In this document: positions 1 through 64,000 of the stretch, piece after piece | Position numbering within the stretch: position 1 is the stretch's first letter | Layout of the letters: the number at the start of each line of letters is the position of its first letter | Assembly (NCBI GenBank): GCA_016190245.1 | Contig: JACPQY010000071.1 | Coordinates: 1-64,000 of the forward strand | Reading direction: 5' to 3' | Length of the DNA: 64,000 nt | Origin: Nitrospirota bacterium | Lineage (GTDB): Bacteria > JACPQY01 | Program-made: the position numbers and the translations under genes | The notes under the pieces: model-generated | Seen by the model: only the letters and a program-made list of their open reading frames with translations | The model's database searches: none | Told to the model about the DNA's origin: nothing

Positions 1-1096
1 GCCACTCGAAGAGCGTTCCCTCCGGCTTCGGTGAGCCCGATCCGTACCAGGGTGTGGCCGACAGGTCGATCACCAGGCTCACCCGCGCGGCCTTCCCGAT
101 GCGCTGAAGAATCCTGCTCCATTTGATGTGCTCGGCGTCCTCGCCCTTCCGGCCGCGTTTCTCGCCGTAGACGTGGTGCGCCTCGTCGTTGATCACGACG
201 AGGTCGCGCCAGCCGCCCAGCAGCCGGCGGATCGGCGCGTTCGGGTCCTGCCGGGCGCGGCGCTGCATCGCGCGCAGCACCGCCTGCGGGATGAAACGCC
301 CCTCCTCGAGCGGCACCTCGCCCTCGCCGATCCAGTCCTCGCGCTTCGACTCGAGCTGAATGTTCTGCCAGTTGCGCACCAGCACATTCGGGTGGAACTC
401 CTCCCGGTACTCGGGCGGAATCATCTCGAAGGCGTCGTAGAGGTTGTGCTCGCCGGTCGGGTCGAGTCCATCGCCACGCGGGACGCCTTCCACCCGGCTC
501 CGCACCGTGAGGTTGGGCACCAGCACGAGAAAGTTCGCCGACAGCGACGAGCCGCTCACCTTGCGTTTGTGCAGCGTCGCCCAGGTGACGAAGAGCGCCA
601 TCACCACCGTCTTGCCGGTGCCGGTCGCGAGCTTGAGCGCGTAGCGCAGCAATTCGCCTGTCTCGGGCATCTTGCGCCGCCCCTGCACCTCGTAGAGGTA
701 GATAACGGTCTCGACCGCCTCCTGCTGGCAGAAGAAGAACCGCTTGGCGACCGCCCGGCGCTCCTCGTCGCGCTCGAACCACCATTCGAGCAATCGCCGC
801 GTGACAACCGCCGTGCCTGGGTAACCGGCCTGGCGCCACGCGCGCACCTCGCCGCGGAGCTGGTTGACGAAGTCGTTCAGCTCCGCAGCCGAGGCCGAGA
901 GATCGTCGAAGAGCTGGGCCTCCTTGCCGACGACGCCGGCGATGCCGCCCTTCACGTCCTTCGCCGAGGCGAGGAAACGCATGGAGGGCCGGCGCGTCCC
1001 GACGCACTTCGAGCGGCCGCCGGGGAGGAGATGGTAGTGCCTGCTGGGCTCTTGGTAGGCATCGCAGATGACGACCCGATCGACGACGTAGGCCAT
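1..1096 (-). CDS. res: Type III restriction Res-like DEAH helicase, partial (C-terminus beyond left edge)
   Basis: This is the N-terminal 365 residues of a large SF2 helicase/restriction subunit; the frame runs open off the left edge. It has Walker A ATGTGKT (157-163), a DEAH box (304-307) and the SAT motif (346-348), followed by the WYGSGSPKPEG stretch I associate with Res-type helicases that accompany beta-class methyltransferases. The family uses ATP to translocate on DNA and carries a C-terminal nuclease, which lies outside the window. The ATG at 1096 is chosen because the reading frame is continuous from it and an AGGT lies 8 nt upstream. It follows the DUF4062 gene after 66 nt and is the last gene seen of the defence operon. 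The helicase call is firm; restriction specificity is inferred. Confidence 0.85.
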   Translation of the reverse strand, partial: MAYVVDRVVICDAYQEPSRHYHLLPGGRSKCVGTRRPSMRFLASAKDVKGGIAGVVGKEAQLFDDLSASAAELNDFVNQLRGEVRAWRQAGYPGTAVVTRRLLEWWFERDEERRAVAKRFFFCQQEAVETVIYLYEVQGRRKMPETGELLRYALKLATGTGKTVVMALFVTWATLHKRKVSGSSLSANFLVLVPNLTVRSRVEGVPRGDGLDPTGEHNLYDAFEMIPPEYREEFHPNVLVRNWQNIQLESKREDWIGEGEVPLEEGRFIPQAVLRAMQRRARQDPNAPIRRLLGGWRDLVVINDEAHHVYGEKRGRKGEDAEHIKWSRILQRIGKAARVSLVIDLSATPWYGSGSPKPEGTLFEW

Positions 1097-1162
1097 GGGA
1101 CTTACCTGCGCGAGAACTTCATGGTGCGACCTCGAGCGGCCTTAACGCTGGGGTCCTGTGGC

Positions 1163-2653
1163 TCATGAGGGCTTCTCCCGCTTCCTCGCGCCTTCGGCAG
1201 TGAGCCGGTACTTCTGCTTGCTGCTGCGAGGCTTGTCGGGGATCGTCATCTCGATCAGGCCGGCATCGAGCGCTGGTTGCAGATAGGCCCTGCGGAAGTG
1301 CTCGTCGTCTCTCAGCCCGAGTGCCTGCTGGAGCTGTTGACGTGTCATTTCTCCTGTCAGGACGCAGACCAGGCGAACTTCCGGGGTCACTTCCGGGGTC
1401 ACTTCCGGGGTCCTGGCCGGCCGAGGCCGGCCAAGGGTCTGGACGAACTGGCCACCGCTCTGGCGGAACTCGGGCGCGGGCAACCCGGCCTCCCGGCACC
1501 GCGCGATCATGTCGAGAATGCCGCTACCCGCCTTCTCGGCGTACCGGGCCAGGAACATCGGTTCGGCGATCAGCGGGTTGCGGGGGATCGAGGCGTGGGG
1601 CCGCTGGAGATCGTCCAGCGTGAGCGACGGCGGGAGCTCGCCAGGATTCCATATCTCGAGCCGATCAGAGAACAGCATCACCTGCACGCTGGCGTTGCTG
1701 GTGTAATCGCGGTGCGCCACGGCGTTGACGATGGCCTCGGCGACGGCCTCGCGCGGCAGCTCGTAGTCCACCGGCGCCTCGGGCGACAGGGCGCGCGTCC
1801 CGACTCGGCGCGCGACCTTCGACATGACGAAGTCGACCGCCTGATCCACCAGCTCGAACGCGGTGCCCCGGTAGATCTGGTACGACGGGATCGGCTTGCG
1901 CACTTCGGTGCCGTGGAAGTGCAGGCACTTGACCTCGGAGGTCAGGAGGAAGCGCTGCGGATCGCGTGCGAAGAGCAAGACCGCAGCATGGCTGGGCTCG
2001 CTCCCGTCGAGCAGGTTGAGGTGCGCCAGGGCCGTCGCCATGGTTGTGCCGGGTGGCAGCGGATACCCGCGCTGGGACTGCGCGCGCGACAGAAACAAGT
2101 TCAGCTTCTCGGCGGAGAGATCGTCGAGCGACGCGCCCGGGCAGGCGGCGGCATCGAAGGGCTTGGTGCGCAACCGGCCCGTGCGTGCGAGGTGATCCAC
2201 CAGGCTCGCGTAGAGCGCCGCGGTGAGATCCGGCGTGCCCGTGAACCGGCGGCGGATCAACTGCTCGCCAGCCTTGCGGATGAGCGCCGCCATCTTGGGG
2301 TGGCGCGCGCGGTCGTCCGCGCCCTTAACGAAGATGAGCCGCGGCTTGCCCTGGCGCGTGGCCTGATCGAACTCCTGCTCGGTGGGCGAGAGGCCTCGCG
2401 CGTCCTCGGGGCCGTACTCGTTGCCGAAGAGCCCCACGTAGAGTGTCGCGCGGTCCACCTCGTCGAGATACACCGCGTCCGCCCGGGCATCCGCGGCGGG
2501 CAGATCCTCGAACAGGAAGACCATGAAGAAGCGCCGCAGCAGCGCGTCGCCCTCGACAAAGGCCTTCACCGCGCGGCGCTCCTCGGCCAGCTCCTTCTGG
2601 ACGCTGCTGATGAAGATGGTGCCCAATGCCTGGCGCGAGGACATCGTCGTCAT
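1163..2653 (-). CDS. DUF4062 + GHKL (HATPase_c_4) ATP-binding protein
   Basis: A 496-residue protein. Residues about 8-105 match DUF4062 (starting GTIFISSVQKEL), a fold often found at the N-terminus of NTPase and defence proteins. The second half resembles the RecG-like/AlbA_2 ATP-binding family, with AIVNAVAHRDY as the N-box and EKAGSGILDM as a G-box. A linker carries three perfect TPEV repeats, followed by a winged-helix-like C-terminus. The frame stays open upstream to 3439, but the ATG at 2653 has a GGGAGG six bases upstream and overlaps the stop of the effector gene as ATGA, so I start there. The position between the CBASS effector and Res suggests a role in defence sensing or regulation; its biochemical activity is unknown. 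Confidence 0.8.
   Translation of the reverse strand: MTTMSSRQALGTIFISSVQKELAEERRAVKAFVEGDALLRRFFMVFLFEDLPAADARADAVYLDEVDRATLYVGLFGNEYGPEDARGLSPTEQEFDQATRQGKPRLIFVKGADDRARHPKMAALIRKAGEQLIRRRFTGTPDLTAALYASLVDHLARTGRLRTKPFDAAACPGASLDDLSAEKLNLFLSRAQSQRGYPLPPGTTMATALAHLNLLDGSEPSHAAVLLFARDPQRFLLTSEVKCLHFHGTEVRKPIPSYQIYRGTAFELVDQAVDFVMSKVARRVGTRALSPEAPVDYELPREAVAEAIVNAVAHRDYTSNASVQVMLFSDRLEIWNPGELPPSLTLDDLQRPHASIPRNPLIAEPMFLARYAEKAGSGILDMIARCREAGLPAPEFRQSGGQFVQTLGRPRPARTPEVTPEVTPEVRLVCVLTGEMTRQQLQQALGLRDDEHFRRAYLQPALDAGLIEMTIPDKPRSSKQKYRLTAEGARKREKPS
1377..1412. repeat. Three perfect 12-bp tandem repeats inside the DUF4062 gene
   Basis: The unit ACTTCCGGGGTC is repeated three times without mismatch. 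On the coding strand it encodes TPEV repeats in the linker before the C-terminal winged helix. Because the unit is a multiple of three, copy-number change would alter linker length without breaking the frame. Confidence 0.9.
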
Positions 2654-3312
2654 GCGCCTCCCTTGGGCGGGCGGTCGGGCGGCGGGGTCTCGTCGAAGGC
2701 TCTTTTTGCTTCCCCGAAGGTCGCGAAGCTCTTGGCATTCCTGCGGCCGAGCTGCATCGTTCCCCTGGTGTGGCGGTCGGTCCAGTAGTGCCCTTCGAGT
2801 GCGGTCGGCGGCTGTCCCTGAACGTCGAGAAGGAGGGCGCCGTAGTGAATCTCGCTTCGTTCTCCTCTCAGCGGGAGATTCGGCTTGTTCATGTAGACGC
2901 CGGCAACTTGGAAGACACCATCGTTCGACCGCACGATGTTGTGTGCGATGAGCCACGAGGCCGATTCCGGCGTCATGAGTCGCATGCTGAGCGACGAGAA
3001 GGTCTGCCGGATCGCCATGTAGCAGGTGATGGGCCCCGGGGTCGTTCCGGTGTTTGGGGCAACCCACTCGGTTTGAAGCGTCACTTCCCAGGTCCCGCAG
3101 AGAACCGGGCGATTCGTGAACCAGCCGTTCAGCCAGGGCGCCTTCCATAGCCAGTTGTCGAAGACACCGAGGAAGACCAAGAGGATCGGCACGACGGTGG
3201 TGACATGTCTCAACCAACGCAGTTCGACAGCGACGCCGTCGATGATGAGAAGGACGAGCCACGCCACACCGACGAGGAGAACGATGGGCGTGAGGTGGAG
3301 CCGCGAAATCAT
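2650..3312 (-). CDS. Cap15-like CBASS effector (two TM segments plus beta-rich domain)
   Basis: A 220-residue protein with two N-terminal membrane helices (about 8-28 and 35-55), then a soluble, beta-strand-rich domain containing CGTWEVTLQTEW and VYMNKPNLPLRGE. This matches the S-2TMbeta / Cap15 effector class of CBASS. In that family a cyclic nucleotide binds the beta-barrel domain, and membrane disruption kills the infected cell. It lies 6 nt downstream of the CD-NTase stop and overlaps the DUF4062 start by 4 nt, so it is translationally coupled. No nuclease or phospholipase motif is visible. The assignment rests on architecture plus the CD-NTase neighbour. Confidence 0.78.
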   Translation of the reverse strand: MISRLHLTPIVLLVGVAWLVLLIIDGVAVELRWLRHVTTVVPILLVFLGVFDNWLWKAPWLNGWFTNRPVLCGTWEVTLQTEWVAPNTGTTPGPITCYMAIRQTFSSLSMRLMTPESASWLIAHNIVRSNDGVFQVAGVYMNKPNLPLRGERSEIHYGALLLDVQGQPPTALEGHYWTDRHTRGTMQLGRRNAKSFATFGEAKRAFDETPPPDRPPKGGA

Positions 3313-3318
3313 GGCCTG

Positions 3319-4218
3319 CTACTCCAAACCCACATAGTTCCACGCCGCATCGATGAACGCGTGCGCCTGCTGCCGCGTCCACTTCTGCGTGTCGCGGAAC
3401 AGCCACTTGAGCCCACTTATCTCGGTCCACTTCGAGCACCGCTCATCGTCGAGGGTGTTGTTGAAGAGGAAGGCGAGCACTTCGCGGACGGCCTTCTTCC
3501 AAGTCTGCTGGCTGAAGCAGTCGTTCGGCGCGTTGTAGACCATGCATTCGATGAGGAAACCGGGGCAGGCGCTGGCCGCAGCGATCCCCGCGTCCTCCAT
3601 CTCGATGCAGAGCTTCTTGAGGATGCGGACGACGCCTTTGAACGCGCGGCTGGTGGCATCGTTCTTCGCGACGCCGTTGCTGTAGTGCTGCTCGGGCCAG
3701 TTGATGACCTCCTTACCGCTGTCCGATACGAGTTTCACTCCTTCGTGGTAAGAGCCGCTGGTCTGATACCGGCGGTACTCGAAAAAGGGGGCCACGTCCG
3801 CATCGACGCGGTAGGTGTTGGCGCGGACGTCGAACGCCTTGTCTCCACGGTGAACCGCGGCGCGCTCGAAGTGGTTCACGAGCGCCTCCTCGACCTCGTT
3901 CTTGTACTGCGCGTACTCGTAGGATGCGGGCGAGTTCAGACCGAGCTGCTCGCGCGTGTAGCCTTCGGGTAGGTCAAAGAAGAACGTGTCTCGACACAGG
4001 ATTCCCATGTCGATATCGCTCTCCTGCCGGACGTTCACGTTGTTCCGATAGGACCCGTGGATGAATACCTTGATGTCGCGGCGGTTCAGCTTCGCGCTGG
4101 ACGCGATGGCGGCACGGATCGCGCGCGTCGCGTTCTCGCACTGCTCCTGTTCGGTCTGGCTCGGAGGCCCGGCCCAGGTTCCGAAGACGCCCTCCCAGTC
4201 CCGGGTGCTGGCGCCCAT
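3319..4218 (-). CDS. CD-NTase, CBASS cyclic oligonucleotide synthase
   Basis: A 299-residue nucleotidyltransferase of the CD-NTase superfamily. The Pol-beta-type signature is intact: HGSYRNN at 54-60, paired acidic residues D68 and D70 in SDIDMGI, and the third carboxylate D141 in RVDADVAPF. These position two metals for cyclic di- or trinucleotide synthesis. The ATG at 4218 has GGAGGGA seven bases upstream and starts 1 nt after the stop of the 62-residue ORF. With the adjacent two-TM effector it makes a minimal type I CBASS; no Cap2/Cap3 (E1/E2, JAB) or HORMA/TRIP13 genes are present. The product nucleotide cannot be predicted from sequence alone. Confidence 0.88.
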   Translation of the reverse strand: MGASTRDWEGVFGTWAGPPSQTEQEQCENATRAIRAAIASSAKLNRRDIKVFIHGSYRNNVNVRQESDIDMGILCRDTFFFDLPEGYTREQLGLNSPASYEYAQYKNEVEEALVNHFERAAVHRGDKAFDVRANTYRVDADVAPFFEYRRYQTSGSYHEGVKLVSDSGKEVINWPEQHYSNGVAKNDATSRAFKGVVRILKKLCIEMEDAGIAAASACPGFLIECMVYNAPNDCFSQQTWKKAVREVLAFLFNNTLDDERCSKWTEISGLKWLFRDTQKWTRQQAHAFIDAAWNYVGLE

Positions 4219-4219
4219 C

Positions 4220-4408
4220 TCAGTCCCTCCTCCGGTTCCACTCCCGGAAGTGCTTCAGCGTCGCGCGGAGGCGTTCATCGTGGCCCCAGCGCTTGTGGAA
4301 GGTCTCGACGATTTGGACGAGGTGCTTCTCGGAGAGGCCGTTGAGGAGGGCGACGACGGCGTCCGTGAGCCGGATCGCGAGCCCCTGAGAATCGTGGAGG
4401 ACTTTCAT
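4220..4408 (-). CDS. Unrecognised 62-residue protein in the defence operon
   Basis: A short helical, basic protein (MKVLHDSQGLA... ending EWNRRRD) that I do not recognise. Its ATG overlaps the methyltransferase TGA as ATGA, and its stop is one base from the CD-NTase start, so it looks translationally coupled on both sides. That coupling supports a real gene. A longer in-frame reading upstream to 4642 lies inside the methyltransferase gene and is not believable. Possible roles are a CBASS regulator, an antitoxin-like inhibitor or a specificity accessory of the methyltransferase; nothing in the sequence decides between them. Confidence 0.6.
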   Translation of the reverse strand: MKVLHDSQGLAIRLTDAVVALLNGLSEKHLVQIVETFHKRWGHDERLRATLKHFREWNRRRD

Positions 4409-6939
4409 CCCTCCCCCAGGTCTCGCACGACGACCGACTCGTTGCCGTACACGTCCACAACCTTCACCGCGATGCGCTTGTAGCCGCGCACCGGGAACGG
4501 CTCCGAGTCGAGCTTGAGCGTGAACTCCTCCGGGTCTACCTCGGCCCTGAGCGCGGCCTTGATGTTCGGCGCCTTCTTGAAGTCGAAGAACATCTGGCAG
4601 TCCACGAAGCAGTCGCCGTCGTAGTCCTCGTCGAGGTACCACGCCGAGACGTAGCCCGAGTCGGCCTGCTTGTACTCGGTGGTGCGGCGCTTGCGGTCGA
4701 AGAGCGCGACACCGTTGAGCGTAACGCGAAGCTGCTTCTCCTTACCATTCTTCACGGGCGCGACCCCGATATCCGGCAGCGCGAGCGGCGAGAAGAGCAT
4801 CTCCGGCTGCGTCGCCTTGAGCCCCTCGGCGAGGGTGTCCGGTCGGATCATGATCAGCTCGACCTTGACCTTGCCGCGTTTCTCGAGCTGCGACTTCACC
4901 TCGCCCACGTTCGCCTCGAAGGCCCAGCCGAGGACGTGCACCTCGAGGATGCCGGAGGCGAGCGCGTCCTGGACGGCGTCGTTGATCTGCTTGCCGGTCA
5001 CACGGCCAGAGAGCGGCCCGACGGAGATAGCGATCTTGACCTTCTCGGTCTCCGCCACCGCGTGCACGAGCCCGGTCGCGCCCTGGATCGCCGCGTCCTT
5101 GCGGTAGAGGCGGCAGATCACCTCGACATAGTTTTCGAGCTTCGCCGCCTCGCCGATGCCCGGCTCGCGGACGACATAACCCTTCCAGTCCTCGACCGAG
5201 TAGCGGCCAAGGGACATGACCTCGAAGGGGCCGCAGACACGGATGGCACTCTTGTCCACTTCCGGCTGGTCCACGAGCTCTACCTTCTCGGGCTCGAGGT
5301 CGTAGGCGAGGCTCTTCGGAGTGACGCGGTTGACAGCCTTGTAGAGGAAGTTGCCCGAGACCTTCCCATTGCGGGTCTTGTAGTGCTCGAACGTCGCGCC
5401 GAGCAGCCGCTGGCGGGCAACGTTGACCGCAACGCGCGAGGTGTCGCACGTGATCCAGCGCCGTCCGAGCCTCTCAGCTACAAACGCGGTGGTGCCTCCA
5501 CCACAGGCTGGGTCGAAGACCACATCTCCTGGTGCCGTACACATCGCCAACGCCCGCTCGACCACTTTCGGTGGGGTCTGTACCACATAGTGTGTGTCGT
5601 GAGACCGCATGAACCCGCTCACTACCGTGTCATCCCAGATGTTCCATAGCGTGCGAACCGGGAAGTCATTGGCGTACCGGATGGAGAAAATGTTCTTTCC
5701 CTTTTGGCCGATCCTGCCGAGATCAATGAGTCGTGCCATGCCTTCTGGCGTGGTGCTCCAGTGGCGTCCTGGCCGGGGTTTGAAGACCTCACCACGGAAC
5801 CTGACCTCGTACGATCCGGTCTCGCTCTCTCCCTGACTCGTCAGGTCCATGAACATGAGGCGCCGACCATCTGGAACTGCCTCAGTGCTCGTGAGCTGCT
5901 CATCGCTGAGCTGCACCCAGACGCCTTCCGCGGTCTCGACGAAGTTGAAGTCGCTCCGCTCATCCGGCGTACGAGGGCGATACAGCCGGAATGGGCGAAA
6001 CACCTCTGGTGACTTGCAGTACCAAAGGAGGACGTCATAGACGTCGTCTATGGCTTGCGAGCTGCGCCCGGCGGCACGGATGAATGCAATCTGGGACACG
6101 AACGAGGCTCGCTCGAACACTTCGTCCATCAAGGCGCGGACCAAGTGCACATTTTCACTACCTATCTGTACGAAGATAGATCCCGTCTCCGCCAGCAGTT
6201 CCCGGCACAGGTAGAGCCGCTCCTCCAGATACGACAGGTACGAGTGGATCCCCAGCGCCCACGTGTCCCGGAACGCCTTGATCGTCAGCACGTCATCGGC
6301 CGCTTCCTTCTCCTCGTTCTTCGTCGAATCCACCCGCTGCTGGAAGTTCGAGTCATACTTGATGCCGTACGGCGGGTCGATGTAGACCATCTGCACCTTA
6401 CCGCGCAGATTCTCGTAGTGGAGCAGCGACTCCATGACGTGCAATGAGTCGCCGCAGATGAGCTTGTTCTTCCAGCCCTCCTCGTGGGTGTAGAACTCGA
6501 CGCGCTTCGCCCGGTCGCTCTCGCGCAGCGTCTTCTCGAGGTCCGCGAAGAGGTGCCCCTGCCGTGCCGCGCCTGACTTCTCCTCGGCCGCCCGGCGCGC
6601 CCGCTCGATGATCTGCGCGATGCGCGACTCGGAGACGATCTCGTTGCGCTGCAGCGGCAGCACCGGCACCTCGCGCCGGTTGCGCTTGCCCGCCCAGAAG
6701 AGCACCGGGTCCGCCGCCGGGTCCATGTCCAACACCACCGGCCGCTCGTCCCCCTCCGGCAGCTTCCCGACCTCGATCGCCTTGCTCCAGCCGTTGTCCA
6801 TCGGCAGCGTCACCACCAGCTCGTCCGCCGGCAGGAGCGGCGTGTGGCCGGTCTCCGGCGTGCGCGGCTCCTTGATCTCGTCGTAGGTGTAGCGGGTGAC
6901 CTTCTTCGACGGTTTCCCACTCGTTTTCCCTTTGCCCAT
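4405..6939 (-). CDS. mod: Type III-like site-specific DNA methyltransferase (beta class)
   Basis: An 844-residue amino-methyltransferase. The catalytic DPPY motif (188-191) precedes the AdoMet-binding motif DPACGGGT (476-483), the order typical of beta-class Mod subunits of type III restriction systems. N- and C-terminal extensions likely hold target recognition and Res contacts. The frame is open to 7164, but the ATG at 6939 has an excellent AAGGAGGAAGAG just upstream, overlapping the stop of the helicase-nuclease gene 10 nt away. It is likely to modify one DNA strand at N6-adenine. It is separated from its presumed Res partner by the CBASS pair and the DUF4062 protein, which is unusual. Confidence 0.88.
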   Translation of the reverse strand: MGKGKTSGKPSKKVTRYTYDEIKEPRTPETGHTPLLPADELVVTLPMDNGWSKAIEVGKLPEGDERPVVLDMDPAADPVLFWAGKRNRREVPVLPLQRNEIVSESRIAQIIERARRAAEEKSGAARQGHLFADLEKTLRESDRAKRVEFYTHEEGWKNKLICGDSLHVMESLLHYENLRGKVQMVYIDPPYGIKYDSNFQQRVDSTKNEEKEAADDVLTIKAFRDTWALGIHSYLSYLEERLYLCRELLAETGSIFVQIGSENVHLVRALMDEVFERASFVSQIAFIRAAGRSSQAIDDVYDVLLWYCKSPEVFRPFRLYRPRTPDERSDFNFVETAEGVWVQLSDEQLTSTEAVPDGRRLMFMDLTSQGESETGSYEVRFRGEVFKPRPGRHWSTTPEGMARLIDLGRIGQKGKNIFSIRYANDFPVRTLWNIWDDTVVSGFMRSHDTHYVVQTPPKVVERALAMCTAPGDVVFDPACGGGTTAFVAERLGRRWITCDTSRVAVNVARQRLLGATFEHYKTRNGKVSGNFLYKAVNRVTPKSLAYDLEPEKVELVDQPEVDKSAIRVCGPFEVMSLGRYSVEDWKGYVVREPGIGEAAKLENYVEVICRLYRKDAAIQGATGLVHAVAETEKVKIAISVGPLSGRVTGKQINDAVQDALASGILEVHVLGWAFEANVGEVKSQLEKRGKVKVELIMIRPDTLAEGLKATQPEMLFSPLALPDIGVAPVKNGKEKQLRVTLNGVALFDRKRRTTEYKQADSGYVSAWYLDEDYDGDCFVDCQMFFDFKKAPNIKAALRAEVDPEEFTLKLDSEPFPVRGYKRIAVKVVDVYGNESVVVRDLGEG

Positions 6940-6949
6940 CTCTTCCTCC

Positions 6950-9748
6950 TTACGCGGCTTTCTTGGACATGGCAGTTTCACGGGGCCTGCAAATTCCGAC
7001 CATGTCGCAACCCTCGCACGTCTTGCACCAGGACGAAATCCGGGTGAGCTTGTTGTCACGTAGATTCCTACCCGCCTCCACCACCGTGTCCATTGTGTTG
7101 GCGAGCAGGGTGGAATCGACCTGTTCTCGAATCGCTCCGCCCTTGTCCAAATTGTGAATCTCAATGAGGTCGGGCCGTTTCCCCGTTAGTTGTTCGTATC
7201 CCACGGCGTATATGTGAAGCTGTTTTTGCGAGATGTCTTCCTTCTGAGCCCTTTCGTCTGACTTAAAATCGACGATCACCACCTCCTCGGTATCCGTCCG
7301 CCGTATCAGGTCAACCCGACCTGAGACAACCACACCTTCGTCGAGTTTCAGCTCGATGGGCTTCTCGACGTGTTCGAGCTTGGTGAGATTCTTGCCATGT
7401 TCGTTGATGTATCCAGACAAGGCCCTGTGGGCGGCATCACGGAGGGACTGTTCGACCTGCGCATTGGCGAACGGGAGATGAAGATGCTCGTCAACCAACC
7501 TCGGCACGTCAGTCCCGGAAGGTATTCTGCCAGCTATGGATTCCGAGTGAATTTCGGCCAAGGCGTCGTGGAGCGATTTTCCGTAGCCGAGCGCGCGACT
7601 GACGGGAGTGTCGAAACCGTACAGGAATCGGATCTTGAAGAGGTACGGACACTCGAAATAGTACTTCAGCGCGCTGAAACTCAGATTGAGGGTGATGTCC
7701 TCGCGGCGCGGCTTTTCCGGGATCCGAGGAGGGGTTGAAACCACAGGATCCTTCGTAAGGACATGCTCGCTGTTGGTGAAATCATTGAAAAAATCCGAAA
7801 CGGTACGCTGCTGCTGGTTATCGGCAATTGGCGCCCACGTGCAGAAGAGGTACTTTTCCGCCCGCGTGAGGGCCACGTAGAAGAGCCGTCGTTCGTCCGC
7901 AATCGTTCCCTTGTACCGATCAGCGTTCGTAACCGCCTTCTCCGGGAGGATGCTCCACACGGATCGGCCGCCTTGGCGCTTTGACGGGAAGCGGTTCTTG
8001 CGGAGCGCGGGAACAAAAACCGCGGGCCATTGCATCCCCTTCGCCCGGTGTACGGTGAGAATCTGGACGGCGTTTGGCCTCGCGAGGCCCGCTTCTTCCC
8101 AGCCTTCCGGATAATAGCCGGGGGCCTGGAAATGCAGGAACTGCGAGAAGCTGGGGTACAGGTCTTTCGGGACCGTATTGAAATGTATCTGCTCGAAATC
8201 GGAAACGACCTGGCTGAACTTGCCCAGGTTGAAGAACACGATCTCGCCCGCGCTCGCGTCTCCCGCTGCCGCGTTGATGTCCACTTCCCGAATCTGAATG
8301 GCCTCGAGAAAATCCAGATATAGCCGTTGGAGGTAGAGTTCAGCGTCCATCCGATCGCCGATGGTCGTCTTCTTCGCCTTCAGAAAATCCATTCCCGCAT
8401 CCAGCCGCCCGGATGGGAGACCGAGCCTGGGCGACTGGAGGGCTGCTCGAACGTCGGTCTCCGTGGGGGAGGTGCCTCCCTTGGGGGCAAAATCAGAAAG
8501 GTAGAAGAAAACCAGTGACATGGCCCGGACTTCCGGCGTGTCGAAAAGTCCATCCATGCCGGCGACCACGTAGCGGATTTCATTGCGATCCAACGCGGCG
8601 AGGATGGGTGCGGCGTCCCTCCGAACGGTACGAAGGAGGATGGCGAAATCCGAGTACGTAAGGCCGCGGGGCGGTGAGTCCTTTCTGTCCGTGAAGGGTG
8701 CCCCCAGCAGCGATTTGATCTTCCTGGCAATCCACTCCGCCTCAGCGGCAGGATCCTTGAATCCAAGCGCGAGCAGGTCGCCGCGCTGGTAGGGCTGCGC
8801 GTCCGTATGCTCCATTGCCTTCTGGAGCCGATCTGGATTGTTTTTTTCGGCGATTCTACGTGCCGTTTCCACAATGGCTCGACTGCTACGAAAATTCTCA
8901 TTCAGGGGGAGTTGCCGGACGTCCCCGTATCGATCGGAGAAAGTGATGATGTTGCCAACATCGCTTCCCCGCCACTGATAGATCGTCTGGTCATCGTCTC
9001 CCACCACGCAAACATTGGCGCCAAGGCCGGCCAGTTCCCGGATTAACGACTCCTGGAGCGGGTTGACATCCTGGTATTCATCGACAACGAGGTATTTCAG
9101 TTGGTTGCTGATCTTTTCCTTGATCGTGGCGTTGGTCTTGAGTTCAGCTACCGCCTCGGCAATGATCTTCGTGTAGTCTAGGAGTTTTTTCTCGACCAGA
9201 AGCTCATGGTATTTTCCGAACGCCTCCCACACTGCCCTTGGAATCTTTTTGGGTTCGACCTTCCCCTCGCCCAGGATCGCAAGCAACTGCTGGTACAGAG
9301 CTGAGTCTTTCCAACGCTCCAAATGGCCCCCGTTGAGCAGCGGGGTTTCGGTGAGCCCGCTCTTTTTGCTGTTCCGATCGATCAACAGACGCTGTTGAAC
9401 CTCGTCGAGGACTCTGTACTTCAGGAAGTCATACTGGGGCGGTGATTGAAGCAGGGTCAGGCAGTAGGCATGGATTGTCCCTATGAACATGTCGGCGAGT
9501 CCGCGATCGGTACCGAGAACTTCGCGGCAGTGAAGGTGAATTCGATCCTTCAACTCTCCAGCAGCCTTTTCAGTAAACGTAAAGGCGACGATATTTGGAG
9601 GTCCAACGCAGGCCGATTTCTTCTGTTTCAGAATCTCGACAATGCGGCGCGAGATGACTTCCGTCTTGCCGGAGCCGGCGCATGCGATTATCTGCAGGTT
9701 CCGGTCGATCGTGGAAATGGCCTTGAGTTGTGACTTTGTGTAGCTCAT
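6950..9748 (-). CDS. UvrD/RecB-type SF1 helicase with C-terminal PD-(D/E)XK nuclease
   Basis: A 932-residue helicase-nuclease. Walker A ACAGSGKTE is at 22-30, helicase motif II DEYQD at 223-227, and a motif near VHRAKGMQWPAVF resembles motif V. The C-terminus is a RecB-like nuclease with D813, D827 and K829 (GRVD ... IVDFKS) and four cysteines, C908, C911, C914 and C920, suggesting an iron-sulfur cluster as in AddB/Cas4-type nucleases. It is the first gene of the defence operon. Base composition is visibly lower in GC and codon use less biased than in its neighbours, hinting at separate acquisition. In this setting it more likely degrades foreign DNA than serves general recombination; that is inference. 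Confidence 0.87.
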   Translation of the reverse strand: MSYTKSQLKAISTIDRNLQIIACAGSGKTEVISRRIVEILKQKKSACVGPPNIVAFTFTEKAAGELKDRIHLHCREVLGTDRGLADMFIGTIHAYCLTLLQSPPQYDFLKYRVLDEVQQRLLIDRNSKKSGLTETPLLNGGHLERWKDSALYQQLLAILGEGKVEPKKIPRAVWEAFGKYHELLVEKKLLDYTKIIAEAVAELKTNATIKEKISNQLKYLVVDEYQDVNPLQESLIRELAGLGANVCVVGDDDQTIYQWRGSDVGNIITFSDRYGDVRQLPLNENFRSSRAIVETARRIAEKNNPDRLQKAMEHTDAQPYQRGDLLALGFKDPAAEAEWIARKIKSLLGAPFTDRKDSPPRGLTYSDFAILLRTVRRDAAPILAALDRNEIRYVVAGMDGLFDTPEVRAMSLVFFYLSDFAPKGGTSPTETDVRAALQSPRLGLPSGRLDAGMDFLKAKKTTIGDRMDAELYLQRLYLDFLEAIQIREVDINAAAGDASAGEIVFFNLGKFSQVVSDFEQIHFNTVPKDLYPSFSQFLHFQAPGYYPEGWEEAGLARPNAVQILTVHRAKGMQWPAVFVPALRKNRFPSKRQGGRSVWSILPEKAVTNADRYKGTIADERRLFYVALTRAEKYLFCTWAPIADNQQQRTVSDFFNDFTNSEHVLTKDPVVSTPPRIPEKPRREDITLNLSFSALKYYFECPYLFKIRFLYGFDTPVSRALGYGKSLHDALAEIHSESIAGRIPSGTDVPRLVDEHLHLPFANAQVEQSLRDAAHRALSGYINEHGKNLTKLEHVEKPIELKLDEGVVVSGRVDLIRRTDTEEVVIVDFKSDERAQKEDISQKQLHIYAVGYEQLTGKRPDLIEIHNLDKGGAIREQVDSTLLANTMDTVVEAGRNLRDNKLTRISSWCKTCEGCDMVGICRPRETAMSKKAA

Positions 9749-9778
9749 GGAATGCGTATTTTGCCCGCCCGGTACAGG

Positions 9779-9807
9779 ATGTTATGCGGCGGCTCGAGAC
9801 TATTCAA
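9779..9807 (-). promoter_or_regulatory. Candidate sigma70 promoter of the defence operon
   Basis: On the minus strand TTGAAT and TAACAT are separated by 17 bp, each four of six to consensus, about 30 bp upstream of the helicase start. It is the only reasonable match in the 227-bp leader. Confidence 0.35.
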
Positions 9808-9908
9808 GGGCCGGACGAGCCAAACCCCTTTTTCAGCTTCTATTCTGCAAACAATTCGACGAGGTGACGAGAAACAGCATACCCATCACCTTATGTCGCC
9901 CGGCAAAT

Positions 9909-9938
9909 TGGTGGCGAGAACTGCCATATGCGCCACCA
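9909..9938 (-). terminator. Hairpin downstream of tRNA-Gly, possible terminator
   Basis: A perfect 8-bp stem (TGGTGGCG/CGCCACCA) with a 14-base loop is followed on the minus strand by AATTTG. It lies about 40 bp past the tRNA 3' end, between it and the defence operon. Confidence 0.4.
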
Positions 9939-9974
9939 TGGCTTTGAAGGGCGGCCGGCCAATGGGGCGACGTG

Positions 9975-10046
9975 AGCGGGCGATGGGATTTGAACCCACG
10001 ACCCTCGGCTTGGGAAGCCGATGCTCTACCCCTGAGCTACACCCGC
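9975..10046 (-). tRNA. tRNA-Gly (anticodon CCC)
   Basis: A full cloverleaf can be folded: acceptor GCGGGTG/CGCCCGC, D-arm GCTC/GAGC, anticodon stem TCGGC/GCCGA around loop TTCCCAA (anticodon CCC), T-arm GTGGG-TTCAAAT-CCCAT, and discriminator U as usual for glycine. CCA is not encoded. Its 3' end points into the defence island. Confidence 0.95.
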
Positions 10047-10105
10047 ATCTTGGATACCAAAGACTAGATACTAGAAAGCGGGCGAAGCCGCAAGGGCGGG
10101 CGGGG

Positions 10106-11899
10106 TCAGAGCCGGTCCTCCATGCGGGTGAGGAGTTCGACCATGCGGTCCAGGATCGCGCCCGGCGCATAGCCGGGGAAGTTGAGGAGGACGATTTCCT
10201 TGGCGTAGAGTTTGGCGATGTACCGCCGCAGGCTTCTCAATTTCCCCCGGGCCGCGGCGTAGTCCCGGTGACCCGCGTTGATGTCAATGACGTTGGCGCC
10301 GGCGTCATAGCGCGACCGCCAAGGCTGCCCGGCCGCCTGGATCAGGCGGTAGCCGGGCAGACCGCGGCGCCCTTCGCCCCCCTCGCCCAAGAGGGGTGAT
10401 CGCTCCTCCACGGAGATCGTGGCCTTCGCGCGGACTTCGATCCCCTCCTGGGACGCCGTGACCCCGATCACAGCCGCCCCGTGCTCGTTCGGGGCGTGGA
10501 CTTCCGCCTGCGGGCCCTCGGCTCCCGCGATCCGCACCGGGCCGCTCTCGACTTCCCACACGTAGGCCACGCCCGCGTCAATGGACCGGCGCTGTTCGTC
10601 CATCGCGCGCGCCACCAAGCGGCGCGTCTCACCGGGAGCGATCCGCGCCCGCGCGGGCACGACGCACACCTGCGTCAGCGGCCCCGGAGGCCCCACCTCG
10701 AAGATTTCCACCTGACGCCGGTCACGCTCGCCCCCGCCCGGTGTTTCCGCCTGTTCCTCCTTGGCGGCGCGGCCCACCTCGAACAACTCGTATTCATGCT
10801 CTTCGAGCTGCCGGAGGGCCTCGGCCAGGGCGCGCTGCACATCCTTGAGCAGGTTCTCGCTCGCCTTCTGCTCCTCCGCGCGCTCCCGCGTCTCCAGGAA
10901 AGCCACAACCGCCGGCTCGATAGAGCGCACGGCCTCGATGAACCGGGCCAACATCGCGTCCGGCACCACACCGCTGCGCGTGGCGGGGCTGACGTTGAGC
11001 CCGGGGAAATCTACAAGACCCTCCAGCCGGTTGAGCGTCCAGGGGGGGCGGTTGAAATCGTCGAGGTCCTGGATCCGGCCGGCCACGCGCGTCCCGTCAC
11101 GGAAGACGCCGACATCGAGGGGCTCCCCCTCGGCGGGGACGCGGTAGTAGAGGTCCACCCGCACGGGCGCCGCCTCGGGCACGGCAATCTCCCGGGTAAG
11201 CTCCACCCTCTCTCCCTGAAAAGCCTTGGGCTTCACGGTGAGGCGCTTGCGCGAGACCTTGTCCACGATTTCGATGAGGACGCCCGTGGACCGGATCCGA
11301 TCCCGCAGCTCCTCCGCCAGGTAGCGCTCCAGGCGCTCGCCGCTCAGCGTTCGCTTTGCCGTGTCCCTCACCGGCGTGACCGTCACCTCTACACCCGGAA
11401 GGGGCAACCGTCCCCTTGAGGGGTGGATCGAATATTTCGGCGAGCCCGCGCGCATGACCATCTCGTACAGTCCGCCGTCGCTTCCCCGCGAGGAGAACCT
11501 CAACACCTCCCCCACCGCCCAGAATCCGAGGAGGCCGATGCCGAATTCGCCGTGCACGCCGGTTCGCTCGCCCTCCGTCAGGTGGCGCTTGATGGAGTCG
11601 CAGATGTGCGTCGCTACGTAGCGGAAGTCCGGCCGCCCGTCTTCGCCCAGCCTGACGCCTTGGCCGTCGTCCAGCACGGTGAGGTAGGTCTTGCCGCGGT
11701 GCCGGCCCCGGACGATCGAGACGCGCCGCGCGCGGGCATCCAACGAGTTTTCCACGAGCTCCGCCACGGCCTTCAGGGGATTGGTTTGCGTGCGGGCCAA
11801 GAGGACGATCGCATTCCATTCATCGCCGATGCGCAGCTTGCCGGACTGGGGGCGTCCCACGACGGGGGAGCCTAGCACGGATCGCCCGCCCGGCTCCAT
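10106..11899 (-). CDS. GHKL ATPase-domain protein (MutL/Hsp90-like ATP-binding fold)
   Basis: A 597-residue protein with an N-terminal GHKL nucleotide-binding domain: AVAELVENSLDAR is the N-box with the catalytic glutamate, VLDDGQGV the G1 box, and GEFGIGLLGFWAVGE the G2 box. The arrangement recalls MutL and other HATPase_c_3 proteins. A glutamate/arginine-rich, probably coiled segment follows (about 325-380), then an Ig-like beta region and a conserved C-terminal stretch (PGYRLIQAAG...). No MutL endonuclease domain is seen. It lies 24 nt downstream of the Crp/Fnr gene, so may be co-transcribed. The function is unknown; a role in DNA transactions is only a guess from the ATPase family. Confidence 0.75.
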   Translation of the reverse strand: MEPGGRSVLGSPVVGRPQSGKLRIGDEWNAIVLLARTQTNPLKAVAELVENSLDARARRVSIVRGRHRGKTYLTVLDDGQGVRLGEDGRPDFRYVATHICDSIKRHLTEGERTGVHGEFGIGLLGFWAVGEVLRFSSRGSDGGLYEMVMRAGSPKYSIHPSRGRLPLPGVEVTVTPVRDTAKRTLSGERLERYLAEELRDRIRSTGVLIEIVDKVSRKRLTVKPKAFQGERVELTREIAVPEAAPVRVDLYYRVPAEGEPLDVGVFRDGTRVAGRIQDLDDFNRPPWTLNRLEGLVDFPGLNVSPATRSGVVPDAMLARFIEAVRSIEPAVVAFLETRERAEEQKASENLLKDVQRALAEALRQLEEHEYELFEVGRAAKEEQAETPGGGERDRRQVEIFEVGPPGPLTQVCVVPARARIAPGETRRLVARAMDEQRRSIDAGVAYVWEVESGPVRIAGAEGPQAEVHAPNEHGAAVIGVTASQEGIEVRAKATISVEERSPLLGEGGEGRRGLPGYRLIQAAGQPWRSRYDAGANVIDINAGHRDYAAARGKLRSLRRYIAKLYAKEIVLLNFPGYAPGAILDRMVELLTRMEDRL

Positions 11900-11923
11900 C
11901 GCAGCGGGGACGGACCTTCGGCC

Positions 11924-12595
11924 CTACTTCTTGATGAAGAGGCGGTTGGAGACGAGGAGGGTCTTGCGGGTGATCTTGATGTAGCCGTTGCGCCGGAGGT
12001 CGCCGATGATGCGAGTGATCGTCTCGCGCGTCGTCCCGAGCTCCGCGGCCATCACGTCGTGCGTGGGACGGTTCTCGATGAGCGTCCCGTTGACGGTCGG
12101 CACGCCCATGCGCCCGGCCAGGTGGATGAAGTAGTGGACGAGCTTGGACTGCACGTCAGTCAGCGTGAGGAGGCCGATTTTCTCGTCTGCGTACCGGATG
12201 CGCTCGCTGAACACCTCCAGCATGCGGATGCCGATCTCCGGGTTGAGACGGATCTGGTTGAGGAAGTCCTCCCTCGTGAGCACGAGCACGATCGAATCCT
12301 CCACGGCCACCACCGTCGCCGAGCGCGGCTTGCCATCGAGGAGCGACATCTCCCCGAAAAACTCGCCGGGCTTCACGTACGAGAGCGTGATCTCGCGCCC
12401 ATCGCGACCCGCCATCGTCACCTTGGCCAGACCCTTTTCCATGATGAAAAAGACGGTCCCTCTCTCGTCCTGGTGGACGATGATCCGGCCCTTCGTGTAG
12501 GGCTGCTCCTTGATGCTGGGGACAATCAGGCCGAGATGGTCGGCGCCGAGGTTCGCGAACAGCGGGATGCGGGCCAGATCCTCGACGCTGACCAC
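11924..12595 (-). CDS. Crp/Fnr family transcriptional regulator
   Basis: A 223-residue regulator. The cyclic-nucleotide-binding domain covers about 10-130, with the GEFFGEMSLLDGKPRSA phosphate-binding cassette. The glutamate and the RS pair that contact cyclic nucleotide are present, suggesting real cNMP binding. A C-terminal Crp-type winged helix (about 150-220) has the recognition helix near GTTRETITRII. No N-terminal cysteine cluster of the Fnr type is present. It starts 4 nt after the clpB stop, so it is co-transcribed with the chaperone. Its targets are unknown. A cAMP-phosphodiesterase-like enzyme is encoded at the right end of the window. Confidence 0.9.
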   Translation of the reverse strand: MVSVEDLARIPLFANLGADHLGLIVPSIKEQPYTKGRIIVHQDERGTVFFIMEKGLAKVTMAGRDGREITLSYVKPGEFFGEMSLLDGKPRSATVVAVEDSIVLVLTREDFLNQIRLNPEIGIRMLEVFSERIRYADEKIGLLTLTDVQSKLVHYFIHLAGRMGVPTVNGTLIENRPTHDVMAAELGTTRETITRIIGDLRRNGYIKITRKTLLVSNRLFIKK

Positions 12596-12599
12596 GAGT

Positions 12600-15227
<2,628 letters not shown>

Positions 15228-15270
15228 CGGTCAGCCGCTCTGAGCCGACGGAGCCACGAAGGTGCGGCAG

Positions 15271-16818
15271 CTACTCGGCGGGCGCGGGCTCGAGCGTGAG
15301 ATACACCGTCGCGTCGCCGCGCCGGACGAGGACCAGAATGGGTTTGCCGCTCTTGGACTGCGCCTTGGCCGCGGCGCGGAACTCCGCGGCCGTCGACACG
15401 GCCACGCGGCCGACCTCTTGGATCACGTCTCCTCGGCGCAACCCCGCATCATCGGCCGGACTTCCCGGATCCACCTCCGAGACGACAGCGCCTTTTTGGC
15501 CCGGATCCAGGCCGTAGGCCTGCGCCTTCTCGGGGGTGAGGGTCTCGACGCGCACACCGAGTAGGCTTTCCCCTTCGGGTTCTTCCTCGGGCTCCTCCTC
15601 GCCTTCCGGACCGCCCATCTCCTCGGGCAGCTCCGCCAGTTTGATCTTGAAGGTCTGGCTCTTCCCGTTCCGGATCACTTTCACTTTCACCGTCTCACCC
15701 ACGCCCCGCGTCGCCACCTTGTTGGGCAGTTCGTGCCACTCGGCGATGGGCTCGCCGTCGAACTCCACGATCACGTCCTGTCGCTGGATGCCCGCCTGCG
15801 CGGCGGGACTCCCCTCGACCACTTTGGAAACCAGCGCCCCCAGCGGCTCCTGGAGGCCGATGCTTTCCGCGATCTCCGGCGTCACTTTCTGGATGAGGAC
15901 GCCGAGCCAGGAGCGCACCACTTTCCCCTTTTCCTGAAGGTGGGGCACGATCGTCTTGACCAGGTTGATCGGAATGGCGAAACCGATGCCCATGCTGCCG
16001 CCCGAGCGCGTGTAGATCGCCGTGTTGATCCCCACGATCTCGCCGCGCGTGTTGATGAGAGGGCCGCCGGAGTTTCCGGGATTGATGGCGGCGTCGGTCT
16101 GGATGAAATCCTGATACGTCGGCTGCGCTCCGCCGGGCAGTTCCAGGCTGTGCCGGCCCAGCGCGCTCACGACCCCAACGGTGACCGTGCGCGAGAAGCC
16201 GAAGGGATTGCCGATCGCCATGATCCATTCCCCCACGCGGAGCGTCGAGGAATCGCCCAGCGGGCATTGGGGAAAGCCGTTCGACTTGATCCGGAGGAGG
16301 GCGAGATCCGTCTTGGGATCCTTCCCCTTCACTTCGGCGTCCAGTTCCTTCTCATTCTCCCCGCGCCGGACGCGAATCTTGTCCGCCCCTTCAACCACGT
16401 GGTTGTTGGTCAGCACCAAGCCGTCCTCGCTCAGAATGATTCCGCTGCCGAGGGACTGTGACTTTCGTTCACGCGGCATCTGAGGAACCTGGGGCAGGAA
16501 TTTCTCGAAGAAGTCGTGGAACGGTTCGTCATCCGGAACCTGGAACTGGTAGCCCCGACGCGTCTTGCGCACGGTGGTGGTGGCGATGTTCACCACGCAG
16601 GGCATCAGCCGTTCGGCCAGATCGACGAAATCGGGAAGCGACTGGACTCCCTCGGCAAGGGGCCGAATCTCCTCGGCGCGCGCGGCCGGCAGCGAGGTGG
16701 GCGTCTCCGCGGGAGCTCCTTTCCGCGGGAAAAAGCGATCCAGCGAGTATCGCCCTTCGCAGCCGAAAAACGCCGCCACCGCGAGGGCTGTGGTGAGGAT
16801 GATGCGCCGCGCCGCCAC
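15271..16818 (-). CDS. HtrA/DegQ-family periplasmic serine protease with two PDZ domains
   Basis: A trypsin-like protease with catalytic triad H140 (TNNHVV), D171 (KTDLALL) and S250 (GNSGGPL), then two PDZ domains (about 290-375 and 410-505) joined by an acidic EEPEEEPEGE linker. It degrades or chaperones misfolded envelope proteins. The frame is open to 16848, but the GTG at 16818 has GGAGG eight bases upstream and sits one base after the DUF1844 stop, so I prefer it. It then begins with a signal sequence ending AAFFGC, which could be a non-standard lipobox with C20 as the anchored residue. 515 residues. Confidence 0.93.
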   Translation of the reverse strand: MAARRIILTTALAVAAFFGCEGRYSLDRFFPRKGAPAETPTSLPAARAEEIRPLAEGVQSLPDFVDLAERLMPCVVNIATTTVRKTRRGYQFQVPDDEPFHDFFEKFLPQVPQMPRERKSQSLGSGIILSEDGLVLTNNHVVEGADKIRVRRGENEKELDAEVKGKDPKTDLALLRIKSNGFPQCPLGDSSTLRVGEWIMAIGNPFGFSRTVTVGVVSALGRHSLELPGGAQPTYQDFIQTDAAINPGNSGGPLINTRGEIVGINTAIYTRSGGSMGIGFAIPINLVKTIVPHLQEKGKVVRSWLGVLIQKVTPEIAESIGLQEPLGALVSKVVEGSPAAQAGIQRQDVIVEFDGEPIAEWHELPNKVATRGVGETVKVKVIRNGKSQTFKIKLAELPEEMGGPEGEEEPEEEPEGESLLGVRVETLTPEKAQAYGLDPGQKGAVVSEVDPGSPADDAGLRRGDVIQEVGRVAVSTAAEFRAAAKAQSKSGKPILVLVRRGDATVYLTLEPAPAE

Positions 16819-16819
16819 G

Positions 16820-17344
16820 TCAGCGCCTCCGCTTGGTGGCTTCCACATACGCGAGACGCGAGGACGTAAGGGCGTCCGCGAGGACTCGGCTTTCCTGCGA
16901 GGTCAGGTTGCCCTTGGTCTTGTCCTGGAGAAGTCCGAGGATCTCGATCGTCTGGCGGGCGCCTTCGACATCCGGATCAAAGGTCTCTCCATCGGGCCCT
17001 TCCACAAGCCCGAGCTGAATGAGGATCTGCGTGTACAGCGACCGGATGAAGTGATCGAACCCGATTTGGCCCGCGCCGCGCGACGAGGGGGGTTCGGGCG
17101 CCGCCTTGGCCGAGGATGCGGCTGCGCCGCCGGGACCGCCGGGGGCGGAGAACGGAAAACCTTCGTCCGCCGGGCGCCGGGACGCGGGCGGCGGAGGGGG
17201 AGGCGTCGGGGACGGCGGTCGCACCGCGGCCACCGGGGTCTCGGGACGCCGATCTTCAAGGGGTTTCCCCTCGTCCACCTGCGTCTTGTACCGCCGGTCC
17301 ACCACTCTCACTTGTTGACCCGCCTGTTTTTCTTCGTCCGACAT
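16820..17344 (-). CDS. DUF1844 protein with proline-rich N-terminus
   Basis: A 174-residue protein. The first 90 residues are disordered and rich in proline, alanine and glycine. The C-terminal 80 match DUF1844: FIRSLYTQILIQLGL, then a helix around ARQTIEILGLLQDKTKGNL, a small all-helical family of unknown function widespread in Deltaproteobacteria-like and Planctomycete-like genomes. It lies 16 nt downstream of the outer-membrane protein gene and directly abuts the HtrA gene, placing it in an envelope-quality-control operon. No signal peptide, so it is cytoplasmic. Confidence 0.85.
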   Translation of the reverse strand: MSDEEKQAGQQVRVVDRRYKTQVDEGKPLEDRRPETPVAAVRPPSPTPPPPPPASRRPADEGFPFSAPGGPGGAAASSAKAAPEPPSSRGAGQIGFDHFIRSLYTQILIQLGLVEGPDGETFDPDVEGARQTIEILGLLQDKTKGNLTSQESRVLADALTSSRLAYVEATKRRR

Positions 17345-17360
17345 CGGCCTCAGACTCCCA

Positions 17361-18773
17361 TCAGAACTTGATATAGGTTCCCAACTGCACGGTCAGCACC
17401 GGGCTGGCGTGGGCGGACCCGAGAAACTCGCGCGCCGCCCCGCCGGGGAACAGCAGGCCGACCTGCGCAAGCGCTTCGAACCCCCCGCGGATTCTGAATG
17501 TGCTTTCCAAATCCATCTCCCAGCCCAAGTTACGCCGCCCGTTGATTTCTCGCGATGAAAACGCGGACAGAATGCTAGCACGCGGCTCTACAAAACTCCA
17601 ATCGCCGAACCAGAACGCGCGGAAGAAGTGGGCGTTGCGAACCGCCCCGCCACCGATCTTCCTGAAGCCTGTCCTGACCACCTGATCGTTCATCACCTCC
17701 TCGAAAAGGAGAAGGCCTGCCGAAAAGTCACGGTCGAAACGGAACTCATCCTGTTGCGTTCCCTCGAATGTGCGGGGGTCCGAGGGATTGTATTCATCGC
17801 GCGCCGGCCCCGATGCAAAGCCGTACTGGAGACCGAAGTGAAGATAGGGGCGCTTCCAGTAGCCGCGGCCGGTGAGGCCGAGCTTGGTCACATCCGTCCG
17901 CTCCGGCTCGGGAATCGCCGCGTTGTTGCTGTGGCCATCCACGAAGACCACCTCTCCCTCGGTGCGGATGAAGTCCAAGTCGCCGATGCCATACACGTCC
18001 AGCAACGTCAGGCGGCCGCTGAGCGGCTCGGCTTTCTGGAAGCGATTGGTCCAGAGAAGGCCCACTTCGTAGGGGGTCGGGCGATACGTCACGGCCACGC
18101 CCATGTCCGAGGCGTCGGCGTCGAACGAGGGGAGATCGCGCAGACGCGTTTCGCCCTCTTCGAAAAGGGCCACCTGCGCTCCGGGCGACGGGCCGCGTTG
18201 CTCCACGGGCCCTTCGATCACTTTGCCAAGAAAGGGGGAGAGGACGACCGGGCCGACCCGCGTCACGAACAGGACGCGATCCTGCGTATCTCCGAAATCG
18301 CAATCCAGGCAGTTCCCGTCATTGTAGAAGAGGCCGAGACCCCAATGGACGGGCTGGCGACCGACCACGAGGACGCCCAGCGGCGTCACGAACTCGCCCC
18401 AGACCCGGCGCACGGTGAGCGCATCGTCGATCTTGGCCTCGCGATTGAAGTTGTCGGTCCGCGCGAGATCGGACAGATCCATCAGGCCGGGCCCGTTCAG
18501 TCCCCAGACGAGATTGTCCAGGACGTCGAATTGCGCGGCCGCCTTCGCGTCGTCCGTGAGGGCGAACTCGGCATCGAGCTTGAGTCGCTGGTCCACGAAT
18601 GCAGTGGTGCTGGGGTCGCGCCCCGTGTCCAGGTCGCGGTCTCTGAAAAGCTGCCCGCGGGCGCGGAAATACCCGCCCACGTGAGGGGGCGAGGCCCACA
18701 CCATCCGAGCCCCGGCGAGCAGCCAGGCCAAGCCCATCACCCAGTAGACGACGCGCAATGGGGAAGATTTCAT
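17361..18773 (-). CDS. Predicted outer-membrane beta-barrel protein
   Basis: A 470-residue exported protein. A signal peptide (1-27, ending MVWASPP) is followed by alternating hydrophobic/polar strands (GGYFRARGQLF, KLDAEFALTD) and the terminal phenylalanine typical of barrel proteins (QLGTYIKF). It resembles an uncharacterised family of large barrel proteins from myxobacteria, possibly TIGR04551; I recognise the style, not a specific function. It heads a run of minus-strand genes (DUF1844, HtrA, ClpB, Crp). A channel or structural surface role is likely, and the substrate is unknown. Confidence 0.7.
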   Translation of the reverse strand: MKSSPLRVVYWVMGLAWLLAGARMVWASPPHVGGYFRARGQLFRDRDLDTGRDPSTTAFVDQRLKLDAEFALTDDAKAAAQFDVLDNLVWGLNGPGLMDLSDLARTDNFNREAKIDDALTVRRVWGEFVTPLGVLVVGRQPVHWGLGLFYNDGNCLDCDFGDTQDRVLFVTRVGPVVLSPFLGKVIEGPVEQRGPSPGAQVALFEEGETRLRDLPSFDADASDMGVAVTYRPTPYEVGLLWTNRFQKAEPLSGRLTLLDVYGIGDLDFIRTEGEVVFVDGHSNNAAIPEPERTDVTKLGLTGRGYWKRPYLHFGLQYGFASGPARDEYNPSDPRTFEGTQQDEFRFDRDFSAGLLLFEEVMNDQVVRTGFRKIGGGAVRNAHFFRAFWFGDWSFVEPRASILSAFSSREINGRRNLGWEMDLESTFRIRGGFEALAQVGLLFPGGAAREFLGSAHASPVLTVQLGTYIKF

Positions 18774-18887
18774 CGGGTTGGGGGTAGCACACCGCCCCCC
18801 CCGCCGTCAATTTCGAACTGAGCGGCGAGGGTATCCGTCCGGGGGTGGGCACCCGTCCCTCGATGACCAATTGGAGCTGCGCGTCGA

Positions 18888-18935
18888 GGTCCCCCCTCGC
18901 CCCCCTTTCGCGAAGGGGGAACGGGGGGACCTTGC
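18888..18935. repeat. GC-rich imperfect palindrome
   Basis: CCCCCCTCGCCCCCCTTTCG is followed by its imperfect complement CGAAGGGGGAACGGGGGG. It lies between the 5' end of the barrel gene and the 3' end of the antitoxin gene. It could fold as a terminator for the toxin-antitoxin transcript but lacks a T-run; a dispersed palindromic repeat is equally likely. Confidence 0.55.
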
Positions 18936-18948
18936 CCGAATCGAGAAG

Positions 18949-19224
18949 CTATCTCGCCCCTGCCAGGCGCCCGGTAACAAGCTTGTGAAGGACGCTGGCC
19001 ACCAGCGTCTGGTAAGGCATCCCCTCCTCGGCGGCTTTCCGTTTCAGCAGTTCCAAGTCGGAAGCCGACAACCGGATGTTGATCCGGGCGTCCTTCCTCA
19101 GATAGCGGCGGGCCGCCTCCCTGGCCATCCGCATCTCTTGGCCGGCCTTGCGGGATGTGGACAGCTTGCCCTCCTCCAGGGCGGCCACCAGCTCGGTTTC
19201 AGTGGGCTCTCGCCGTTTGGTCAT
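18949..19224 (-). CDS. CopG/BrnA-type antitoxin
   Basis: A 91-residue protein whose C-terminal half (RINIRLSASDLELLKRKAA, then a second helix around MPYQTLVASVLHKL) is the ribbon-helix-helix-like antitoxin module that accompanies BrnT-family toxins. The ATG at 19224 has GGAAGGAGAG six bases upstream and overlaps the toxin 3' end by 26 nt. Such antitoxins bind the toxin and repress the shared promoter. The toxin-first gene order is typical of BrnTA. Confidence 0.85.
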   Translation of the reverse strand: MTKRREPTETELVAALEEGKLSTSRKAGQEMRMAREAARRYLRKDARINIRLSASDLELLKRKAAEEGMPYQTLVASVLHKLVTGRLAGAR

Positions 19225-19516
19225 GTTTTCTCTCCTTCCTTTCCTTGTACTCCCGGGTGGCCTTGCGGCTCGGATAGACCGTCTTGAGGGTGATCCGATT
19301 TCCCTCCCTGACGAAGGGCACGAGGTGCACATACCCGCCCACATCAACGACGTAGATCCGCTGACCCGGATACCTAGCCTTGTTCGGATGTTCGACCACG
19401 TCCAGGAGGTGGCCTTCGTCAATCAGAAGGATGATTTCCTCGAAGCTGACCCCCCTTTCCTTCTTGAGTAGGGCGTTCTTGGCCGGGTCGAATTCGAATT
19501 CGTATGACCCTGCCAC
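19199..19516 (-). CDS. brnT: BrnT-family ribonuclease toxin
   Basis: A 105-residue protein with the BrnT layout: FDPAKNALLKKERGVSFEE at the start, a central beta sheet (RIYVVDVGGYVHLVPFV), and the terminal RITLKTVYPSRKATREY motif containing the conserved RKAT. The family fold is related to RelE, and BrnT cleaves RNA when free of antitoxin. The start is a GTG at 19516, since no ATG is available near the conserved N-terminus. It is co-transcribed with the downstream antitoxin. Confidence 0.83.
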   Translation of the reverse strand: MAGSYEFEFDPAKNALLKKERGVSFEEIILLIDEGHLLDVVEHPNKARYPGQRIYVVDVGGYVHLVPFVREGNRITLKTVYPSRKATREYKERKERKHDQTARAH

Positions 19517-19528
19517 GTCCGAAGGTTA

Positions 19529-19551
19529 TGACAATGTGTGCCTCATGTCAA
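19529..19551 (-). promoter_or_regulatory. Toxin-antitoxin promoter/operator
   Basis: On the minus strand a perfect -35 TTGACA (19546-19551) lies upstream of the toxin. TGACA and TGTCA form an inverted repeat spaced by 12 bases (19529-19550), placed where an autoregulatory antitoxin dimer would bind. The -10 is poor (CATAAC), as expected for a regulated promoter. Confidence 0.45.
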
Positions 19552-19662
19552 CAGGGCCTGTGCTTCCGTTCGGGCCGAGAGGCCGTCCGACCACTTGCCT
19601 CGGGGAGCACTTTTCCGACGATTCTGCTATGCTCCGGCGGTGACACCCCACGGAGGAATATG

Positions 19663-20151
19663 ATGAGTCCGCAGAACGTGCAAGCCCTTGCGCTGGTCCA
19701 TTTCTCGCTCGCGATGCTGACGGTTTGTCTCTGGCTTTCCGAGGGTGTGGTGGAGCTCTATGCGTATCTCAAGAAAAGACCCAGGGCCGAGCTGTTCGCC
19801 GTTTCAGCCGTGCACTACTGGATTGATGTGCTGGTCGAGTTCCCGATCCTGATCGCCGTGGCCGTCACCGGCATCTGGCTCGCCGTCGCCATCCCTCATC
19901 TGACGACATTGCACATCGTAAAGATTCTCCTGTTTGGAGGGTTTGCCCTTCTCGCCTTCCCCTGCCCCTTGAACGTGGTGAAAAGGTTCCGGCTGGTTCA
20001 GAACAACGGCACCGAGGAGGAGATAGAGGCGTGCACGAGGAACATTGTCCGGTATTCGGGCAGCGCCCTTGTGTTGTTTTTCGTTCCCCTCACCGGCATC
20101 GGTTTCTACTTTGCGCTTCAGCGGTTCGGCGGGGAGGTTCTCGCGAGATAG
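19663..20151 (+). CDS. Small integral membrane protein, four predicted TM helices
   Basis: A 162-residue hydrophobic protein with TM segments near residues 10-30, 48-70, 74-98 and 128-150. It has no recognised catalytic motif. The second of two consecutive ATGs is used because GGAGG lies seven bases upstream. It stands alone on the plus strand between the toxin-antitoxin operon and a repeat-rich intergenic region. A periplasm-facing histidine (VHYW) and two further histidines in helix three (IPHLTTLHIV) could be heme or metal ligands as in small respiratory membrane proteins, but this is weak evidence and I leave it unassigned. Confidence 0.65.
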   Translation: MSPQNVQALALVHFSLAMLTVCLWLSEGVVELYAYLKKRPRAELFAVSAVHYWIDVLVEFPILIAVAVTGIWLAVAIPHLTTLHIVKILLFGGFALLAFPCPLNVVKRFRLVQNNGTEEEIEACTRNIVRYSGSALVLFFVPLTGIGFYFALQRFGGEVLAR

Positions 20152-20631
20152 GGCGCCTGCGAGATTCCCCCGACGGCTACTTAGGTGGAACGCTCGCCCG
20201 CGGTGAGACCTCGGCGGCCAAGCTAGCCCCCGCACGAGGCGGAGGCTCCGCAAAGCCGGGCCCGCTGGGAAGGGCTACATCCCCGATCGGCATCGGGTAC
20301 TGTGGCTGACGGCCCCGGCTCTCCCCCTTGGGCTTGCGGAGAGCCCATCGCCGACGTCCCGTTCCGACGGGCGAGCGTTCGGTCCCCTGGCGGGGACAGG
20401 TGGCGGTGTGGGCAGCGAAGAAGGATTTCTTTTTTCCCCATCGTCCCTGTCCCCCCTTTTTCGGCCCGTAGCTCTATTGTTCGGCAACCGAGCGAAGAAG
20501 TTGAGCGGGGAGGCATGACATTATACGTTACATGAGATAGCTCTCATAACCTCTAATATTTACGTGATTGTTGGATGCGAAAGAGGACGTAGTCAAAAGG
20601 TGAAAACGCACCCTTGAAGTCCATGTTCCAT
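20152..20631. other. Long non-coding interval with several strong stem-loops
   Basis: No credible gene. Foldable elements include CCCGTTCCGACGGG, an 8-bp stem GGCTCTCC/GGAGAGCC (about 20318-20349), and a GCAAAGCC box (about 20251) followed by GGGCCCGC. It might be the 5' or 3' region of a structured RNA, but I can match it to no known class. Confidence 0.4.
20391..20463. repeat. REP-like imperfect palindrome with GGGGACAGG arms
   Basis: GGGGACAGGTGGCGGTGTGG (20392-20411) is repeated in inverted form as GGGGACAGGGACGATGGGG on the other strand (20437-20456). A loop with a run of T is between them. The layout resembles REP elements associated with RAYT transposases. Confidence 0.5.
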
Positions 20632-20823
20632 GCGGCCCTTCCTGGGCCGCAACCTATCATGGCCCCATGCCATCCACGGCAAGGGGGTGCGGCTACCAGA
20701 CCTCGGATACCTCGTTGTTGTACGTCCGTTCATGCCATGCGGACGTATCGGAATGCCATGCTGATCGCAGCCCTTCCTGGGCTGCTTTCTGCTCATGGCA
20801 CCAGGGCTCCTTGCCCAGGTGCG
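20632..20823. repeat. Hairpin-cluster repeat element, copy A
   Basis: Four stem-loops in 192 bp: GCGGCCC-TTCCT-GGGCCGC (20632-20650), TACGTCCG/CGGACGTA (20721-20747), GCAGCCC-TTCCT-GGGCTGC (20767-20785) and GGCACCAGGGC-TCCTT-GCCCAGGTGC (20797-20822). Related modules recur at 54735-54870. Stem sequences differ with compensating changes while loops stay near-constant. Confidence 0.75.
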
Positions 20824-20898
20824 TCCCACAACGTGGCCTCCGCGGTCATGGTTCCCCCGGTCTTGCGTGCGCTCCCACCTCGGCGTAGCCTCGCTGTC

Positions 20899-21666
20899 GT
20901 GAGGACGCCGAAGAGTTCGAAGGAACGGCTGGACGTTCTGCTCGCGCGGCGCGGGCTCGCCGTCTCGCGTGAGCAGGCCCAGCGGCTCATCTTGGCCGGA
21001 CGCGTAGCAGTCCCGGGCCTTCCCCACCCCAAGGCGGGGAGCCTAGTGGCCGCCGACTCGGATATCCGTGTCGGCTCCGACCCCCTCCCCTTCGCGAGCC
21101 GGGGGGGGGTGAAACTGCGCCACGCCCTCGATGTGTTCGGCCTCGATCCCACCGGCTGCGTGTGCGCGGACATCGGCTCCTCCGCGGGTGGGTTCACGGA
21201 CTGCCTGCTCAAGGCCGGCGCGGCCCGCGTGCACGCGGTGGACGTCGGGAAAGGCCTCCTCGACCCCCGCCTTCGCGCCGACCCGCGCGTGAAGCTGATC
21301 GAGGACACGAACGCCCGATACCTCGGCTGCGAGCAGGTCCCCGAACCTCTCGATCTGGTGACCGTGGATGTGTCGTTCATTTCCGCCACGCACATCCTGC
21401 GCGCCGTCACCCCCCTCCTGCGGCCGGGAGGGATGCTCGTTGTGCTGGTGAAACCGCAGTTCGAGCTGACCCCCAAGGACAACCGGAAGGGCGTCGTGCG
21501 CGACCCCGCGAAGCAGGCCGAGGCGGTGGCAAAGATCAGGGCGTTCGGGACGGAACTTGGCCTTCAGGTGAGCGCCGAAACCGAATCGCCGCTCAGAGGA
21601 CCGAAGGGGAACAGGGAGTTCTTCGTGTTGCTGACACGGCAGTCGGCAGTCGAGAGTCGGCAGTAG
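20899..21666 (+). CDS. tlyA: TlyA family rRNA 2'-O-methyltransferase
   Basis: A 255-residue protein with an N-terminal S4 RNA-binding domain (KERLDVLLARRGLAVSREQA) and an FtsJ/RrmJ-like methyltransferase domain with AdoMet motif DIGSSAGGFTDCLL, catalytic-type motifs VDVSFIS and LVKPQFE. TlyA enzymes methylate 16S/23S rRNA cytidines. I start at GTG 20899 because it gives the family-typical N-terminus; the frame is open upstream through repeat copy A and an ATG at 20848 is possible. The last residues (RQSAVESRQ) and the TAG stop are encoded by a heptamer repeat array, so the native C-terminus has been replaced or extended. A G9 tract lies at 21101-21109. Confidence 0.9.
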   Translation: MRTPKSSKERLDVLLARRGLAVSREQAQRLILAGRVAVPGLPHPKAGSLVAADSDIRVGSDPLPFASRGGVKLRHALDVFGLDPTGCVCADIGSSAGGFTDCLLKAGAARVHAVDVGKGLLDPRLRADPRVKLIEDTNARYLGCEQVPEPLDLVTVDVSFISATHILRAVTPLLRPGGMLVVLVKPQFELTPKDNRKGVVRDPAKQAEAVAKIRAFGTELGLQVSAETESPLRGPKGNREFFVLLTRQSAVESRQ

Positions 21667-21739
21667 GCAGTCGGGAGTAGGCGGAGCCTGGGGAAGAAGG
21701 GGGCAAGTTTCGACCACCGACTCACGACTGCCGACTGCC
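21638..21739. repeat. Inverted arrays of a 7-bp repeat between convergent genes
   Basis: Six degenerate heptamers (GGCAGTC, GAGAGTC, GGCAGTA, GGGAGTA) at 21638-21679 face three inverted units (GACTCAC, GACTGCC, GACTGCC) at 21719-21739, with 39 bp between. The left array contains the tlyA stop codon; the right array ends 3 bp before the stop of the convergent gene. The whole could fold into a long stem acting as a bidirectional terminator. Confidence 0.8.
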
Positions 21740-21742
21740 GAG

Positions 21743-23308
21743 CTAGAGGTGCCTTCGGTGCCACCAGACGTACACGCCCGCCGCGAGCAGGCTGCCGGGG
21801 ATGAGGAGGAGCGTGATGAGCGCGAGGGCCTGGAGTTGCTGGGTGGTCATGCTGATGGAGCGGAAGCCGGGCGATTTCTCGCGGATCGAGATCAATGCTT
21901 CCTGCCGCGACAGCCAACTGATCATGTTCATCAGCAGGTTGAGGTTGGCGGAAAGATTCACATAGGTGTTGCTGCCGAAATCCGAGTCGCCCACCACCAC
22001 CAGCCGCGCCTCCCGCCCTTTGTCATTTCCGGGATTGTCACCCAGGGCCTCGACATCCTCACCCGGCTCCGATCCCGATGAGCCCACTTTCTTCGTGATC
22101 GCCACCGCCACGGGAAGGGGACCTTTTTCGTCCCCCGCATCGAGCCGTGGATGAGAGAGGTTCGATTCGGCCCAGCTCTGGGGTGTCGTCTCGGCCAGGC
22201 GGGCCACGGTGACGCCGGCGGGCGGCGTCGGCTGCACACGCAGCGGCCTCGCGGTCGGGAAGAACGTCGCGTACTGGAAGTTCTTCGTGATTTCGTGGTC
22301 TCCGTACTGGGACACGAGTGGGATCGTGTAATCCGCGCCGAGCATCTTCGCGAGGGGGTCAATCACCACCTCGTCACGCGGCTCAACACCCCAATCCTTG
22401 AGCCAGTCCTCCCACCCCCCCGATTCGGGATCCAGGAGGAGGAGCGCCCTCCCCCCCCCCGAGAGGTAGCTCGCGAGCCGCTCGCGCTCCTGGGGGAAGT
22501 ACTTCAGCCGTGGGCCTGCCCCGATGACCAGCGCCGCATCCTCCGGCACGCTCTCCAATTGAATGAGCGTGAGGTCCTTGACGACGTAGTTCTCGTCCTC
22601 CAGCGCCTTCTTGAGCTGCGAGAGGCCGGAAGCCTCCGCGTCCTGCGGATCTTTCTCGCCGTGGCCTTTCACGCAGTAGACGACCGGCTGCCGGTCCGAG
22701 GTGACTTTCACGAGGGCGTTGGTGAGCGCCTCTTCCGAGGCGGAATCCACTTTGGTCTGCCCGGCTCCGCTGCGCATCACCAGCGTCGCATCCGCCGAGA
22801 TTCCCATCTCCTTGGCCCGGGCCGGATTCCGGTAGGGATCGACGAACTCGACAACGAGCTTCCCTCGCGAGGCACGTTCATATTCCTTGAGCAGGTCCTC
22901 CGCCTGGGATCGGTCGGGCGTTCCGTCCTGGAAGAACGCCTGGATCGATACGTCGCGTGTCAAGCTTTGGACCACCTTCCGCGACTTGTCCGTGAGGCTG
23001 TAGGTCTGGGACTCGGTCAGGTCCTTGCGCCAGCTCCGCTTGTGGCCAATGTAGTTGAGTGCGACGACCGCCGCGAGCACGAGGACGAGATAGGTCGCGG
23101 CCCCTCCCGCGTACCGCGAGGAGCGGGCGCGGAAGAGGGCCTTCACCTGGTCGAGGTAGGCCACCAGACCCACGATCAGGACCGCGAGGCCGGCCGCCGC
23201 AAGGGAGGCGGAAACCATGCCAAACTCGTCGGTCATGATGTAGGCCACGCCCGCGCCGATCGCGAAAGCGGCGGCCAAGGGGAAGAGGAATTCCTTGAGG
23301 CGTGACAT
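21743..23308 (-). CDS. GldG-like ABC transporter auxiliary protein
   Basis: A 521-residue membrane protein of the GldG/'Gldg family' type. There are three N-terminal TM helices (about 10-30, 32-55, 75-92), then a long extracytoplasmic domain beginning with the hallmark RKDLTESQTYSLTDKSRKVV segment, and a C-terminal TM helix (about 490-515). Such proteins accompany ABC-2 exporters with no substrate known outside gliding bacteria. The ATG at 23308 (GAGG 10 bases upstream) is preferred over an earlier in-frame codon at 23368 that would overlap the permease gene. A C10 tract lies in the coding region at 22451-22460. Confidence 0.85.
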   Translation of the reverse strand: MSRLKEFLFPLAAAFAIGAGVAYIMTDEFGMVSASLAAAGLAVLIVGLVAYLDQVKALFRARSSRYAGGAATYLVLVLAAVVALNYIGHKRSWRKDLTESQTYSLTDKSRKVVQSLTRDVSIQAFFQDGTPDRSQAEDLLKEYERASRGKLVVEFVDPYRNPARAKEMGISADATLVMRSGAGQTKVDSASEEALTNALVKVTSDRQPVVYCVKGHGEKDPQDAEASGLSQLKKALEDENYVVKDLTLIQLESVPEDAALVIGAGPRLKYFPQERERLASYLSGGGRALLLLDPESGGWEDWLKDWGVEPRDEVVIDPLAKMLGADYTIPLVSQYGDHEITKNFQYATFFPTARPLRVQPTPPAGVTVARLAETTPQSWAESNLSHPRLDAGDEKGPLPVAVAITKKVGSSGSEPGEDVEALGDNPGNDKGREARLVVVGDSDFGSNTYVNLSANLNLLMNMISWLSRQEALISIREKSPGFRSISMTTQQLQALALITLLLIPGSLLAAGVYVWWHRRHL

Positions 23309-23345
23309 CAGCACACCCTCGCAAACGAGGCGGACGATTGCACGC

Positions 23346-24113
23346 TCATCTCCATCGGTGGGCGTCAATCATCTGCTGGGACACCACCAGGCAAAGGAGG
23401 ATCGCCGAAAGGAAGTACACCACGTGAGAGGTGTCGAAGACGCCCTTGGTGAGGTCGTCCAAGTGGCTCGTCACGGAGAGATACGTCAGCACCTCGCCCG
23501 AGGTTCCACCCAGGGACTCGCCGGCCCAGCCGATCAGCCACAGCATGAGAAGGAGGCCGAAGCCGACGAGGGCCGCGATGAGTTGACTCTTGGTGAACGA
23601 GGATGCGAGGAGTCCAACGGCCAGGAGCATGCTGCCCACCAGGAAGAGGCCAAGATAGGACAGCGCGAGCGGGCCGGCGTCCGGGCGGCCGTACATCAAG
23701 AGGGTGATTGGAACGGGCGCGGTGAAGAGAAGCATGATCGCGAACAGCACCACACCGCCAAGGTACTTGCCGAGGGCGATCTGAAGCGAGGTGAGCGGCG
23801 AGGTGAGGAGCAGTTCGATGGTCTGGAGCCGCTTCTCTTCCGCGATGAGGCGCATCGTGTAAACGGGAGCGGCGAAAAGGAGGACGACGCTCAAGTTGTG
23901 CATGAGAGGCCGGACGACCATCTCGTTCACGTTCAACCGGTCCAGCATTCCCGTGTTGCGGGCGTACATCATGTAGGCGGTCATGAAGAACTGGAGCGAG
24001 ACGACGAACATGTACCCTGAGATCACGAGGAAGACGAACATGATCACGTACGCGAGCGGCGAGGAGAAGTAGGTCCGGAGCTCCTTGCCGGCGATGTGGA
24101 GGATATTCTTCAT
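23346..24113 (-). CDS. ABC-2 type permease (GldF/NosY-like)
   Basis: A 255-residue permease with six predicted TM helices. It begins with the typical AGKELRTYFSSPLAYVIMFVF entry region and contains the conserved EEKRLQTIELLLTSPL amphipathic coupling segment that contacts the ATPase. It forms the membrane pore of an exporter with the ATPase encoded upstream (31 nt gap) and the GldG-like protein downstream (37 nt gap). Confidence 0.92.
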   Translation of the reverse strand: MKNILHIAGKELRTYFSSPLAYVIMFVFLVISGYMFVVSLQFFMTAYMMYARNTGMLDRLNVNEMVVRPLMHNLSVVLLFAAPVYTMRLIAEEKRLQTIELLLTSPLTSLQIALGKYLGGVVLFAIMLLFTAPVPITLLMYGRPDAGPLALSYLGLFLVGSMLLAVGLLASSFTKSQLIAALVGFGLLLMLWLIGWAGESLGGTSGEVLTYLSVTSHLDDLTKGVFDTSHVVYFLSAILLCLVVSQQMIDAHRWR

Positions 24114-24144
24114 GGGGCGATCCTCGCGGCGCGCGTTCGGAGGG

Positions 24145-25071
24145 TCACTCCCGCTCCTCTCGCGTCAGGCGGACGAAGACGTCCTCGAGCGTGACGTGGA
24201 TCGGGCGAAGTTCAAGAAGGCCCCAGCCTGATTCGAACACGCGCCGGGCCACATCATTCCGCACATCCTGGTCGAGCGCGCTCTTGACCAGGAGGCTTCG
24301 CTCGTCCTTCTCCTCCACTTCTGTCACTCCCGACACCCGGCGGATCTTCTCCGTCAGGCCATCGAGCGGACGGTCCACTTGGAGCAGGAACGACTCGCTC
24401 TGGCGCACGATCTTCTCGAGCCCCTGGAGGGTGTCGCTGGCCACCACGCGGCCCTTGTCTATGATGATGACTTTCTGGCAGGTCATTGTGACCTCGGGGA
24501 GGATGTGGGTGGAGAGGATGATCGTGTGCGCCCCGGCGAGCGACTTGATGAGGGCGCGGATCTCGCGGATCTGTGCCGGGTCGAGGCCGATGGTGGGTTC
24601 GTCGAGGATGAGAACTTTCGGATTGTGGATGAGGGCCTGCGCCAAACCCACACGCTGGCGGTAGCCCTTCGAGAGATTCGCGATCAGCCGGCCCTCCACG
24701 TCCTTGATGCCCACCTTGTACATGACGGATTGGAGCCGCTCCTCGCGCTGGCGACGGGGAATGCGCTTGATCTTCGCCACGAACTGGAGGTAGGCCCGAA
24801 CGGTCATCTCGTCGTACAGGGGCGGCAGCTCGGGGAGGTAGCCGATGATCTTGCGCGCACCCATCGGGTCCTCGAGGACGTCCACGCCCCCCACAACCGC
24901 CCTGCCCTCGTTCGGGACGAGGTACGCCGAGAGGATGCGCATCGTCGTGGTCTTCCCCGCCCCGTTGGGGCCGAGGAAGCCGGCGATCTCGCCCGCCTCA
25001 ATCTTGAAGCTGACGTCCTCCACGGCGGTGAACTCGCCGTAGCGCTTCGTCAGTCCTTCAACTTCAATCAT
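24145..25071 (-). CDS. ABC transporter ATP-binding protein (GldA-like)
   Basis: A 308-residue ATPase with Walker A GPNGAGKTTT, a Q-loop (YLPELPPLYDEM), signature LSKGYRQRVGLAQA, Walker B VLILDEPTIGLD and H-loop STHILPE. The C-terminal extension of about 80 residues is typical of ABC-2 exporter ATPases. It is the first gene of a three-gene export operon. A C10 tract and an 80-bp gap without clear promoter lie upstream. Confidence 0.95.
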   Translation of the reverse strand: MIEVEGLTKRYGEFTAVEDVSFKIEAGEIAGFLGPNGAGKTTTMRILSAYLVPNEGRAVVGGVDVLEDPMGARKIIGYLPELPPLYDEMTVRAYLQFVAKIKRIPRRQREERLQSVMYKVGIKDVEGRLIANLSKGYRQRVGLAQALIHNPKVLILDEPTIGLDPAQIREIRALIKSLAGAHTIILSTHILPEVTMTCQKVIIIDKGRVVASDTLQGLEKIVRQSESFLLQVDRPLDGLTEKIRRVSGVTEVEEKDERSLLVKSALDQDVRNDVARRVFESGWGLLELRPIHVTLEDVFVRLTREERE

Positions 25072-25158
25072 GCTCTGCCTCCATGGCGGGCGGGTCCATG
25101 GGGCTCCCCCCCCCCGCCTCTCCGAGGCGATGCGTTCCGATGTGTGGAGCGAAGATCG

Positions 25159-26523
25159 TCATATTTCAACGGCCACTCTGTAGAGGAAGCGGCCGCGTTG
25201 AACGTGCAGGAGTATACTCGCCTGACCCCTGGCCTTCAAGAGAGCGGCGTGAAGATCATCGAGACTGCGCAGGGGCCGCGAATCTATCTGCGCGAGGACG
25301 TCTCCCGGCTGGAGACCGATGCGGGCGCCCGGCCCGCCCTTTCGCACCCGGGTGACGACCAACCCACCACGCCCCTTCTGGACCTGGAGGCCGAGGAGAT
25401 CGTCCGCCAACTCCTCTGCCCTCACCTTCGGAAAGTCCGTGACGCGCACGTCCACTTCGCGCCGCTGTCCCTCGCGGAGAAACTCGACGGTGAGCGAATC
25501 CCCCGGCCGATAGCCGCGCACGAGGGAATACACATCCTCGCGGTAATGGACAGGGGCCCCGGCGATGGTCAGGATCACGTCCTGCTTCTGCAGCCCCGCC
25601 CGCTCCGCTGGGCTGCCCGACTCCACGCGTGTGATCACCGCCCCATGCGTCAGACCGAAATAGGCCGAGAGCTGCTCGTCCAGCGTTTGCACGCGCGCGC
25701 CGAACCATGGCGTGCTCACCTCTCCCGCGGTGAGGAGGTTGGTGACAATCCGCTTCGCGCGGTCGATGGGAATGGCGAAGCCGATGCCCTGGGCGCTGGC
25801 CACGATGGCCGTGTTGATCCCGATGGTCTCGCCGAGAATGTTGAGCAGGGGTCCGCCGGAATTGCCGGGATTAATGGAAGCGTCCGTCTGGATGAAGTCC
25901 TGATACACGCGATCTCCCGTGCGCACCGAGCGGTGGAGCGCGCTCACCACGCCGGCCGTCACCGTATGGGACAGCCCGAGGGGGTTTCCGATCGCAATCA
26001 CGGTCTCGCCGATGAGGACGTCCGCCGAGCGGCCGAGCGAGAGGGTGGGCAGCCGGCCCGGTCGGCCCTCGAACTGGAGTTGGAGCACGGCGATGTCGGT
26101 CTCAGGATCCGCGCCGATCACCTCGGCCAGATGCGTGCTCCCGTCCGCGAGCCCCACCCGGATGCGCGAGGCCAGTTCCACCACGTGCTCGTTCGTGAGA
26201 ACCACTCCGCCGGGGTCAATGATCGCCCCGGAGCCGAGGCTTTCCTGGACGCGCTCGCGCGGAACGGAGTACGTGTCGAAGAACTCTCGGAAGAACTGGT
26301 CGAACACGGGGTCGCGGAAACCGAAGGGCCCCCCGGCCTGTTCCTGCACCCGCGTTTCCGTGTTGATGTTCACCACGGCGGGGCTGGCCGTTTGGACGAC
26401 GCGGACGATCGCATCGCGCCGTTGGAGGTTCGCCTCCTGGGCGGTCGCCTGAGATGAAACAAAGAGGATCCCCATGGCCGCCAGGAGAGCGCGGCGTAGT
26501 TTGCGACGAGAGGATGCCATCAT
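25159..26523 (-). CDS. Second HtrA/DegP-family serine protease with two PDZ domains
   Basis: A 454-residue protease. The signal peptide (1-29, cleavage after SSQATAQ) predicts a periplasmic enzyme. Triad residues are H113 (TNEHVV), D143 (ETDIAVL) and S222 (GNSGGPL), with PDZ domains at about 265-350 and 365-450. It is only distantly similar to the HtrA at 15.3-16.8 kb and lacks the acidic inter-PDZ linker, so the two are not a recent duplication. It is monocistronic and divergent from the small HTH gene at 26.7 kb. Confidence 0.94.
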   Translation of the reverse strand: MMASSRRKLRRALLAAMGILFVSSQATAQEANLQRRDAIVRVVQTASPAVVNINTETRVQEQAGGPFGFRDPVFDQFFREFFDTYSVPRERVQESLGSGAIIDPGGVVLTNEHVVELASRIRVGLADGSTHLAEVIGADPETDIAVLQLQFEGRPGRLPTLSLGRSADVLIGETVIAIGNPLGLSHTVTAGVVSALHRSVRTGDRVYQDFIQTDASINPGNSGGPLLNILGETIGINTAIVASAQGIGFAIPIDRAKRIVTNLLTAGEVSTPWFGARVQTLDEQLSAYFGLTHGAVITRVESGSPAERAGLQKQDVILTIAGAPVHYREDVYSLVRGYRPGDSLTVEFLREGQRREVDVRVTDFPKVRAEELADDLLGLQVQKGRGGLVVTRVRKGGPGARIGLQPGDVLAQIDSRPLRSLDDLHAALLKARGQASILLHVQRGRFLYRVAVEI

Positions 26524-26714
26524 GGTGGGCCAAGACGATAGTGGAGACGGGTTCGGACTTCAACTGTTGAAAGCGTTCGCCGGGTGGGTACCAGGTCGTG
26601 GCGGAGCGCATCCAGTCGGCATCGTTCGAATAGACGCCACAGTTGATCGGTGGAAGTCGCGCCTCATTCTCCGCAGTGCTTTGAAGTCTCGTGAAAAAAC
26701 GTGAAGCGCCGTGC

Positions 26715-26743
26715 TTGACAAGGTGAACCCCTTGGCGGATAAT
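26715..26743 (+). promoter_or_regulatory. Strong sigma70-type promoter
   Basis: A perfect -35 TTGACA (26715-26720), a 17-bp spacer and -10 GATAAT (26738-26743). Transcription would start near 26750, just past the first ATG of the HTH gene. Confidence 0.75.
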
Positions 26744-26744
26744 T

Positions 26745-27005
26745 ATGCGGGTGAAGAAGGACGAAGGGCCATCGGGGCAGGTCTCGTCTGCTCCCAAGCA
26801 TGATTTTCCGCCCCAAGACCGGCGGGAAGTCATGACGGTCAAGCAGGTGGCGGACTACCTGCAGATGGAGTCCCACACGATCTACAAGTTGGCGCGCGTG
26901 GGTGAGATCCCCTCCTTCAAGATCTCCGGCCGTTGGCGGTTCAAGCGGGATCTCATAGACGAATGGTTCCGTGAGAAGTCCCTCGAGCGCACCAAGTCCG
27001 ACTGA
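26745..27005 (+). CDS. Excisionase/MerR-like helix-turn-helix DNA-binding protein
   Basis: An 86-residue protein whose last 57 residues form the 'helix-turn-helix domain, excisionase family' fold: MTVKQVADYLQMESHTIYKL, then a wing GEIPSFKISGRWRFKRDLID. The open frame starts at ATG 26745, but the promoter at 26715-26743 would start RNA downstream of that codon. GTG 26751 (nearly leaderless) or ATG 26832 (before MTVKQ) is therefore more likely the true start. This family includes phage excisionases and many stand-alone bacterial regulators; there is no integrase nearby, so a host regulator is more probable. Confidence 0.8.
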   Translation: MRVKKDEGPSGQVSSAPKHDFPPQDRREVMTVKQVADYLQMESHTIYKLARVGEIPSFKISGRWRFKRDLIDEWFREKSLERTKSD

Positions 27006-27112
27006 CCCGCCCTCCGTCGTTTCGGCTTGACCCGAACCACCCTTCCTGATACCTCTCCAAAAGGGGGACATGGAAATCCGGCCGGGGCTTGGTGTTCGGG
27101 GGCTGTAGCGTC

Positions 27113-27562
27113 ATGGCCAAGGCGCAGCAGTCCATCATCGTGTCCACAGCCCCCAAACGGATCTTTGACATCATCACCGACTACGAGAGGTATCCTGAGT
27201 TCCTTCCGGACGTGAAAGCCGTGCGGGTCTTGTCCCGGCGGAAGGCGCAGGCCGACGTGGAGATGGAGGTGGACGTCCTGCGGCGCATCCGGTACTCGAT
27301 CAGCCTGATCGAGAGGCCGTATGCGTCGGTGGAATGGACACTCAAGGAGAGCTCCGTTTTCAAGACCAACTCGGGCGGGTGGTACCTGGAGCCGCTGGGG
27401 AGATCGAAGACCGAGGTGACGTATGTGGCGGACATCGGTTTCCCTCTGCCGATCCCGAAGTCGCTGTCCAACATGATCTTGCAGGTGCGGCTGCCCAAAA
27501 TGCTGGAGCTGTTCAAGCAGCGTGCCGAGACGGATCACGCGAAGGTCGCGTCGGCGCGTTGA
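27113..27562 (+). CDS. Coq10/RatA-like START-domain (SRPBCC) protein
   Basis: A 149-residue protein of the polyketide cyclase/dehydrase and lipid-transport family. ITDYERYPEFLPDVKAV is the hallmark N-terminal motif, followed by a curved beta sheet and a C-terminal amphipathic helix (SLSNMILQVRLPKMLELF). Homologs bind quinones or lipids, or associate with ribosomes (RatA); the sequence does not discriminate. ATG 27113 is used rather than an earlier in-frame codon because it gives the family start. Its 3' end overlaps the likely GTG start of ispD by 41 nt. Confidence 0.85.
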   Translation: MAKAQQSIIVSTAPKRIFDIITDYERYPEFLPDVKAVRVLSRRKAQADVEMEVDVLRRIRYSISLIERPYASVEWTLKESSVFKTNSGGWYLEPLGRSKTEVTYVADIGFPLPIPKSLSNMILQVRLPKMLELFKQRAETDHAKVASAR

Positions 27563-28238
27563 CCCTTGGGTCAGCGCGATCCTCTTGGCGGCGGGCGAGG
27601 GTCGTCGGCTGCGACTCGGCCGTCCGAAGGGGGCCCTGGCGCTGGGTGGAGCGCCTCTCGTCATCAGGTCGCTTCGCATGTTCGAGCGCGTGCGCGACGT
27701 GAAGGAGGTGATCCTGGTTCTCCACCCGTCGCTTCGCGCGCTCGTCGAGCGGCATCTCCGTGTCCGGCCGCCTTCTCGGCCGTGCCGGCTGGTGACGGGC
27801 GGTCGCACGCGGCAGGATTCCGTGAGGCGGGGCCTGGGGGCGGTCGCCCGGCGGGCGGAATTCGTCCTGACGCACGATGTGGCACGGCCCTTCGTGCGTC
27901 GTCCCACGGTCGAGCGCGTGCTGGCGGCGGCCTATCGCCATGGCGCCGCGGCACTGGCGACCCACCCGACGGACACGTTAATGAAGACCGAGGGGAACCG
28001 GGCCGCGCGCCCGGTGGACCGGCGGCACGTGGCCGCGATGCAAACTCCCCAGGCCTTCGAGGCCGCACTCTTGCGGCGGGCCCACGAGCGGGCACAGAGG
28101 CGTCGCGTGCTCGCCACAGACGAAGTCTCCCTGGTCCGGCAGCTCGGACATCCCGTTCGACTGGTGTGGAATGATGAACCGAATCTCAAGATCACGACCC
28201 CGGCGGATCTCGCGATCGCGCGCGCGCTCGTCGGCTGA
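27522..28238 (+). CDS. ispD: 2-C-methyl-D-erythritol 4-phosphate cytidylyltransferase
   Basis: The MEP-pathway enzyme that couples CTP to methylerythritol phosphate. Recognised by the nucleotide-binding ILLAAGEGRRLRLGRPKG loop, GGRTRQDSVRRGL, THDVARPFVR and TPQAF motifs. At 238 residues it is slightly longer than usual because the only canonical start is GTG 27522, inside the preceding gene. Unusually arginine-rich. It is followed directly by ispF in a shifted frame. Confidence 0.93.
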   Translation: MPRRITRRSRRRVDPWVSAILLAAGEGRRLRLGRPKGALALGGAPLVIRSLRMFERVRDVKEVILVLHPSLRALVERHLRVRPPSRPCRLVTGGRTRQDSVRRGLGAVARRAEFVLTHDVARPFVRRPTVERVLAAAYRHGAAALATHPTDTLMKTEGNRAARPVDRRHVAAMQTPQAFEAALLRRAHERAQRRRVLATDEVSLVRQLGHPVRLVWNDEPNLKITTPADLAIARALVG

Positions 28239-28728
28239 GCCCTCCCCGCCGCTGCGGATCGGGTTCGGGTACGACATTCACCCGCTCGTCCGTGGCCGTC
28301 CCCTGGTGCTCGGCGGAGTGAAGGTGGAATCGGATCTTGGCTTGGAGGGACACTCGGATGCCGACGTCCTTTCGCACGCCGTCGGGGAGGCGCTCCTCGG
28401 CGCGGCGGGGCTGGGCGATCTGGGCCGCCACTTTCCTCCGGGGCATCCGGCCTTTCGCAATATCTCCAGCCTCATCCTGCTCGAGCGGGTGGCGGCGCGC
28501 GTTCGGCGGCGGGGATGGAGCATGGCCCAAGTCGATGCGACGCTCGTGCTTCAGGCACCGCGCGTTTCCCACAGGCTGAATGCGATGGGCGGGCGGATCG
28601 CGCGGGCGCTCGGCGTGCCGACCGATGCGATCAACGTGAAGGCCAAGAGCCCGGAGGGGCTGGGCGCCGAAGGGCACCGCGAGGGGGTATCAGCCTACGC
28701 CGTGGCCCTCCTCGTGCGACGCGAGTAG
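28171..28728 (+). CDS. ispF: 2-C-methyl-D-erythritol 2,4-cyclodiphosphate synthase
   Basis: Carries the IspF signatures: GFGYDIHPL with the metal-binding Asp/His pair, EGHSDADVLSHAVGEALLGA, and NVKAKSPEGLG near the end. It forms a trimer that cyclises CDP-ME 2-phosphate. The ATG at 28171 gives a 27-residue arginine/serine-rich extension encoded within ispD. The conserved protein begins just after a CTG at 28252 (158 residues, the family length), with no ATG, GTG or TTG in between. The true start is uncertain. Confidence 0.92.
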   Translation: MMNRISRSRPRRISRSRARSSAEPSPPLRIGFGYDIHPLVRGRPLVLGGVKVESDLGLEGHSDADVLSHAVGEALLGAAGLGDLGRHFPPGHPAFRNISSLILLERVAARVRRRGWSMAQVDATLVLQAPRVSHRLNAMGGRIARALGVPTDAINVKAKSPEGLGAEGHREGVSAYAVALLVRRE

Positions 28729-28778
28729 AGGCCGCGCGGTTGCAACGGCGTCCGGCGTAGGCTAGAAGTGTGGCCGGC

Positions 28779-29570
28779 ATGTCCAACGCGTCACCCACCT
28801 GGGCCGTCATCCTCGGTGCCTCCAGCGGTTTCGGAGCGGCGTGCTCCGTCGAGCTGGCAAAGTCGGGCTATCACATCTTCGGCGTCCACCTCGATCGCAA
28901 GTCCACCCTGGAGAATGTGGAGAGGGTGATGGCCGAAGTCCGGTCCACGGGCCGAGAGGCCGTCTTCTTCAACAAGAATGCAGCCGACGAGGAGGCGCGC
29001 GCCGAAGTGGTGGACCAGATGGCGCAGCGATGCCCCGCGGGCGGCGTTCGCGTCCTCCTGCATTCGCTCGCCTTCGGCACCTTGCGCCCCTTGGTGGCGG
29101 AGAATCCGAAGGATGCCGTGAGCAAGAGTCAGATGGACATGACGCTGGACGTGATGGCAAACAGCCTCGTGTACTGGTCGCAGGGCCTGTTCTCGCGGAA
29201 ACTTTTCGCCAGGGGCGCGCGCATCTTTGCGATGACGAGCGCCGGGGACCAGCGCGTGTGGCCGACCTACGGACCCGTTTCAGCCGCCAAGGCGGCCTTG
29301 GAGGCGCACATCCGTCAGCTCGCGGTGGAGCTCGCGCCGCACGGCATCGGCGCGAACGCGATCCGCGCGGGAGTGACGGACACGCCGGCGCTGCGCAAGA
29401 TCCCAGGGAACGAGCAGATGGTGGAGTGGGCCCGGACGCGCAATCCGTACCGGCGGCTCACCACGCCGGAGGATGTGGCCCGCGCGATCGTCAACCTCTC
29501 GCGCGAAGGGTCCGAGTGGATCACGGGGAACGTGATCGGCGTGGACGGCGGCGAATTCGTCGTAGATTAG
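28779..29570 (+). CDS. Enoyl-ACP reductase-like SDR (FabI/FabL type)
   Basis: A 263-residue short-chain dehydrogenase. The cofactor loop GASSGFGAACS is N-terminal, HSLAFG follows strand 4, and the active site is Y-x6-K (YGPVSAAKAAL), the spacing of enoyl-ACP reductases rather than the Y-x3-K of ordinary SDRs. It is thus likely to reduce trans-2-enoyl-ACP in fatty acid synthesis. GVDGGEFVVD closes the protein as in FabI/FabL. A GTG 9 bases upstream is an alternative start. No other fab genes are adjacent. Confidence 0.82.
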   Translation: MSNASPTWAVILGASSGFGAACSVELAKSGYHIFGVHLDRKSTLENVERVMAEVRSTGREAVFFNKNAADEEARAEVVDQMAQRCPAGGVRVLLHSLAFGTLRPLVAENPKDAVSKSQMDMTLDVMANSLVYWSQGLFSRKLFARGARIFAMTSAGDQRVWPTYGPVSAAKAALEAHIRQLAVELAPHGIGANAIRAGVTDTPALRKIPGNEQMVEWARTRNPYRRLTTPEDVARAIVNLSREGSEWITGNVIGVDGGEFVVD

Positions 29571-29589
29571 CGAGCCCCCGAAGCCACCC

Positions 29590-29663
29590 GTAGGGACGGA
29601 TTCCGATCCGTCCAACCTCGGATCGAGGGCGTGCAACGCCCCACGGTGGGAATCGATCCCTAC
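29590..29663. repeat. GTAG-type dispersed stem-loop repeat
   Basis: GTAGGGACGGATTCC is mirrored by GGGAATCGATCCCTAC, with an internal GGATCG/ C-rich hairpin. It fills the gap between the convergent SDR and ExeA-like genes and is related in style to repeats near 38.1 and 46.1 kb. Confidence 0.65.
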
Positions 29664-29671
29664 ACCGCGGA

Positions 29672-31387
29672 TCACCCCTCCCCGCCCGCGCCTCCCTCTT
29701 CGAGCGCCCGCGCCATCACCATCTGCACCGCCACGTTGGGCACCGAGACCCCGCCGAGGCCCCGCGCTTCGAGGAACCGCAGCAGAGCCTGCTCCGTCGT
29801 CGCCCCGAAGTAGCCGGTCGGCTGGCCCGTGTAGAAACCGAGCGCCGCGAGATCGCGCTGGAACTTCGCCACGCCCACGCCAATCATACCCTTCCTCAGG
29901 ACCCTGCCACCGTAGGCATCCCGCCAGAGGAACACCATCCACTCGGGCTGGTTCGCGCCTGATACCCCCGCGGCCACGGCCGGTCGAGCGGCAGCAGCCG
30001 CCCCGGCTTCGGGCAGGACCAGCGCGTACTCGCGCGTCCCGGCGCTGGTGACCGCGCCCGCCGCGATGCACGGGCTCCCGATCATCGTCTTGAGCTGGGC
30101 CGAAAATGGAAGCTGCACGATCCCGAGACCGGCGGACTCCACCTCCGGGAGGCGACTTAAGTCCCCAAGACCCAGTGAGCCCGAAGGATTGGCGGAGATC
30201 GAGGTCACGCTCAACCCGTGCTGCTCAAGGAGCGAGCGGACGATCGGGGCTGGGATCAGGAGCGGAGACGGGTCACCCTCCGCAAATGCGGGCGCGGGCC
30301 CGGCCCACAGGGAGGCGTCGGCGCCCCGGGTAGGTTTGGTCCCGGCTCCCCCCGCGCCAGGGGACGCCGGCTTCGAACCGGCATCCGAGCGCGCCAGCAC
30401 GGGCGCGGGATCAGGGAGCCGCCATGTATCGAACGCCCCGCCTGCCGCGAAACCGAGCAACAGCGCCCCCAAGGCCGTCATTCCCGCGCCGGACGCGCGG
30501 AACAGCCAGCGACGAACCCCCTCGAACTCGAGGCGTCGTAGGAGGGGCGTGACGCCCAACTGGGCCGGAGACGGTTCCGGCCATTGGAGTTGCCGAGCCG
30601 CGTCGTCAATCATGGCCCGCCGAACGTCGGCCATCCCCTGCGCCAGGGAGGTGAGCAACGCGTGTTCGCAAAGTTCGTTGATGCGACGCGGGAGTCCCCG
30701 CGCGTGGGCCCAGACTCGATCGAGAGCGGCTCCGGTGAGACGAACCGGCGCCGGCTCCCCTGCTCCTGCGAGGCGCAGCGCGATGTAGGCGCGCGTCTCT
30801 TCGGCGTTAAGAGGCGTGAGGCGCGCCAACACGCCCACCTTTTGCCGCAGCGCCGCCCAGCGGGGAAGCACCAAGCGATCGCAGAGATCCGATCTGCCCA
30901 CGAGGATCGTCTGGATGGGTTGGCCGGACGAGGTGCGAACGTGTCCCAAGAGACGGACCGTGTCGAGGGCCTCGTCGCTCAGTTGCTCCGCGTCATCGAG
31001 GACCAGGACCATGGGCCCTTGGGTCTCGCGCAGACGGGCGAGGAGAGACTGCATGAGACGGAAGGGCGTTTCGGATGTCGGATCGGGCAGGCCCTTGAGT
31101 CCGAGGGATTCACAGATTCCGACGAGGAGCTCGTGACCTTTCTCTCGGAGCGGAAGGGGAAGGTGGGCCACGCGATGGGTGCGGGAAAGCTCTACGGCCA
31201 GAAGCTGGGCCACGACGGTCTTGCCCGTGCCGGCCTCGCCGGTCAGAACGATGAGGCCCTTCCCACTCCTCACGCCCTCGAGCGTTTCGTCCATCGTGGC
31301 CCGATGACCTCTGGCGGAATAGAAGAACTTGGGATCGGGGGCCGGGCCGAAGGCCCCATCGGGCAGTCCGAAATAGCCGGCGTACAT
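29672..31387 (-). CDS. ExeA/GspA-like AAA ATPase with C-terminal peptidoglycan-binding domain
   Basis: A 571-residue protein. It starts MYAGYFGL followed by the ExeA-type phrase ending PKFFYSARGHR, an AAA_22 module with Walker A TGEAGTGKT and Walker B VLVLDDAEQL, one TM helix (about 310-330), a long disordered linker, and a C-terminal PG_binding_1 domain (KFQRDLAALGFYTGQPTGYFG). ExeA proteins use ATP to remodel peptidoglycan for assembly of type II secretion or pilus machines. No ExeB/GspB or other secretion gene is adjacent. ATG 31387 is chosen; the frame extends upstream across an AT-rich leader without homology. Confidence 0.88.
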   Translation of the reverse strand: MYAGYFGLPDGAFGPAPDPKFFYSARGHRATMDETLEGVRSGKGLIVLTGEAGTGKTVVAQLLAVELSRTHRVAHLPLPLREKGHELLVGICESLGLKGLPDPTSETPFRLMQSLLARLRETQGPMVLVLDDAEQLSDEALDTVRLLGHVRTSSGQPIQTILVGRSDLCDRLVLPRWAALRQKVGVLARLTPLNAEETRAYIALRLAGAGEPAPVRLTGAALDRVWAHARGLPRRINELCEHALLTSLAQGMADVRRAMIDDAARQLQWPEPSPAQLGVTPLLRRLEFEGVRRWLFRASGAGMTALGALLLGFAAGGAFDTWRLPDPAPVLARSDAGSKPASPGAGGAGTKPTRGADASLWAGPAPAFAEGDPSPLLIPAPIVRSLLEQHGLSVTSISANPSGSLGLGDLSRLPEVESAGLGIVQLPFSAQLKTMIGSPCIAAGAVTSAGTREYALVLPEAGAAAAARPAVAAGVSGANQPEWMVFLWRDAYGGRVLRKGMIGVGVAKFQRDLAALGFYTGQPTGYFGATTEQALLRFLEARGLGGVSVPNVAVQMVMARALEEGGAGGEG

Positions 31388-31488
31388 CAGATACACCCAT
31401 ACTACACTATAGTTCAAGATAATACAAGAGAATGCGAACAAGTTCAGAACTTTACGGGGTTCTTCCCAGGGCAGATCTTTGGGTGGAA
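31388..31488 (-). promoter_or_regulatory. AT-rich leader with candidate promoter for the ExeA-like gene
   Basis: A short interval clearly poorer in GC than its surroundings. On the minus strand TTGTAT and TAGTAT are 17 bp apart about 10 bp before the start codon; each matches consensus at four of six. Confidence 0.35.
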
Positions 31489-32412
31489 CTACCGCAGGGC
31501 GCGGGCGATGCGCAGATCGCGCTGGAAGCCTTCCCACCTTGCACGGCGGACCGCGCTGCGCCCGAAGATCTGCGTGAAGTCGTGCTCGGTCAGCGAATCC
31601 AGTTTCTCGTCGGACCACTCGATCGGGGCCTCAAGGAATCGGCTCTCTCCGGTGGTCGGAGCGTTCCGGTTCCACGGGCAGACCTCCTGACAAACATCGC
31701 AGCCAAAGATCCATCCATCCATCAGCGGCTCCATCGCGGGAGCGACAGGCCCGCGGTGCTCGATCGTCAGATAGGAAATGCATTTTCGCGCATCAAGGAC
31801 ATAGGGTTCGACGATCGCCCCCGAGGGACAGGCCTCGATGCAGAGCGTGCAGGTCCGGCACTGGTCGGCAAGGGGTTCACCATCCGCCTCCAGCTCTGCC
31901 GTGGTGAGCAGGACGGCAAGGAAGACCCAGGAGCCAAGTTCGGGGTTGATCAGGATGGTGTGTTTGCCCATCCAGCCGAGCCCCGCGCGCTGGGCCCAGG
32001 CCTTCTCCATGATCGGACCCGTGTCCACGCAAGCGAGGGTGCGCTCCCCCGGAGTCTCACGCTCCAACCATCCGGTCAGCCGCTCCAGCCGATCGCTCAG
32101 AACCCGGTGGTAGTCCTCGCCCTGGGCGTACTTCGAGACGCGATAGGCTCCCTTGCACAGATCCTCATGGTGGTAGTTAACGGCGAGGCAGACGATCGCG
32201 CGCACCCCGGACAACACCCGCGATGGATCCGCCCTCTTCTCGAACGTGCGGGCCAGCCATCCCATCTGTCCCACATGGCCCCGCCCGAGCCATTCGCATA
32301 ATCGGGCCCCTTCCTCGGCCAACCGCTCCGGCTTCACCACCCGGACCAGGTCGAAGCCAAGGCGGCGGGCCTCCTCCTCAAGCCGGCGGGTCAGGTCATG
32401 AAAAGGGGACAT
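31489..32412 (-). CDS. queG: Epoxyqueuosine reductase QueG
   Basis: A 307-residue cobalamin-dependent iron-sulfur enzyme for the last step of tRNA queuosine synthesis. Two 4Fe-4S cluster motifs are seen (CRTCTLCIEACPSGAI and CDVCQEVCPWN), preceded by the DUF1730-type domain with VDTGPIMEKAWAQRAGLGW and GKHTILINPELGSWVFL. The only available ATG (32412) lies within a REP-type palindrome, so the initiation region may have been replaced by repeat insertion. The C-terminal HEAT-like repeats of longer homologs are shortened here. Confidence 0.94.
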   Translation of the reverse strand: MSPFHDLTRRLEEEARRLGFDLVRVVKPERLAEEGARLCEWLGRGHVGQMGWLARTFEKRADPSRVLSGVRAIVCLAVNYHHEDLCKGAYRVSKYAQGEDYHRVLSDRLERLTGWLERETPGERTLACVDTGPIMEKAWAQRAGLGWMGKHTILINPELGSWVFLAVLLTTAELEADGEPLADQCRTCTLCIEACPSGAIVEPYVLDARKCISYLTIEHRGPVAPAMEPLMDGWIFGCDVCQEVCPWNRNAPTTGESRFLEAPIEWSDEKLDSLTEHDFTQIFGRSAVRRARWEGFQRDLRIARALR

Positions 32413-32475
32413 TCCTGTTTTCCCCGTCCATCCGGATTCACGGCCAGGGGAAGCGAAAAAGACGAATGTCCCTTT
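32401..32475. repeat. REP-type palindrome overlapping the queG start
   Basis: AAAAGGGGACATTCCTGTTT (32401-32420) is matched in inverted form by AAAGGGACATTCGTCTTTTT on the other strand (32456-32475), with a CCCC/GGGG inner pair. It fills the whole gap between the FadL-like gene and queG. Confidence 0.8.
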
Positions 32476-32481
32476 CCTGAG

Positions 32482-33900
32482 TCAGTAGAACAGTGACAGC
32501 GTGATCCCGCCGGCGAGAATGGTTCCCTTGGCGGTGAAAGAAGGGTAGCCGGGATTCGAGAGCAGGACTTTCTGGACGAACTCCTCCGTCGGTTCTTTTT
32601 CCTCCATCGCGAGGGCCTTGAGGGCTGAGGAAGACGCCCGCAACTGGTCCTCGCTCTTCGTGCTGCTCTCTGCAGGCAGGTACCGAAGTTGGGTGTGCAG
32701 ATCCAGCCGGAACGACTTGCCCGGCCCGAGCACCTCCCCCGAGCGGATGCCAAGCCCCGTCGAGATCACGTGCTCGTCCGGCCACAGCACGTTGATCTCG
32801 CCGCTCTGTGGGGGTACGGGGGAAGGCTCAAAACCGTAGCCCCCGCGGATCGCCCAATCGGGATGGGGCCGGTACTCGACGCCCACCCTCGGCACGAACG
32901 TGTCCTTGAATCCGTAGTCGACGGCCACACCCGTCACGAAGAGCGCCGCGATCGTCTCCTGCCCTTCCACATCGAGATCCTGGAGGGGAAGGATCGTCGG
33001 GGGATACTCCGAATACTGGTACATGCTGAGGTCGGCGGAGAGGAGCCAACGACCGCTGTCGTAGGCCGCCCCGCCCACGACCTGCTTGGGTTCGTAGAAT
33101 GTCCGCCCCTTGACGGGGAGACTCACCACCGTCGGGCCCGTGAGCCCCACGTCGGTCACGACCGGGCTGTCCACACCCAGTGAAATGTCATCCCGAAAGG
33201 CAAGGGCGAGACGAAGCTGCTCCGTCGGAAACATGAGAACGCCGAACGCGGGGGCGATGGCGTAGTTGAGGTCGATACGGAAATTGTCGTCGGCCACCCG
33301 GTTAAAATGCGGGCTGTCCGGCTGTTTCACGTACGTGCGGATGGGAACCGTGGCGCTGATGGGCCCGCCGAACTCGGCAAACTGGTGGATCGCGGCCCCG
33401 ACGGAGAACCACCGGCCGAACTTTGCCGCGAGCGCAAGGCCTGCGAAAATCCGATTGTTGTTGAGGTACCGCGGGAAGTGCGGGGCCGAGCGCTCCGGCA
33501 TCTCGACGAGAATGATCCCCGAGGTCGGCAGATTGACGGTGAATCCGAACGCCGCCTTGACGAGATCATACGTGAACAGCGAGTTCGTTCCCCCCAGGAG
33601 GAACCCCTCAGGCCGCTTCACGTCCATCTTGTCGTTTTGCGCCGCCGGGTTTTCGGAATCGAAGCGAAGGTTCGTGCTGGCGCTGTAGAAGGCGAGACCG
33701 ACGTGGGATCTCTCCACCTGGACCAGAGCGCCCGGGTTGTAGAAGGTGGCGGAGAAATCGTCGCTCACCGCCGTGTAGGCCCCCCCGAGACCGGAGGCCC
33801 TCGATCCCACGCCGAACACATTCATCGCATCGGCCCCTGCGTCCCCCGCGGAAGCGGCGAGGCATCCCAAACCAACACAAGCGGTCCACATTCGTCTCAT
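32482..33900 (-). CDS. FadL/OMPP1/TodX-family outer-membrane protein
   Basis: A 472-residue barrel protein. The signal peptide ends near GDAGADA. It is followed by the family N-terminal motif NVFGVGSRASGLGGAYTAVS and FSATFYNPGALVQVE, which forms the hatch that plugs the FadL barrel. Homologs move long-chain fatty acids or hydrophobic compounds across the outer membrane. The start overlaps the FapA stop as ATGA, so the two are co-transcribed. The C-terminal aromatic (SLFY) fits barrel insertion. Substrate unknown. Confidence 0.87.
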   Translation of the reverse strand: MRRMWTACVGLGCLAASAGDAGADAMNVFGVGSRASGLGGAYTAVSDDFSATFYNPGALVQVERSHVGLAFYSASTNLRFDSENPAAQNDKMDVKRPEGFLLGGTNSLFTYDLVKAAFGFTVNLPTSGIILVEMPERSAPHFPRYLNNNRIFAGLALAAKFGRWFSVGAAIHQFAEFGGPISATVPIRTYVKQPDSPHFNRVADDNFRIDLNYAIAPAFGVLMFPTEQLRLALAFRDDISLGVDSPVVTDVGLTGPTVVSLPVKGRTFYEPKQVVGGAAYDSGRWLLSADLSMYQYSEYPPTILPLQDLDVEGQETIAALFVTGVAVDYGFKDTFVPRVGVEYRPHPDWAIRGGYGFEPSPVPPQSGEINVLWPDEHVISTGLGIRSGEVLGPGKSFRLDLHTQLRYLPAESSTKSEDQLRASSSALKALAMEEKEPTEEFVQKVLLSNPGYPSFTAKGTILAGGITLSLFY

Positions 33901-35408
33901 TTCTTCTCTTCTCCTCCTTCCACAACCGTTCCCCGGAATCGCGACGCGATCACGTGCGTATCCGGATCCACATAGAATTTCACCTGCCGCATGTGGTCCA
34001 CGGTGACGAACTTGGCGCGACCGAGCCGGATCTCCACCCGGGGTTCAATCTCCTCCACGACGTCCACCATCGCGTTGATCACCATGTCCTTGCGCCCCAT
34101 GAGCTCCGATCGCTTCTGGGTGAGCGCCTTGATGCCGTCATGAAGATCGTGCCACGCGCCGGCGGCCTTGAGGAACGTCCGCTTGTGGAAACCCGTGAAT
34201 TTCGAGGCATCCTTGGCCGCCAGCGCTTCGCGCGGATACCGGGCTTCCAACGCGTCGATCTTCTCCTGGGCTTTCCGCAACTGCTCCTCGATGTCCGTGA
34301 GACCCCGCTCCACGAAGTAGTCCATCCCCGCCTCGATGATCGTCGTCACGCTGCTCATCTTCCCCGAGCCGATACGCTTGGCGAGGATCCCCTTGGTCGC
34401 GCCCACGTGCCCCCCCTTGATGGCCCCCTTCCCGCCGACCACCTTCACCATGCCGCCGCACAACACCTGGCTGTCCAGGATATCGTTGGCCACGATCACG
34501 TCGCCTTTGGCCTCCACCTTCGCTCTCTCGATGTACTTCGCGATCACATCGGACTCCGAGTAGATGTGCCCCTTCCCAGCGCCCTTCACTCCCCCGCGGA
34601 GCACGACCTTCCCCTTCGCGCGAATCGTGGCGGCCTCGACGTAGTCGCCCACCTCCACTTCGCCCTCGGCCTCCACGACGAATCCCGACGCCACACGACC
34701 CGAGATCAGGACGGACCCTTTCGCACGGATGTTGCCCACCGAGTAGTCCACGTCCCCGTTGATCTGCACGGCCGGCTGGACTTCGATAAGTTGACCGAGG
34801 TACACCGGGCGACCGTCGATCAATGAGTTGTAGTGATACACGCCCTCCTTCTCGACGACCTCCACGTTCTTCCCGGCGGTGAGCTTCTTGTCCTGACCCT
34901 TGCGCGCTTTGAGGACGTTGCCGTTGACCGTCCGCCCGTCCTTCCCCGTTGTCGCCGCCTTCTTCGTGGCCATCGTGAAGCCCTGGCCGACGGACTTGAT
35001 CATCTGTCTCTCGCGGTAGTCGATCTTCCCCGTTTCCTCATCCAGGATGCCGGCCACCGCGTCGAAATCCATCTCCATCTTGACTTCCGCATCCGTGCCG
35101 TCCACGGGGAGATCGCCCTTGGCCACCAGCCGGTTCTGCACGGGCTTCCCCTCTCGCGCGAGCCGGACCACGTCCTCCACGACATCTTGCTTGATGCCAT
35201 AGGTGACGTGGGACTCCTTCAGCTTCTCCAGAATGTCCTTGGGCTCCACGTCGTGGAAGAGCTGGGCGTCGCCCTTCAGCGTGATGTACGCTTCCAGACC
35301 GTCAGGAGAGACCTCGACCGTGAGGGGATCCGCCGCAACCGCTTCGTCCACGCGGGTGCCGAAATCCGCCTGGCCGCCGCTGCTGCCGCCACCGCTGGGA
35401 TCAGCCAC
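33897..35408 (-). CDS. FapA/DUF342 family protein
   Basis: A 503-residue protein with an N-terminal segment around YGIKQDVVEDVVRLAREGKP, then a long right-handed beta-helix-like core of repeating hydrophobic strands (GDVDYSVGNIRAKGSVLISG, VLCGGMVKVVGGKGAIKGG), and a C-terminal coiled coil (about 375-445). This is the DUF342/FapA layout; FapA proteins occur in many Gram-negative and Gram-positive bacteria and are linked to polar or flagellar functions in some, but biochemical function is not settled. No signal peptide, so cytoplasmic. It is first in a two-gene unit with the FadL-like gene. Confidence 0.86.
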   Translation of the reverse strand: MADPSGGGSSGGQADFGTRVDEAVAADPLTVEVSPDGLEAYITLKGDAQLFHDVEPKDILEKLKESHVTYGIKQDVVEDVVRLAREGKPVQNRLVAKGDLPVDGTDAEVKMEMDFDAVAGILDEETGKIDYRERQMIKSVGQGFTMATKKAATTGKDGRTVNGNVLKARKGQDKKLTAGKNVEVVEKEGVYHYNSLIDGRPVYLGQLIEVQPAVQINGDVDYSVGNIRAKGSVLISGRVASGFVVEAEGEVEVGDYVEAATIRAKGKVVLRGGVKGAGKGHIYSESDVIAKYIERAKVEAKGDVIVANDILDSQVLCGGMVKVVGGKGAIKGGHVGATKGILAKRIGSGKMSSVTTIIEAGMDYFVERGLTDIEEQLRKAQEKIDALEARYPREALAAKDASKFTGFHKRTFLKAAGAWHDLHDGIKALTQKRSELMGRKDMVINAMVDVVEEIEPRVEIRLGRAKFVTVDHMRQVKFYVDPDTHVIASRFRGTVVEGGEEKK

Positions 35409-35689
35409 CGACTTATCCTAGCACAGGGCCGTTCCCCGCCTCAATGCATCCCGCGCAGCTCCCCCCCCCCCGCCCGGGGCGGCGGGAGGAGATTCCCCAA
35501 TTCGTCGGGCTGGTGCTTCATGAGATTGCTTCTCCGCCGGCCAGCGGATCGCCATGACGGCCTGTTCTTGTCATCGCGAGTCCGCCAATCGGAGGATGGC
35601 GATCTCAAGTTCGGGGGATCTCTGCGCGGCGAGAGCCCCCCCCACCAAGGCACACCATTCGCTGGCAATGGCCGGTACTCGGGTCTACA
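35409..35689. other. 281-bp intergenic region with a C11 tract
   Basis: Divergent spacing between FapA and the epimerase gene. It has an 11-base cytosine run (35461-35471) followed by a CGCCCGGGGCGGCGGG palindromic stretch. No convincing promoter pair is visible. Confidence 0.5.
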
Positions 35690-36775
35690 ATGCACGCCAC
35701 AATGGCCAAGGGTAAGCGGTCACCGGGGAACGGGCGGAAAGCCCTCGTCACCGGCTCATCGGGGTTCATGGGGACCCACATGGTGGAAATCCTCCTTGAG
35801 GATGGTTGGCAGGTCCGCGCGACCGATCTCCCGTCCGCCCTGGAAAAAGACGACCGCCGGCGCGGCCGATTTCCGAGCGTCATCCGCCGCAAGGGCGTGG
35901 AGGTGGTCCCCTCCGATCTCACGAAGAAGGAAAGCCTGCGCGGCCTCGCCAAGGGCGTGGACACGATCTTCCACATCGCCGCGGTGTTCGACTACTCCGC
36001 CCCGCTCGACCTCCTCCGCCGCGTCAACGTGGACGGGACCCGAAACCTGCTGGAAACGATCGTCGAAAACGGGAGCGTGCGCCGACTCCTCAACTGGGGC
36101 GCCGGCGGGGCCTATGGATACGCCGTCAAGAGCGGCGTGCCGATCCGCGAGAACGACCCGAAGGAGCCTTCGAACAACTACCTCCAGACAAAGTGGGACC
36201 AGGAGCAATTGGCCCACACCTTCTGCCGCGAAAACGGGATCGAATGCACCTCCATCCGGCCGACCACCGTCTACGGTCCGCGCGCCGTGTACGGCGGCGG
36301 GCAGTTCATCATGGACCCCGCCCGCATGAAGACCGTGAGCATCCCCCGAAACTTCACGTTCCGCATCCCCTTCATCCACGTGCGCGACGTGTGCCGATCC
36401 GCCCTCTTCCTCGCCACGAAAAAGGAGGCGGCAGACCAAGCCTACAACACGAGTGATCCCAACCCGATGCCCACCGTGGACTACTTCCGGTTTGTGGCCG
36501 ACGAAATGGGCCACCGCTTCGTCACCCTCCCGCCTGTGCCCGTCCAGATCCTCCGAAGGATCGGCATCGTGGCCGCCAACGGGATGGCGCTCTGGTCTAA
36601 GTACGTTTCACATCAGCGGCCGAAGATCGAACGGGACACGCTCGAGTACCTCGGGATCGACTTCGTGTACGACGTCAACAAGCTTCAACGCCTGGGATTT
36701 GAGTTCGAGTACCCGGACCCGAAGGAAGGTATCCGGCAAACCCTGGCCTGGTACAAGGAGCAGGGCTGGATCTGA
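35690..36775 (+). CDS. NAD(P)-dependent epimerase/dehydratase (extended SDR)
   Basis: A 361-residue extended short-chain dehydrogenase. The dinucleotide-binding loop is GSSGFMGTHMV, the NAG-like motif IAAVFDYS follows strand 4, and the catalytic pair is in YLQTKWDQE (Y-x3-K). Closest in feel to dihydroflavonol reductase/3-beta-HSD-like and nucleoside-sugar epimerase branches; the substrate is not deducible. ATG 35702 is an alternative start. The end overlaps the presumed start of the CaiB gene. Confidence 0.87.
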   Translation: MHATMAKGKRSPGNGRKALVTGSSGFMGTHMVEILLEDGWQVRATDLPSALEKDDRRRGRFPSVIRRKGVEVVPSDLTKKESLRGLAKGVDTIFHIAAVFDYSAPLDLLRRVNVDGTRNLLETIVENGSVRRLLNWGAGGAYGYAVKSGVPIRENDPKEPSNNYLQTKWDQEQLAHTFCRENGIECTSIRPTTVYGPRAVYGGGQFIMDPARMKTVSIPRNFTFRIPFIHVRDVCRSALFLATKKEAADQAYNTSDPNPMPTVDYFRFVADEMGHRFVTLPPVPVQILRRIGIVAANGMALWSKYVSHQRPKIERDTLEYLGIDFVYDVNKLQRLGFEFEYPDPKEGIRQTLAWYKEQGWI

Positions 36776-38031
36776 CCGCCCCACCCGAGAACGACCGCGG
36801 CCCCGGTCGGGGCGGCGAGCACCGGGGGGGGGCTTTCAGCGGCGTTCGCGTCCTCGATCTCTCCCAGTTCCTGTCGGGCCCTCGCGCCACCCAGCTCCTC
36901 GCGGACCTCGGCGCGGACGTGATCAAAATCGAGCCCCCTCAGGGCGAAACGATGCGCCTCCTGACCATGATGATCCCCGGCGTGGAGCGCACGCTCTCGA
37001 TCATCCACAGGAACAAGAAAGGCATCACGCTCAATCTCAAGTCCGAAAAAGGCCGGGGGATTTTCAAGCAGCTCGTAGCGGTCTCCGACGTCGTGGTTGA
37101 GAACTTCACCCCCGGCACGATGGAAAAACTCGGCCTGAGTTATGACGTCCTCTCGAAGATCCAGCCGCGCCTCATCTACCTGGCGATCTCCGGATTCGGC
37201 CGCAGCGGGCCGCTGAAAGATTACCCCGCGTTCGACCTCATCGCTCAGGCCGCAGGCGGCATCATGGCCGCCCTCGAGCAGGAGAGTAAGCCCCCGAAGG
37301 TCATGTTCGGAGACCTCGTCTCCGGGGCGTTCGGCGCCCTCGGCGTGGCGGCCGCGTTGTTTGCACGCCAGCAGACCGGCGCCGGCCAGTTCATCGATCT
37401 CTCGATGCAGGACGTGATGTACATTCACAACTACCGCGCCCTCTCGCGGCGAGCCACCGAGGGCCTTCGCGAGACCATCGATTCCTTCATCGGGAAGACG
37501 ACGGTGGATCAACTCCTTACGGACGAGAGCCGCCGGATGCCGTTCTGGAACTCGTATGCGACGCAGGACGGACACGTCGCCCTCGTCGCTCTCACCGACG
37601 ATCAATGGAAGGGATTGGTCGCGGCCGTGGACGACCCGGAGCTGGCCGGCGACGCGTATTCGAACCTCATCCAGAGGCTCCGCAACTGGAAGCGGGGCGC
37701 CGAGATCGTCGCCCGCTGGTGCGAGGGACAAACCACCGCAGAGACGGTCCGGGTCCTTCGCTCCCAGGGCGTGCCGTGTACCCCGGTGATGGGCTTCGAC
37801 CAAGTCAACGCGGACGAACAACTCCGGCAGCGCTCCATGCTCGAGGAAATCACCCACCCTCGACTGGGATCCGTAAAGATCCCCGGCAACCCCTTGAAGC
37901 TGGAACAAACCCCGCCGCGCCTCGATCGGCCCCACCCCGACCTGGGACAGGATACGGCGGATGTCCTTTCGTCCCTGCTCAACCTCACACCTTCCGATCT
38001 CGAATCCCTTCGCCGCGAAGGCGCGATCTGA
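36766..38031 (+). CDS. CaiB/BaiF family (class III) CoA-transferase
   Basis: Family signatures are clear: GVRVLDLSQFLSGPRATQLL and GADVIKIEPPQGE at the N-terminus, LNLKSEKGRGIF, then FDLIAQAAGG and SMQDVMYIHN around the catalytic aspartate. Class III CoA-transferases move CoA between carboxylates. No ATG, GTG or TTG precedes the conserved N-terminus; the first canonical start (GTG 36919) would delete it. CTG at 36766 has AAGGAG five bases upstream, and CTG 36772 overlaps the preceding TGA, so a CTG start is proposed. A G9 tract sits in the poorly conserved leader (36824-36832). Confidence 0.88.
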   Translation: MDLTAPPENDRGPGRGGEHRGGAFSGVRVLDLSQFLSGPRATQLLADLGADVIKIEPPQGETMRLLTMMIPGVERTLSIIHRNKKGITLNLKSEKGRGIFKQLVAVSDVVVENFTPGTMEKLGLSYDVLSKIQPRLIYLAISGFGRSGPLKDYPAFDLIAQAAGGIMAALEQESKPPKVMFGDLVSGAFGALGVAAALFARQQTGAGQFIDLSMQDVMYIHNYRALSRRATEGLRETIDSFIGKTTVDQLLTDESRRMPFWNSYATQDGHVALVALTDDQWKGLVAAVDDPELAGDAYSNLIQRLRNWKRGAEIVARWCEGQTTAETVRVLRSQGVPCTPVMGFDQVNADEQLRQRSMLEEITHPRLGSVKIPGNPLKLEQTPPRLDRPHPDLGQDTADVLSSLLNLTPSDLESLRREGAI

Positions 38032-38103
38032 GTCAGCCGCCGATCCTCGCCGCGCATGACTTGCAGCGCCCCGTCTTGCGCGACGCGATGCCGGTCTGGT
38101 TCC

Positions 38104-38160
38104 GCAGCGCCCGACTCTACGTCGGCCGATGAACCGTCCGGCACAAGGCCGGACGCTACG
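38104..38160. repeat. Pair of short stem-loop repeats
   Basis: Two adjacent hairpins, CCGAC-tctac-GTCGG and GTCCGGC-acaa-GGCCGGAC, the latter followed by GCTAC, upstream of the acylphosphatase gene. Same style as the repeats at 29.6 and 46.1 kb. Confidence 0.6.
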
Positions 38161-38216
38161 AGGAGCAACACCGGAACTCCCAGCGTGGGGTCGAAGTATG
38201 ATATGAAGCGAACCGC

Positions 38217-38495
38217 GTGACCAAGCGAGTCCACATCATCGTGCGCGGCCGGGTTCAGGGCGTGAATTTCAGGTGGGCCACGCAGGTGCAGGCCCGCGAT
38301 GCCGGACTGGCGGGCTGGGTCCGAAACAATCCCGACCGATCCGTTGAAATCGTGGCGGAGGGCGAGGAATCGGCCGTGACCCGGTTCACCACCTGGTGCC
38401 GGAAAGGCCCACCGGCGGCCCGCGTCACCGCGATCGAAGTCCGGGACGATCCTCCCACGGGCGCATTCCTCGATTTCGACGTTCGCTACGATTGA
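38217..38495 (+). CDS. acyP: Acylphosphatase
   Basis: A 92-residue enzyme with the conserved active-site strand-loop GRVQGVNFRWATQVQA (catalytic arginine at FR) and GWVRNNPDRSVEIVAEG carrying the catalytic asparagine. It hydrolyses acyl-phosphates. Start is a GTG. It stands 28 nt before folC in the same direction. Confidence 0.94.
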   Translation: MTKRVHIIVRGRVQGVNFRWATQVQARDAGLAGWVRNNPDRSVEIVAEGEESAVTRFTTWCRKGPPAARVTAIEVRDDPPTGAFLDFDVRYD

Positions 38496-38522
38496 CCGCC
38501 GCTCACGCCCGGGCCGGCCCCC

Positions 38523-39785
38523 GTGCTTCACACCCTTCACGATCTGAACCGTTACCTCCTGAGGCTCGACCCCTCCAGGATCCGTCTGGGCCTCACCCCC
38601 ACAAAAGCGGCGCTCGAGCGCCTTGGCCATCCGGAGCGCCGGATGCGCGTCGTCCATGTTGCCGGTACAAACGGCAAGGGCTCGGTCTGCGCGATGACGG
38701 CCTCCGTCCTGAGCGCGGCAGGCTACCGGACCGGCCTCTACACGTCGCCCCACATCCTCGACCTGCGCGAGCGGATCCAGGTGGATCGCCAAGCCATCGG
38801 ACGGAGGGAATTCGTTCAGGTTTCCGACCGCGTGGCGCGCGCCCTCAGGCGGCCGCCGGCCATCGATCTCACTCATTTCGAATTCCTGACCGTGGTGGCG
38901 CTGGTCCACTTCGCGGAACAGGTCGTGGACTTCGCCGTCCTCGAAACCGGGATGGGCGGCCGCCTCGATGCCACCAACGCGGTCGCCCCGGACGTATCCG
39001 TCATCACGACGATCGGGCTCGACCACACCGAGTGGCTCGGCCGGACGATCAAGGCGATCGCCGGCGAGAAAGCCGGGATTCTCAAGGCCGGAGTCCCCGC
39101 CGTGACCATGGCCCCCATCGGACCGATCGTCCGGCGTGCCCGCGCCCTGCGCGCGCCGCTCCGACTGCCCCTTCGGGAGGAAAGCTGGGCCTGGGCACCC
39201 CCGAATCGCCTCCTGCATAGGGGCCGCGAATGGCCTCTTCCCTACCGGGGCTCCTGCTACGCCGCGAACGCCCTCCTCGCGCTGACGGCCATCGAGGCCA
39301 TGGGCCTACACCTGCCTGCACCGGCGATCCGTGCGGGGCTGGCCAACGGCGGGCAATTCGGGCGGGGGACTCTCGTGCGTGTCCGTGGCCGAAGGGCCCT
39401 CCTCGACGTGGCGCACAATCCCCAAGCCATTCAAACCCTCGGCCGAACACTCGAAGAGGTCCATCCCACGGGCCGGAGGATCGTTCTCCTCGGCCTTCTG
39501 GCGCACAAGGATGCCGCAAGCATCCTTCGAGAACTTGGGACGTGGGCCGACCACGTCGTGCTCACTCAACCGGTTCCCCCCCCCCGCGGCTGTCCCGTGG
39601 CTCGCTTGGTCGAACTCGCCACGACCGCCCGCCTCCGCTTCTCCGCAGAGCCGCTCTTCGCCCGAGCGCTCAAGAGGGCCGTCGCATCGACGGGGCGCCA
39701 GGATCTCGTCGTCATCACGGGTTCTCACACGACCGTCGCCGCCTTTCAGAGAACCAAGTTTGACCGGTCCCGGACCGTGTGCTAG
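38523..39785 (+). CDS. folC: Folylpolyglutamate synthase / dihydrofolate synthase
   Basis: A 420-residue Mur-ligase-family enzyme that adds glutamate to folates. ATP loop HVAGTNGKGSVCAM, the folate-site YTSPHILDLRERI, ETGMGGRLDATN, and the second-domain VAHNPQAIQTL motif are all present. Start is GTG 38523. A C10 tract at 39576-39585 lies within codons for prolines. It precedes the split MetE genes, consistent with folate-linked one-carbon metabolism. Confidence 0.94.
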   Translation: MLHTLHDLNRYLLRLDPSRIRLGLTPTKAALERLGHPERRMRVVHVAGTNGKGSVCAMTASVLSAAGYRTGLYTSPHILDLRERIQVDRQAIGRREFVQVSDRVARALRRPPAIDLTHFEFLTVVALVHFAEQVVDFAVLETGMGGRLDATNAVAPDVSVITTIGLDHTEWLGRTIKAIAGEKAGILKAGVPAVTMAPIGPIVRRARALRAPLRLPLREESWAWAPPNRLLHRGREWPLPYRGSCYAANALLALTAIEAMGLHLPAPAIRAGLANGGQFGRGTLVRVRGRRALLDVAHNPQAIQTLGRTLEEVHPTGRRIVLLGLLAHKDAASILRELGTWADHVVLTQPVPPPRGCPVARLVELATTARLRFSAEPLFARALKRAVASTGRQDLVVITGSHTTVAAFQRTKFDRSRTVC

Positions 39786-39802
39786 ATTCGCCGCCTCCAC
39801 GC

Positions 39803-40792
39803 ATGCAAATCCAGGTCATGAATCACTCCAGCTACCCTCGTGTGGGGGATCCCACGAAGTTGCAGAGCCTTCGGCGGATCCACGACCAGTGGGAAAAAGG
39901 GGAAAAGTCCGACGAGGACCTGCGCGCGGCGGAGGATCTGGCCGTCCTGGAGGCCATCCTCGACCAAGATCGCGCCGGCGTGGACATCGCCACCGACGGC
40001 CTCGTTCGGTGGGACGACCCCATCTCCCACCTCCTGAAAGGTCGCAGCGGCGTGACGCTGGGCGGGCTCGTCCGCTATTTCGACTCGAATTTCTACATCC
40101 GACGGCCCGCACTCGGAGGAAAAGAGATCAACGGCGCGAGCCGCATGCGCGAGGAATTCGTGTACGCCTCCGCGTTGACCCACACCCCGATCAAACCCGT
40201 CGTAACCGGCCCCCTCACCCTGGCTCATCACACGACTTGGAAGCCGCCTCTCTTCGAGACCATCGAAGCCGCGGCCGAAGCCCTAGCCAAGCCGGTGGCC
40301 GCGGAAGTTCGCGCCCTCGCGGAGGCGGGAAGCGAGTTCATCCAGATCGACGAACCGAGCCTGGCCCACGTGGACGTGGATGCGAAAGTCTACAAGAACA
40401 TCCTCAAACCCGTCGTGGGCGCGAAGTCGAAAGCCAAACTGATTCTCGCGGTCTATTTCGGCGACTGCACACGCCTCCTCGGCCCACTCAGTACGCTCGA
40501 CATCGACGTCCTCTGCCTCGACTTCACCTACAGCCCGGGGCTCACGGACGAGATCAGGGCCACCGGGCTGCGCAAGCCGCTGGCGGCCGGTCTGGCCGAC
40601 GGGCGCACGACCAAGATGGAGAGCCCCCGGCAGATCGCGGAACGCTTCAACCAGATCGCCGGCAAGCTCCGGGCCGACGTGGGCTACCTCGTGCCCTCCT
40701 GCGGCCTCGAGCACGTCCCGCGCGACGCCGCCCAGCGCAAGCTCGATCTCCTCGCGAAGGCCAGGGCCCACCTGAGGGGCGCCGCCGCATGA
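39803..40792 (+). CDS. MetE N-terminal-domain-like protein (cobalamin-independent methionine synthase, half 1)
   Basis: A 329-residue (beta-alpha)8-type protein of the UROD/MetE superfamily. It starts like the MetE N-domain (SSYPRVGDPTKLQSL) and has the N-domain version of the core strand, LILAVYFGD, where the catalytic domain has a zinc-binding H-x-C. PSCGLEH retains one cysteine near the end. In full-length MetE this domain binds folate but is not catalytic. It overlaps the second half by ATGA. The longer frame from 39779 lies in the end of folC and is not used. Confidence 0.85.
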   Translation: MQIQVMNHSSYPRVGDPTKLQSLRRIHDQWEKGEKSDEDLRAAEDLAVLEAILDQDRAGVDIATDGLVRWDDPISHLLKGRSGVTLGGLVRYFDSNFYIRRPALGGKEINGASRMREEFVYASALTHTPIKPVVTGPLTLAHHTTWKPPLFETIEAAAEALAKPVAAEVRALAEAGSEFIQIDEPSLAHVDVDAKVYKNILKPVVGAKSKAKLILAVYFGDCTRLLGPLSTLDIDVLCLDFTYSPGLTDEIRATGLRKPLAAGLADGRTTKMESPRQIAERFNQIAGKLRADVGYLVPSCGLEHVPRDAAQRKLDLLAKARAHLRGAAA

Positions 40793-41796
40793 GCCGCGAG
40801 AAACTGCATCAGCTCGGAATCGACCTGCCCCTCCTGCCCACGACCTCCGTCGGCAGCTTCCCCCGCACCGAAGAACTCCGGAAAGCCAAGTCCAGGGCCC
40901 TTAAGGGCGAGGTGGACCCGGACCAGGTCCGCGAGAAGGAGCGCGAAGCCACGGCCTTCTGGATCCATAAGCAGGAAGAAATCGGCCTCGATGTCCTCGT
41001 GGATGGAGAGCAGTATCGGGGCGACATGGTCTCCTATTTCGCGGACTCCCTTCGAGGCATGGAGAGGGGCGGGCTCGTGCGATCCTACGGCAACCGCTAC
41101 TACCACAAACCCGTCATCACCTCCGAGGTCCGCTGGGAGTCCCCCGTCACGGTGGACTGGTGGACGTACGCGCAGTCGCTGACGACCCGTCCCGTGAAGG
41201 GGATGCTCACCGGTCCCTACACGATGATGGACTGGTCGTTCGACGAGTACTACCCGGACCGGCGGACCGCCGCCCTGGCGTTCGCCCGCGAAATTCGCAA
41301 GGAGGTGGAGGCACTCGTCCGTGCCGGCGCCAAAATTATCCAACTCGATGAGCCGGCGCTCTCGGCCCGACCCGGCGAGCTCCCGCTCGCGGTCGAGGCG
41401 CTTCACGCGGTCACCGAGGCCGTGCCGGCCTACTTCATCGTCCACATTTGCTACGGGGCCTTCGACTTCATCTACCCGGGGCTCCTCAAGATCCCCGCTG
41501 ACAACTTCGATCTCGAGATGACCAACAGCGGCTTCAGCCTGGTCCGGCTCTTCAGGCGCAACCCGTTCACCAAAGACCTTTCCGTCGGCCTCATCGAATC
41601 CCATTCCCACGTGGTCGAGTCGGAGGACGTTCTCCTGGAACGTCTCCACGTGGCCCTGAACTCGATGCCCACACCCCAACTCTGGTGCGATCCCGATTGC
41701 GGCCTCAAGACGCGCACACCGGAGGAAGCCATCGGCAAGCTCCAGGCCTTGGTCAAGGTGGTGACCCACGCTCGCCAAGGCTTGGCCCCCAACTGA
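40789..41796 (+). CDS. MetE catalytic-domain protein (methionine synthase II, half 2)
   Basis: A 335-residue barrel protein homologous to the C-terminal half of MetE: TTSVGSFPRTEELRKAK at the start, and the four zinc/homocysteine ligands in order, H and C in VHICYG, E in GLIESHSHVVE, C in DPDCGLKTR. It should activate homocysteine for methylation. The ATG overlaps the preceding TGA by 4 nt. It could be a core-MetE that accepts methyl groups from a corrinoid protein, or work with the preceding N-domain-like protein on methyl-folate. Confidence 0.9.
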   Translation: MSREKLHQLGIDLPLLPTTSVGSFPRTEELRKAKSRALKGEVDPDQVREKEREATAFWIHKQEEIGLDVLVDGEQYRGDMVSYFADSLRGMERGGLVRSYGNRYYHKPVITSEVRWESPVTVDWWTYAQSLTTRPVKGMLTGPYTMMDWSFDEYYPDRRTAALAFAREIRKEVEALVRAGAKIIQLDEPALSARPGELPLAVEALHAVTEAVPAYFIVHICYGAFDFIYPGLLKIPADNFDLEMTNSGFSLVRLFRRNPFTKDLSVGLIESHSHVVESEDVLLERLHVALNSMPTPQLWCDPDCGLKTRTPEEAIGKLQALVKVVTHARQGLAPN

Positions 41797-41799
41797 ACG

Positions 41800-42198
41800 C
41801 TAAAAGAACTTGATGCGCCTCTCCCTCAGAATGCTTCGGGCCCTCTCCACATCCCCCGCTCCCAGCACGACGGTGCCGTGTGTGCCGTCCGGCGAAACCG
41901 CTACATACGCATAATCGATGTTGACTCCCTCTTCCGCAAACAGCTTGGCGACCCTCGAGAGCGTGCCGGGTCGGTTGGAGATCTCCAACTCCACCACCTC
42001 GTGCGTGCCCACATGGAAACGCTCGCCGAGCGCCTCGGCGGCGGTCTCGAAATCGTCCACCACCAGCCGGAGAAGCGAGATGTGCTCGGTCTCCGCCACG
42101 CACAGCCCGCGGATGTTCACTTGCGCCAGAGCGCACGTGTCGGCCACTTGGGCGAGTTGCCCCGGCACGTTCCTGAGGATGAGGCTGAGTTCCTTCAC
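41800..42198 (-). CDS. Tandem ACT-domain protein
   Basis: A 132-residue protein made of two ACT domains (1-65 and 68-132), each starting with the ligand-binding loop N-x-P-G (LRNVPGQLAQVADT and ISNRPGTLSRVAKLF). Stand-alone double ACT proteins usually sense amino acids, and are often encoded beside phenylacetate-CoA ligase or branched-chain amino acid genes, neither of which is seen here. Convergent with the MetE pair, only 3 bp apart. Confidence 0.9.
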   Translation of the reverse strand: MKELSLILRNVPGQLAQVADTCALAQVNIRGLCVAETEHISLLRLVVDDFETAAEALGERFHVGTHEVVELEISNRPGTLSRVAKLFAEEGVNIDYAYVAVSPDGTHGTVVLGAGDVERARSILRERRIKFF

Positions 42199-42276
42199 GG
42201 CGGAAACGAACCTCTACGCGCCACGCTCCGGCAGGGCCGGCGCCCGACCCCCGCAAACCCGGGAGGGAGGTGTCCG

Positions 42277-42486
42277 ATGAAAGTCAAGGTGGACCGCGAA
42301 CTCTGCATCGGGGCCGCCAATTGCGTGGGGATCGCGCCCGCCGTCTTCAAGATCGACTCGGAAAACAAGGCCATCATCCTGAACGAAACGGCGGCGGATG
42401 ACGACACGATTCTGAACGCAGCCGAGGCATGCCCCACCCAGGCGATCATTCTCGAGGACGACCAGGGGAACCAGATCTATCCCTGA
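42277..42486 (+). CDS. Small ferredoxin, probable 3Fe-4S type
   Basis: A 69-residue ferredoxin. Cluster ligands are C10 and C16 in CIGAANC and a third in ACPTQAI. The position that would hold the second cysteine of a CxxCxxC motif is alanine, as in P450-associated 3Fe-4S ferredoxins. SD GGGAGGGAGG is strong. No cytochrome P450 or reductase is in the window. Confidence 0.9.
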   Translation: MKVKVDRELCIGAANCVGIAPAVFKIDSENKAIILNETAADDDTILNAAEACPTQAIILEDDQGNQIYP

Positions 42487-42588
42487 GAAGCGGTCAGCGA
42501 TCGGCATTCAGGCGTCAGCCGGGAAGAGGCAGCCTCGGGTCCCGACAACTCGGGTTGAAAGCTGATAGCTGACCGCTCAAAGCTTCTC
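42485..42588. repeat. Imperfect inverted repeat between convergent ferredoxin and thiolase genes
   Basis: GAGAAGCGGTCAGCGAT is mirrored by ATAGCTGACCGCTCAAAGCTTCTC, the right arm carrying a short insertion. A CCCGA-caac-TCGGG hairpin sits between. It could serve as a bidirectional terminator. Confidence 0.6.
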
Positions 42589-43776
42589 TCAGCTCACCCG
42601 CTCGATGATCGTTGCGATGCCCTGGCCGAACCCGATGCACATCGTGGAAAGGCCGTAGCGGGAGCCCCTGCGCTCCATCTCGTGCATGAGCGTCGTCAGA
42701 AGCCTGGCCCCGCTGCACCCGAGCGGATGCCCCAGGGCAACGGCGCCCCCGTTCACGTTCACCTTCTTCATGTCCACATCGAGCTCCTTCTGCCAGGCGA
42801 GCACGACGGATGAAAAGGCCTCGTTGATCTCGATCAGATCGATGTCGCGAAGGGTCAGACCTGCCTTTCGCAGCGCCTTCGGTGTGGCGTAGATCGGGCC
42901 CGTCAACATGATCACCGGGTCCACCCCCGCCAACGCCGTCGAGACAAACCGGGCCCGGGGACGGACGCCGAGTTCCTTCGCCTTCTTGCGCGACATGATC
43001 AGCAGCGCCGCCGCCCCGTCGCTGATCTGGCTGGACGATCCGGCGGTGACCACACCCTCGGGAAGAAACGAAGGCTTGAGTGAGGCGATCTTCTCCAGGG
43101 TCGTGTCCCGCCGGACACCCTCGTCCGTCTTCACGGTCTGCTTCTGATCGGTGGGCTGGCCGTTCGGATCCATGACCGGCGCCTCGACTGGCCAGATCTC
43201 CTTCACGAAGTGCCCCTTCTCGATCGCGGCCGCCGCCTTCATGTGACTCTGGTACGAGAATTCGTCCACCTCCCGCCGACCGAGCTTCCACCGCTGAGCG
43301 ATGTACTCCGCTGAGATCCCTTGGGGAACCAGCGTGTGATCAAACCGCTCACCCAGCTTCGGACTGAGGGGGATCCCGTAGTCGGCCACCATCCCGTCGG
43401 CGCCCATCGGCACGCGCGTCATGCTCTCCACTCCCGCCGCAAGAACGCAGTCGTGCATCCCGCTCATCACCGCCATCGCCGCGAAGTTGGCTGCCTGCTG
43501 GCTCGACCCGCATTGACGGTTAACACTCGTCCCCGTGACCTCCAGAGGGAAGCCGGCAATAAGGGCGGCATTGCGCGCAATGTTGAATCCCTGCTCCCCA
43601 ATTTGTGTCACGCAGCCCATCACCACGTCCTCCACCACCGCGGGATCCACCCCCGCGCGCCGGACCGTTTCCTTCATGACTCCGGCCACCAGATCATCCG
43701 GCCGCACCCCGGCCAATTTCCCCTTCTTTCTGCCGATCGGCGTCCTGACCGCTTCGACGATGACCGCTTCCTCCAC
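42589..43776 (-). CDS. Acetyl-CoA C-acyltransferase (thiolase)
   Basis: A 395-residue thiolase. The nucleophilic cysteine is in SVNRQCGSSQQA, the second-domain motifs are NEAFSSVV and NVNGGAVALGHPLGCSGAR, and the general-base cysteine is in STMCIGFGQG. Likely a degradative (FadA-like) enzyme from its length and NEAFS. A GTG start has AAGGAGG five bases upstream. No beta-oxidation partner is adjacent; CaiB and the SDR are the nearest CoA/ACP enzymes. Confidence 0.95.
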   Translation of the reverse strand: MEEAVIVEAVRTPIGRKKGKLAGVRPDDLVAGVMKETVRRAGVDPAVVEDVVMGCVTQIGEQGFNIARNAALIAGFPLEVTGTSVNRQCGSSQQAANFAAMAVMSGMHDCVLAAGVESMTRVPMGADGMVADYGIPLSPKLGERFDHTLVPQGISAEYIAQRWKLGRREVDEFSYQSHMKAAAAIEKGHFVKEIWPVEAPVMDPNGQPTDQKQTVKTDEGVRRDTTLEKIASLKPSFLPEGVVTAGSSSQISDGAAALLIMSRKKAKELGVRPRARFVSTALAGVDPVIMLTGPIYATPKALRKAGLTLRDIDLIEINEAFSSVVLAWQKELDVDMKKVNVNGGAVALGHPLGCSGARLLTTLMHEMERRGSRYGLSTMCIGFGQGIATIIERVS

Positions 43777-44203
43777 GGGAACCTCCTTCAGCGATGGATA
43801 CCCCGCATGCGTTCAGCACCCCCCCGGCGCACGTGGGACGTGCCACCTCCCCTTCCCGCCATCCGGCGGGAAAGGACTCGAGCCGGAAGCGCCTCCCGGC
43901 ATTCTCCGCTCCTCCTCGACGGAGGAGTCCGCCCGTGGCGGAGAGGGTGGGGGCGAACACCTGCAACTGTCTCAGCGGCGATGCTATCGGCTGGCGGGTG
44001 CGCTGTCAACCATTTCCACCCCCAGAGAATGACGTGGCGGCACGTGACATTGATATGACCGCATGTGCCGAGCCATTGACAAGAATTTAGCAAACTGCTA
44101 GAAATGAAAATGAGTAGCTTGAGGCATCACGGGTGACTGGGCCACCCAATGCTAAGGGGGTTGACGATAATACCCGGGATGCATACCCAAAGGAGTAGAT
44201 GAG
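43777..44203. promoter_or_regulatory. Divergent intergenic region with promoter and operator candidates
   Basis: For the plus-strand regulator gene, TTGACA (about 44074-44079) and TAGAAA are 17 bp apart, with the palindrome TAGCA-AAC-TGCTA inside the spacer. A second near-palindrome, GGGATGCATACCC, lies about 25 bp before the start codon. The left half holds a GC-rich inverted-repeat stretch (about 43855-43950). Confidence 0.5.
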
Positions 44204-44782
44204 ATGGACAACGAGCCACTGCCCGCCGGAGCCGGGGCGGCGACCCCGGACGAACCGACCTCCGTTGAGGAAAGCGCTCTCGCGGTCAGCCAGCAGGTAA
44301 TTGCGGACATTCTGGGACTTGACCGGACCACCGTGAACAAGGTCCTCAATGGTCACCCTTCCATGATCACCAGCAAGAAGACTGTGGAAAGCGTCATCAG
44401 GGTGGCCAAGGAGATGGGCTACGACTTCTCCCGGCTTCGCAAGAAGTACAAGCGGAAGTACGAGCGCAAGCACGTGAAGATCAGATCCGAAGTGGAGGTC
44501 TACCTTTCGGAAACCGGCGAGCTGTATGACCGCGGGTGGTGCACCATAAATAACCTCACGCCGGACGGGGCGCTTATCAGCGGCGTCTGGACCGTCAAGG
44601 GAGGGTTCCCGCTTCGGCCGTTCACGGTAAAACTCCGGGCGATCGAAACCGACCTCCAAGGAGTCGAGGGCGTGTTTGAAGTGGTACGATTCCGTTCCAA
44701 CGGAGCAATCATGATGGGCATGCGCGCGGTGGAGATGCGCGATGACCATCAGCAACGCATTCGCGATCACTTGAGGATATAG
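44204..44782 (+). CDS. LacI-type HTH fused to a PilZ-like domain
   Basis: A 192-residue regulator. Residues 28-73 are a LacI-type HTH (VIADILGLDRTTVNKVLN, then ITSKKTVESVIRVAKEMGY), without any sugar-binding domain. A basic linker (KKYKRKYERKHVKIR) leads to a beta-rich C-terminal domain of about 95 residues that looks PilZ-like: the arginine-rich entry and N-x-T-x-x-G (NLTPDGALI) resemble the c-di-GMP-binding RxxxR and (D/N)xSxxG motifs, though both are imperfect. ATG 44204 has GGAG ten bases upstream. It may be a nucleotide-responsive DNA-binding protein. Confidence 0.75.
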   Translation: MDNEPLPAGAGAATPDEPTSVEESALAVSQQVIADILGLDRTTVNKVLNGHPSMITSKKTVESVIRVAKEMGYDFSRLRKKYKRKYERKHVKIRSEVEVYLSETGELYDRGWCTINNLTPDGALISGVWTVKGGFPLRPFTVKLRAIETDLQGVEGVFEVVRFRSNGAIMMGMRAVEMRDDHQQRIRDHLRI

Positions 44783-44803
44783 GTATTGACGAAAGGGGGG
44801 AGC

Positions 44804-46099
44804 ATGGAACGTTTGGGGCGACGCGCATCTTGGGCATGGGTGATCGGGCTTCTCGCCGCCGTGCCCGTGTCGGCCGGCACTTGGCCCCTGTTGGGCGGAA
44901 ACGTCGCGCGGACTTCCGCGACGAGTGAAACGCTCAGCCATCCGCTGGCCGTGGCTTGGCGTGGGGAACTGAAGGGCCAGCCCCTCAGCGGCCTCTCCTC
45001 GGACGGCCGACTCATTTTTGTGGGCACCAACGCGGCCACGGTGGTTGCCGTGGACATTGCAAGCGGGAAGACCGCCTGGACGTACAAGGCCGGAGATCGA
45101 ATCCATTCGACTCCCGCCGTGGAAGGGGGGGTGGTGTACGTGGCCTCCTACGACCGGCACCTCTACGCTCTCGATGCCTCCCGCGGGAGCCTGCTCTGGA
45201 AGGCCGTGAGCGGCGGCAACGAGATGAGTTCTCCGGCGGTCGCAGGTGGATTGGTCTACGTGAGCTCGGGCTTCCCCAACACCAAGCTCCTCGCCTTCAA
45301 TCCCACCGGCCGCCTGGCGTGGGAACGCGATCTCGGGCAGATGAGCTACAGTTCACCCGCCGTCGCCGGCGACACCCTGCTGGTCGGCAGTAACAACGGC
45401 CGGCTGATCGCGGTGGACCGGACTTCGGGCAAGGTTCTCTGGACCCACACCACGCGCGGATCCGTGATGCTCTCCTCCCCAACCGTCACGCCGGGGGGCA
45501 CCGCGCTCTTCGCCCCCGGTGGCGAGGATCCGAACGTCTACGCCGTGTCCGTGGCCACGGGCAAGCCGGAGTGGGTGACCCCTTTGATTCGGCTCGCTCA
45601 ACGAGCGCCTTCAAGAGAGGTCGCGGCCGACACGGTTGAGGAATGCCTTGACCCTGACGCGGATCAGCGGCAGGGCGGCGAGTGCACACGCGCGATGCTC
45701 GCGCGCCAGAAAGCGGGCAAGACGGCCCGCGCACCGTCAAAACCCTCAGGACCGGAGTCCGTCCTCACCTCTCAGATCGCCGTGGCCGGGGAAACGGCCT
45801 TTGTCATGGCCTCGGCGGGAACGCAGAAGCTCTTCGCCCTCTCCCTCGCGAACGGCACGATCCGGTGGTCCGTGGAGGTCGGGATCCCGAGCACGCCGGC
45901 GTTCAGCTCCAGTCCGCTCGTGGCCGGCCCCACCGTCTACGTCGGGACCGGTAACGGCGAGTTGGCCGCCGTGAACGCCGCCGATGGGACGAAGCTCCCC
46001 TCGCTTGCGCTCGATGGATCGGCCAACACACCACTGGCGGTGGTCGACGGGAAGCTGTTTGTCGCGACCGAAGCCGGAACGCTTTTCGCGCTCAAATAG
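44804..46099 (+). CDS. PQQ-like (BamB-type) beta-propeller protein, exported
   Basis: A 431-residue exported protein. The signal peptide ends VPVSAGT. The rest is a run of seven or so PQQ-type propeller blades with the repeated pattern VVAVDIASGKTAWTYKAG, HLYALDASRGSLLWKA, LIAVDRTSGKVLWTH. No quinoprotein metal or disulfide motif is seen, so this is a structural propeller such as BamB rather than a dehydrogenase. An insertion with two cysteines (about 285-330) interrupts one blade. It lies 21 nt after the regulator and is probably co-transcribed. Confidence 0.85.
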   Translation: MERLGRRASWAWVIGLLAAVPVSAGTWPLLGGNVARTSATSETLSHPLAVAWRGELKGQPLSGLSSDGRLIFVGTNAATVVAVDIASGKTAWTYKAGDRIHSTPAVEGGVVYVASYDRHLYALDASRGSLLWKAVSGGNEMSSPAVAGGLVYVSSGFPNTKLLAFNPTGRLAWERDLGQMSYSSPAVAGDTLLVGSNNGRLIAVDRTSGKVLWTHTTRGSVMLSSPTVTPGGTALFAPGGEDPNVYAVSVATGKPEWVTPLIRLAQRAPSREVAADTVEECLDPDADQRQGGECTRAMLARQKAGKTARAPSKPSGPESVLTSQIAVAGETAFVMASAGTQKLFALSLANGTIRWSVEVGIPSTPAFSSSPLVAGPTVYVGTGNGELAAVNAADGTKLPSLALDGSANTPLAVVDGKLFVATEAGTLFALK

Positions 46100-46136
46100 A
46101 GCGCTCCCGGCGGGAAACGATCGGGAACGCCTCTCC

Positions 46137-46228
46137 GTAGCGCCCGGTTTGACACCGGGCGGATCATTCCGTGTCTCGCCCGATCTCCCATCGGGCGGTG
46201 GCCGTCCCGTGTAAAACGGGACGCTATA
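46137..46228. repeat. Cluster of GTAG-type stem-loops
   Basis: Three successive hairpins: CGCCCGG-tttgaca-CCGGGCG, CGCCCGA-tctccca-TCGGGCG and CGTCCCGT-gtaaa-ACGGGACG, bracketed by GTAGCG and CGCTAT. They occupy the gap between the convergent propeller and coaX genes. Confidence 0.75.
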
Positions 46229-46248
46229 GGGACAGCGCGAGGGGCATC

Positions 46249-47028
46249 CTAGGCTCCGGCGGGGGCGTGGTTGCGCTCAAACAACAGGCGCAGGCCCTTC
46301 AGCGTCAGAAGCTCGTCCATCTCCTCGATGCAGGTCGCGTCCTGGGAAATCAGGTTGCCGTAGCCCCCCGTCCCGATCACGCGCGCGTTCTGCCCCATCT
46401 CCTTCTTCAGACGCCGGACCATCTCCTCCACCAATCCGAGATAGCCGTAATACACGCCTGATTGAATGCTCTGAATGGTCGTCTTCCCGATGACGCGTTC
46501 CGGCCGCGCGATCTCGACACCGGGGAGCTTGGAGGCCCGCGCCACAAGCGCCTCGAGCGAGATCCCGATCCCCGGCACGATCACGCCGCCCATGTATTCC
46601 CCTCGGCGGGAGATGCAATCGAAGGTAGTGGCCGTGCCGAAATCCACCACGATGCACTCGCATCGGAAGCGGTCGAAGGCAGCCACGGCGTTCACGATCC
46701 GGTCGGCCCCCACCTCTCGGGGATTGTCGTACAAAACGGCCATCCCGGTCTTGATGCCGGGCCCCACCACCAGCGGCTTCACCCCGAAGTACTTCTCGGA
46801 CATCCACTCCATACTCGGGAGCACCGGCGGGACCACGCAGGAAATGATCACGTGACGTATCGCCTTGGGGTCGATGGCCTTGCGCTCGAGGAGATTCAAG
46901 GTAAGCACACCGTACTCGTCCGCCGTGGAGCCACGCCCCGTGCCGATCCGCCAATGATCCAGCAGGTTCGCGTTTTCGAACACACCCAGGACCGTGTTTG
47001 TGTTTCCCACGTCAATCGTCAGCAACAT
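46249..47028 (-). CDS. coaX: Type III pantothenate kinase
   Basis: A 259-residue ASKHA-fold kinase for the first step of CoA synthesis. Motifs LTIDVGNTNTVLGVF (phosphate 1), NPREVGADRIVNAVAA, VVDFGTATTFDCI and VIVPGIGISLEALVARA are intact. The start overlaps the birA end by 10 nt, an arrangement often seen for birA-coaX. Confidence 0.96.
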   Translation of the reverse strand: MLLTIDVGNTNTVLGVFENANLLDHWRIGTGRGSTADEYGVLTLNLLERKAIDPKAIRHVIISCVVPPVLPSMEWMSEKYFGVKPLVVGPGIKTGMAVLYDNPREVGADRIVNAVAAFDRFRCECIVVDFGTATTFDCISRRGEYMGGVIVPGIGISLEALVARASKLPGVEIARPERVIGKTTIQSIQSGVYYGYLGLVEEMVRRLKKEMGQNARVIGTGGYGNLISQDATCIEEMDELLTLKGLRLLFERNHAPAGA

Positions 47029-47825
47029 TCAGTCCTCCTCACACGTTCGACCTCGCCCGCCAACACGCGCCGGGCCTCGCCGTCGGGAAGTTCGATCCAC
47101 ATCGCACCGGAACCATCATAGCCCCGAACGGTGCCGACAATCACGCGGTCCCCCGTGGCCACCCGAACGGTCTCGCCGCGGAGGACGTCGTAGGTTTCCC
47201 AGGCAGCCAGCCCGCCGCGGCGTCCTTCCAGGACGGCTTCGCGGTAGAGCGCCTCGGCCTGAGCGAGGAAGGCCGCCGCCAGACCGGCCCGGCTGATGCC
47301 CCGACCGGTCAGTTCTTCGATCGAGGCGGCGCGATGCCGGATCGCTTCGGGCCACTCCTGGGCTTTCACATTGACTCCCACACCCACCACCGCGTGGAGC
47401 AGACTCTCCCCGCTCGTCTCGAGATCGATGAGGATGCCGGCCAGTTTCTTTCCGCCGTGGACGAGGTCATTCGGCCACTTGATCCCCGGCCGCACACCTC
47501 CCACCGTCTCGACGGCGCGCGCGAGGGCCAGGGCCGCCAGGAAGGGCAGACACGTGGCGTCGCCGGCCTTCAGGGGCGGACGGAGAAGGAACGAGAGGTA
47601 GAGATTCACTCCGGGGGGGGAGTACCACTCCCGCCCCAGCCGCCCGCGTCCCGCCGTCTGGCGGTCGGCGACCACCACCAGCCCTTCCGGCTCGCCGGCC
47701 CGGGCGCGTTCGCGGACCACGTCGTTCGTGGACCCCGTCGAAGCGAGGATCTCGACGCGCTGGAGCACATGGTTGGCCCCCAACTGACGGGAGAGATCGA
47801 AAAGATCGTCCGGCTCAGGGTGCAT
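47019..47825 (-). CDS. birA: Biotin--[acetyl-CoA-carboxylase] ligase, short form
   Basis: A 268-residue ligase that charges biotin carboxyl carrier protein. GRGRLGREWYSPPGVNLYLS is the adenylate loop, KWPNDLVHGGKKLAGIL holds the catalytic lysine, and VVGVGVNV follows. There is no N-terminal HTH, so it does not act as the biotin-operon repressor. A C-terminal SH3-like domain is present. Confidence 0.95.
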   Translation of the reverse strand: MHPEPDDLFDLSRQLGANHVLQRVEILASTGSTNDVVRERARAGEPEGLVVVADRQTAGRGRLGREWYSPPGVNLYLSFLLRPPLKAGDATCLPFLAALALARAVETVGGVRPGIKWPNDLVHGGKKLAGILIDLETSGESLLHAVVGVGVNVKAQEWPEAIRHRAASIEELTGRGISRAGLAAAFLAQAEALYREAVLEGRRGGLAAWETYDVLRGETVRVATGDRVIVGTVRGYDGSGAMWIELPDGEARRVLAGEVERVRRTECC

Positions 47826-48025
47826 GCGAGAACTCGAATGCTCCCCTCACCCCTGCCCTCCCCGCCTGTCCAGTCCGCCACGGCGGACGGACGGGCAGGT
47901 CCCGCATGCGGGAGAGGGTGGTCGCCACGTCCGCCCATTGGCGGAGAGACCGGGTGAGGGAACTGTCCGGACCTCCCCAAGTTGTTCCGCTGGTTCCCCG
48001 CCCTCCGCCTCCGCCGGATGCCTGC
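47826..48025. repeat. Intergenic palindromic repeat
   Basis: Contains CCTGCC(...)TCCGCCA-CGGCGGACGG, GTCCCGCATGCGGGAG and the outer pair CCCTCACC/GGTGAGGG. The two-tier palindrome looks like a dispersed repeat; no gene is seen. Confidence 0.55.
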
Positions 48026-48929
48026 TCACACCCGGCGACCCCGCGGCTCTGCGGGCACGATCTCCATGTGGGCATTGATCGAGCGGGCCGAATGGGTGAG
48101 CGCACCCACGGAGATCCGGTCCACCCCGAGGCGCGCCACACGCCGGGCACGCCCCGGCGTCATCCCACCCGAAACCTCGATCCTCACACGGGGGAAGCGT
48201 GATCGCGCCAGGGCAACGGCGCGGCGGATATCCCGCAGCCCCATGTTGTCCAGAAGGACGACGCCCGCGCCCTCGCGGCACGCCTCCACCATCTGCGCCG
48301 GCGTTTCGGCCTCGGCCATGATCGGTATACGGCCATCCGCCCGCTGCCTCGCGAGACGCACTGCGGCCCTGAGCGACCCGGCGGCACGGACATGGTTGTC
48401 CTTGATCAGCACCGCATCGTACAAACCCGAGCGATGATTCATCCCCCCCCCCGCCCGAACGGCGGCCCGCTCCGCCTCCCGCAGAAGAGGCGTCGTCTTG
48501 CGTGTGTCCAAAATGCGCGCCTTCGTACCGGCCACCGCCTCCACGTACCGCCGCGTCAGCGTCGCGATGCCGCTCATCCGACCGACAAAATTGAGCGCGA
48601 CGCGCTCACCGGAAAGTAGGGCGTGCAGAGACGCTCGAACGGCAAGGAGACATGCCCCCTTCCCGGCGGAGCGCCCCTCGCCCACTCGGCTGAGGATGCG
48701 AGACGTGGGGTCCAGGTGCCGGTACACCGCGACGGCATAGTCCACGCCGGCGCAGACGCAGGGTTCACGAGTCAGAATACGGCCCACCCCATTCGCGCCC
48801 TGCGGAACAACGGCCCGGGTGGTCACGTCACCGGCCGCACCCAGATCCTCTTCGAGCGCCTGCCGCACGACGCGCCGCAAGTCCCGTGCAGCGGTCCCGT
48901 CAGGGCGCCGGCCGACGGAGAGCCCGCTT

Positions 48930-51640
<2,711 letters not shown>

Positions 51641-51644
<4 letters not shown>

Positions 51645-52585
51645 TTTCCGCGCAGCTTCTGTTCGACGATGCGGTCCACCAGGTCCGGCAAGCTCCTGAG
51701 CAGGATGTCGGTCACTTCCCTGAACTTGGCGTTCACGAGGTCACGTACGGGATCAAGAGGATCGCCTGCCGTCGGGGGGGGGGCGGGGATGCGCGGAGCG
51801 GCCGGGACAGGCGGCGACGGCGCAGCGGGCGGCCTTGGAACCGGTCGAGCCGCCGCCGGGGGACCGGCAACCGGCGCCGAGGGGCGTGGCGCCGCAGGCT
51901 GAGGAGGAGAAACCGCACGCGCTTGTGGCGGGCCGGCCGCTGCCGCCGGGCGAACCCCGCTCCTCCCCGAATCGAGGAGCCCATCCTTCATCAGGTCATC
52001 CTTGAGGCCGGCGAGCAACCCCGCACCACCGCCCTTCGCAGGCGCGGCGGACGGCCTTGGGGGGGGGGCAGGCGGCGCCGGTGGCGGCGGAGCAAGCTCG
52101 CGGGGCACGGCCGCCGCAGACGGACCACTCTCCGGCAGCCCCGCGCCGGCTTCCGAAGCGCGCGCGGGGCGGGGCGTGAGCGAACGAGATGACGTGGACC
52201 CGGTCGTGTCGTACTTCTTCGCCAGCGCCTCCTCCACCACCTCAACCAGTTCGTTCGACTTGAAGGGGTAGTTCAGGACGGCGTCCACGCCCGCCTGCCC
52301 CAGCATGAAATCGTCCACTAACTGGCCGGCCCCGCAAATAATCACGGCTGGTCGCGGCTTGGAACCGTCGCTCTTCCAGCGCCGCACGAGCTCGTACCCG
52401 TCAATCCCGGGCAACATGACCCCGCACATCAGGAGGTCCGGCTGAGACTGCTTCCACGCCTCGATCGCGGCCTCGCCGTGGGTGGCGGACAGCACCTCGT
52501 GCCCGAGGGGTGCAAGGCATTTCTTGATGATCCCCGGGATGACGTGATTGAACTCCGCCACGAGAACCTTGGCCATCGTGGTCAT
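51641..52585 (-). CDS. Degenerate (pseudo) receiver-domain protein with proline-rich tail
   Basis: A protein of about 314 residues starting [12 protein letters not shown]. Residues 4-125 have the receiver fold, but all phosphorylation residues have changed: the phosphoacceptor aspartate is glycine ([10 protein letters not shown]), the conserved lysine is tyrosine ([10 protein letters not shown]), the acidic pair is EF, and the switch threonine is not conserved. It should be phosphorylation-independent. A long Pro/Ala-rich disordered region follows, then a conserved helix ([20 protein letters not shown]). Two C10 tracts (51774-51783, 52059-52068) lie in the linker. ATG 52576 or GTG 52612 are alternative starts. 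The gene is translationally coupled to valS. Confidence 0.8.
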
Positions 52586-52646
52586 TATAGCAACACGCCC
52601 CGCCGGTGACACTCCCGCCCGGGGGCGACGTCGGAAGACCCCGCTA

Positions 52647-52664
52647 GGGGGGTTTTCGCCCCCC
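52647..52664 (-). terminator. GC hairpin downstream of the lipoprotein gene
   Basis: GGGGGG-TTTTCG-CCCCCC in the gap between two minus-strand genes. On the minus strand it follows the lipoprotein stop by about 30 bp; no T-run follows. Confidence 0.4.
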
Positions 52665-52696
52665 TTCCCGAAAAAGTACTCCCGACGAACGACCGG

Positions 52697-54718
52697 CTAG
52701 CCGAGCGATCCCGCGGCGAGGTCCACGCACTGGCCCACGGCGAAATCGGGGGCGGTGCCGCTGGTGAGGCACAACCGAACGCTCTGATCCGCGTTCAGAG
52801 TGACATTGAACACGCCCGCGTTGTGCGTGAGCGTGCCCTTGCCTGCCCCGTCCGGCGAGATGGTGAGCTCCAGATGCGCGGTCTCCGACCCGTCCAAGGA
52901 CTTCCAGTCCACGACGACGGTCGTGATGCCGCTCGGCAGGACCGTGCTGGTGATCTGGAAGCTGCCCTTCGAGTCGCGGCCCGAGCCGGTGTAGACCCAC
53001 GTACAAGCCGTCGCCACGCATTTCTTCGAAGAGGAAAGCGTCACCGTGGAGCCGTCGGCATTCGTCACCGTCAGCGTCCCCGTTCCGTCGGGATTCGTCC
53101 GTCCCGACACGTCCGATTTCTCGACCGCCTTTCCGCCGGTGACCGTGAAGGCCGCGCAGTCCTTCGTTCCGGACGAATACGTGGCCTTCGAGTAGGAAAA
53201 GGCCCCCTTTTCCGTCGCGGCGACGTGCTCCTCCTGAAGGGTCCCGTTGGGGAACGCCGTGACCACGTCGAACTTCCCCGTCTGCGAACCCTCGACGCCG
53301 TCGAAGGCGAAGCACTTGTCCGCGTCGGCCCCCTTGGACGAGCCCGCCCCGACGATGCGGCCCGTGCTCTCGTCCTTCACGAGATCGAACGTCTCCTGAG
53401 AGACAGAACCGTCTGCACCCGTCGTCGTCTTGCCGAGGGCGACATCCGCCTTCTTCGATGCGGCATCCAGCGCGTATGTCATCTTCTCCTCCAGGCTGGA
53501 GATGGCGGAGCCGGCCGGGTAGCGGGTGGACTTGGTGAGCGTCGCATCCGAGGGCGTGTTCGTGCACTCGTCCTTTGCCTCGTCGTAGCCGCAGGCAAAG
53601 GGCGAACCGGGCACGACGCTGGCCGTGATCGCCGTGCCATCCGCCTGGAGCGTCTCGGCGGAGTAGTTCACAAGCAGATCCTCCTTCTGCGGGTTCTTCT
53701 TGGGGTCCTCCGAGTCCGTGTAGGCCACGAGCTGGTCGAAGTGGGCGCATACCGCAGCCGGGGTCCCGGCCTTGCACGTCTTGGTCTGGAAATCGTAGAG
53801 CTTCGCCTTCGCGGCATCGAAGGTCGGATCATAAGAATCCTGGAGCGCCGCGATGGTGGCGTCCGGCTCGCCCTTGCCCTTGTAGTCGAACTTCGCGCGC
53901 TCGACGACGGACGTCACCTCGCCCGAGGCGCCTTTCGAGGATTGCGTCGAGGTCCAGGTCTTCGCCGTCCGATCGAGGTCCACCCCCGCCTCCGTGGTGG
54001 CCCCCCCGTTGGCGACCAACTTGAATTCGGCATGGAGCAGACCCAAGAGGTCGTCGTACTCGTTGTTCTCGAGGTGCTGCACCACCTCGCAACCGGATGT
54101 GCCCGCCACGCAGGCAATGCCGGAGGCCGTCTCGAATCGCGGGACACAGGCGCTCGTCGGCTTGCCCTTCGCGTACGCCTCCAACTCCGCATAGCTGAGT
54201 GTGCAGGACTGAAAGGTGGTCGCGTTCACGCCGTCGTAGTCGGTGTTGACTTCGCAATCGCTCGCCGACCCGTATGGCTGGTACGTGGCTGAGAAGTCGG
54301 TCACCTGCCCCGATACCGAGACCTGGTCGTGACCGGCGTAGACCCAGTTTCCAGACGCGTCGTGGGAGCACTTGAGATAGGCCTTCGTCGTGGTGAAGTA
54401 GCTCGTGTCCAAACTGAAATGCGTCCGACGAGGAGCGCCCGAGGCCGTGGTGAGAACTCCGCCCCGCACGCCGCCGATGGCCGAGGGGTCAACAGCCTGG
54501 ATCTCCACCAGATCGTAGAAACTCCGAACCGCCGACGCCGAGGCCGTGACGGCGGAAGCGCTGGAGAGAACCTCCACCGATTCGACGTCGTTGGCCACCC
54601 TCATCCCCGTCCCCCCGATGCCGCCGTCCGTCAGAGTCGCGTCCGTCTCGCCGCAGGAGGTCCATGCCCCGAAGGCAAGCGTTCCGGCCAATAGACCCAG
54701 GATCCAATTCCGTGTCAT
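52697..54718 (-). CDS. Large secreted lipoprotein, unknown function
   Basis: A 673-residue protein. The signal peptide and lipobox (LAFGAWTSC, C22) predict lipid anchoring. The mature part is rich in Ser, Thr, Gly and Asp with beta-type repeats in the C-terminal third (TNPDGTGTLTVTNADGSTVT and ISPDGAGKGTLTHNAGVFNV), resembling RHS/YD-poor cell-surface beta proteins. About a dozen cysteines, some paired closely (ACVPRFETASGIACV), suggest disulfides. I recognise no enzyme domain. The ATG overlaps the DUF6502 stop, so it may be controlled by that regulator. Confidence 0.75.
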   Translation of the reverse strand: MTRNWILGLLAGTLAFGAWTSCGETDATLTDGGIGGTGMRVANDVESVEVLSSASAVTASASAVRSFYDLVEIQAVDPSAIGGVRGGVLTTASGAPRRTHFSLDTSYFTTTKAYLKCSHDASGNWVYAGHDQVSVSGQVTDFSATYQPYGSASDCEVNTDYDGVNATTFQSCTLSYAELEAYAKGKPTSACVPRFETASGIACVAGTSGCEVVQHLENNEYDDLLGLLHAEFKLVANGGATTEAGVDLDRTAKTWTSTQSSKGASGEVTSVVERAKFDYKGKGEPDATIAALQDSYDPTFDAAKAKLYDFQTKTCKAGTPAAVCAHFDQLVAYTDSEDPKKNPQKEDLLVNYSAETLQADGTAITASVVPGSPFACGYDEAKDECTNTPSDATLTKSTRYPAGSAISSLEEKMTYALDAASKKADVALGKTTTGADGSVSQETFDLVKDESTGRIVGAGSSKGADADKCFAFDGVEGSQTGKFDVVTAFPNGTLQEEHVAATEKGAFSYSKATYSSGTKDCAAFTVTGGKAVEKSDVSGRTNPDGTGTLTVTNADGSTVTLSSSKKCVATACTWVYTGSGRDSKGSFQITSTVLPSGITTVVVDWKSLDGSETAHLELTISPDGAGKGTLTHNAGVFNVTLNADQSVRLCLTSGTAPDFAVGQCVDLAAGSLG

Positions 54719-55680
54719 GGTTTGTTACCCCCTTTGCCACGCTGATCGCAGACCGTCCCATGTCCAGGATGGCATGGGACCATGATTGGATGCGGTCCAG
54801 GATGGACCGCACATGACATGGTCCCGGCCTGCCTTCCTCTCGTGGCACCAGGGCTCCCTGCCCAGGTGCCGAGGTCTTCCTCGAAATAGTACACGCCGAT
54901 GCCCGCCCGAACCCGGCCGGCGCCGGAGACGGACGGCGTCAGGTCGCGGTCGTGCTGAGCCAGCCACCGATCCAGCTCCTCGAGCAGGGCCTGTCCTTTC
55001 TGCGCGGCCCGCTCGCGCAGGTCCACGATCGCCTCCGCGGGAAGATTGTCGTAGGCCACCTTGCGCTGAAAGAAGCTCTCCCGGCCCTTCGATTTCAGGT
55101 TGTGGTCTATGGTGGAGATCAGGTCCCGCACGTCCGTTCCCAGGATCTCCAGCATCCCGGCTTCATCCGACCGGGGGATGTAGGCATGGTGGATCAGCCG
55201 TACCGCGCGCGGCCCGGCCTTCTCCACGGCGCCCACGCGCAGGAGCTCGTCGAGAACGGCGCGGGCCGGGACGTCCCCGCCGTAGCGCTTGACGAGCGAA
55301 CTGAAACTCTGACCGGAACCTTCCAGCGAAAGGTCGGCGGGGCGATTCCTCTCGTCCTTGAAATCCTTGTCACGCACCCAACCGCTGATCACCCGCGCCG
55401 CGCGGTTGTACTTATCCGTCGCGCTCTCATTCCGAGGATCGGGGAGCGCGAGGACGCGGCTCACCTCCTTGCGCGAAAGGCCAGTGAGAATGGAGATACG
55501 GGAGATGGAGAGCTTCCGGCCGGGGATTTCCGATTCGTCGGCGATCACATCGACGTAGACACGCTTGGCCAGATCGGAGAAGGCACGGTAAGGAATCCCG
55601 TTGCGCACGAGAATACGCGCGAGGGGGCGCAGCAGCCGGCCGACGGCGGAAATCAGAGACTCGCTGACTGGCTTCGACAT
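54715..55680 (-). CDS. DUF6502 family HTH protein with repeat-derived C-terminus
   Basis: A 321-residue protein. The N-terminal half contains a DNA-binding-type HTH (SISRISILTGLSRKEVSRVL) after a helical segment typical of DUF6502, and the body runs to GVYYFEEDLG, where homologs I know of end. The last roughly 50 residues (from about TWAGSPGATRG) are encoded by hairpin-cluster repeat copy B and look unrelated to the family. The ATG at 55680 lies next to a promoter and palindrome that would give a nearly leaderless, perhaps autoregulated, mRNA. Likely a cytoplasmic transcription regulator. Confidence 0.8.
   Translation of the reverse strand: MSKPVSESLISAVGRLLRPLARILVRNGIPYRAFSDLAKRVYVDVIADESEIPGRKLSISRISILTGLSRKEVSRVLALPDPRNESATDKYNRAARVISGWVRDKDFKDERNRPADLSLEGSGQSFSSLVKRYGGDVPARAVLDELLRVGAVEKAGPRAVRLIHHAYIPRSDEAGMLEILGTDVRDLISTIDHNLKSKGRESFFQRKVAYDNLPAEAIVDLRERAAQKGQALLEELDRWLAQHDRDLTPSVSGAGRVRAGIGVYYFEEDLGTWAGSPGATRGRQAGTMSCAVHPGPHPIMVPCHPGHGTVCDQRGKGGNKP
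54735..54870. repeat. Hairpin-cluster repeat element, copy B
   Basis: Three stem-loops: TCCCATG/CATGGGA (54756-54779), GCGGTCC-AGGAT-GGACCGC (54792-54810) and GGCACCAGGGC-TCCCT-GCCCAGGTGCC (54844-54870). GCCACGCTGATCGCAG and the last hairpin match copy A (20755-20822) directly, with the middle hairpin inverted. It lies within the coding frame of the DUF6502 gene. Confidence 0.75.
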
Positions 55681-55682
55681 AA

Positions 55683-55717
55683 TTGGGACATATATCCCAA
55701 GTAAATCTGTTTGTCAA
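55683..55717 (-). promoter_or_regulatory. DUF6502 promoter with overlapping palindromic operator
   Basis: Minus-strand -35 TTGACA (55712-55717), 17-bp spacer and -10 TATATG (55689-55694). The -10 is embedded in the palindrome TTGGGA-TATATG-TCCCAA (55683-55700). The predicted RNA start is about two bases before the ATG. Confidence 0.7.
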
Positions 55718-55786
55718 GAGGCCTTGGTGGGAAAACAAGCCCATGATCTGTCATGTCCCCAACATATTGTATTATGGCTATAAACT

Positions 55787-56677
55787 CTATTTCGGCGGAG
55801 CAGTTGGCGGCCGCGATGACCGGCTCAACTGATACCTTGCCATGAATCTCTCCCAAGCATCGCTCGAAAGATCTCCGCGCAACGCGCTGAGTCTGGCCTG
55901 CCGCGTGGACTCGTCGAGATTAGGATCGGAGAATACTGCATCGAGCCCTCGGGTGAGAATCGCCTCGCGCTCCCCCCACTCCTTCTGCCATGCCTCTGTC
56001 TGCCGCAGCCGTTCGGCCGCCTCCGCCCCGAAGAGCCCTTCACGCAGCGATTGGAGCAGCACCTCGCGCTCTTCGGCACCAAGATCGGGGTTCGCACGAA
56101 TCTCCGAAGCTGTCTGGTTGTAGTACTGAATCCAGTTCGGAAGCGGGACCTCCGCCTCCTCCTCGCCGAAAATGTCCCGGCGCAAGGTCTCCTCCCGGGC
56201 GAGCCGCTCCTCGGCCGTCAGGGAACCGTCCTTGTGAAGCTCCGCCCTTGCGAGGAGGAAATCCATCAACCTCTCCTCCTCCCCAAAGAGAGACTCCGCG
56301 AGTTCGTCCCCGAAAAGCTCCCTCCTCAAACCCTTGAGGGCCGCCTGGCGATCCGAGAGGGGAAGGTTCATGAACGCCCTCGCGCGATCCTGATATTGGG
56401 CATACGTATCGAGCAGGCCGACCAGATCTGCTCCGCCCTCTCCGCCGACCGACAGCGCTGCGACTTGCTCGCGGGCCACAGCCACGGGGTCCTGGACGCC
56501 CGACTCGCGTGCCCCCCACAGGGCGGATCGGACGGCGAGGAAGTCGCGCCGGGCGTACGGGCCTCGGAGGCGGTGCCCGTCTCCGCCCAAACGCAGCCAC
56601 GCGACCACGCCCAGGACAAGGACGGCGGCCGCTATCGGGAACAGAACTAGGGCACGACGCCTCTGCATGCGCGGCAT
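55787..56677 (-). CDS. Lipase chaperone (LifO/steric foldase)-like protein
   Basis: A 296-residue membrane-anchored protein. One N-terminal TM helix (about 9-28) is followed by a long alpha-helical periplasmic domain with foldase-family phrases such as RRELFGDELAESLFGEEE and LREGLFGAEAAERLR. Lipase chaperones fold secreted lipases in the periplasm. The partner lipase is normally adjacent but none is seen in the window, and overall match is by motif style, so another helical periplasmic chaperone is possible. Confidence 0.7.
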   Translation of the reverse strand: MPRMQRRRALVLFPIAAAVLVLGVVAWLRLGGDGHRLRGPYARRDFLAVRSALWGARESGVQDPVAVAREQVAALSVGGEGGADLVGLLDTYAQYQDRARAFMNLPLSDRQAALKGLRRELFGDELAESLFGEEERLMDFLLARAELHKDGSLTAEERLAREETLRRDIFGEEEAEVPLPNWIQYYNQTASEIRANPDLGAEEREVLLQSLREGLFGAEAAERLRQTEAWQKEWGEREAILTRGLDAVFSDPNLDESTRQARLSALRGDLSSDAWERFMARYQLSRSSRPPTAPPK

Positions 56678-56722
56678 CCTACCAGACTCCCTCCCGATTC
56701 TTCCAGGAGGAACCGGGAGGCG

Positions 56723-56821
56723 TCAGCGCGCCAGCGCTTCGGACAAGAAAGCCGCTGCAGTGACGAGAAAGACGCCGGAGAGAATGATTTTGGCTGCTTC
56801 GACGAAGAATCCGTTCTTCAT
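56723..56821 (-). CDS. Possible 32-residue membrane peptide
   Basis: MKNGFFVEAAKIILSGVFLV continues into a hydrophobic stretch and ends SEALAR. A single TM helix with charged ends is typical of small membrane proteins. It sits alone in the 305-bp gap between the sulfotransferase and foldase-like genes. No strong SD; AGGGAAG is 14 bases upstream. Coding status is unproven. Confidence 0.35.
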   Translation of the reverse strand: MKNGFFVEAAKIILSGVFLVTAAAFLSEALAR

Positions 56822-56982
56822 GGCCACTCGTTTCTTCCCTGATCTGCCGTAGCTTGAATATGAAATGATACCATGACATTGGGGCCACGTCAATCAAGCG
56901 ACATGGTTCCTGGTTCGCACGGTGGCGCCCTGTCGCGCCCGTGGGGCGCCTCCCCGGGGCGGCGGGTCACGCCCGTCCGCGG

Positions 56983-57576
56983 CTACTTCGGACCCGCGCC
57001 ACGCAGATAGCCGTAGCCTACGGCCTTGGCTCGGATTCGTTCGAACAGGGAACCCGAGATGCGCGCCTTGAGCTCCTCCCATGTGGGGGGCGGATCGTGC
57101 GGTCGGGTGTTGGTCGTCTTTGAAACCGCGTTGGGGCCCGCCGCCACTCCGAGACGCCGGGCCATCTCGATGGGGGTCTCCTCATCCTCCACTCGAAAAG
57201 TCCATTCCGCCTGGCGCTCACAGGATTCGTTCCACCCCAGCCACGACCAAGCCCCGGCCTCGAGCTTGTCCCGGGCCGCAATCATCTCAGGCACGTGACA
57301 GGCCCGCATAAACCAGGAGATCTCCGGTTCGGTCATGCTTGAGGCGATGACGTGGAGGGGGTGTCGCACGACGTGCCAGATCCGATCGAAACGCTCGAGG
57401 GGGGGACGTACGCCTGCGGCGGCGGCCCACGGCGCGAAGAGATTCGGCACAGCCCAGACCCAGGAGACGATGCCGTCCCGGCCCACCTCCTCATGCCGCA
57501 CATCAAGACCCAGTCCCTGGAGGACTTTGCTGACGTATTCCGTGCCGGACCGCGGATGGCCGATCACCAGGAGCAT
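56983..57576 (-). CDS. Sulfotransferase-like protein
   Basis: A 197-residue protein with the PAPS 5'-phosphate loop at the N-terminus (VIGHPRSGTEYVSKVL) and the 3'-phosphate-binding VVRHPLHVIASSM. Short compared with most sulfotransferases (250-300) but both cofactor motifs are present. Acceptor unknown; cell-surface polysaccharide or lipid sulfation is common for bacterial homologs. Confidence 0.8.
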   Translation of the reverse strand: MLLVIGHPRSGTEYVSKVLQGLGLDVRHEEVGRDGIVSWVWAVPNLFAPWAAAAGVRPPLERFDRIWHVVRHPLHVIASSMTEPEISWFMRACHVPEMIAARDKLEAGAWSWLGWNESCERQAEWTFRVEDEETPIEMARRLGVAAGPNAVSKTTNTRPHDPPPTWEELKARISGSLFERIRAKAVGYGYLRGAGPK

Positions 57577-57618
57577 CGGTACGTCACCCCCCCAAGCCCC
57601 CCCGACCGGCGGAGCCGT

Positions 57619-59085
57619 TCAGAAGCGGAAACCGGCGCCCAGGAAAAGCACAAAGCCCGTGCCGTCGTGCGTGCCGTTGCCGGTCGGGAGTTCGCGGACC
57701 TTCGTCTGTGTCCCGGAAAGGCCCGTCGCCACGGCTTCCAGGGCCTTGCGCGTGGTGTCGTCCAGACCGGAAAGGCCATTGATCGCCACGATCTCGCTCT
57801 CGGACGTTTTCTGCTCCCCCCGCAGGAGATACATTCCGGAGGCATCCAACGTGAAGCCCCCCCATGTCTTCGAGAACCCGCCGCTCATGCCGTACGTGTC
57901 GGCATCGTAGTTATAGAGCATCAGCGTCTCGGGGGGCACGGCGGAGGGCTGAACGAGCGCCCCGGCCCGAACGGCGAGGGTCGGGCGCCAGGCGTACTCC
58001 ACGCCGAAGCGATAGTCGAGGGTGTCTTCCATCTTCTGGGGGATGTCCGTGTCCGGAAAGACGGCTTCCGTCATCTTGAATCCCAGCACGCTGATCGGCG
58101 GGGCGATCGCCAACGATTTCTTCTCGTCGTCAATGTCCACCAGGAGGGACTTGATCCTGCTCCAGCGGTAGAGGGACACGGCGAACTCCGCATAGAAGCG
58201 GCCCCACTCGTATCCCACGCCACCCTTGATGAAATCCGGCAGGTTGATCACCGCGGCGGCCGGCACCTTCGCATCCACGGCGATCATCTGGTTCGCGTCC
58301 TCCTCGGACAGGCTTTGGCCGAGGCTGCCGAACGCATCCGCCACGCGCACGTCGAGATCCACGGCCACGTCACCATCGGCCCGAAAGTCCGCGCCGCGCC
58401 AGTAGGAAGCGCCCAGGTGAAGCCCTCCCAACCGGTACTTCGCGCCCGCGACGAACGTGGGCTTGGCGTACTGGGCCGCGTTGATTTCGACCACCCCCTC
58501 GCGCCCGGGGCCGCCCTCCCCGTCAATGCTCACCACGATGTTGCGACGCAACATGATGTCCAAATGCTCCAGCAGGAAAACCCCGCCCAGCGACAGACCC
58601 GGCAGGACCTCCAAGGCCGCCCCCGCGCCGGTGGTGAACTGGACCCTCTTCGTTTCCGTCACCATGAATCGCGAGGGACCGGAAGGATCGTACTGGAACT
58701 CGTAGGGGGACGGGGGGGTGATGAAACCGCCGACGAGCGTCAGGCGACGGAACCCGAACTGCTTGGAGGCGAAGAGAGCGGGAATCGGGGTGAACAAAGG
58801 CCCTTCGTTGTCCACGCCGGCGCCACCCGACTCGGGCGTGAAGCCCGGCGACGAGTTCATCGCACCAAGCCCCGCCTGGATGTTCCACCCCGGGAGGGAG
58901 GTCAGGGCACCGGGATTGTAGTAGAACGCGTAGAGGTCCGTGGGATTCGCCACGAACGCCCCTCCCCGGCCAACCGCCTTCGGGCCATTGTCGGCCATGT
59001 AGAGGCCGCTCGCCTCGGCCGATCCCGTAGCTGCAAGGATCGCGCACAAAAGGGGTGGGAGAATGCGGCTACGCATGCGAGCCAT
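57619..59085 (-). CDS. Second FadL/OMPP1-family outer-membrane protein
   Basis: A 488-residue barrel. The signal peptide ends GSAEASG, followed by the family N-terminal motif PKAVGRGGAFVANPTDLYAF and YYNPGAL, with the terminal F of barrel proteins (LFLGAGFRF). It differs widely from the FadL-like protein at 32.5 kb. It follows the small beta-barrel gene by 68 bp and starts a short run of surface genes read toward the sulfotransferase. Confidence 0.87.
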   Translation of the reverse strand: MARMRSRILPPLLCAILAATGSAEASGLYMADNGPKAVGRGGAFVANPTDLYAFYYNPGALTSLPGWNIQAGLGAMNSSPGFTPESGGAGVDNEGPLFTPIPALFASKQFGFRRLTLVGGFITPPSPYEFQYDPSGPSRFMVTETKRVQFTTGAGAALEVLPGLSLGGVFLLEHLDIMLRRNIVVSIDGEGGPGREGVVEINAAQYAKPTFVAGAKYRLGGLHLGASYWRGADFRADGDVAVDLDVRVADAFGSLGQSLSEEDANQMIAVDAKVPAAAVINLPDFIKGGVGYEWGRFYAEFAVSLYRWSRIKSLLVDIDDEKKSLAIAPPISVLGFKMTEAVFPDTDIPQKMEDTLDYRFGVEYAWRPTLAVRAGALVQPSAVPPETLMLYNYDADTYGMSGGFSKTWGGFTLDASGMYLLRGEQKTSESEIVAINGLSGLDDTTRKALEAVATGLSGTQTKVRELPTGNGTHDGTGFVLFLGAGFRF

Positions 59086-59153
59086 TATCTACCATGCCTC
59101 CCGGCCCCGGGCCAGTGGAGAATCGTTTGGAACGCCGAACAGAACGGACGCTC

Positions 59154-59696
59154 CTAGAAACCGAATCTCAGGCCGAGGTGCAGGCCGTAGGTCACGTCCG
59201 TTCCCCGGGTGAGAAACAGCCGCCCCACGTTCAGCCCGAAATCGATCAGGGCGTGGTCCCCTGCCTGCGTCCGCATACCGAGGAGACCGTCCACGCTCTC
59301 CCAATTCCCGTCATCCTTGAAGATCCCCCCCCCAAGAATCGCGACATAGAGGGTGCCTTCGTACATGTGAATCCGATAGCCCAGACGCCCCCGCAACTCG
59401 AAGTCAGAGACGTTCGCCTCGCCGCATTCGCAGTGGAAGATGCCCGGCGACACACCCAACTCCACCTCGGGGACAGGCGAGCCGGTCAGGGGGAAACCCA
59501 GCCGAAAACCGGTCTTCGCGTTGTCCGTCCCCACGAAGGCCAACTCGGGCTGCACCCCCATAAGGAAACGATAGTCTTTCGCGCTCCGGTCCACTGCGAG
59601 AGCCGGGCTCGCCGCGGCCGCGACCATGAGGGCGACGCCCAGACCAAACCCCACGCCTCCGCCCGGCAGCATTCGCAGGAGATCACGAGCCACCAT
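59154..59696 (-). CDS. Small outer-membrane beta-barrel-like protein
   Basis: A 180-residue exported protein. The signal peptide ends ASPALAV. The mature domain has about eight amphipathic strands (FRLGFPLTG, VSDFELRGRLGYRIHMYEG, GLHLGLRFGF) and a C-terminal F, the pattern of an eight-stranded barrel. ATG 59696 has GAGG eight bases upstream; the longer frame overlaps the lipoprotein gene. Two cysteines (FHCECG) are close together. Function unknown; may be a companion of the TonB-receptor operon. Confidence 0.72.
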   Translation of the reverse strand: MVARDLLRMLPGGGVGFGLGVALMVAAAASPALAVDRSAKDYRFLMGVQPELAFVGTDNAKTGFRLGFPLTGSPVPEVELGVSPGIFHCECGEANVSDFELRGRLGYRIHMYEGTLYVAILGGGIFKDDGNWESVDGLLGMRTQAGDHALIDFGLNVGRLFLTRGTDVTYGLHLGLRFGF

Positions 59697-59748
59697 CGCC
59701 CCTACCTCTATCACCGAAATCCGCGGCGCGCGAGCGCGCGAAGGGCTT

Positions 59749-60624
59749 TCAATCCGATGCGGGCTCGGCGGTCCACGTGACCCAGGCGGAGCCCTCACGC
59801 CCGTCGTGCACCACGGCGTGGAACGTGATCCGACCGCCCTCCGGGGGCGAGTCCGGAGCGGTCCACGTCACCTCATGGGGCGCGAGAAACGTACGGTCCT
59901 TGTCGAAATGGCCGGCCGTGGCAAACCATGAAACGTAGGGCTCCTCCACCTTGGAAATGGGATCCCCCGACGGCGAGGGTTCGACATAGGTCTGAGCCGA
60001 GTCCTCGGAAAGAGCGGCTAAGATCCCGTACTCCTGACCGGGGCGATAAGACGATACCTGACCCACCGTCACGTCCCCAAACCGAACCTCCGCGAACATC
60101 GGATTGAGATTCGGGGTATCACCCGCGGCGATGATGAGACGCTTGAACGCCTTGAGTTGGGCGTTCCCGACCGTCGCGCCCAAGCCGACCAGAACCGTCT
60201 GACGCGGTGCCACCTCGGTGGTCACCGCGACCGGCAGCGCCCAGATGAACTTCTCCCCCGCGGTCGTAGAGCCGAGGTAGGCGATCGAAGACGGGTCCGC
60301 ACATCCTTGTCCGGTCACCCGGCCGGCGAGTCGGCAGGCGATCCAGTCCAAACGCACGTCCTCGGCGGAGACGCCCGTCGAGTCCGGCCATGCCACCAAC
60401 GCCGACAGCTCGACACTCCAGCCGGCCTGGACCTCCGGTGGTTCGGCCCGCACGGCGAGGATCCTGGGCTTGTCGATCAAGGTGGGATCGCCGGGGTCGA
60501 GGCCGCAGGCGGCGCCGATGAGACTGGTGAGCAGTAAGCAGTGAGCAGTGAGCAGAAAGATTCGGACGGAAATCCTTCCACGGCCATCCCGCGACTTCCC
60601 GACCTCCCGACGTCCCGATTTCAC
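59749..60624 (-). CDS. Lipoprotein with repeat-derived signal peptide
   Basis: A 291-residue protein whose export signal (VRIFLLTAHCLLLTSLIGAACG) is encoded by a heptamer repeat array. C40, in GAAC, is the candidate lipidated residue. The mature domain looks Ig-like/beta-rich and carries the phrase ILAVRAEPPEV, found in lipoproteins of deltaproteobacterial TonB-receptor operons. The start (GTG 60624) is 4 nt after the TonB-receptor stop, so the two are co-transcribed. No catalytic motif seen. Confidence 0.75.
   Translation of the reverse strand: MKSGRREVGKSRDGRGRISVRIFLLTAHCLLLTSLIGAACGLDPGDPTLIDKPRILAVRAEPPEVQAGWSVELSALVAWPDSTGVSAEDVRLDWIACRLAGRVTGQGCADPSSIAYLGSTTAGEKFIWALPVAVTTEVAPRQTVLVGLGATVGNAQLKAFKRLIIAAGDTPNLNPMFAEVRFGDVTVGQVSSYRPGQEYGILAALSEDSAQTYVEPSPSGDPISKVEEPYVSWFATAGHFDKDRTFLAPHEVTWTAPDSPPEGGRITFHAVVHDGREGSAWVTWTAEPASD
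60527..60616. repeat. Heptamer and octamer arrays at the lipoprotein 5' end
   Basis: Four heptamers GTGAGCA/GTAAGCA (60527-60554) and three octamers GACTTCCC, GACCTCCC, GACGTCCC (60593-60616) lie within the first 33 codons of the lipoprotein gene. Confidence 0.85.
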
Positions 60625-60627
60625 GCG

Positions 60628-62886
60628 TCAGAACTCCGCCCGCAGGCCGAAGGACGGGAAGATCGGGATTCCCGTCACCGCCTGCCGCTCGCTGTAGTCG
60701 TAGTTGTAGGAAAACCCCTCGGCATTCTTTTTCACGTACACGTTCTGTATGTCGAGATAACTCGTCAGCATCCAGGTGTTGAAGCGCCATCGGCGATCTA
60801 CGCGGAGATCGAGCTGATGGAAGGGAGGGATTCGCACGGAGTAGAGCTCGCCCGGGATCGGGAGGTACCGATCGCGGTCCGCGTCGAAAAGCGCGTCCAC
60901 GAAGGGCGTTTCCGGGCGGCCGGTGGAATACCGGAATCGCGCCCCCACGTCCCACTTCGTCGTCACGCGCAGGGTACCCACTAGCGTGAGGATATGGGTC
61001 TGATCGAAACTGAAGAAGCGGTATGCCTCCCCCGGGTGGTCGCGCCTCTCGCTCCGCGAGAGGGTATAGCTGCACCAGGCGAAGCCGCGCGGACCTTTCC
61101 AGGACAGGTACACCTCGCTTCCATAGATCCGCCCCACTCCCGCGTTCTCGAGGGACGAAGGGTCATAGGTGGACGCCTCCACCTCCGCCTTTCGGACGAC
61201 GATGTTCGAGAGATCCTTGAAGAAGCCCTGCACGTCGCCGCTCCATCCCCACGGCAGATCGAACTCCAGCCCACCCGTGTACTGAACGGCGCGCTGGACC
61301 TTGAGGTCCGGTTGGCCGATGCCCTCGGCCACGTCCTGCGGCTCAGGAGGCTGGTGGACGACCCCGGCACCTCCCTTGAGCGTGAGCGCGTCCAGCAGGC
61401 GATAGCGAGCCGTCATCCGGGGAGAGACGGGCGTCTGGTCCTGGATCGTGTAGCGGTCCACGCGCACGCCTGGCGTCAGGCTGAAACGGTCTGTGGGGCG
61501 CACGACCGCCTCGAGGTACGGCGAGACGGCCGAGCCGGCAAGGACGCCGTCCGCCTCGCGGATCGTGGTCGGGTCGAAGGCATGCTCGGGATCGTCCTCC
61601 CTCGGGATCCTGGGAAATCGCGCGTCGTACTCGCCTCTCCCCCATACCAGATGCAAGCCAGGGTAGAGCGTGAGCCACGGCGCGGGCTCAAGAACCACCT
61701 CATCCCTCATGGAGAAGTTCCAGATCCGGATTTCGAGGTGGGTCAGGTCGTCGGCGATGCGAAAGAGGACGCGATCGGGTCCCGCAGCCGCCGAGAATTC
61801 GTTGCGAACGGATTCCCCCAGATCCCATGTCCATTTTCCGAGGATCCGGTGGAAGTAGATGTTGGAACTGAAGTTCCCCGAGAATTCGACCTCGCGGCCA
61901 GGCGGCTGTTCGAAGACGAGGGCCATGGTATCGTCCGCACCGAAGGCCGTGAGCGACGCGGACTGGCCCGAACCGAACCGCCCCCCGAACGAGGCCTGAT
62001 AGTCGTAGTAGCGCGGGGCGATCGTGAACTGGACCATGTCCTCCGGCACGGCGGCTTTGATGATCGCATCCGCGTAGCTCCGGCGCACGGACGCCGTGTA
62101 GGAAAACCTCCCTGCCGGTCCCTCGATCAGCGCGCCGCCGTCATACAGGTCGGCGTCCACGTATCCGTGCGTGCCGGTCTCGTCCCCGAGCCGCGACCGG
62201 ATATCCACGATGCCCCCCATCTCATGCCCGTAGCGGACGGAGTAGACGCCTGGGTAGAAACGAAGGTCACGGATGAGGTCGGAGTTGTACGTGCTGGTCA
62301 GCCCGCCGAAGTGGAACAGGAGCGGGATCTCGTGGCCGTCCAGGTAGACGCCTGTGTCTTCGAGGGCGGAACCGCGAACGATCAGGCCGCCGCCCGAAAA
62401 TGGAGTGCGGGCCACGCCGGGCATGTCCTGGACGACCTTCAGAGCGTCTCCGCCGGAACCCGCGGCCTTGGTGATCTGCTCCGGGGTGATCGTCCTCTTG
62501 GCGGTTTCCCTCGGCACGGCCTCGGCCTCTACGAGGACTTCGAGCGCCGACACCACGCGGGGCTCCAGGTAGAACGGTTCGGCCCGCCCCGTGGGCCAGA
62601 CCTCGACGCGCCGCTCGAGCGTCGCGTAGCCCGGCGCCAAAACCTTCAGGGTGAGCGGGAGGGCGGCCCGGGTCGCGAGCTTGAAGCGGCCCTGGTCGTC
62701 CGTGAGCGCGGACTCGGAGGTCTCTACGATCACCACCGTGGCTCCCGATACGGGCCTGCGTTTGCCCTTCTCGAGGACAACGCCTTCGATCCGTGCGTCA
62801 TCCGCGGTCCGCTCCGCCCCGTGTTCGGCCGGCTGCGGCCCCGACAGAACGAGCCAGAGGGCCATGAGGGCTGTGACTGCGTTCAT
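60628..62886 (-). CDS. TonB-dependent receptor with N-terminal CarboxypepD_reg-like domain
   Basis: A 752-residue outer-membrane receptor. The signal peptide is followed by a carboxypeptidase-regulatory-like domain (IEGVVLEKGKRRPVSGATVV) as in SusC-type or large TonB receptors, then a plug (ALKVVQDMPGVARTPFSGGG, LIVRGSALEDTGVYLDG) and a 22-stranded barrel ending SFGLRAEF. It uses TonB energy to import an unknown ligand. It leads an operon with a lipoprotein and a small barrel; no TonB/ExbBD genes or riboswitch are adjacent. Confidence 0.93.
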   Translation of the reverse strand: MNAVTALMALWLVLSGPQPAEHGAERTADDARIEGVVLEKGKRRPVSGATVVIVETSESALTDDQGRFKLATRAALPLTLKVLAPGYATLERRVEVWPTGRAEPFYLEPRVVSALEVLVEAEAVPRETAKRTITPEQITKAAGSGGDALKVVQDMPGVARTPFSGGGLIVRGSALEDTGVYLDGHEIPLLFHFGGLTSTYNSDLIRDLRFYPGVYSVRYGHEMGGIVDIRSRLGDETGTHGYVDADLYDGGALIEGPAGRFSYTASVRRSYADAIIKAAVPEDMVQFTIAPRYYDYQASFGGRFGSGQSASLTAFGADDTMALVFEQPPGREVEFSGNFSSNIYFHRILGKWTWDLGESVRNEFSAAAGPDRVLFRIADDLTHLEIRIWNFSMRDEVVLEPAPWLTLYPGLHLVWGRGEYDARFPRIPREDDPEHAFDPTTIREADGVLAGSAVSPYLEAVVRPTDRFSLTPGVRVDRYTIQDQTPVSPRMTARYRLLDALTLKGGAGVVHQPPEPQDVAEGIGQPDLKVQRAVQYTGGLEFDLPWGWSGDVQGFFKDLSNIVVRKAEVEASTYDPSSLENAGVGRIYGSEVYLSWKGPRGFAWCSYTLSRSERRDHPGEAYRFFSFDQTHILTLVGTLRVTTKWDVGARFRYSTGRPETPFVDALFDADRDRYLPIPGELYSVRIPPFHQLDLRVDRRWRFNTWMLTSYLDIQNVYVKKNAEGFSYNYDYSERQAVTGIPIFPSFGLRAEF

Positions 62887-63169
62887 CGTGCGGCGCGGAT
62901 ACTATCAGGGAACTCCTTCTCGCACCATGACGGCGCGCGCACCGTGCCTATTTCTTAGGCAGTCGGCCCTCCCCTCTTGCCACGGGCCTGCGGCCAAGTG
63001 ACCGGGGAAAAGATGTTCACAGGTTATCCCCAGGTCCTGTGGACAAACTTTGGGTGCACAAACGCTGCAGGCACATGCTTGAGGGATCGCCTACCCTTGC
63101 CCACAACCCGCACGCTCTCTTGACCGCCTGGCCAGCCAGAAGCGACCAGCCCGGACGTGCGCACGCGCC
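62887..63169. other. 283-bp intergenic region with DnaA-box-like inverted pair
   Basis: TTATCCCCA and TGTGGACAA (inverse TTGTCCACA) are 5 bp apart near 63023-63045, each one mismatch from the DnaA box TTATCCACA, flanked by TTCACAGG and GTGCACAAA. No gene or clear promoter is seen. Confidence 0.5.
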
Positions 63170-63934
63170 TCAGAGAGCGATCTCTTCCCCCTGGCCCATG
63201 ACATGGAGAGAGCGCACCTGCAGGTCTGTGAGTTCTTTCTGCATCCTTTTCAGGTGGGGCGATTTGATGTGGGTGATCAGGTACTTTACGTCGCCGCGCG
63301 CAAGTTTCTCAATCTCTTTCCCCGCCATGGCCGGCGTGAGGTGACCGCTGACCCGCGCAAGCTCTTTGAGCTCGTTCGGGAAGGAGGATTCGATCAGCAC
63401 GGCCCGCAAGTCTTTGGCCTTTGCCAAACCGGTCCACACGTTCCCGAGCGGGCCCGTGTCGCCCGTGAAGAAGAGAGACGACTCGCCATCGGAGACCAGG
63501 TAGCCCACGGCGGGAACGGTGTGATTGACCTCGAACGCCGTCACCGTCAGCTTGCCGAAGCGCGTCGGCTCTTCCGGCAGGATCGGGTGCAGCATGAGCA
63601 CGGGTTTGTGGATGTTAGGGATGAGCGTGAAATCCGGCCAGATGGAATTGTTCAGGAGGTGCGCCTTGATCTCGTTGAGAACTTGGGGAATGCCGACCAC
63701 CAGCAATGGCTTCTTTCGCCGCCCGATGAGGTTGTCCGCCAAGAGCGAGAGGTCCCGAATGTGATCCAGGTGCGGATGCGTAACAAAGACATAGTCAATC
63801 TGCTTCTGCTGATCGAGGGAGAGAACCGAGGTGACGGTCCCCGCGTCCAATAGGGCCATCCGGTTGAGCAGGTAGCCCGTGAGGCGATACCCGGGTAGTT
63901 CCGAGCCGTAGCAGCCGAGAGCACGGATCTCCAT
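63170..63934 (-). CDS. Metallo-beta-lactamase fold hydrolase, class II cAMP phosphodiesterase-like
   Basis: A 254-residue hydrolase. The zinc-binding HxHxDH motif is THPHLDHI (H53, H55, D57, H58), with FTGDTGPLGN supplying the bridging aspartate and a distal histidine in SGHLTPAMA and TH in LITHIKSPH. The N-terminus GCYGSELPGYRLTGYLLN and the overall length match the yeast PDE1/class II cyclic-nucleotide phosphodiesterase branch. It lies 5 bp after the gene entering from the right edge. It may control cAMP for the Crp/Fnr regulator encoded elsewhere in the window; that link is inference. Confidence 0.82.
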   Translation of the reverse strand: MEIRALGCYGSELPGYRLTGYLLNRMALLDAGTVTSVLSLDQQKQIDYVFVTHPHLDHIRDLSLLADNLIGRRKKPLLVVGIPQVLNEIKAHLLNNSIWPDFTLIPNIHKPVLMLHPILPEEPTRFGKLTVTAFEVNHTVPAVGYLVSDGESSLFFTGDTGPLGNVWTGLAKAKDLRAVLIESSFPNELKELARVSGHLTPAMAGKEIEKLARGDVKYLITHIKSPHLKRMQKELTDLQVRSLHVMGQGEEIAL

Positions 63935-63939
63935 GGGCG

Positions 63940-64000
63940 CTACTTGTGTGTGAAGACGTAGACGCCGTCCCAGCCTTCGGGCGGCGGGCTCTGCTTGAGC
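63940..64000 (-). CDS. C-terminus of an unidentified protein, cut by right edge
   Basis: The last 19 residues (ending EGWDGVYVFTHK) and TAG stop of a minus-strand gene. Too short to identify. The 5-bp gap to the phosphodiesterase-like gene indicates one operon. Confidence 0.5.
   Translation of the reverse strand, partial: LKQSPPPEGWDGVYVFTHK

Follow-up and report, generated by a model that had tools for sequence, protein, structure and literature searches.

The embedding of one defence module within the genes of another has been described in several settings. TgvAB is embedded in a type I restriction-modification (RM) locus (PMC11411939), DarTG2 lies between hsdS and hsdR (PMC12255303), and candidate defence genes are reported to be embedded in Hma clusters (Payne et al. 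2024, 10.1101/2024.01.29.577857, as cited in these two papers). The CdnE-Cap15 pair constitutes a type I CBASS in the ClCdnE, EfCdnE and LpCdnE operons (PMC10442399) and in the Ssc-CBASS of S. schleiferi, the latter pair being described as flanked by a type I RM system (PMC10686824). A (R/Q)xW motif together with a lid Asn is the signature of the di-pyrimidine CdnE group (PMC10442399). In Swarozyc, DUF4062 is a TIR-like domain with NADase activity, and the auxiliary winged-helix domain of KpSwz senses the phage portal (PMC13174449, preprint). We describe here a locus of a Nitrospirota bacterium, situated at one end of the window (the whole stretch of 64,000 nucleotides that was analysed), in which a type III-like UvrD-Mod-Res operon is the host. 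We propose that the locus is very probably a horizontally mobile, type III-like RM core of three genes, to which a type I CBASS and a DUF4062 gene resembling Swarozyc have been added, the modules being probably co-transcribed and mechanistically independent. This reading is built on direct observation of the parts and their motifs, of core relatives free of cargo, of free-standing relatives of the cargo and of repeated cargo turnover at the junction; the biochemical activities, the shared transcript and the mechanistic independence are what we infer.

The seven genes are co-directional on the minus strand (Table 1) and are separated by 10, -4, 1, 6, -4 and 66 nt, in agreement with the preliminary description, which had reported seven tightly packed genes with gaps of 66 nt or less. 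Only the last gap, between the DUF4062 gene and Res, exceeds 10 nt, and ATGA overlaps are found at the junctions of Mod with the 62-aa ORF and of Cap15 with the DUF4062 gene. Codon-position GC is coding-like in 7/7 genes, including the 62-aa ORF (GC3 of 0.89). Base 1 of the window is the contig end, so that the 3' end of Res is lost, and the remainder was not found on other contigs of the same genome.

Table 1. Features of the locus and of its upstream flank (positions in the window).
Feature	Position	Strand	Length	Remarks
UvrD helicase/nuclease gene	6950..9748	-	932 aa	RM core
Mod gene	4405..6939	-	844 aa	RM core
62-aa ORF	4220..4408	-	62 aa	Cargo; start overlaps Mod stop (ATGA)
CdnE gene	3319..4218	-	299 aa	Cargo
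Cap15 gene	2650..3312	-	220 aa	Cargo
DUF4062-HATPase gene	1163..2653	-	496 aa	Cargo
Res gene	1..1096	-	first 365 residues	RM core; partial
tRNA-Gly (CCC)	9974..10046	-		ARAGORN; 226 nt upstream of UvrD gene

A single transcript for the seven genes is plausible. A consensus scan of the locus returned no sigma-70-like promoter, and terminator-like sites were not in excess (9 against 7.6 expected), both of which are weak evidence in a GC-rich genome. The tRNA-Gly gene is a possible island boundary. Outside tRNA-Gly genes, its 3' end was not found a second time at a place that would mark the far side of an island, and an integrated island ending in a recognisable tRNA-Gly repeat was therefore rejected. 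A search for the empty site in the one further genome compared from this sparsely sampled phylum revealed no common neighbourhood around that genome's tRNA-Gly(CCC) and was uninformative.

Domain matches in Pfam, NCBIfam and PADLOC uphold the identities first given to the parts. The UvrD protein unites a UvrD/PcrA-like helicase (Pfam UvrD-helicase, 3.5e-54) with a C-terminal RecB-type PD-(D/E)XK nuclease (PDDEXK_1, 2.9e-22) whose motifs are conserved, and its conserved Cys700, Cys911, Cys914 and Cys920 are consistent with an AddB/Cas4-type Fe-S nuclease. The protein also matches GajB models (7e-56), as UvrD helicases generally do, but no neighbour matches GajA, and Gabija was rejected. Mod (Pfam N6_N4_Mtase; PADLOC MTase_III, E=3e-117; 4e-12 against EcoP15I Mod) carries DPPY at position 188, an FxGxG-type motif at 475-485 and, judging from the identity profile, a variable target-recognition region at about 280-480. 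It thus displays the beta-class N6 methyltransferase motifs and the swappable target-recognition region of a type III RM Mod, and on its sequence is assigned as a type III-like N6-adenine methyltransferase. Res possesses ResIII helicase motifs and matches the BPTD_3080 restriction endonuclease family (NCBIfam NF046055, 3e-74), for which a literature search found no paper; the YprA/ARMADA paper mentions neither CBASS nor BPTD_3080. It is 79-81% identical to the Res of three related loci (L012, L013 and L092), and the C-terminus of the L092 protein weakly matches PADLOC REase_III, the equivalent part of the window Res lying beyond the contig end. The locus resembles EcoP15I-class type III RM in pairing a beta-class N6 Mod, with its variable target-recognition region, with a putative ResIII-type helicase-endonuclease. 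It differs in that Mod is only distantly similar to EcoP15I Mod, that no solved structure is detectably related to the Res family, and that an additional UvrD protein, a putative Fe-S nuclease, accompanies the two.

Among the cargo, CdnE (PADLOC cyclase, 1e-127; ClCdnE, 2.1e-76) is classified as a clade E CD-NTase from its sequence. Its active site is intact (GS 55-56, DxD 68-70 and D141) and invariant among relatives. The (R/Q)xW motif Q278-K-W280 and the lid-1 Asn, N173, place it in the cyclic di-pyrimidine subgroup, and from them a product of this type is predicted; clade and signature alike are those of ClCdnE, EfCdnE and LpCdnE (PMC10442399). Its partner (Cap15_CD_rec PF18153, 1.9e-12; PADLOC 2TM effector, 2.7e-69), which is 41-42% identical to the partner gene on Vibrio plasmids, is assigned as a two-transmembrane, beta-barrel CBASS effector of the Cap15 family. 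The layout is that of a type I CBASS, with Cap15 located 6 nt downstream of CdnE and neither Cap2 nor Cap3 among the seven genes, and the order of cyclase and Cap15 is the one known from the ClCdnE, EfCdnE, LpCdnE and Ssc-CBASS operons (PMC10442399; PMC10686824). Unlike these known pairs, the window pair is inside an RM operon and not beside it, its sequences are divergent, and its activity is predicted. Cap15 follows CdnE in 12/14 cyclase loci, none of which is inside a UvrD-Mod-Res operon, and the pair is free-standing on vibrio plasmids and in prophages. An alignment-based cyclase scan of viral contigs recovered 8 loci; a single-protein scan gave no match there, its patterns being too specific.

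The DUF4062 protein contains DUF4062 (PF13271, 9e-19), HATPase_c_4 (1.6e-23) and Fic-like_C (5.2e-25), the last a winged-helix-type domain that was absent from the preliminary description. Its candidate catalytic residue, Glu94, lies within SPTEQEF (SPTEEEY in a Legionella relative) and would be equivalent to E97 of KpSwz. The conserved candidate Glu and the C-terminal winged-helix-type domain are features of Swarozyc (PMC13174449), from which the window protein differs by its central HATPase_c_4 and Fic-like_C module; we regard the gene as Swarozyc-like, with a predicted NAD-destroying product. The protein is free-standing in Legionella, on plasmids, and its occurrence alone in Legionella rules it out as a fixed CBASS partner. 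The 62-aa ORF aligns with the tails of 1335-1375-aa proteins from three loci, L168-L170 (43-49% identity over 42-47 residues), and with PADLOC REase_MTase_IIG (2.7e-5) at model positions 1322-1374 of 1378. It would correspond to the C-terminal end of methyltransferases of the Eco57I/DrmMI-like kind (type IIG class), here encoded on its own. Membership of the RM core is ruled out for it, as it is missing from the closest relatives among the matches listed.

That the 62-aa ORF matches just the tail of a larger enzyme, that the contig ends within Res and that the Mod frame of L012, a close relative, is interrupted are all consistent with a decaying defence island, in which genes piled up by insertion, a part such as Res or the 62-aa fragment is non-functional, and the operon-like appearance means little. 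We consider this very improbable in view of seven open frames with coding-like codon-position GC, catalytic motifs that are intact where testable, and tight, co-directional packing.

The relationship between core and cargo is best seen in related Mod/Res loci; at least 579 relatives were confirmed, and 80 of these were read. The four closest among the matches listed (L012, L013, L014 and L092), 58-66% identical to the window Mod, come from Nitrospira, Myxococcota, Thermoplasmata and a viral contig, three of the four close relatives being from metagenome-assembled genomes or the viral contig. Mod adjoins Res in all four (among the matches listed) and UvrD precedes Mod in three (L012, L013 and L092); more broadly, UvrD is beside or near Mod/Res in 13 compared loci. 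This corroborates the earlier view of Mod and Res as a single RM unit to which the UvrD-nuclease also belongs. CBASS, DUF4062 and the 62-aa ORF are found between Mod and Res in none of these four closest relatives (among the matches listed), and neither a cyclase nor a Cap15 match occurs in any compared Mod/Res gap. The Mod tree unites the window with L092, L013 and L014 in a clade with full support, and of these the window alone carries this cargo. The Nitrospira L012 Mod is more than 90% identical to that of the window outside the recognition region, and its cargo differs.

The space between Mod and Res often serves as a slot for anti-phage genes, which are interchangeable there. The gap measures 150-4000 nt in 35/76 related pairs (among the matches listed), cargo ORFs have the orientation of the operon in 35/37 cases, and the Mod tree requires no fewer than 14 switches between presence and absence of cargo, by gain or loss. 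Identified cargo in other loci consists mostly of defence or toxin-antitoxin genes, including HEC-01A/B, PD-T4-4_A, IetA/IetS, PDC-M04A, GmrSD, Abi_2, Fic, PemK and zeta-like proteins. Cargo thus separates genes that are neighbours in relatives and turns over at their junction, as in a nested cassette. Very probably, the window cassette comprises the 62-aa ORF, the CdnE-Cap15 pair and the DUF4062 gene, and was gained precisely after the stop of Mod and before the start of Res.

These observations bear on the proposal, made in the preliminary description, of a combined RM-CBASS system. One conserved composite system, in which the seven genes evolved and act jointly by DNA cleavage and cyclic-nucleotide signalling, would agree with their tight, co-directional packing, but it is hardly credible. 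Close relatives that lack the cargo already contradict it: in no other compared locus do the cyclase, Cap15 or the 62-aa ORF separate Mod from Res, every part of the cargo occurs on its own in other loci, and a related cyclase was not found in the genomes of L012 and L013, which hold the two closest cellular bacterial Mods among the matches listed. The gene-order conservation in distant taxa that had been suggested as a check was not seen among the compared loci, the homologs occurring without the CBASS pair. A combined RM-CBASS system is not supported; co-transcription is possible, and a functional link would be hypothetical.

A looser dependence may be envisaged on the model of the anticodon nuclease PrrC in the EcoprrI locus, the precedent for guard coupling, in which the RM enzymes would silence or trigger the nested CBASS, the DUF4062 protein or both. 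The trigger might be phage inhibition of Mod/Res or RM cleavage products, with the 62-aa tail as a possible adaptor. The first part of the cassette is indeed a methyltransferase-tail domain whose start overlaps the stop codon of Mod, and slot cargo is oriented with the operon in 35/37 cases. Such coupling nonetheless seems quite unlikely, since the cyclase-effector pair is free-standing in other loci, the slot cargo classes are mutually unrelated, and TgvAB, the single tested nested case in a comparable locus, is independent of HsdR restriction activity (PMC11411939). Three points count against our preferred reading of an RM core with accreted, independent cargo: the contig ends within Res, so that the intactness of the RM system in this cell is presumed; the close Mod relatives available for comparison number four, of which three are from metagenome-assembled genomes or a viral contig; and the ATGA overlaps are unusually tight packing for a recent insertion. 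These overlaps leave room for selected translational coupling. A restriction-gated suicide, in which such coupling, the 62-aa protein or both would make the type III-like enzyme, when inhibited by phage or when acting, the trigger of cyclic-nucleotide signalling and NAD+ loss, appears quite unlikely.

Under the preferred reading of accreted and independent modules, Mod would methylate host sites chosen by its target-recognition region, and Mod and Res together would cut phage DNA lacking this methylation, as their families suggest; the UvrD-nuclease probably processes the cut ends. Should a phage get through, an infection cue would activate CdnE, whose predicted cyclic di-pyrimidine (cUU type) would be bound by Cap15, which would in turn make the inner membrane permeable. 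For the DUF4062 protein, the prediction is a separate destruction of NAD+ once its C-terminal domains sense infection. The modules on the shared transcript would thus provide a layered defence in which each works alone.

With TgvAB, DarTG2 and the Hma-embedded loci, the window locus shares a self-contained module lying between same-strand genes of another system, at a site that various modules occupy in different loci. Among the cargo families of the slot, HEC-01 and GmrSD are shared with type I RM- and Hma-embedded loci, from which the window locus differs in its type III-like UvrD-Mod-Res host operon and in its cargo of a CBASS pair and a DUF4062 gene. That type I RM and Hma loci can harbour such modules is already known; a type III-like host with CBASS and DUF4062 cargo is a new form of this arrangement. 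The window locus and that of Nitrospira L012 offer a clean pair for asking whether nested cassettes depend on the host operon. A suspected hybrid machine becomes a testable rule, namely that the Mod/Res junction of this type III-like RM family is an exchange slot for anti-phage cassettes, those acting by abortive infection among them. Inspection of the slot in many genomes should therefore bring further defence genes to light, just as embedded genes of Hma and type I RM loci have done already.

Within the window, seven co-directional genes on the minus strand take up the first 9.7 kb, and the tight packing given in the preliminary description is confirmed, the distances between successive genes being 10, -4, 1, 6, -4 and 66 nt, with two overlaps. 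The coding status of all seven is backed by codon-position GC, with GC3 values of 0.79-0.91 save for UvrD (0.69), a value hinting at a different history from the other six. Judging by the spacing, the seven genes are likely to share transcription. A consensus scan yielded no sigma-70-like promoter and 9 terminator-like sites where 7.6 were expected, a result of little weight in a GC-rich genome. Res stops after 365 residues because base 1 of the window is the end of contig C63, in a genome that is 85% complete and in 86 contigs.

Features of the seven-gene run and of compared loci, with their positions
Feature	Location	Description
UvrD		Helicase with C-terminal PD-(D/E)XK nuclease (domain search)
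Mod		Type III-like; match to EcoP15I Mod, E=4e-12
CD-NTase (CdnE)		Clade E; ClCdnE match, E=2e-76
Cap15		PF18153; PADLOC 2TM effector, 2.7e-69
DUF4062 protein		DUF4062-HATPase_c_4-Fic-like_C (domain search)
Res		BPTD_3080 family, NF046055, 3e-74
597-aa protein	window 10106-11899 (-)	Just past tRNA-Gly; N-terminal HATPase_c_3/MutL-like domain; search of sister genome G001 gave no relative
tRNA-Gly(GCC) 29-nt 3' end (L188)	G000:C10:225271-225299	
Second copy (L189)	G000:C42:25095-25123	No surrounding tRNA; probably a duplicate of the attachment site of another element integrated in the window's genome
L092 (IMG/VR contig)	2358-13876	Serine recombinase, UvrD-Mod-Res, XRE-type regulator, M78 peptidase
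L220 (G418)	about 8000-8341	94-aa frame with a match to the 62-aa ORF; on one side an Eco57I-like methyltransferase-sized gene, on the other the next large gene; could be a second detached tail or result from a frameshift
L187 (G001:C25), distant lineage	8869-16067	Res-Mod pair with cargo between; 293-aa protein, similar to the 277-aa cargo that precedes DUF5131 in L032
L008 (Shinella plasmid)	2504-14528	ZacA- and ZacC-matching genes between UvrD helicase gene and Mod-Res
L018 (Actinomycetota)	12595-16165	3.6 kb between Mod and UvrD-nuclease gene
L023 (Actinomycetota)	4193-5668	1.5 kb between Mod and UvrD-nuclease gene

Among the matches listed, Mods 58-66% identical to that of the window occur at four loci: L012, from a Nitrospira MAG; L013, from a MAG whose title says Deltaproteobacteria and whose placement is in Myxococcota; L014, from the MAG of a Thermoplasmata archaeon; and L092. 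The order UvrD-Mod-Res is found in L012, L013 and L092, while L014 has Mod-Res first and then a different UvrD-type helicase, the PD-(D/E)XK nuclease being separate. The Mod and Res matches are spaced by 13-17 nt in L013, L014 and L092 and by 256 nt in L012, where an unrelated 67-aa ORF lies between them; CD-NTase, Cap15, DUF4062 and the 62-aa ORF are absent from all four. A tree of 82 Mods, which does not include L012 on account of its interrupted Mod frame, groups the window with L092, L013 and L014 in a fully supported clade in which the window alone carries cargo. Patchy conservation of Mod is expected for type III enzymes. The L013 and L092 Mods are 20-38% identical to the window's over about residues 281-440 and roughly 60-95% over most other stretches, and that of L012 is 92% identical over residues 12-233 and near-identical around 630-710. 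The cargo-free relatives, the Mod clade and this patchy identity point to a mobile core that swaps target-recognition regions and gained the window's cargo recently. The UvrD-nuclease, whose four conserved cysteines fit an AddB/Cas4-like Fe-S cluster, is found next to Mod/Res or close by in 13 loci; both gene orders occur, and in three of the loci it is on the opposite strand. The layout of L092 is that of an RM core travelling on an integrative element.

The cargo parts, for their part, are free-standing elsewhere. The best plasmid relatives of the cyclase (Vibrio, 55-57%) have Cap15 directly behind them, and the annotation shows no RM gene in the vicinity. Cyclase loci from plasmids, sampled genomes and viral contigs were examined, 14 in all. 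Cap15 adjoins the cyclase in 12; none of the 14 lies within a UvrD-Mod-Res operon, and several sit amid phage structural or lysis genes. The pairs of four viral contigs (L195, L199, L196, L201), 46-53% identical to the window's, are moron-like cargo in such surroundings. At E<=1e-10, no related cyclase was found in the genomes of L012 and L013; the same query, at E<=1e-25, picked up cyclases in 3 out of 399 Pseudomonadota genomes, and Cap15 was present in 13 of 795 sampled Bacteroidota and Pseudomonadota genomes. Among 11 newly fetched Cap15 neighbourhoods, inspected by eye for ORF starts and motifs, none has a Mod/Res pair nearby and one (L240) lies near an HsdS-like gene. At L193/L203 (G054:C1), CdnE-Cap15 is flanked on both sides by matches to one and the same part of HATPase_c_4 in the window's DUF4062 protein (residues 301-389), which may reflect a duplication on insertion. 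The DUF4062 protein stands free on Legionella plasmids (54-55% identity). The match of the 62-aa ORF is to the final 45-50 residues of Eco57I/DrmMI-like methyltransferases 1335-1375 aa long, which are encoded immediately upstream of a helicase gene of the SNF2 type; the ORF would most simply be a detached methyltransferase tail. The earlier proposal of a combined RM-CBASS system is thus unsupported as an evolutionary unit, since close UvrD-Mod-Res relatives, homologs without the CBASS pair that the proposal itself had named beforehand as evidence against it, were found. Co-regulation of the parts through a common transcript may nonetheless occur. A functional guard link between the nested cargo and the RM enzymes is conceivable and, in our estimation, very improbable.

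The junction between Mod and Res is a general cargo slot, of which the CBASS and DUF4062 set is one filling. Res lies close by and on the same strand in 76 of the 80 genome loci with the most similar Mods (the best 80 of at least 579 relatives), with gaps of <150 nt in 40 pairs, 150-4000 nt in 35 and a larger one in a single pair. Counted by eye, about 25 gaps hold a co-directional ORF of 100 aa or longer, a clear ORF being absent from a few of the 35; cargo ORFs of at least 90 aa follow the operon orientation in 35 of 37. On the Mod tree, the presence of cargo requires 22 changes, and well-supported branches force at least 14 of them. The slot elsewhere contains HEC-01A/HEC-01B, PD-T4-4_A, IetA/IetS and PDC-M04A, as well as GmrSD, Abi_2, Fic, zeta-toxin-like, PemK, DUF3800 and DUF5131 proteins and, in G001, a TcmP-like gene named by sequence resemblance. 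A second nesting site may exist on the UvrD/Mod side, because the Zac-matching genes of L008 sit there; the L018 and L023 gaps also suggest cargo on that side.

In type III RM, Mod methylates specific sequences and Mod-Res cuts unmethylated DNA. By analogy, a first layer of defence would consist of these two activities, and the UvrD/Fe-S nuclease would work on the DNA ends. The cyclase keeps its catalytic residues, a (R/Q)xW motif (Q278-K-W280) and the lid Asn173, and because of these its product is predicted to be of the cUU type, the motif and lid Asn being marks of cyclic di-pyrimidine synthases (PMC10442399). A second layer would be a type I CBASS, in which CdnE makes this signal and Cap15 disrupts the membrane, as in characterised systems (PMC10686824). 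DUF4062 proteins are reported as TIR-like NADases leading to abortive infection (Swarozyc; PMC13174449, preprint), and the window's protein, with the domain and a candidate catalytic Glu94, could provide a third.

The nesting of one defence module inside another is already established. TgvAB lies inside a type I RM locus, where HsdR restriction activity is not needed for protection (PMC11411939); DarTG2 has hsdS and hsdR on either side, at a position for which the name potential recombination hotspot has been used (PMC12255303); in S. schleiferi, a type I RM system is reported to flank the CdnE-Cap15 CBASS (PMC10686824); and the papers on TgvAB and DarTG2 cite candidates that are embedded in clusters of Hma (Payne et al, 2024, 10.1101/2024.01.29.577857). 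Whereas TgvAB and DarTG2 sit in type I RM loci and the latter candidates in Hma clusters, the host operon of the window is type III-like. As far as the literature compared shows, such a host operon for nested defence cargo is new, as are the counted turnover of cargo at the Mod/Res junction and this specific combination of CBASS with a DUF4062 gene.

Follow-up and report, generated by a model that had tools for sequence, protein, structure and literature searches.

The window, i.e. the whole stretch of 64,000 nucleotides that was analysed, contains a gene for a small protein in which a LacI-type helix-turn-helix (HTH) is predicted to be joined to a divergent PilZ domain, the usual sensor of c-di-GMP. 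The reading that we favour, and that we consider somewhat probable, is a one-component c-di-GMP-responsive regulator, composed of a LacI-type HTH and a PilZ sensor, that likely autoregulates its own operon. The genes, domains and motifs on which this reading is based, as well as the gene pair, the promoter-like site, the palindrome and the GGDEF and PilZ matches, come from sequence and computation. An earlier note on this DNA had described a LacI-type HTH joined to a PilZ-like domain at 44204-44782, and its interpretation is supported at the level of architecture, by FruR/LacI relatives for the HTH and by profile, hhalign and Foldseek comparisons for PilZ. The features discussed below are as follows.

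44076..44104, +, promoter-like site TTGACA-17 nt-TAGAAA (consensus match only)
44124..44136, +, candidate operator RCATCAC-NN-GTGA (GCATCACGGGTGA; motif chosen post hoc)
44204..44782, +, HTH-PilZ fusion coding sequence, 192 aa (ORF, ATG start, ortholog)
44285..44428, +, predicted LacI-type helix-turn-helix, residues 28-75 (best PDB sequence matches, LacI relatives, ortholog conservation)
44429..44479, +, basic hinge-like helix and switch loop, residues 76-92, SRLRKKYKRKYERKHVK (model helix, repeat, conservation)
44453..44467, +, RxxxR motif R84-K-Y-E-R88 (alignment A3)
44480..44773, +, predicted PilZ barrel and C-terminal helix, residues 93-190 (profiles, hhalign, AlphaFold, Foldseek)
44552..44569, +, NxTxxG motif N117-L-T119-P-D-G122 (PilZ second motif (D/N)xSxxG with T for S)
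44804..46099, +, beta-propeller gene, PQQ_2/BamB-like (Pfam; N-terminal signal peptide by inspection)

The fusion gene and its ortholog

The source genome, a draft assembly of 3.29 Mb, comprises 86 contigs; its phylum is poorly known and has barely been studied. Besides it, the genome collection searched contains a single genome of this phylum, G001, which belongs to the same family and to a different genus. An ortholog of the fusion protein is found there (73% identity over 175 residues, collinear across both domains), i.e. two orthologs of the fusion are known. The G001 ortholog begins at the HTH, which makes residues 1-27 a private extension of the window protein. A GGAG ribosome-binding site is located about 7 nt 5' of the ATG of the fusion gene.

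Over the 165 shared codons, the differences between the window gene and its ortholog number 32/21/93 at the first, second and third codon positions, and dN is 0.18 as compared to a dS of about 4.4, which is near saturation. These values show that the ORF is a real gene on which purifying selection acts. The possibility of a frameshifted or truncated LacI repressor was also considered and is rejected, as the PilZ part is conserved in both genomes and purifying selection maintains it.

The LacI-type head and the hinge

The best PDB sequence matches of the HTH are FruR and Cra-type regulators, FruR being at the top. Relatives of the HTH were re-read at nine loci elsewhere; they show 34-56% identity in a segment that continues through the third helix as far as the hinge, and all six of the nine loci that were scanned with Pfam contain a LacI HTH followed by Peripla_BP. 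Judged by sequence, the head of the fusion protein is LacI-type. Pfam searches on residues 28-75 give weak matches to the Crp, HTH_3 and LacI models, all below the cut-off, and Pfam and NCBIfam searches with the window protein alone gave weak HTH matches only and none to PilZ. A Crp or XRE type HTH, for which the Pfam scores are slightly higher, was dropped because the match to the LacI head extends via helix 3 to the hinge.

No Pfam match to the Peripla_BP sensor domain was found in the fusion protein, which ends at residue 192, and in the absence of this sugar-binding domain the protein is not a LacI-family repressor. A LacI-profile match above the cut-off was not found in its own genome either, therefore the head does not come from an extant paralogue seen there. 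The HTH is followed by a very basic hinge-like helix (residues 76-88; 76-86 in the AlphaFold model), and the coding sequence of this segment includes a 12-bp tandem repeat (44443-44470).

The C-terminal PilZ domain

On the evidence of sequence and predicted fold, the protein ends in a divergent PilZ domain, a member of the PilZ family; each line of evidence is moderate, and the lines agree. The G001 ortholog aligns with Pfam PilZ (PF07238) over positions 2-100 of 102 with an E-value of 0.0039, a match that does not reach the curated cut-off, and the window protein alone gives no match to this model. Profile A1, consisting of two sequences (the window protein and its ortholog), matches with its positions 78-190 the C-terminal domains of two proteins of G056, a genome of another phylum (E 2.7e-8 and 1.9e-7), and more weakly C-terminal domains in G146 and G588. 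According to Pfam, the one G056 protein scanned consists of HTH_17, receiver and PilZ domains, and the matched G146 protein of a weak receiver and PilZ. The hhalign probability is 96.5% against these PilZ domains; against nine PilZ domains from the same genome as the fusion it is 89%.

Structure prediction, which the earlier note had named as a check, gives a C-terminal fold that is PilZ, as judged by moderate-confidence single-sequence models and Foldseek. The AlphaFold model of the window protein (single sequence) has strands at 93-101, 107-118, 124-130, 140-148, 155-164 and 169-178 and a helix at 180-190; the mean pLDDT is 65 for the full-length model and 71 for the PilZ domain alone, which has the same topology. 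The best PDB matches found by Foldseek with the full-length model are MapZ with c-di-GMP, the BcsA PilZ domain, PA0012 with c-di-GMP, and Alg44, and several PilZ structures among the best matches are c-di-GMP-bound. The PilZ matches mostly have a probability of 0.9-1.0 and none has an E-value below 0.001; a second Foldseek search gave a similar result. A PDB sequence search with the PilZ alignment yielded nothing useful.

Ligand motifs

The canonical PilZ ligand motif consists of RxxxR and (D/N)xSxxG (PMC10333796, PMC3131395). In an alignment with the nearest PilZ homologues (A3), the columns of R84 and R88 (columns 6 and 10) contain Arg in 6/6 sequences. There is also an alternative, overlapping register, R88xxxK92, in which residue 92 is R in the G001 ortholog; this doubled RxxxR pattern may arise because the 12-bp tandem repeat encodes the segment. 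The residue after R88 is Lys, not a hydrophobic one, and the replacement of S by T in NxSxxG is common to both orthologs. The PilZ motifs had been called degenerate in the earlier note. They are less so than was claimed: R84xxxR88 is intact in the register that the nearest homologues support, and NLTPDG corresponds to NxSxxG with T for S. The earlier note would have counted a missing arginine pocket in the model against its reading; an arginine motif is present at the level of sequence. Both orthologs retain R84/R88, N117 and G122 and have an identical YDRGWCTINNLTPDGALIS segment, which suggests that the site is maintained. Failure to bind c-di-GMP is known from some PilZ domains whose motifs are incomplete (PMC3131395, PMC10333796). 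Judged by its motifs, c-di-GMP binding by the fusion protein is plausible.

Gene neighbourhood and control region

The propeller gene begins 21 bases past the stop codon of the fusion gene and its product is, by sequence, probably an exported envelope protein. The pair of HTH-PilZ and propeller genes is also present in G001. Identity between the two genomes is 92% in the HTH (44/48 residues), 72% in the PilZ core and 55% in the propeller, thus the regulator is better conserved than its likely target. The pair sits in a wider block that is conserved in G001 and that includes folC, two MetE-like genes, an ACT protein and a thiolase. The MetE-like genes are adjacent, single-domain methionine synthase genes (Meth_synt_2, 39779-41796), found in the same order in G001. 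As for the signalling context, there are 20 GGDEF matches in the genome of the fusion gene and 24 in G001, and 10 PilZ matches in the former.

Upstream of the gene, TTGACA is common to the window and G001, and the -10-like element 17 bases further on is poorer. The candidate palindrome TCAC-NN-GTGA lies downstream of the promoter-like site in both genomes, with conserved arms and a different centre; the G001 copy, upstream of the ortholog, is ACATCACAAGTGA. The extended palindrome RCATCACNNGTGA occurs once in the whole genome to which the window belongs, upstream of the fusion gene, and four times in G001, where three copies are inside ORFs and the remaining one, 5' of the ortholog, is not. 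We regard the palindrome as a lead and not as proof, since the motif was picked after seeing the alignment.

Proposed function and alternatives

In the proposed mechanism, the LacI-type HTH would read a short palindrome and the PilZ domain would sense a cyclic dinucleotide, most likely c-di-GMP. The hinge-like helix of the model has the RxxxR motif at its end. When VCA0042 binds c-di-GMP, its N-terminal domain rotates and wraps the ligand (PMC3131395), and by analogy, a ligand bound beside the hinge might order or move the hinge and the HTH, which would change the affinity for DNA. The simplest circuit would be autoregulation at TCAC-NN-GTGA, just 3' of the gene's own promoter, in a two-gene operon of HTH-PilZ and propeller, and expression of the exported propeller would thereby be set in step with the c-di-GMP level. 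Binding of c-di-GMP, dimerisation, DNA binding at the palindrome, co-transcription, the direction of the effect and the propeller's role are the parts of this scheme that we infer. A bolder proposal, which we put forward tentatively and rate just below an even chance, is that the protein represents a class of one-component c-di-GMP receptors, so far undescribed, where PilZ replaces the sugar sensor of LacI, RxxxR ends the hinge, and ligand binding and DNA binding are coupled via one short helix.

Three other explanations need to be discussed. The PilZ domain may no longer bind c-di-GMP and may serve as a dimerisation or protein-interaction module (xPilZ), in which case the DNA-binding regulator would be constitutive or controlled by a partner. 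The T for S in NxSxxG, the Lys after the second Arg and the low similarity to the general PilZ profile would all fit this possibility, and there are known cases of PilZ domains with incomplete motifs that depend on a partner (PMC3131395, PMC10333796). The motif residues kept in both orthologs and the invariance of YDRGWCTINNLTPDGALIS argue against it, and we consider it unlikely, even though it carries the most weight of the three. The changes with respect to the canonical motif could also mean that the pocket has been altered to accept another ligand, i.e. another cyclic dinucleotide or an envelope-related metabolite, and the GWCTINNLTPDG segment, highly conserved yet unusual, could be read in this way. 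Nothing positive speaks for such a ligand, however, and diguanylate cyclase domains abound in both genomes, so this explanation seems improbable to us. Finally, the C-terminal part might be some other small beta-barrel that resembles PilZ by chance, as the window protein alone stays below the Pfam threshold and the Foldseek E-values lie above 0.01; since sequence, profile and fold searches separately agree on PilZ, we think this very improbable.

If the favoured reading, a one-component c-di-GMP-responsive regulator, is true, this direct joining of HTH and PilZ would amount to a minimal and modular transcription switch for c-di-GMP, and it would mean that a classical repressor scaffold can accept PilZ as a drop-in domain. 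Such a fusion could be used as a compact c-di-GMP reporter, and together with the propeller gene it would be the first regulator-target pair for the host phylum.

Comparison with known systems

It is useful to compare the fusion with MrkH of Klebsiella pneumoniae, an activator composed of YcgR-N and PilZ domains that has no HTH, binds at the promoter of the mrkHI operon, to which its own gene belongs, and contacts DNA by basic patches on both domains (PMC5055493). Like MrkH, the fusion appears from its sequence to be a PilZ protein acting as a transcription regulator, i.e. a work-alike; unlike MrkH, it has a canonical LacI-type HTH for its predicted DNA binding. No Pfam match to the YcgR-N domain was found in the fusion protein. 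The N-terminal HTH and the position of the hinge after it are shared with LacI/GalR repressors such as FruR and Cra, whereas PilZ stands in place of their periplasmic-binding-protein-like sensor. On the favoured reading, the fusion is a variant among PilZ-based transcription factors such as MrkH; it is not a LacI-family repressor. FleQ, Clp, BldD, BrlR and LtmA, HTH transcription factors switched by c-di-GMP (review PMC12564702), would be work-alikes too, but their ligand sites are not PilZ domains.

The nearest PilZ domains by profile are those of the G056 and G146/G588 REC-PilZ proteins, with 21-25% identity in the PilZ part. The G056 proteins resemble the fusion in pairing an HTH with PilZ, and differ from it in that the HTH is of the MerR/excisionase type and a receiver-like domain intervenes. 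Two similar proteins of this kind are encoded in G056 (L023 910-1845 and L014 1492-2430; one was scanned), and from their sequence the HTH_17-receiver-PilZ architecture may represent another kind of PilZ transcription factor.

Both genomes of the phylum in the collection have the fusion, which is rare elsewhere, in agreement with the earlier description of its architecture as uncommon. No further HTH-PilZ fusion was found with profile A1 in more than 1,000 other genomes (1,156 genome searches including repeats), a survey which very diverged ones could escape. A peptide-pattern scan of 84,980 species genomes likewise gave no fusion, only a LacI head with 51% identity in Enterobacter, and no fusion was found in plasmids and viral contigs. 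No description of a LacI-PilZ or HTH-PilZ architecture was found in the literature searched; a mention in the survey of Galperin and Chou (2020) is possible.

Other features of the window

A group of defence-like genes (1163-11899) adjoins a tRNA gene (9975-10046). It contains a protein weakly matching SIR2-pAgo-associated models (1163-3439), a DNA methyltransferase resembling those of type III (4405-7164), a UvrD/GajB-like helicase that carries a long C-terminal extension (6950-9748) and a protein that by inspection is GHKL-ATPase-like (10106-11899). A FapA/DUF342-like protein, also recognised by inspection (33897-35408), adjoins an outer-membrane FadL-like protein (32482-33900). The gene for valyl-tRNA synthetase (48930-51644, - strand, identified by inspection) contains in frame 3.8 perfect copies of a 14-bp tandem repeat, CGACTGCCGACTCC (50286-50338), which add a Gly-Ser-Arg-rich stretch to the protein, and similar 7/21-bp repeats are found at 21637-21741.
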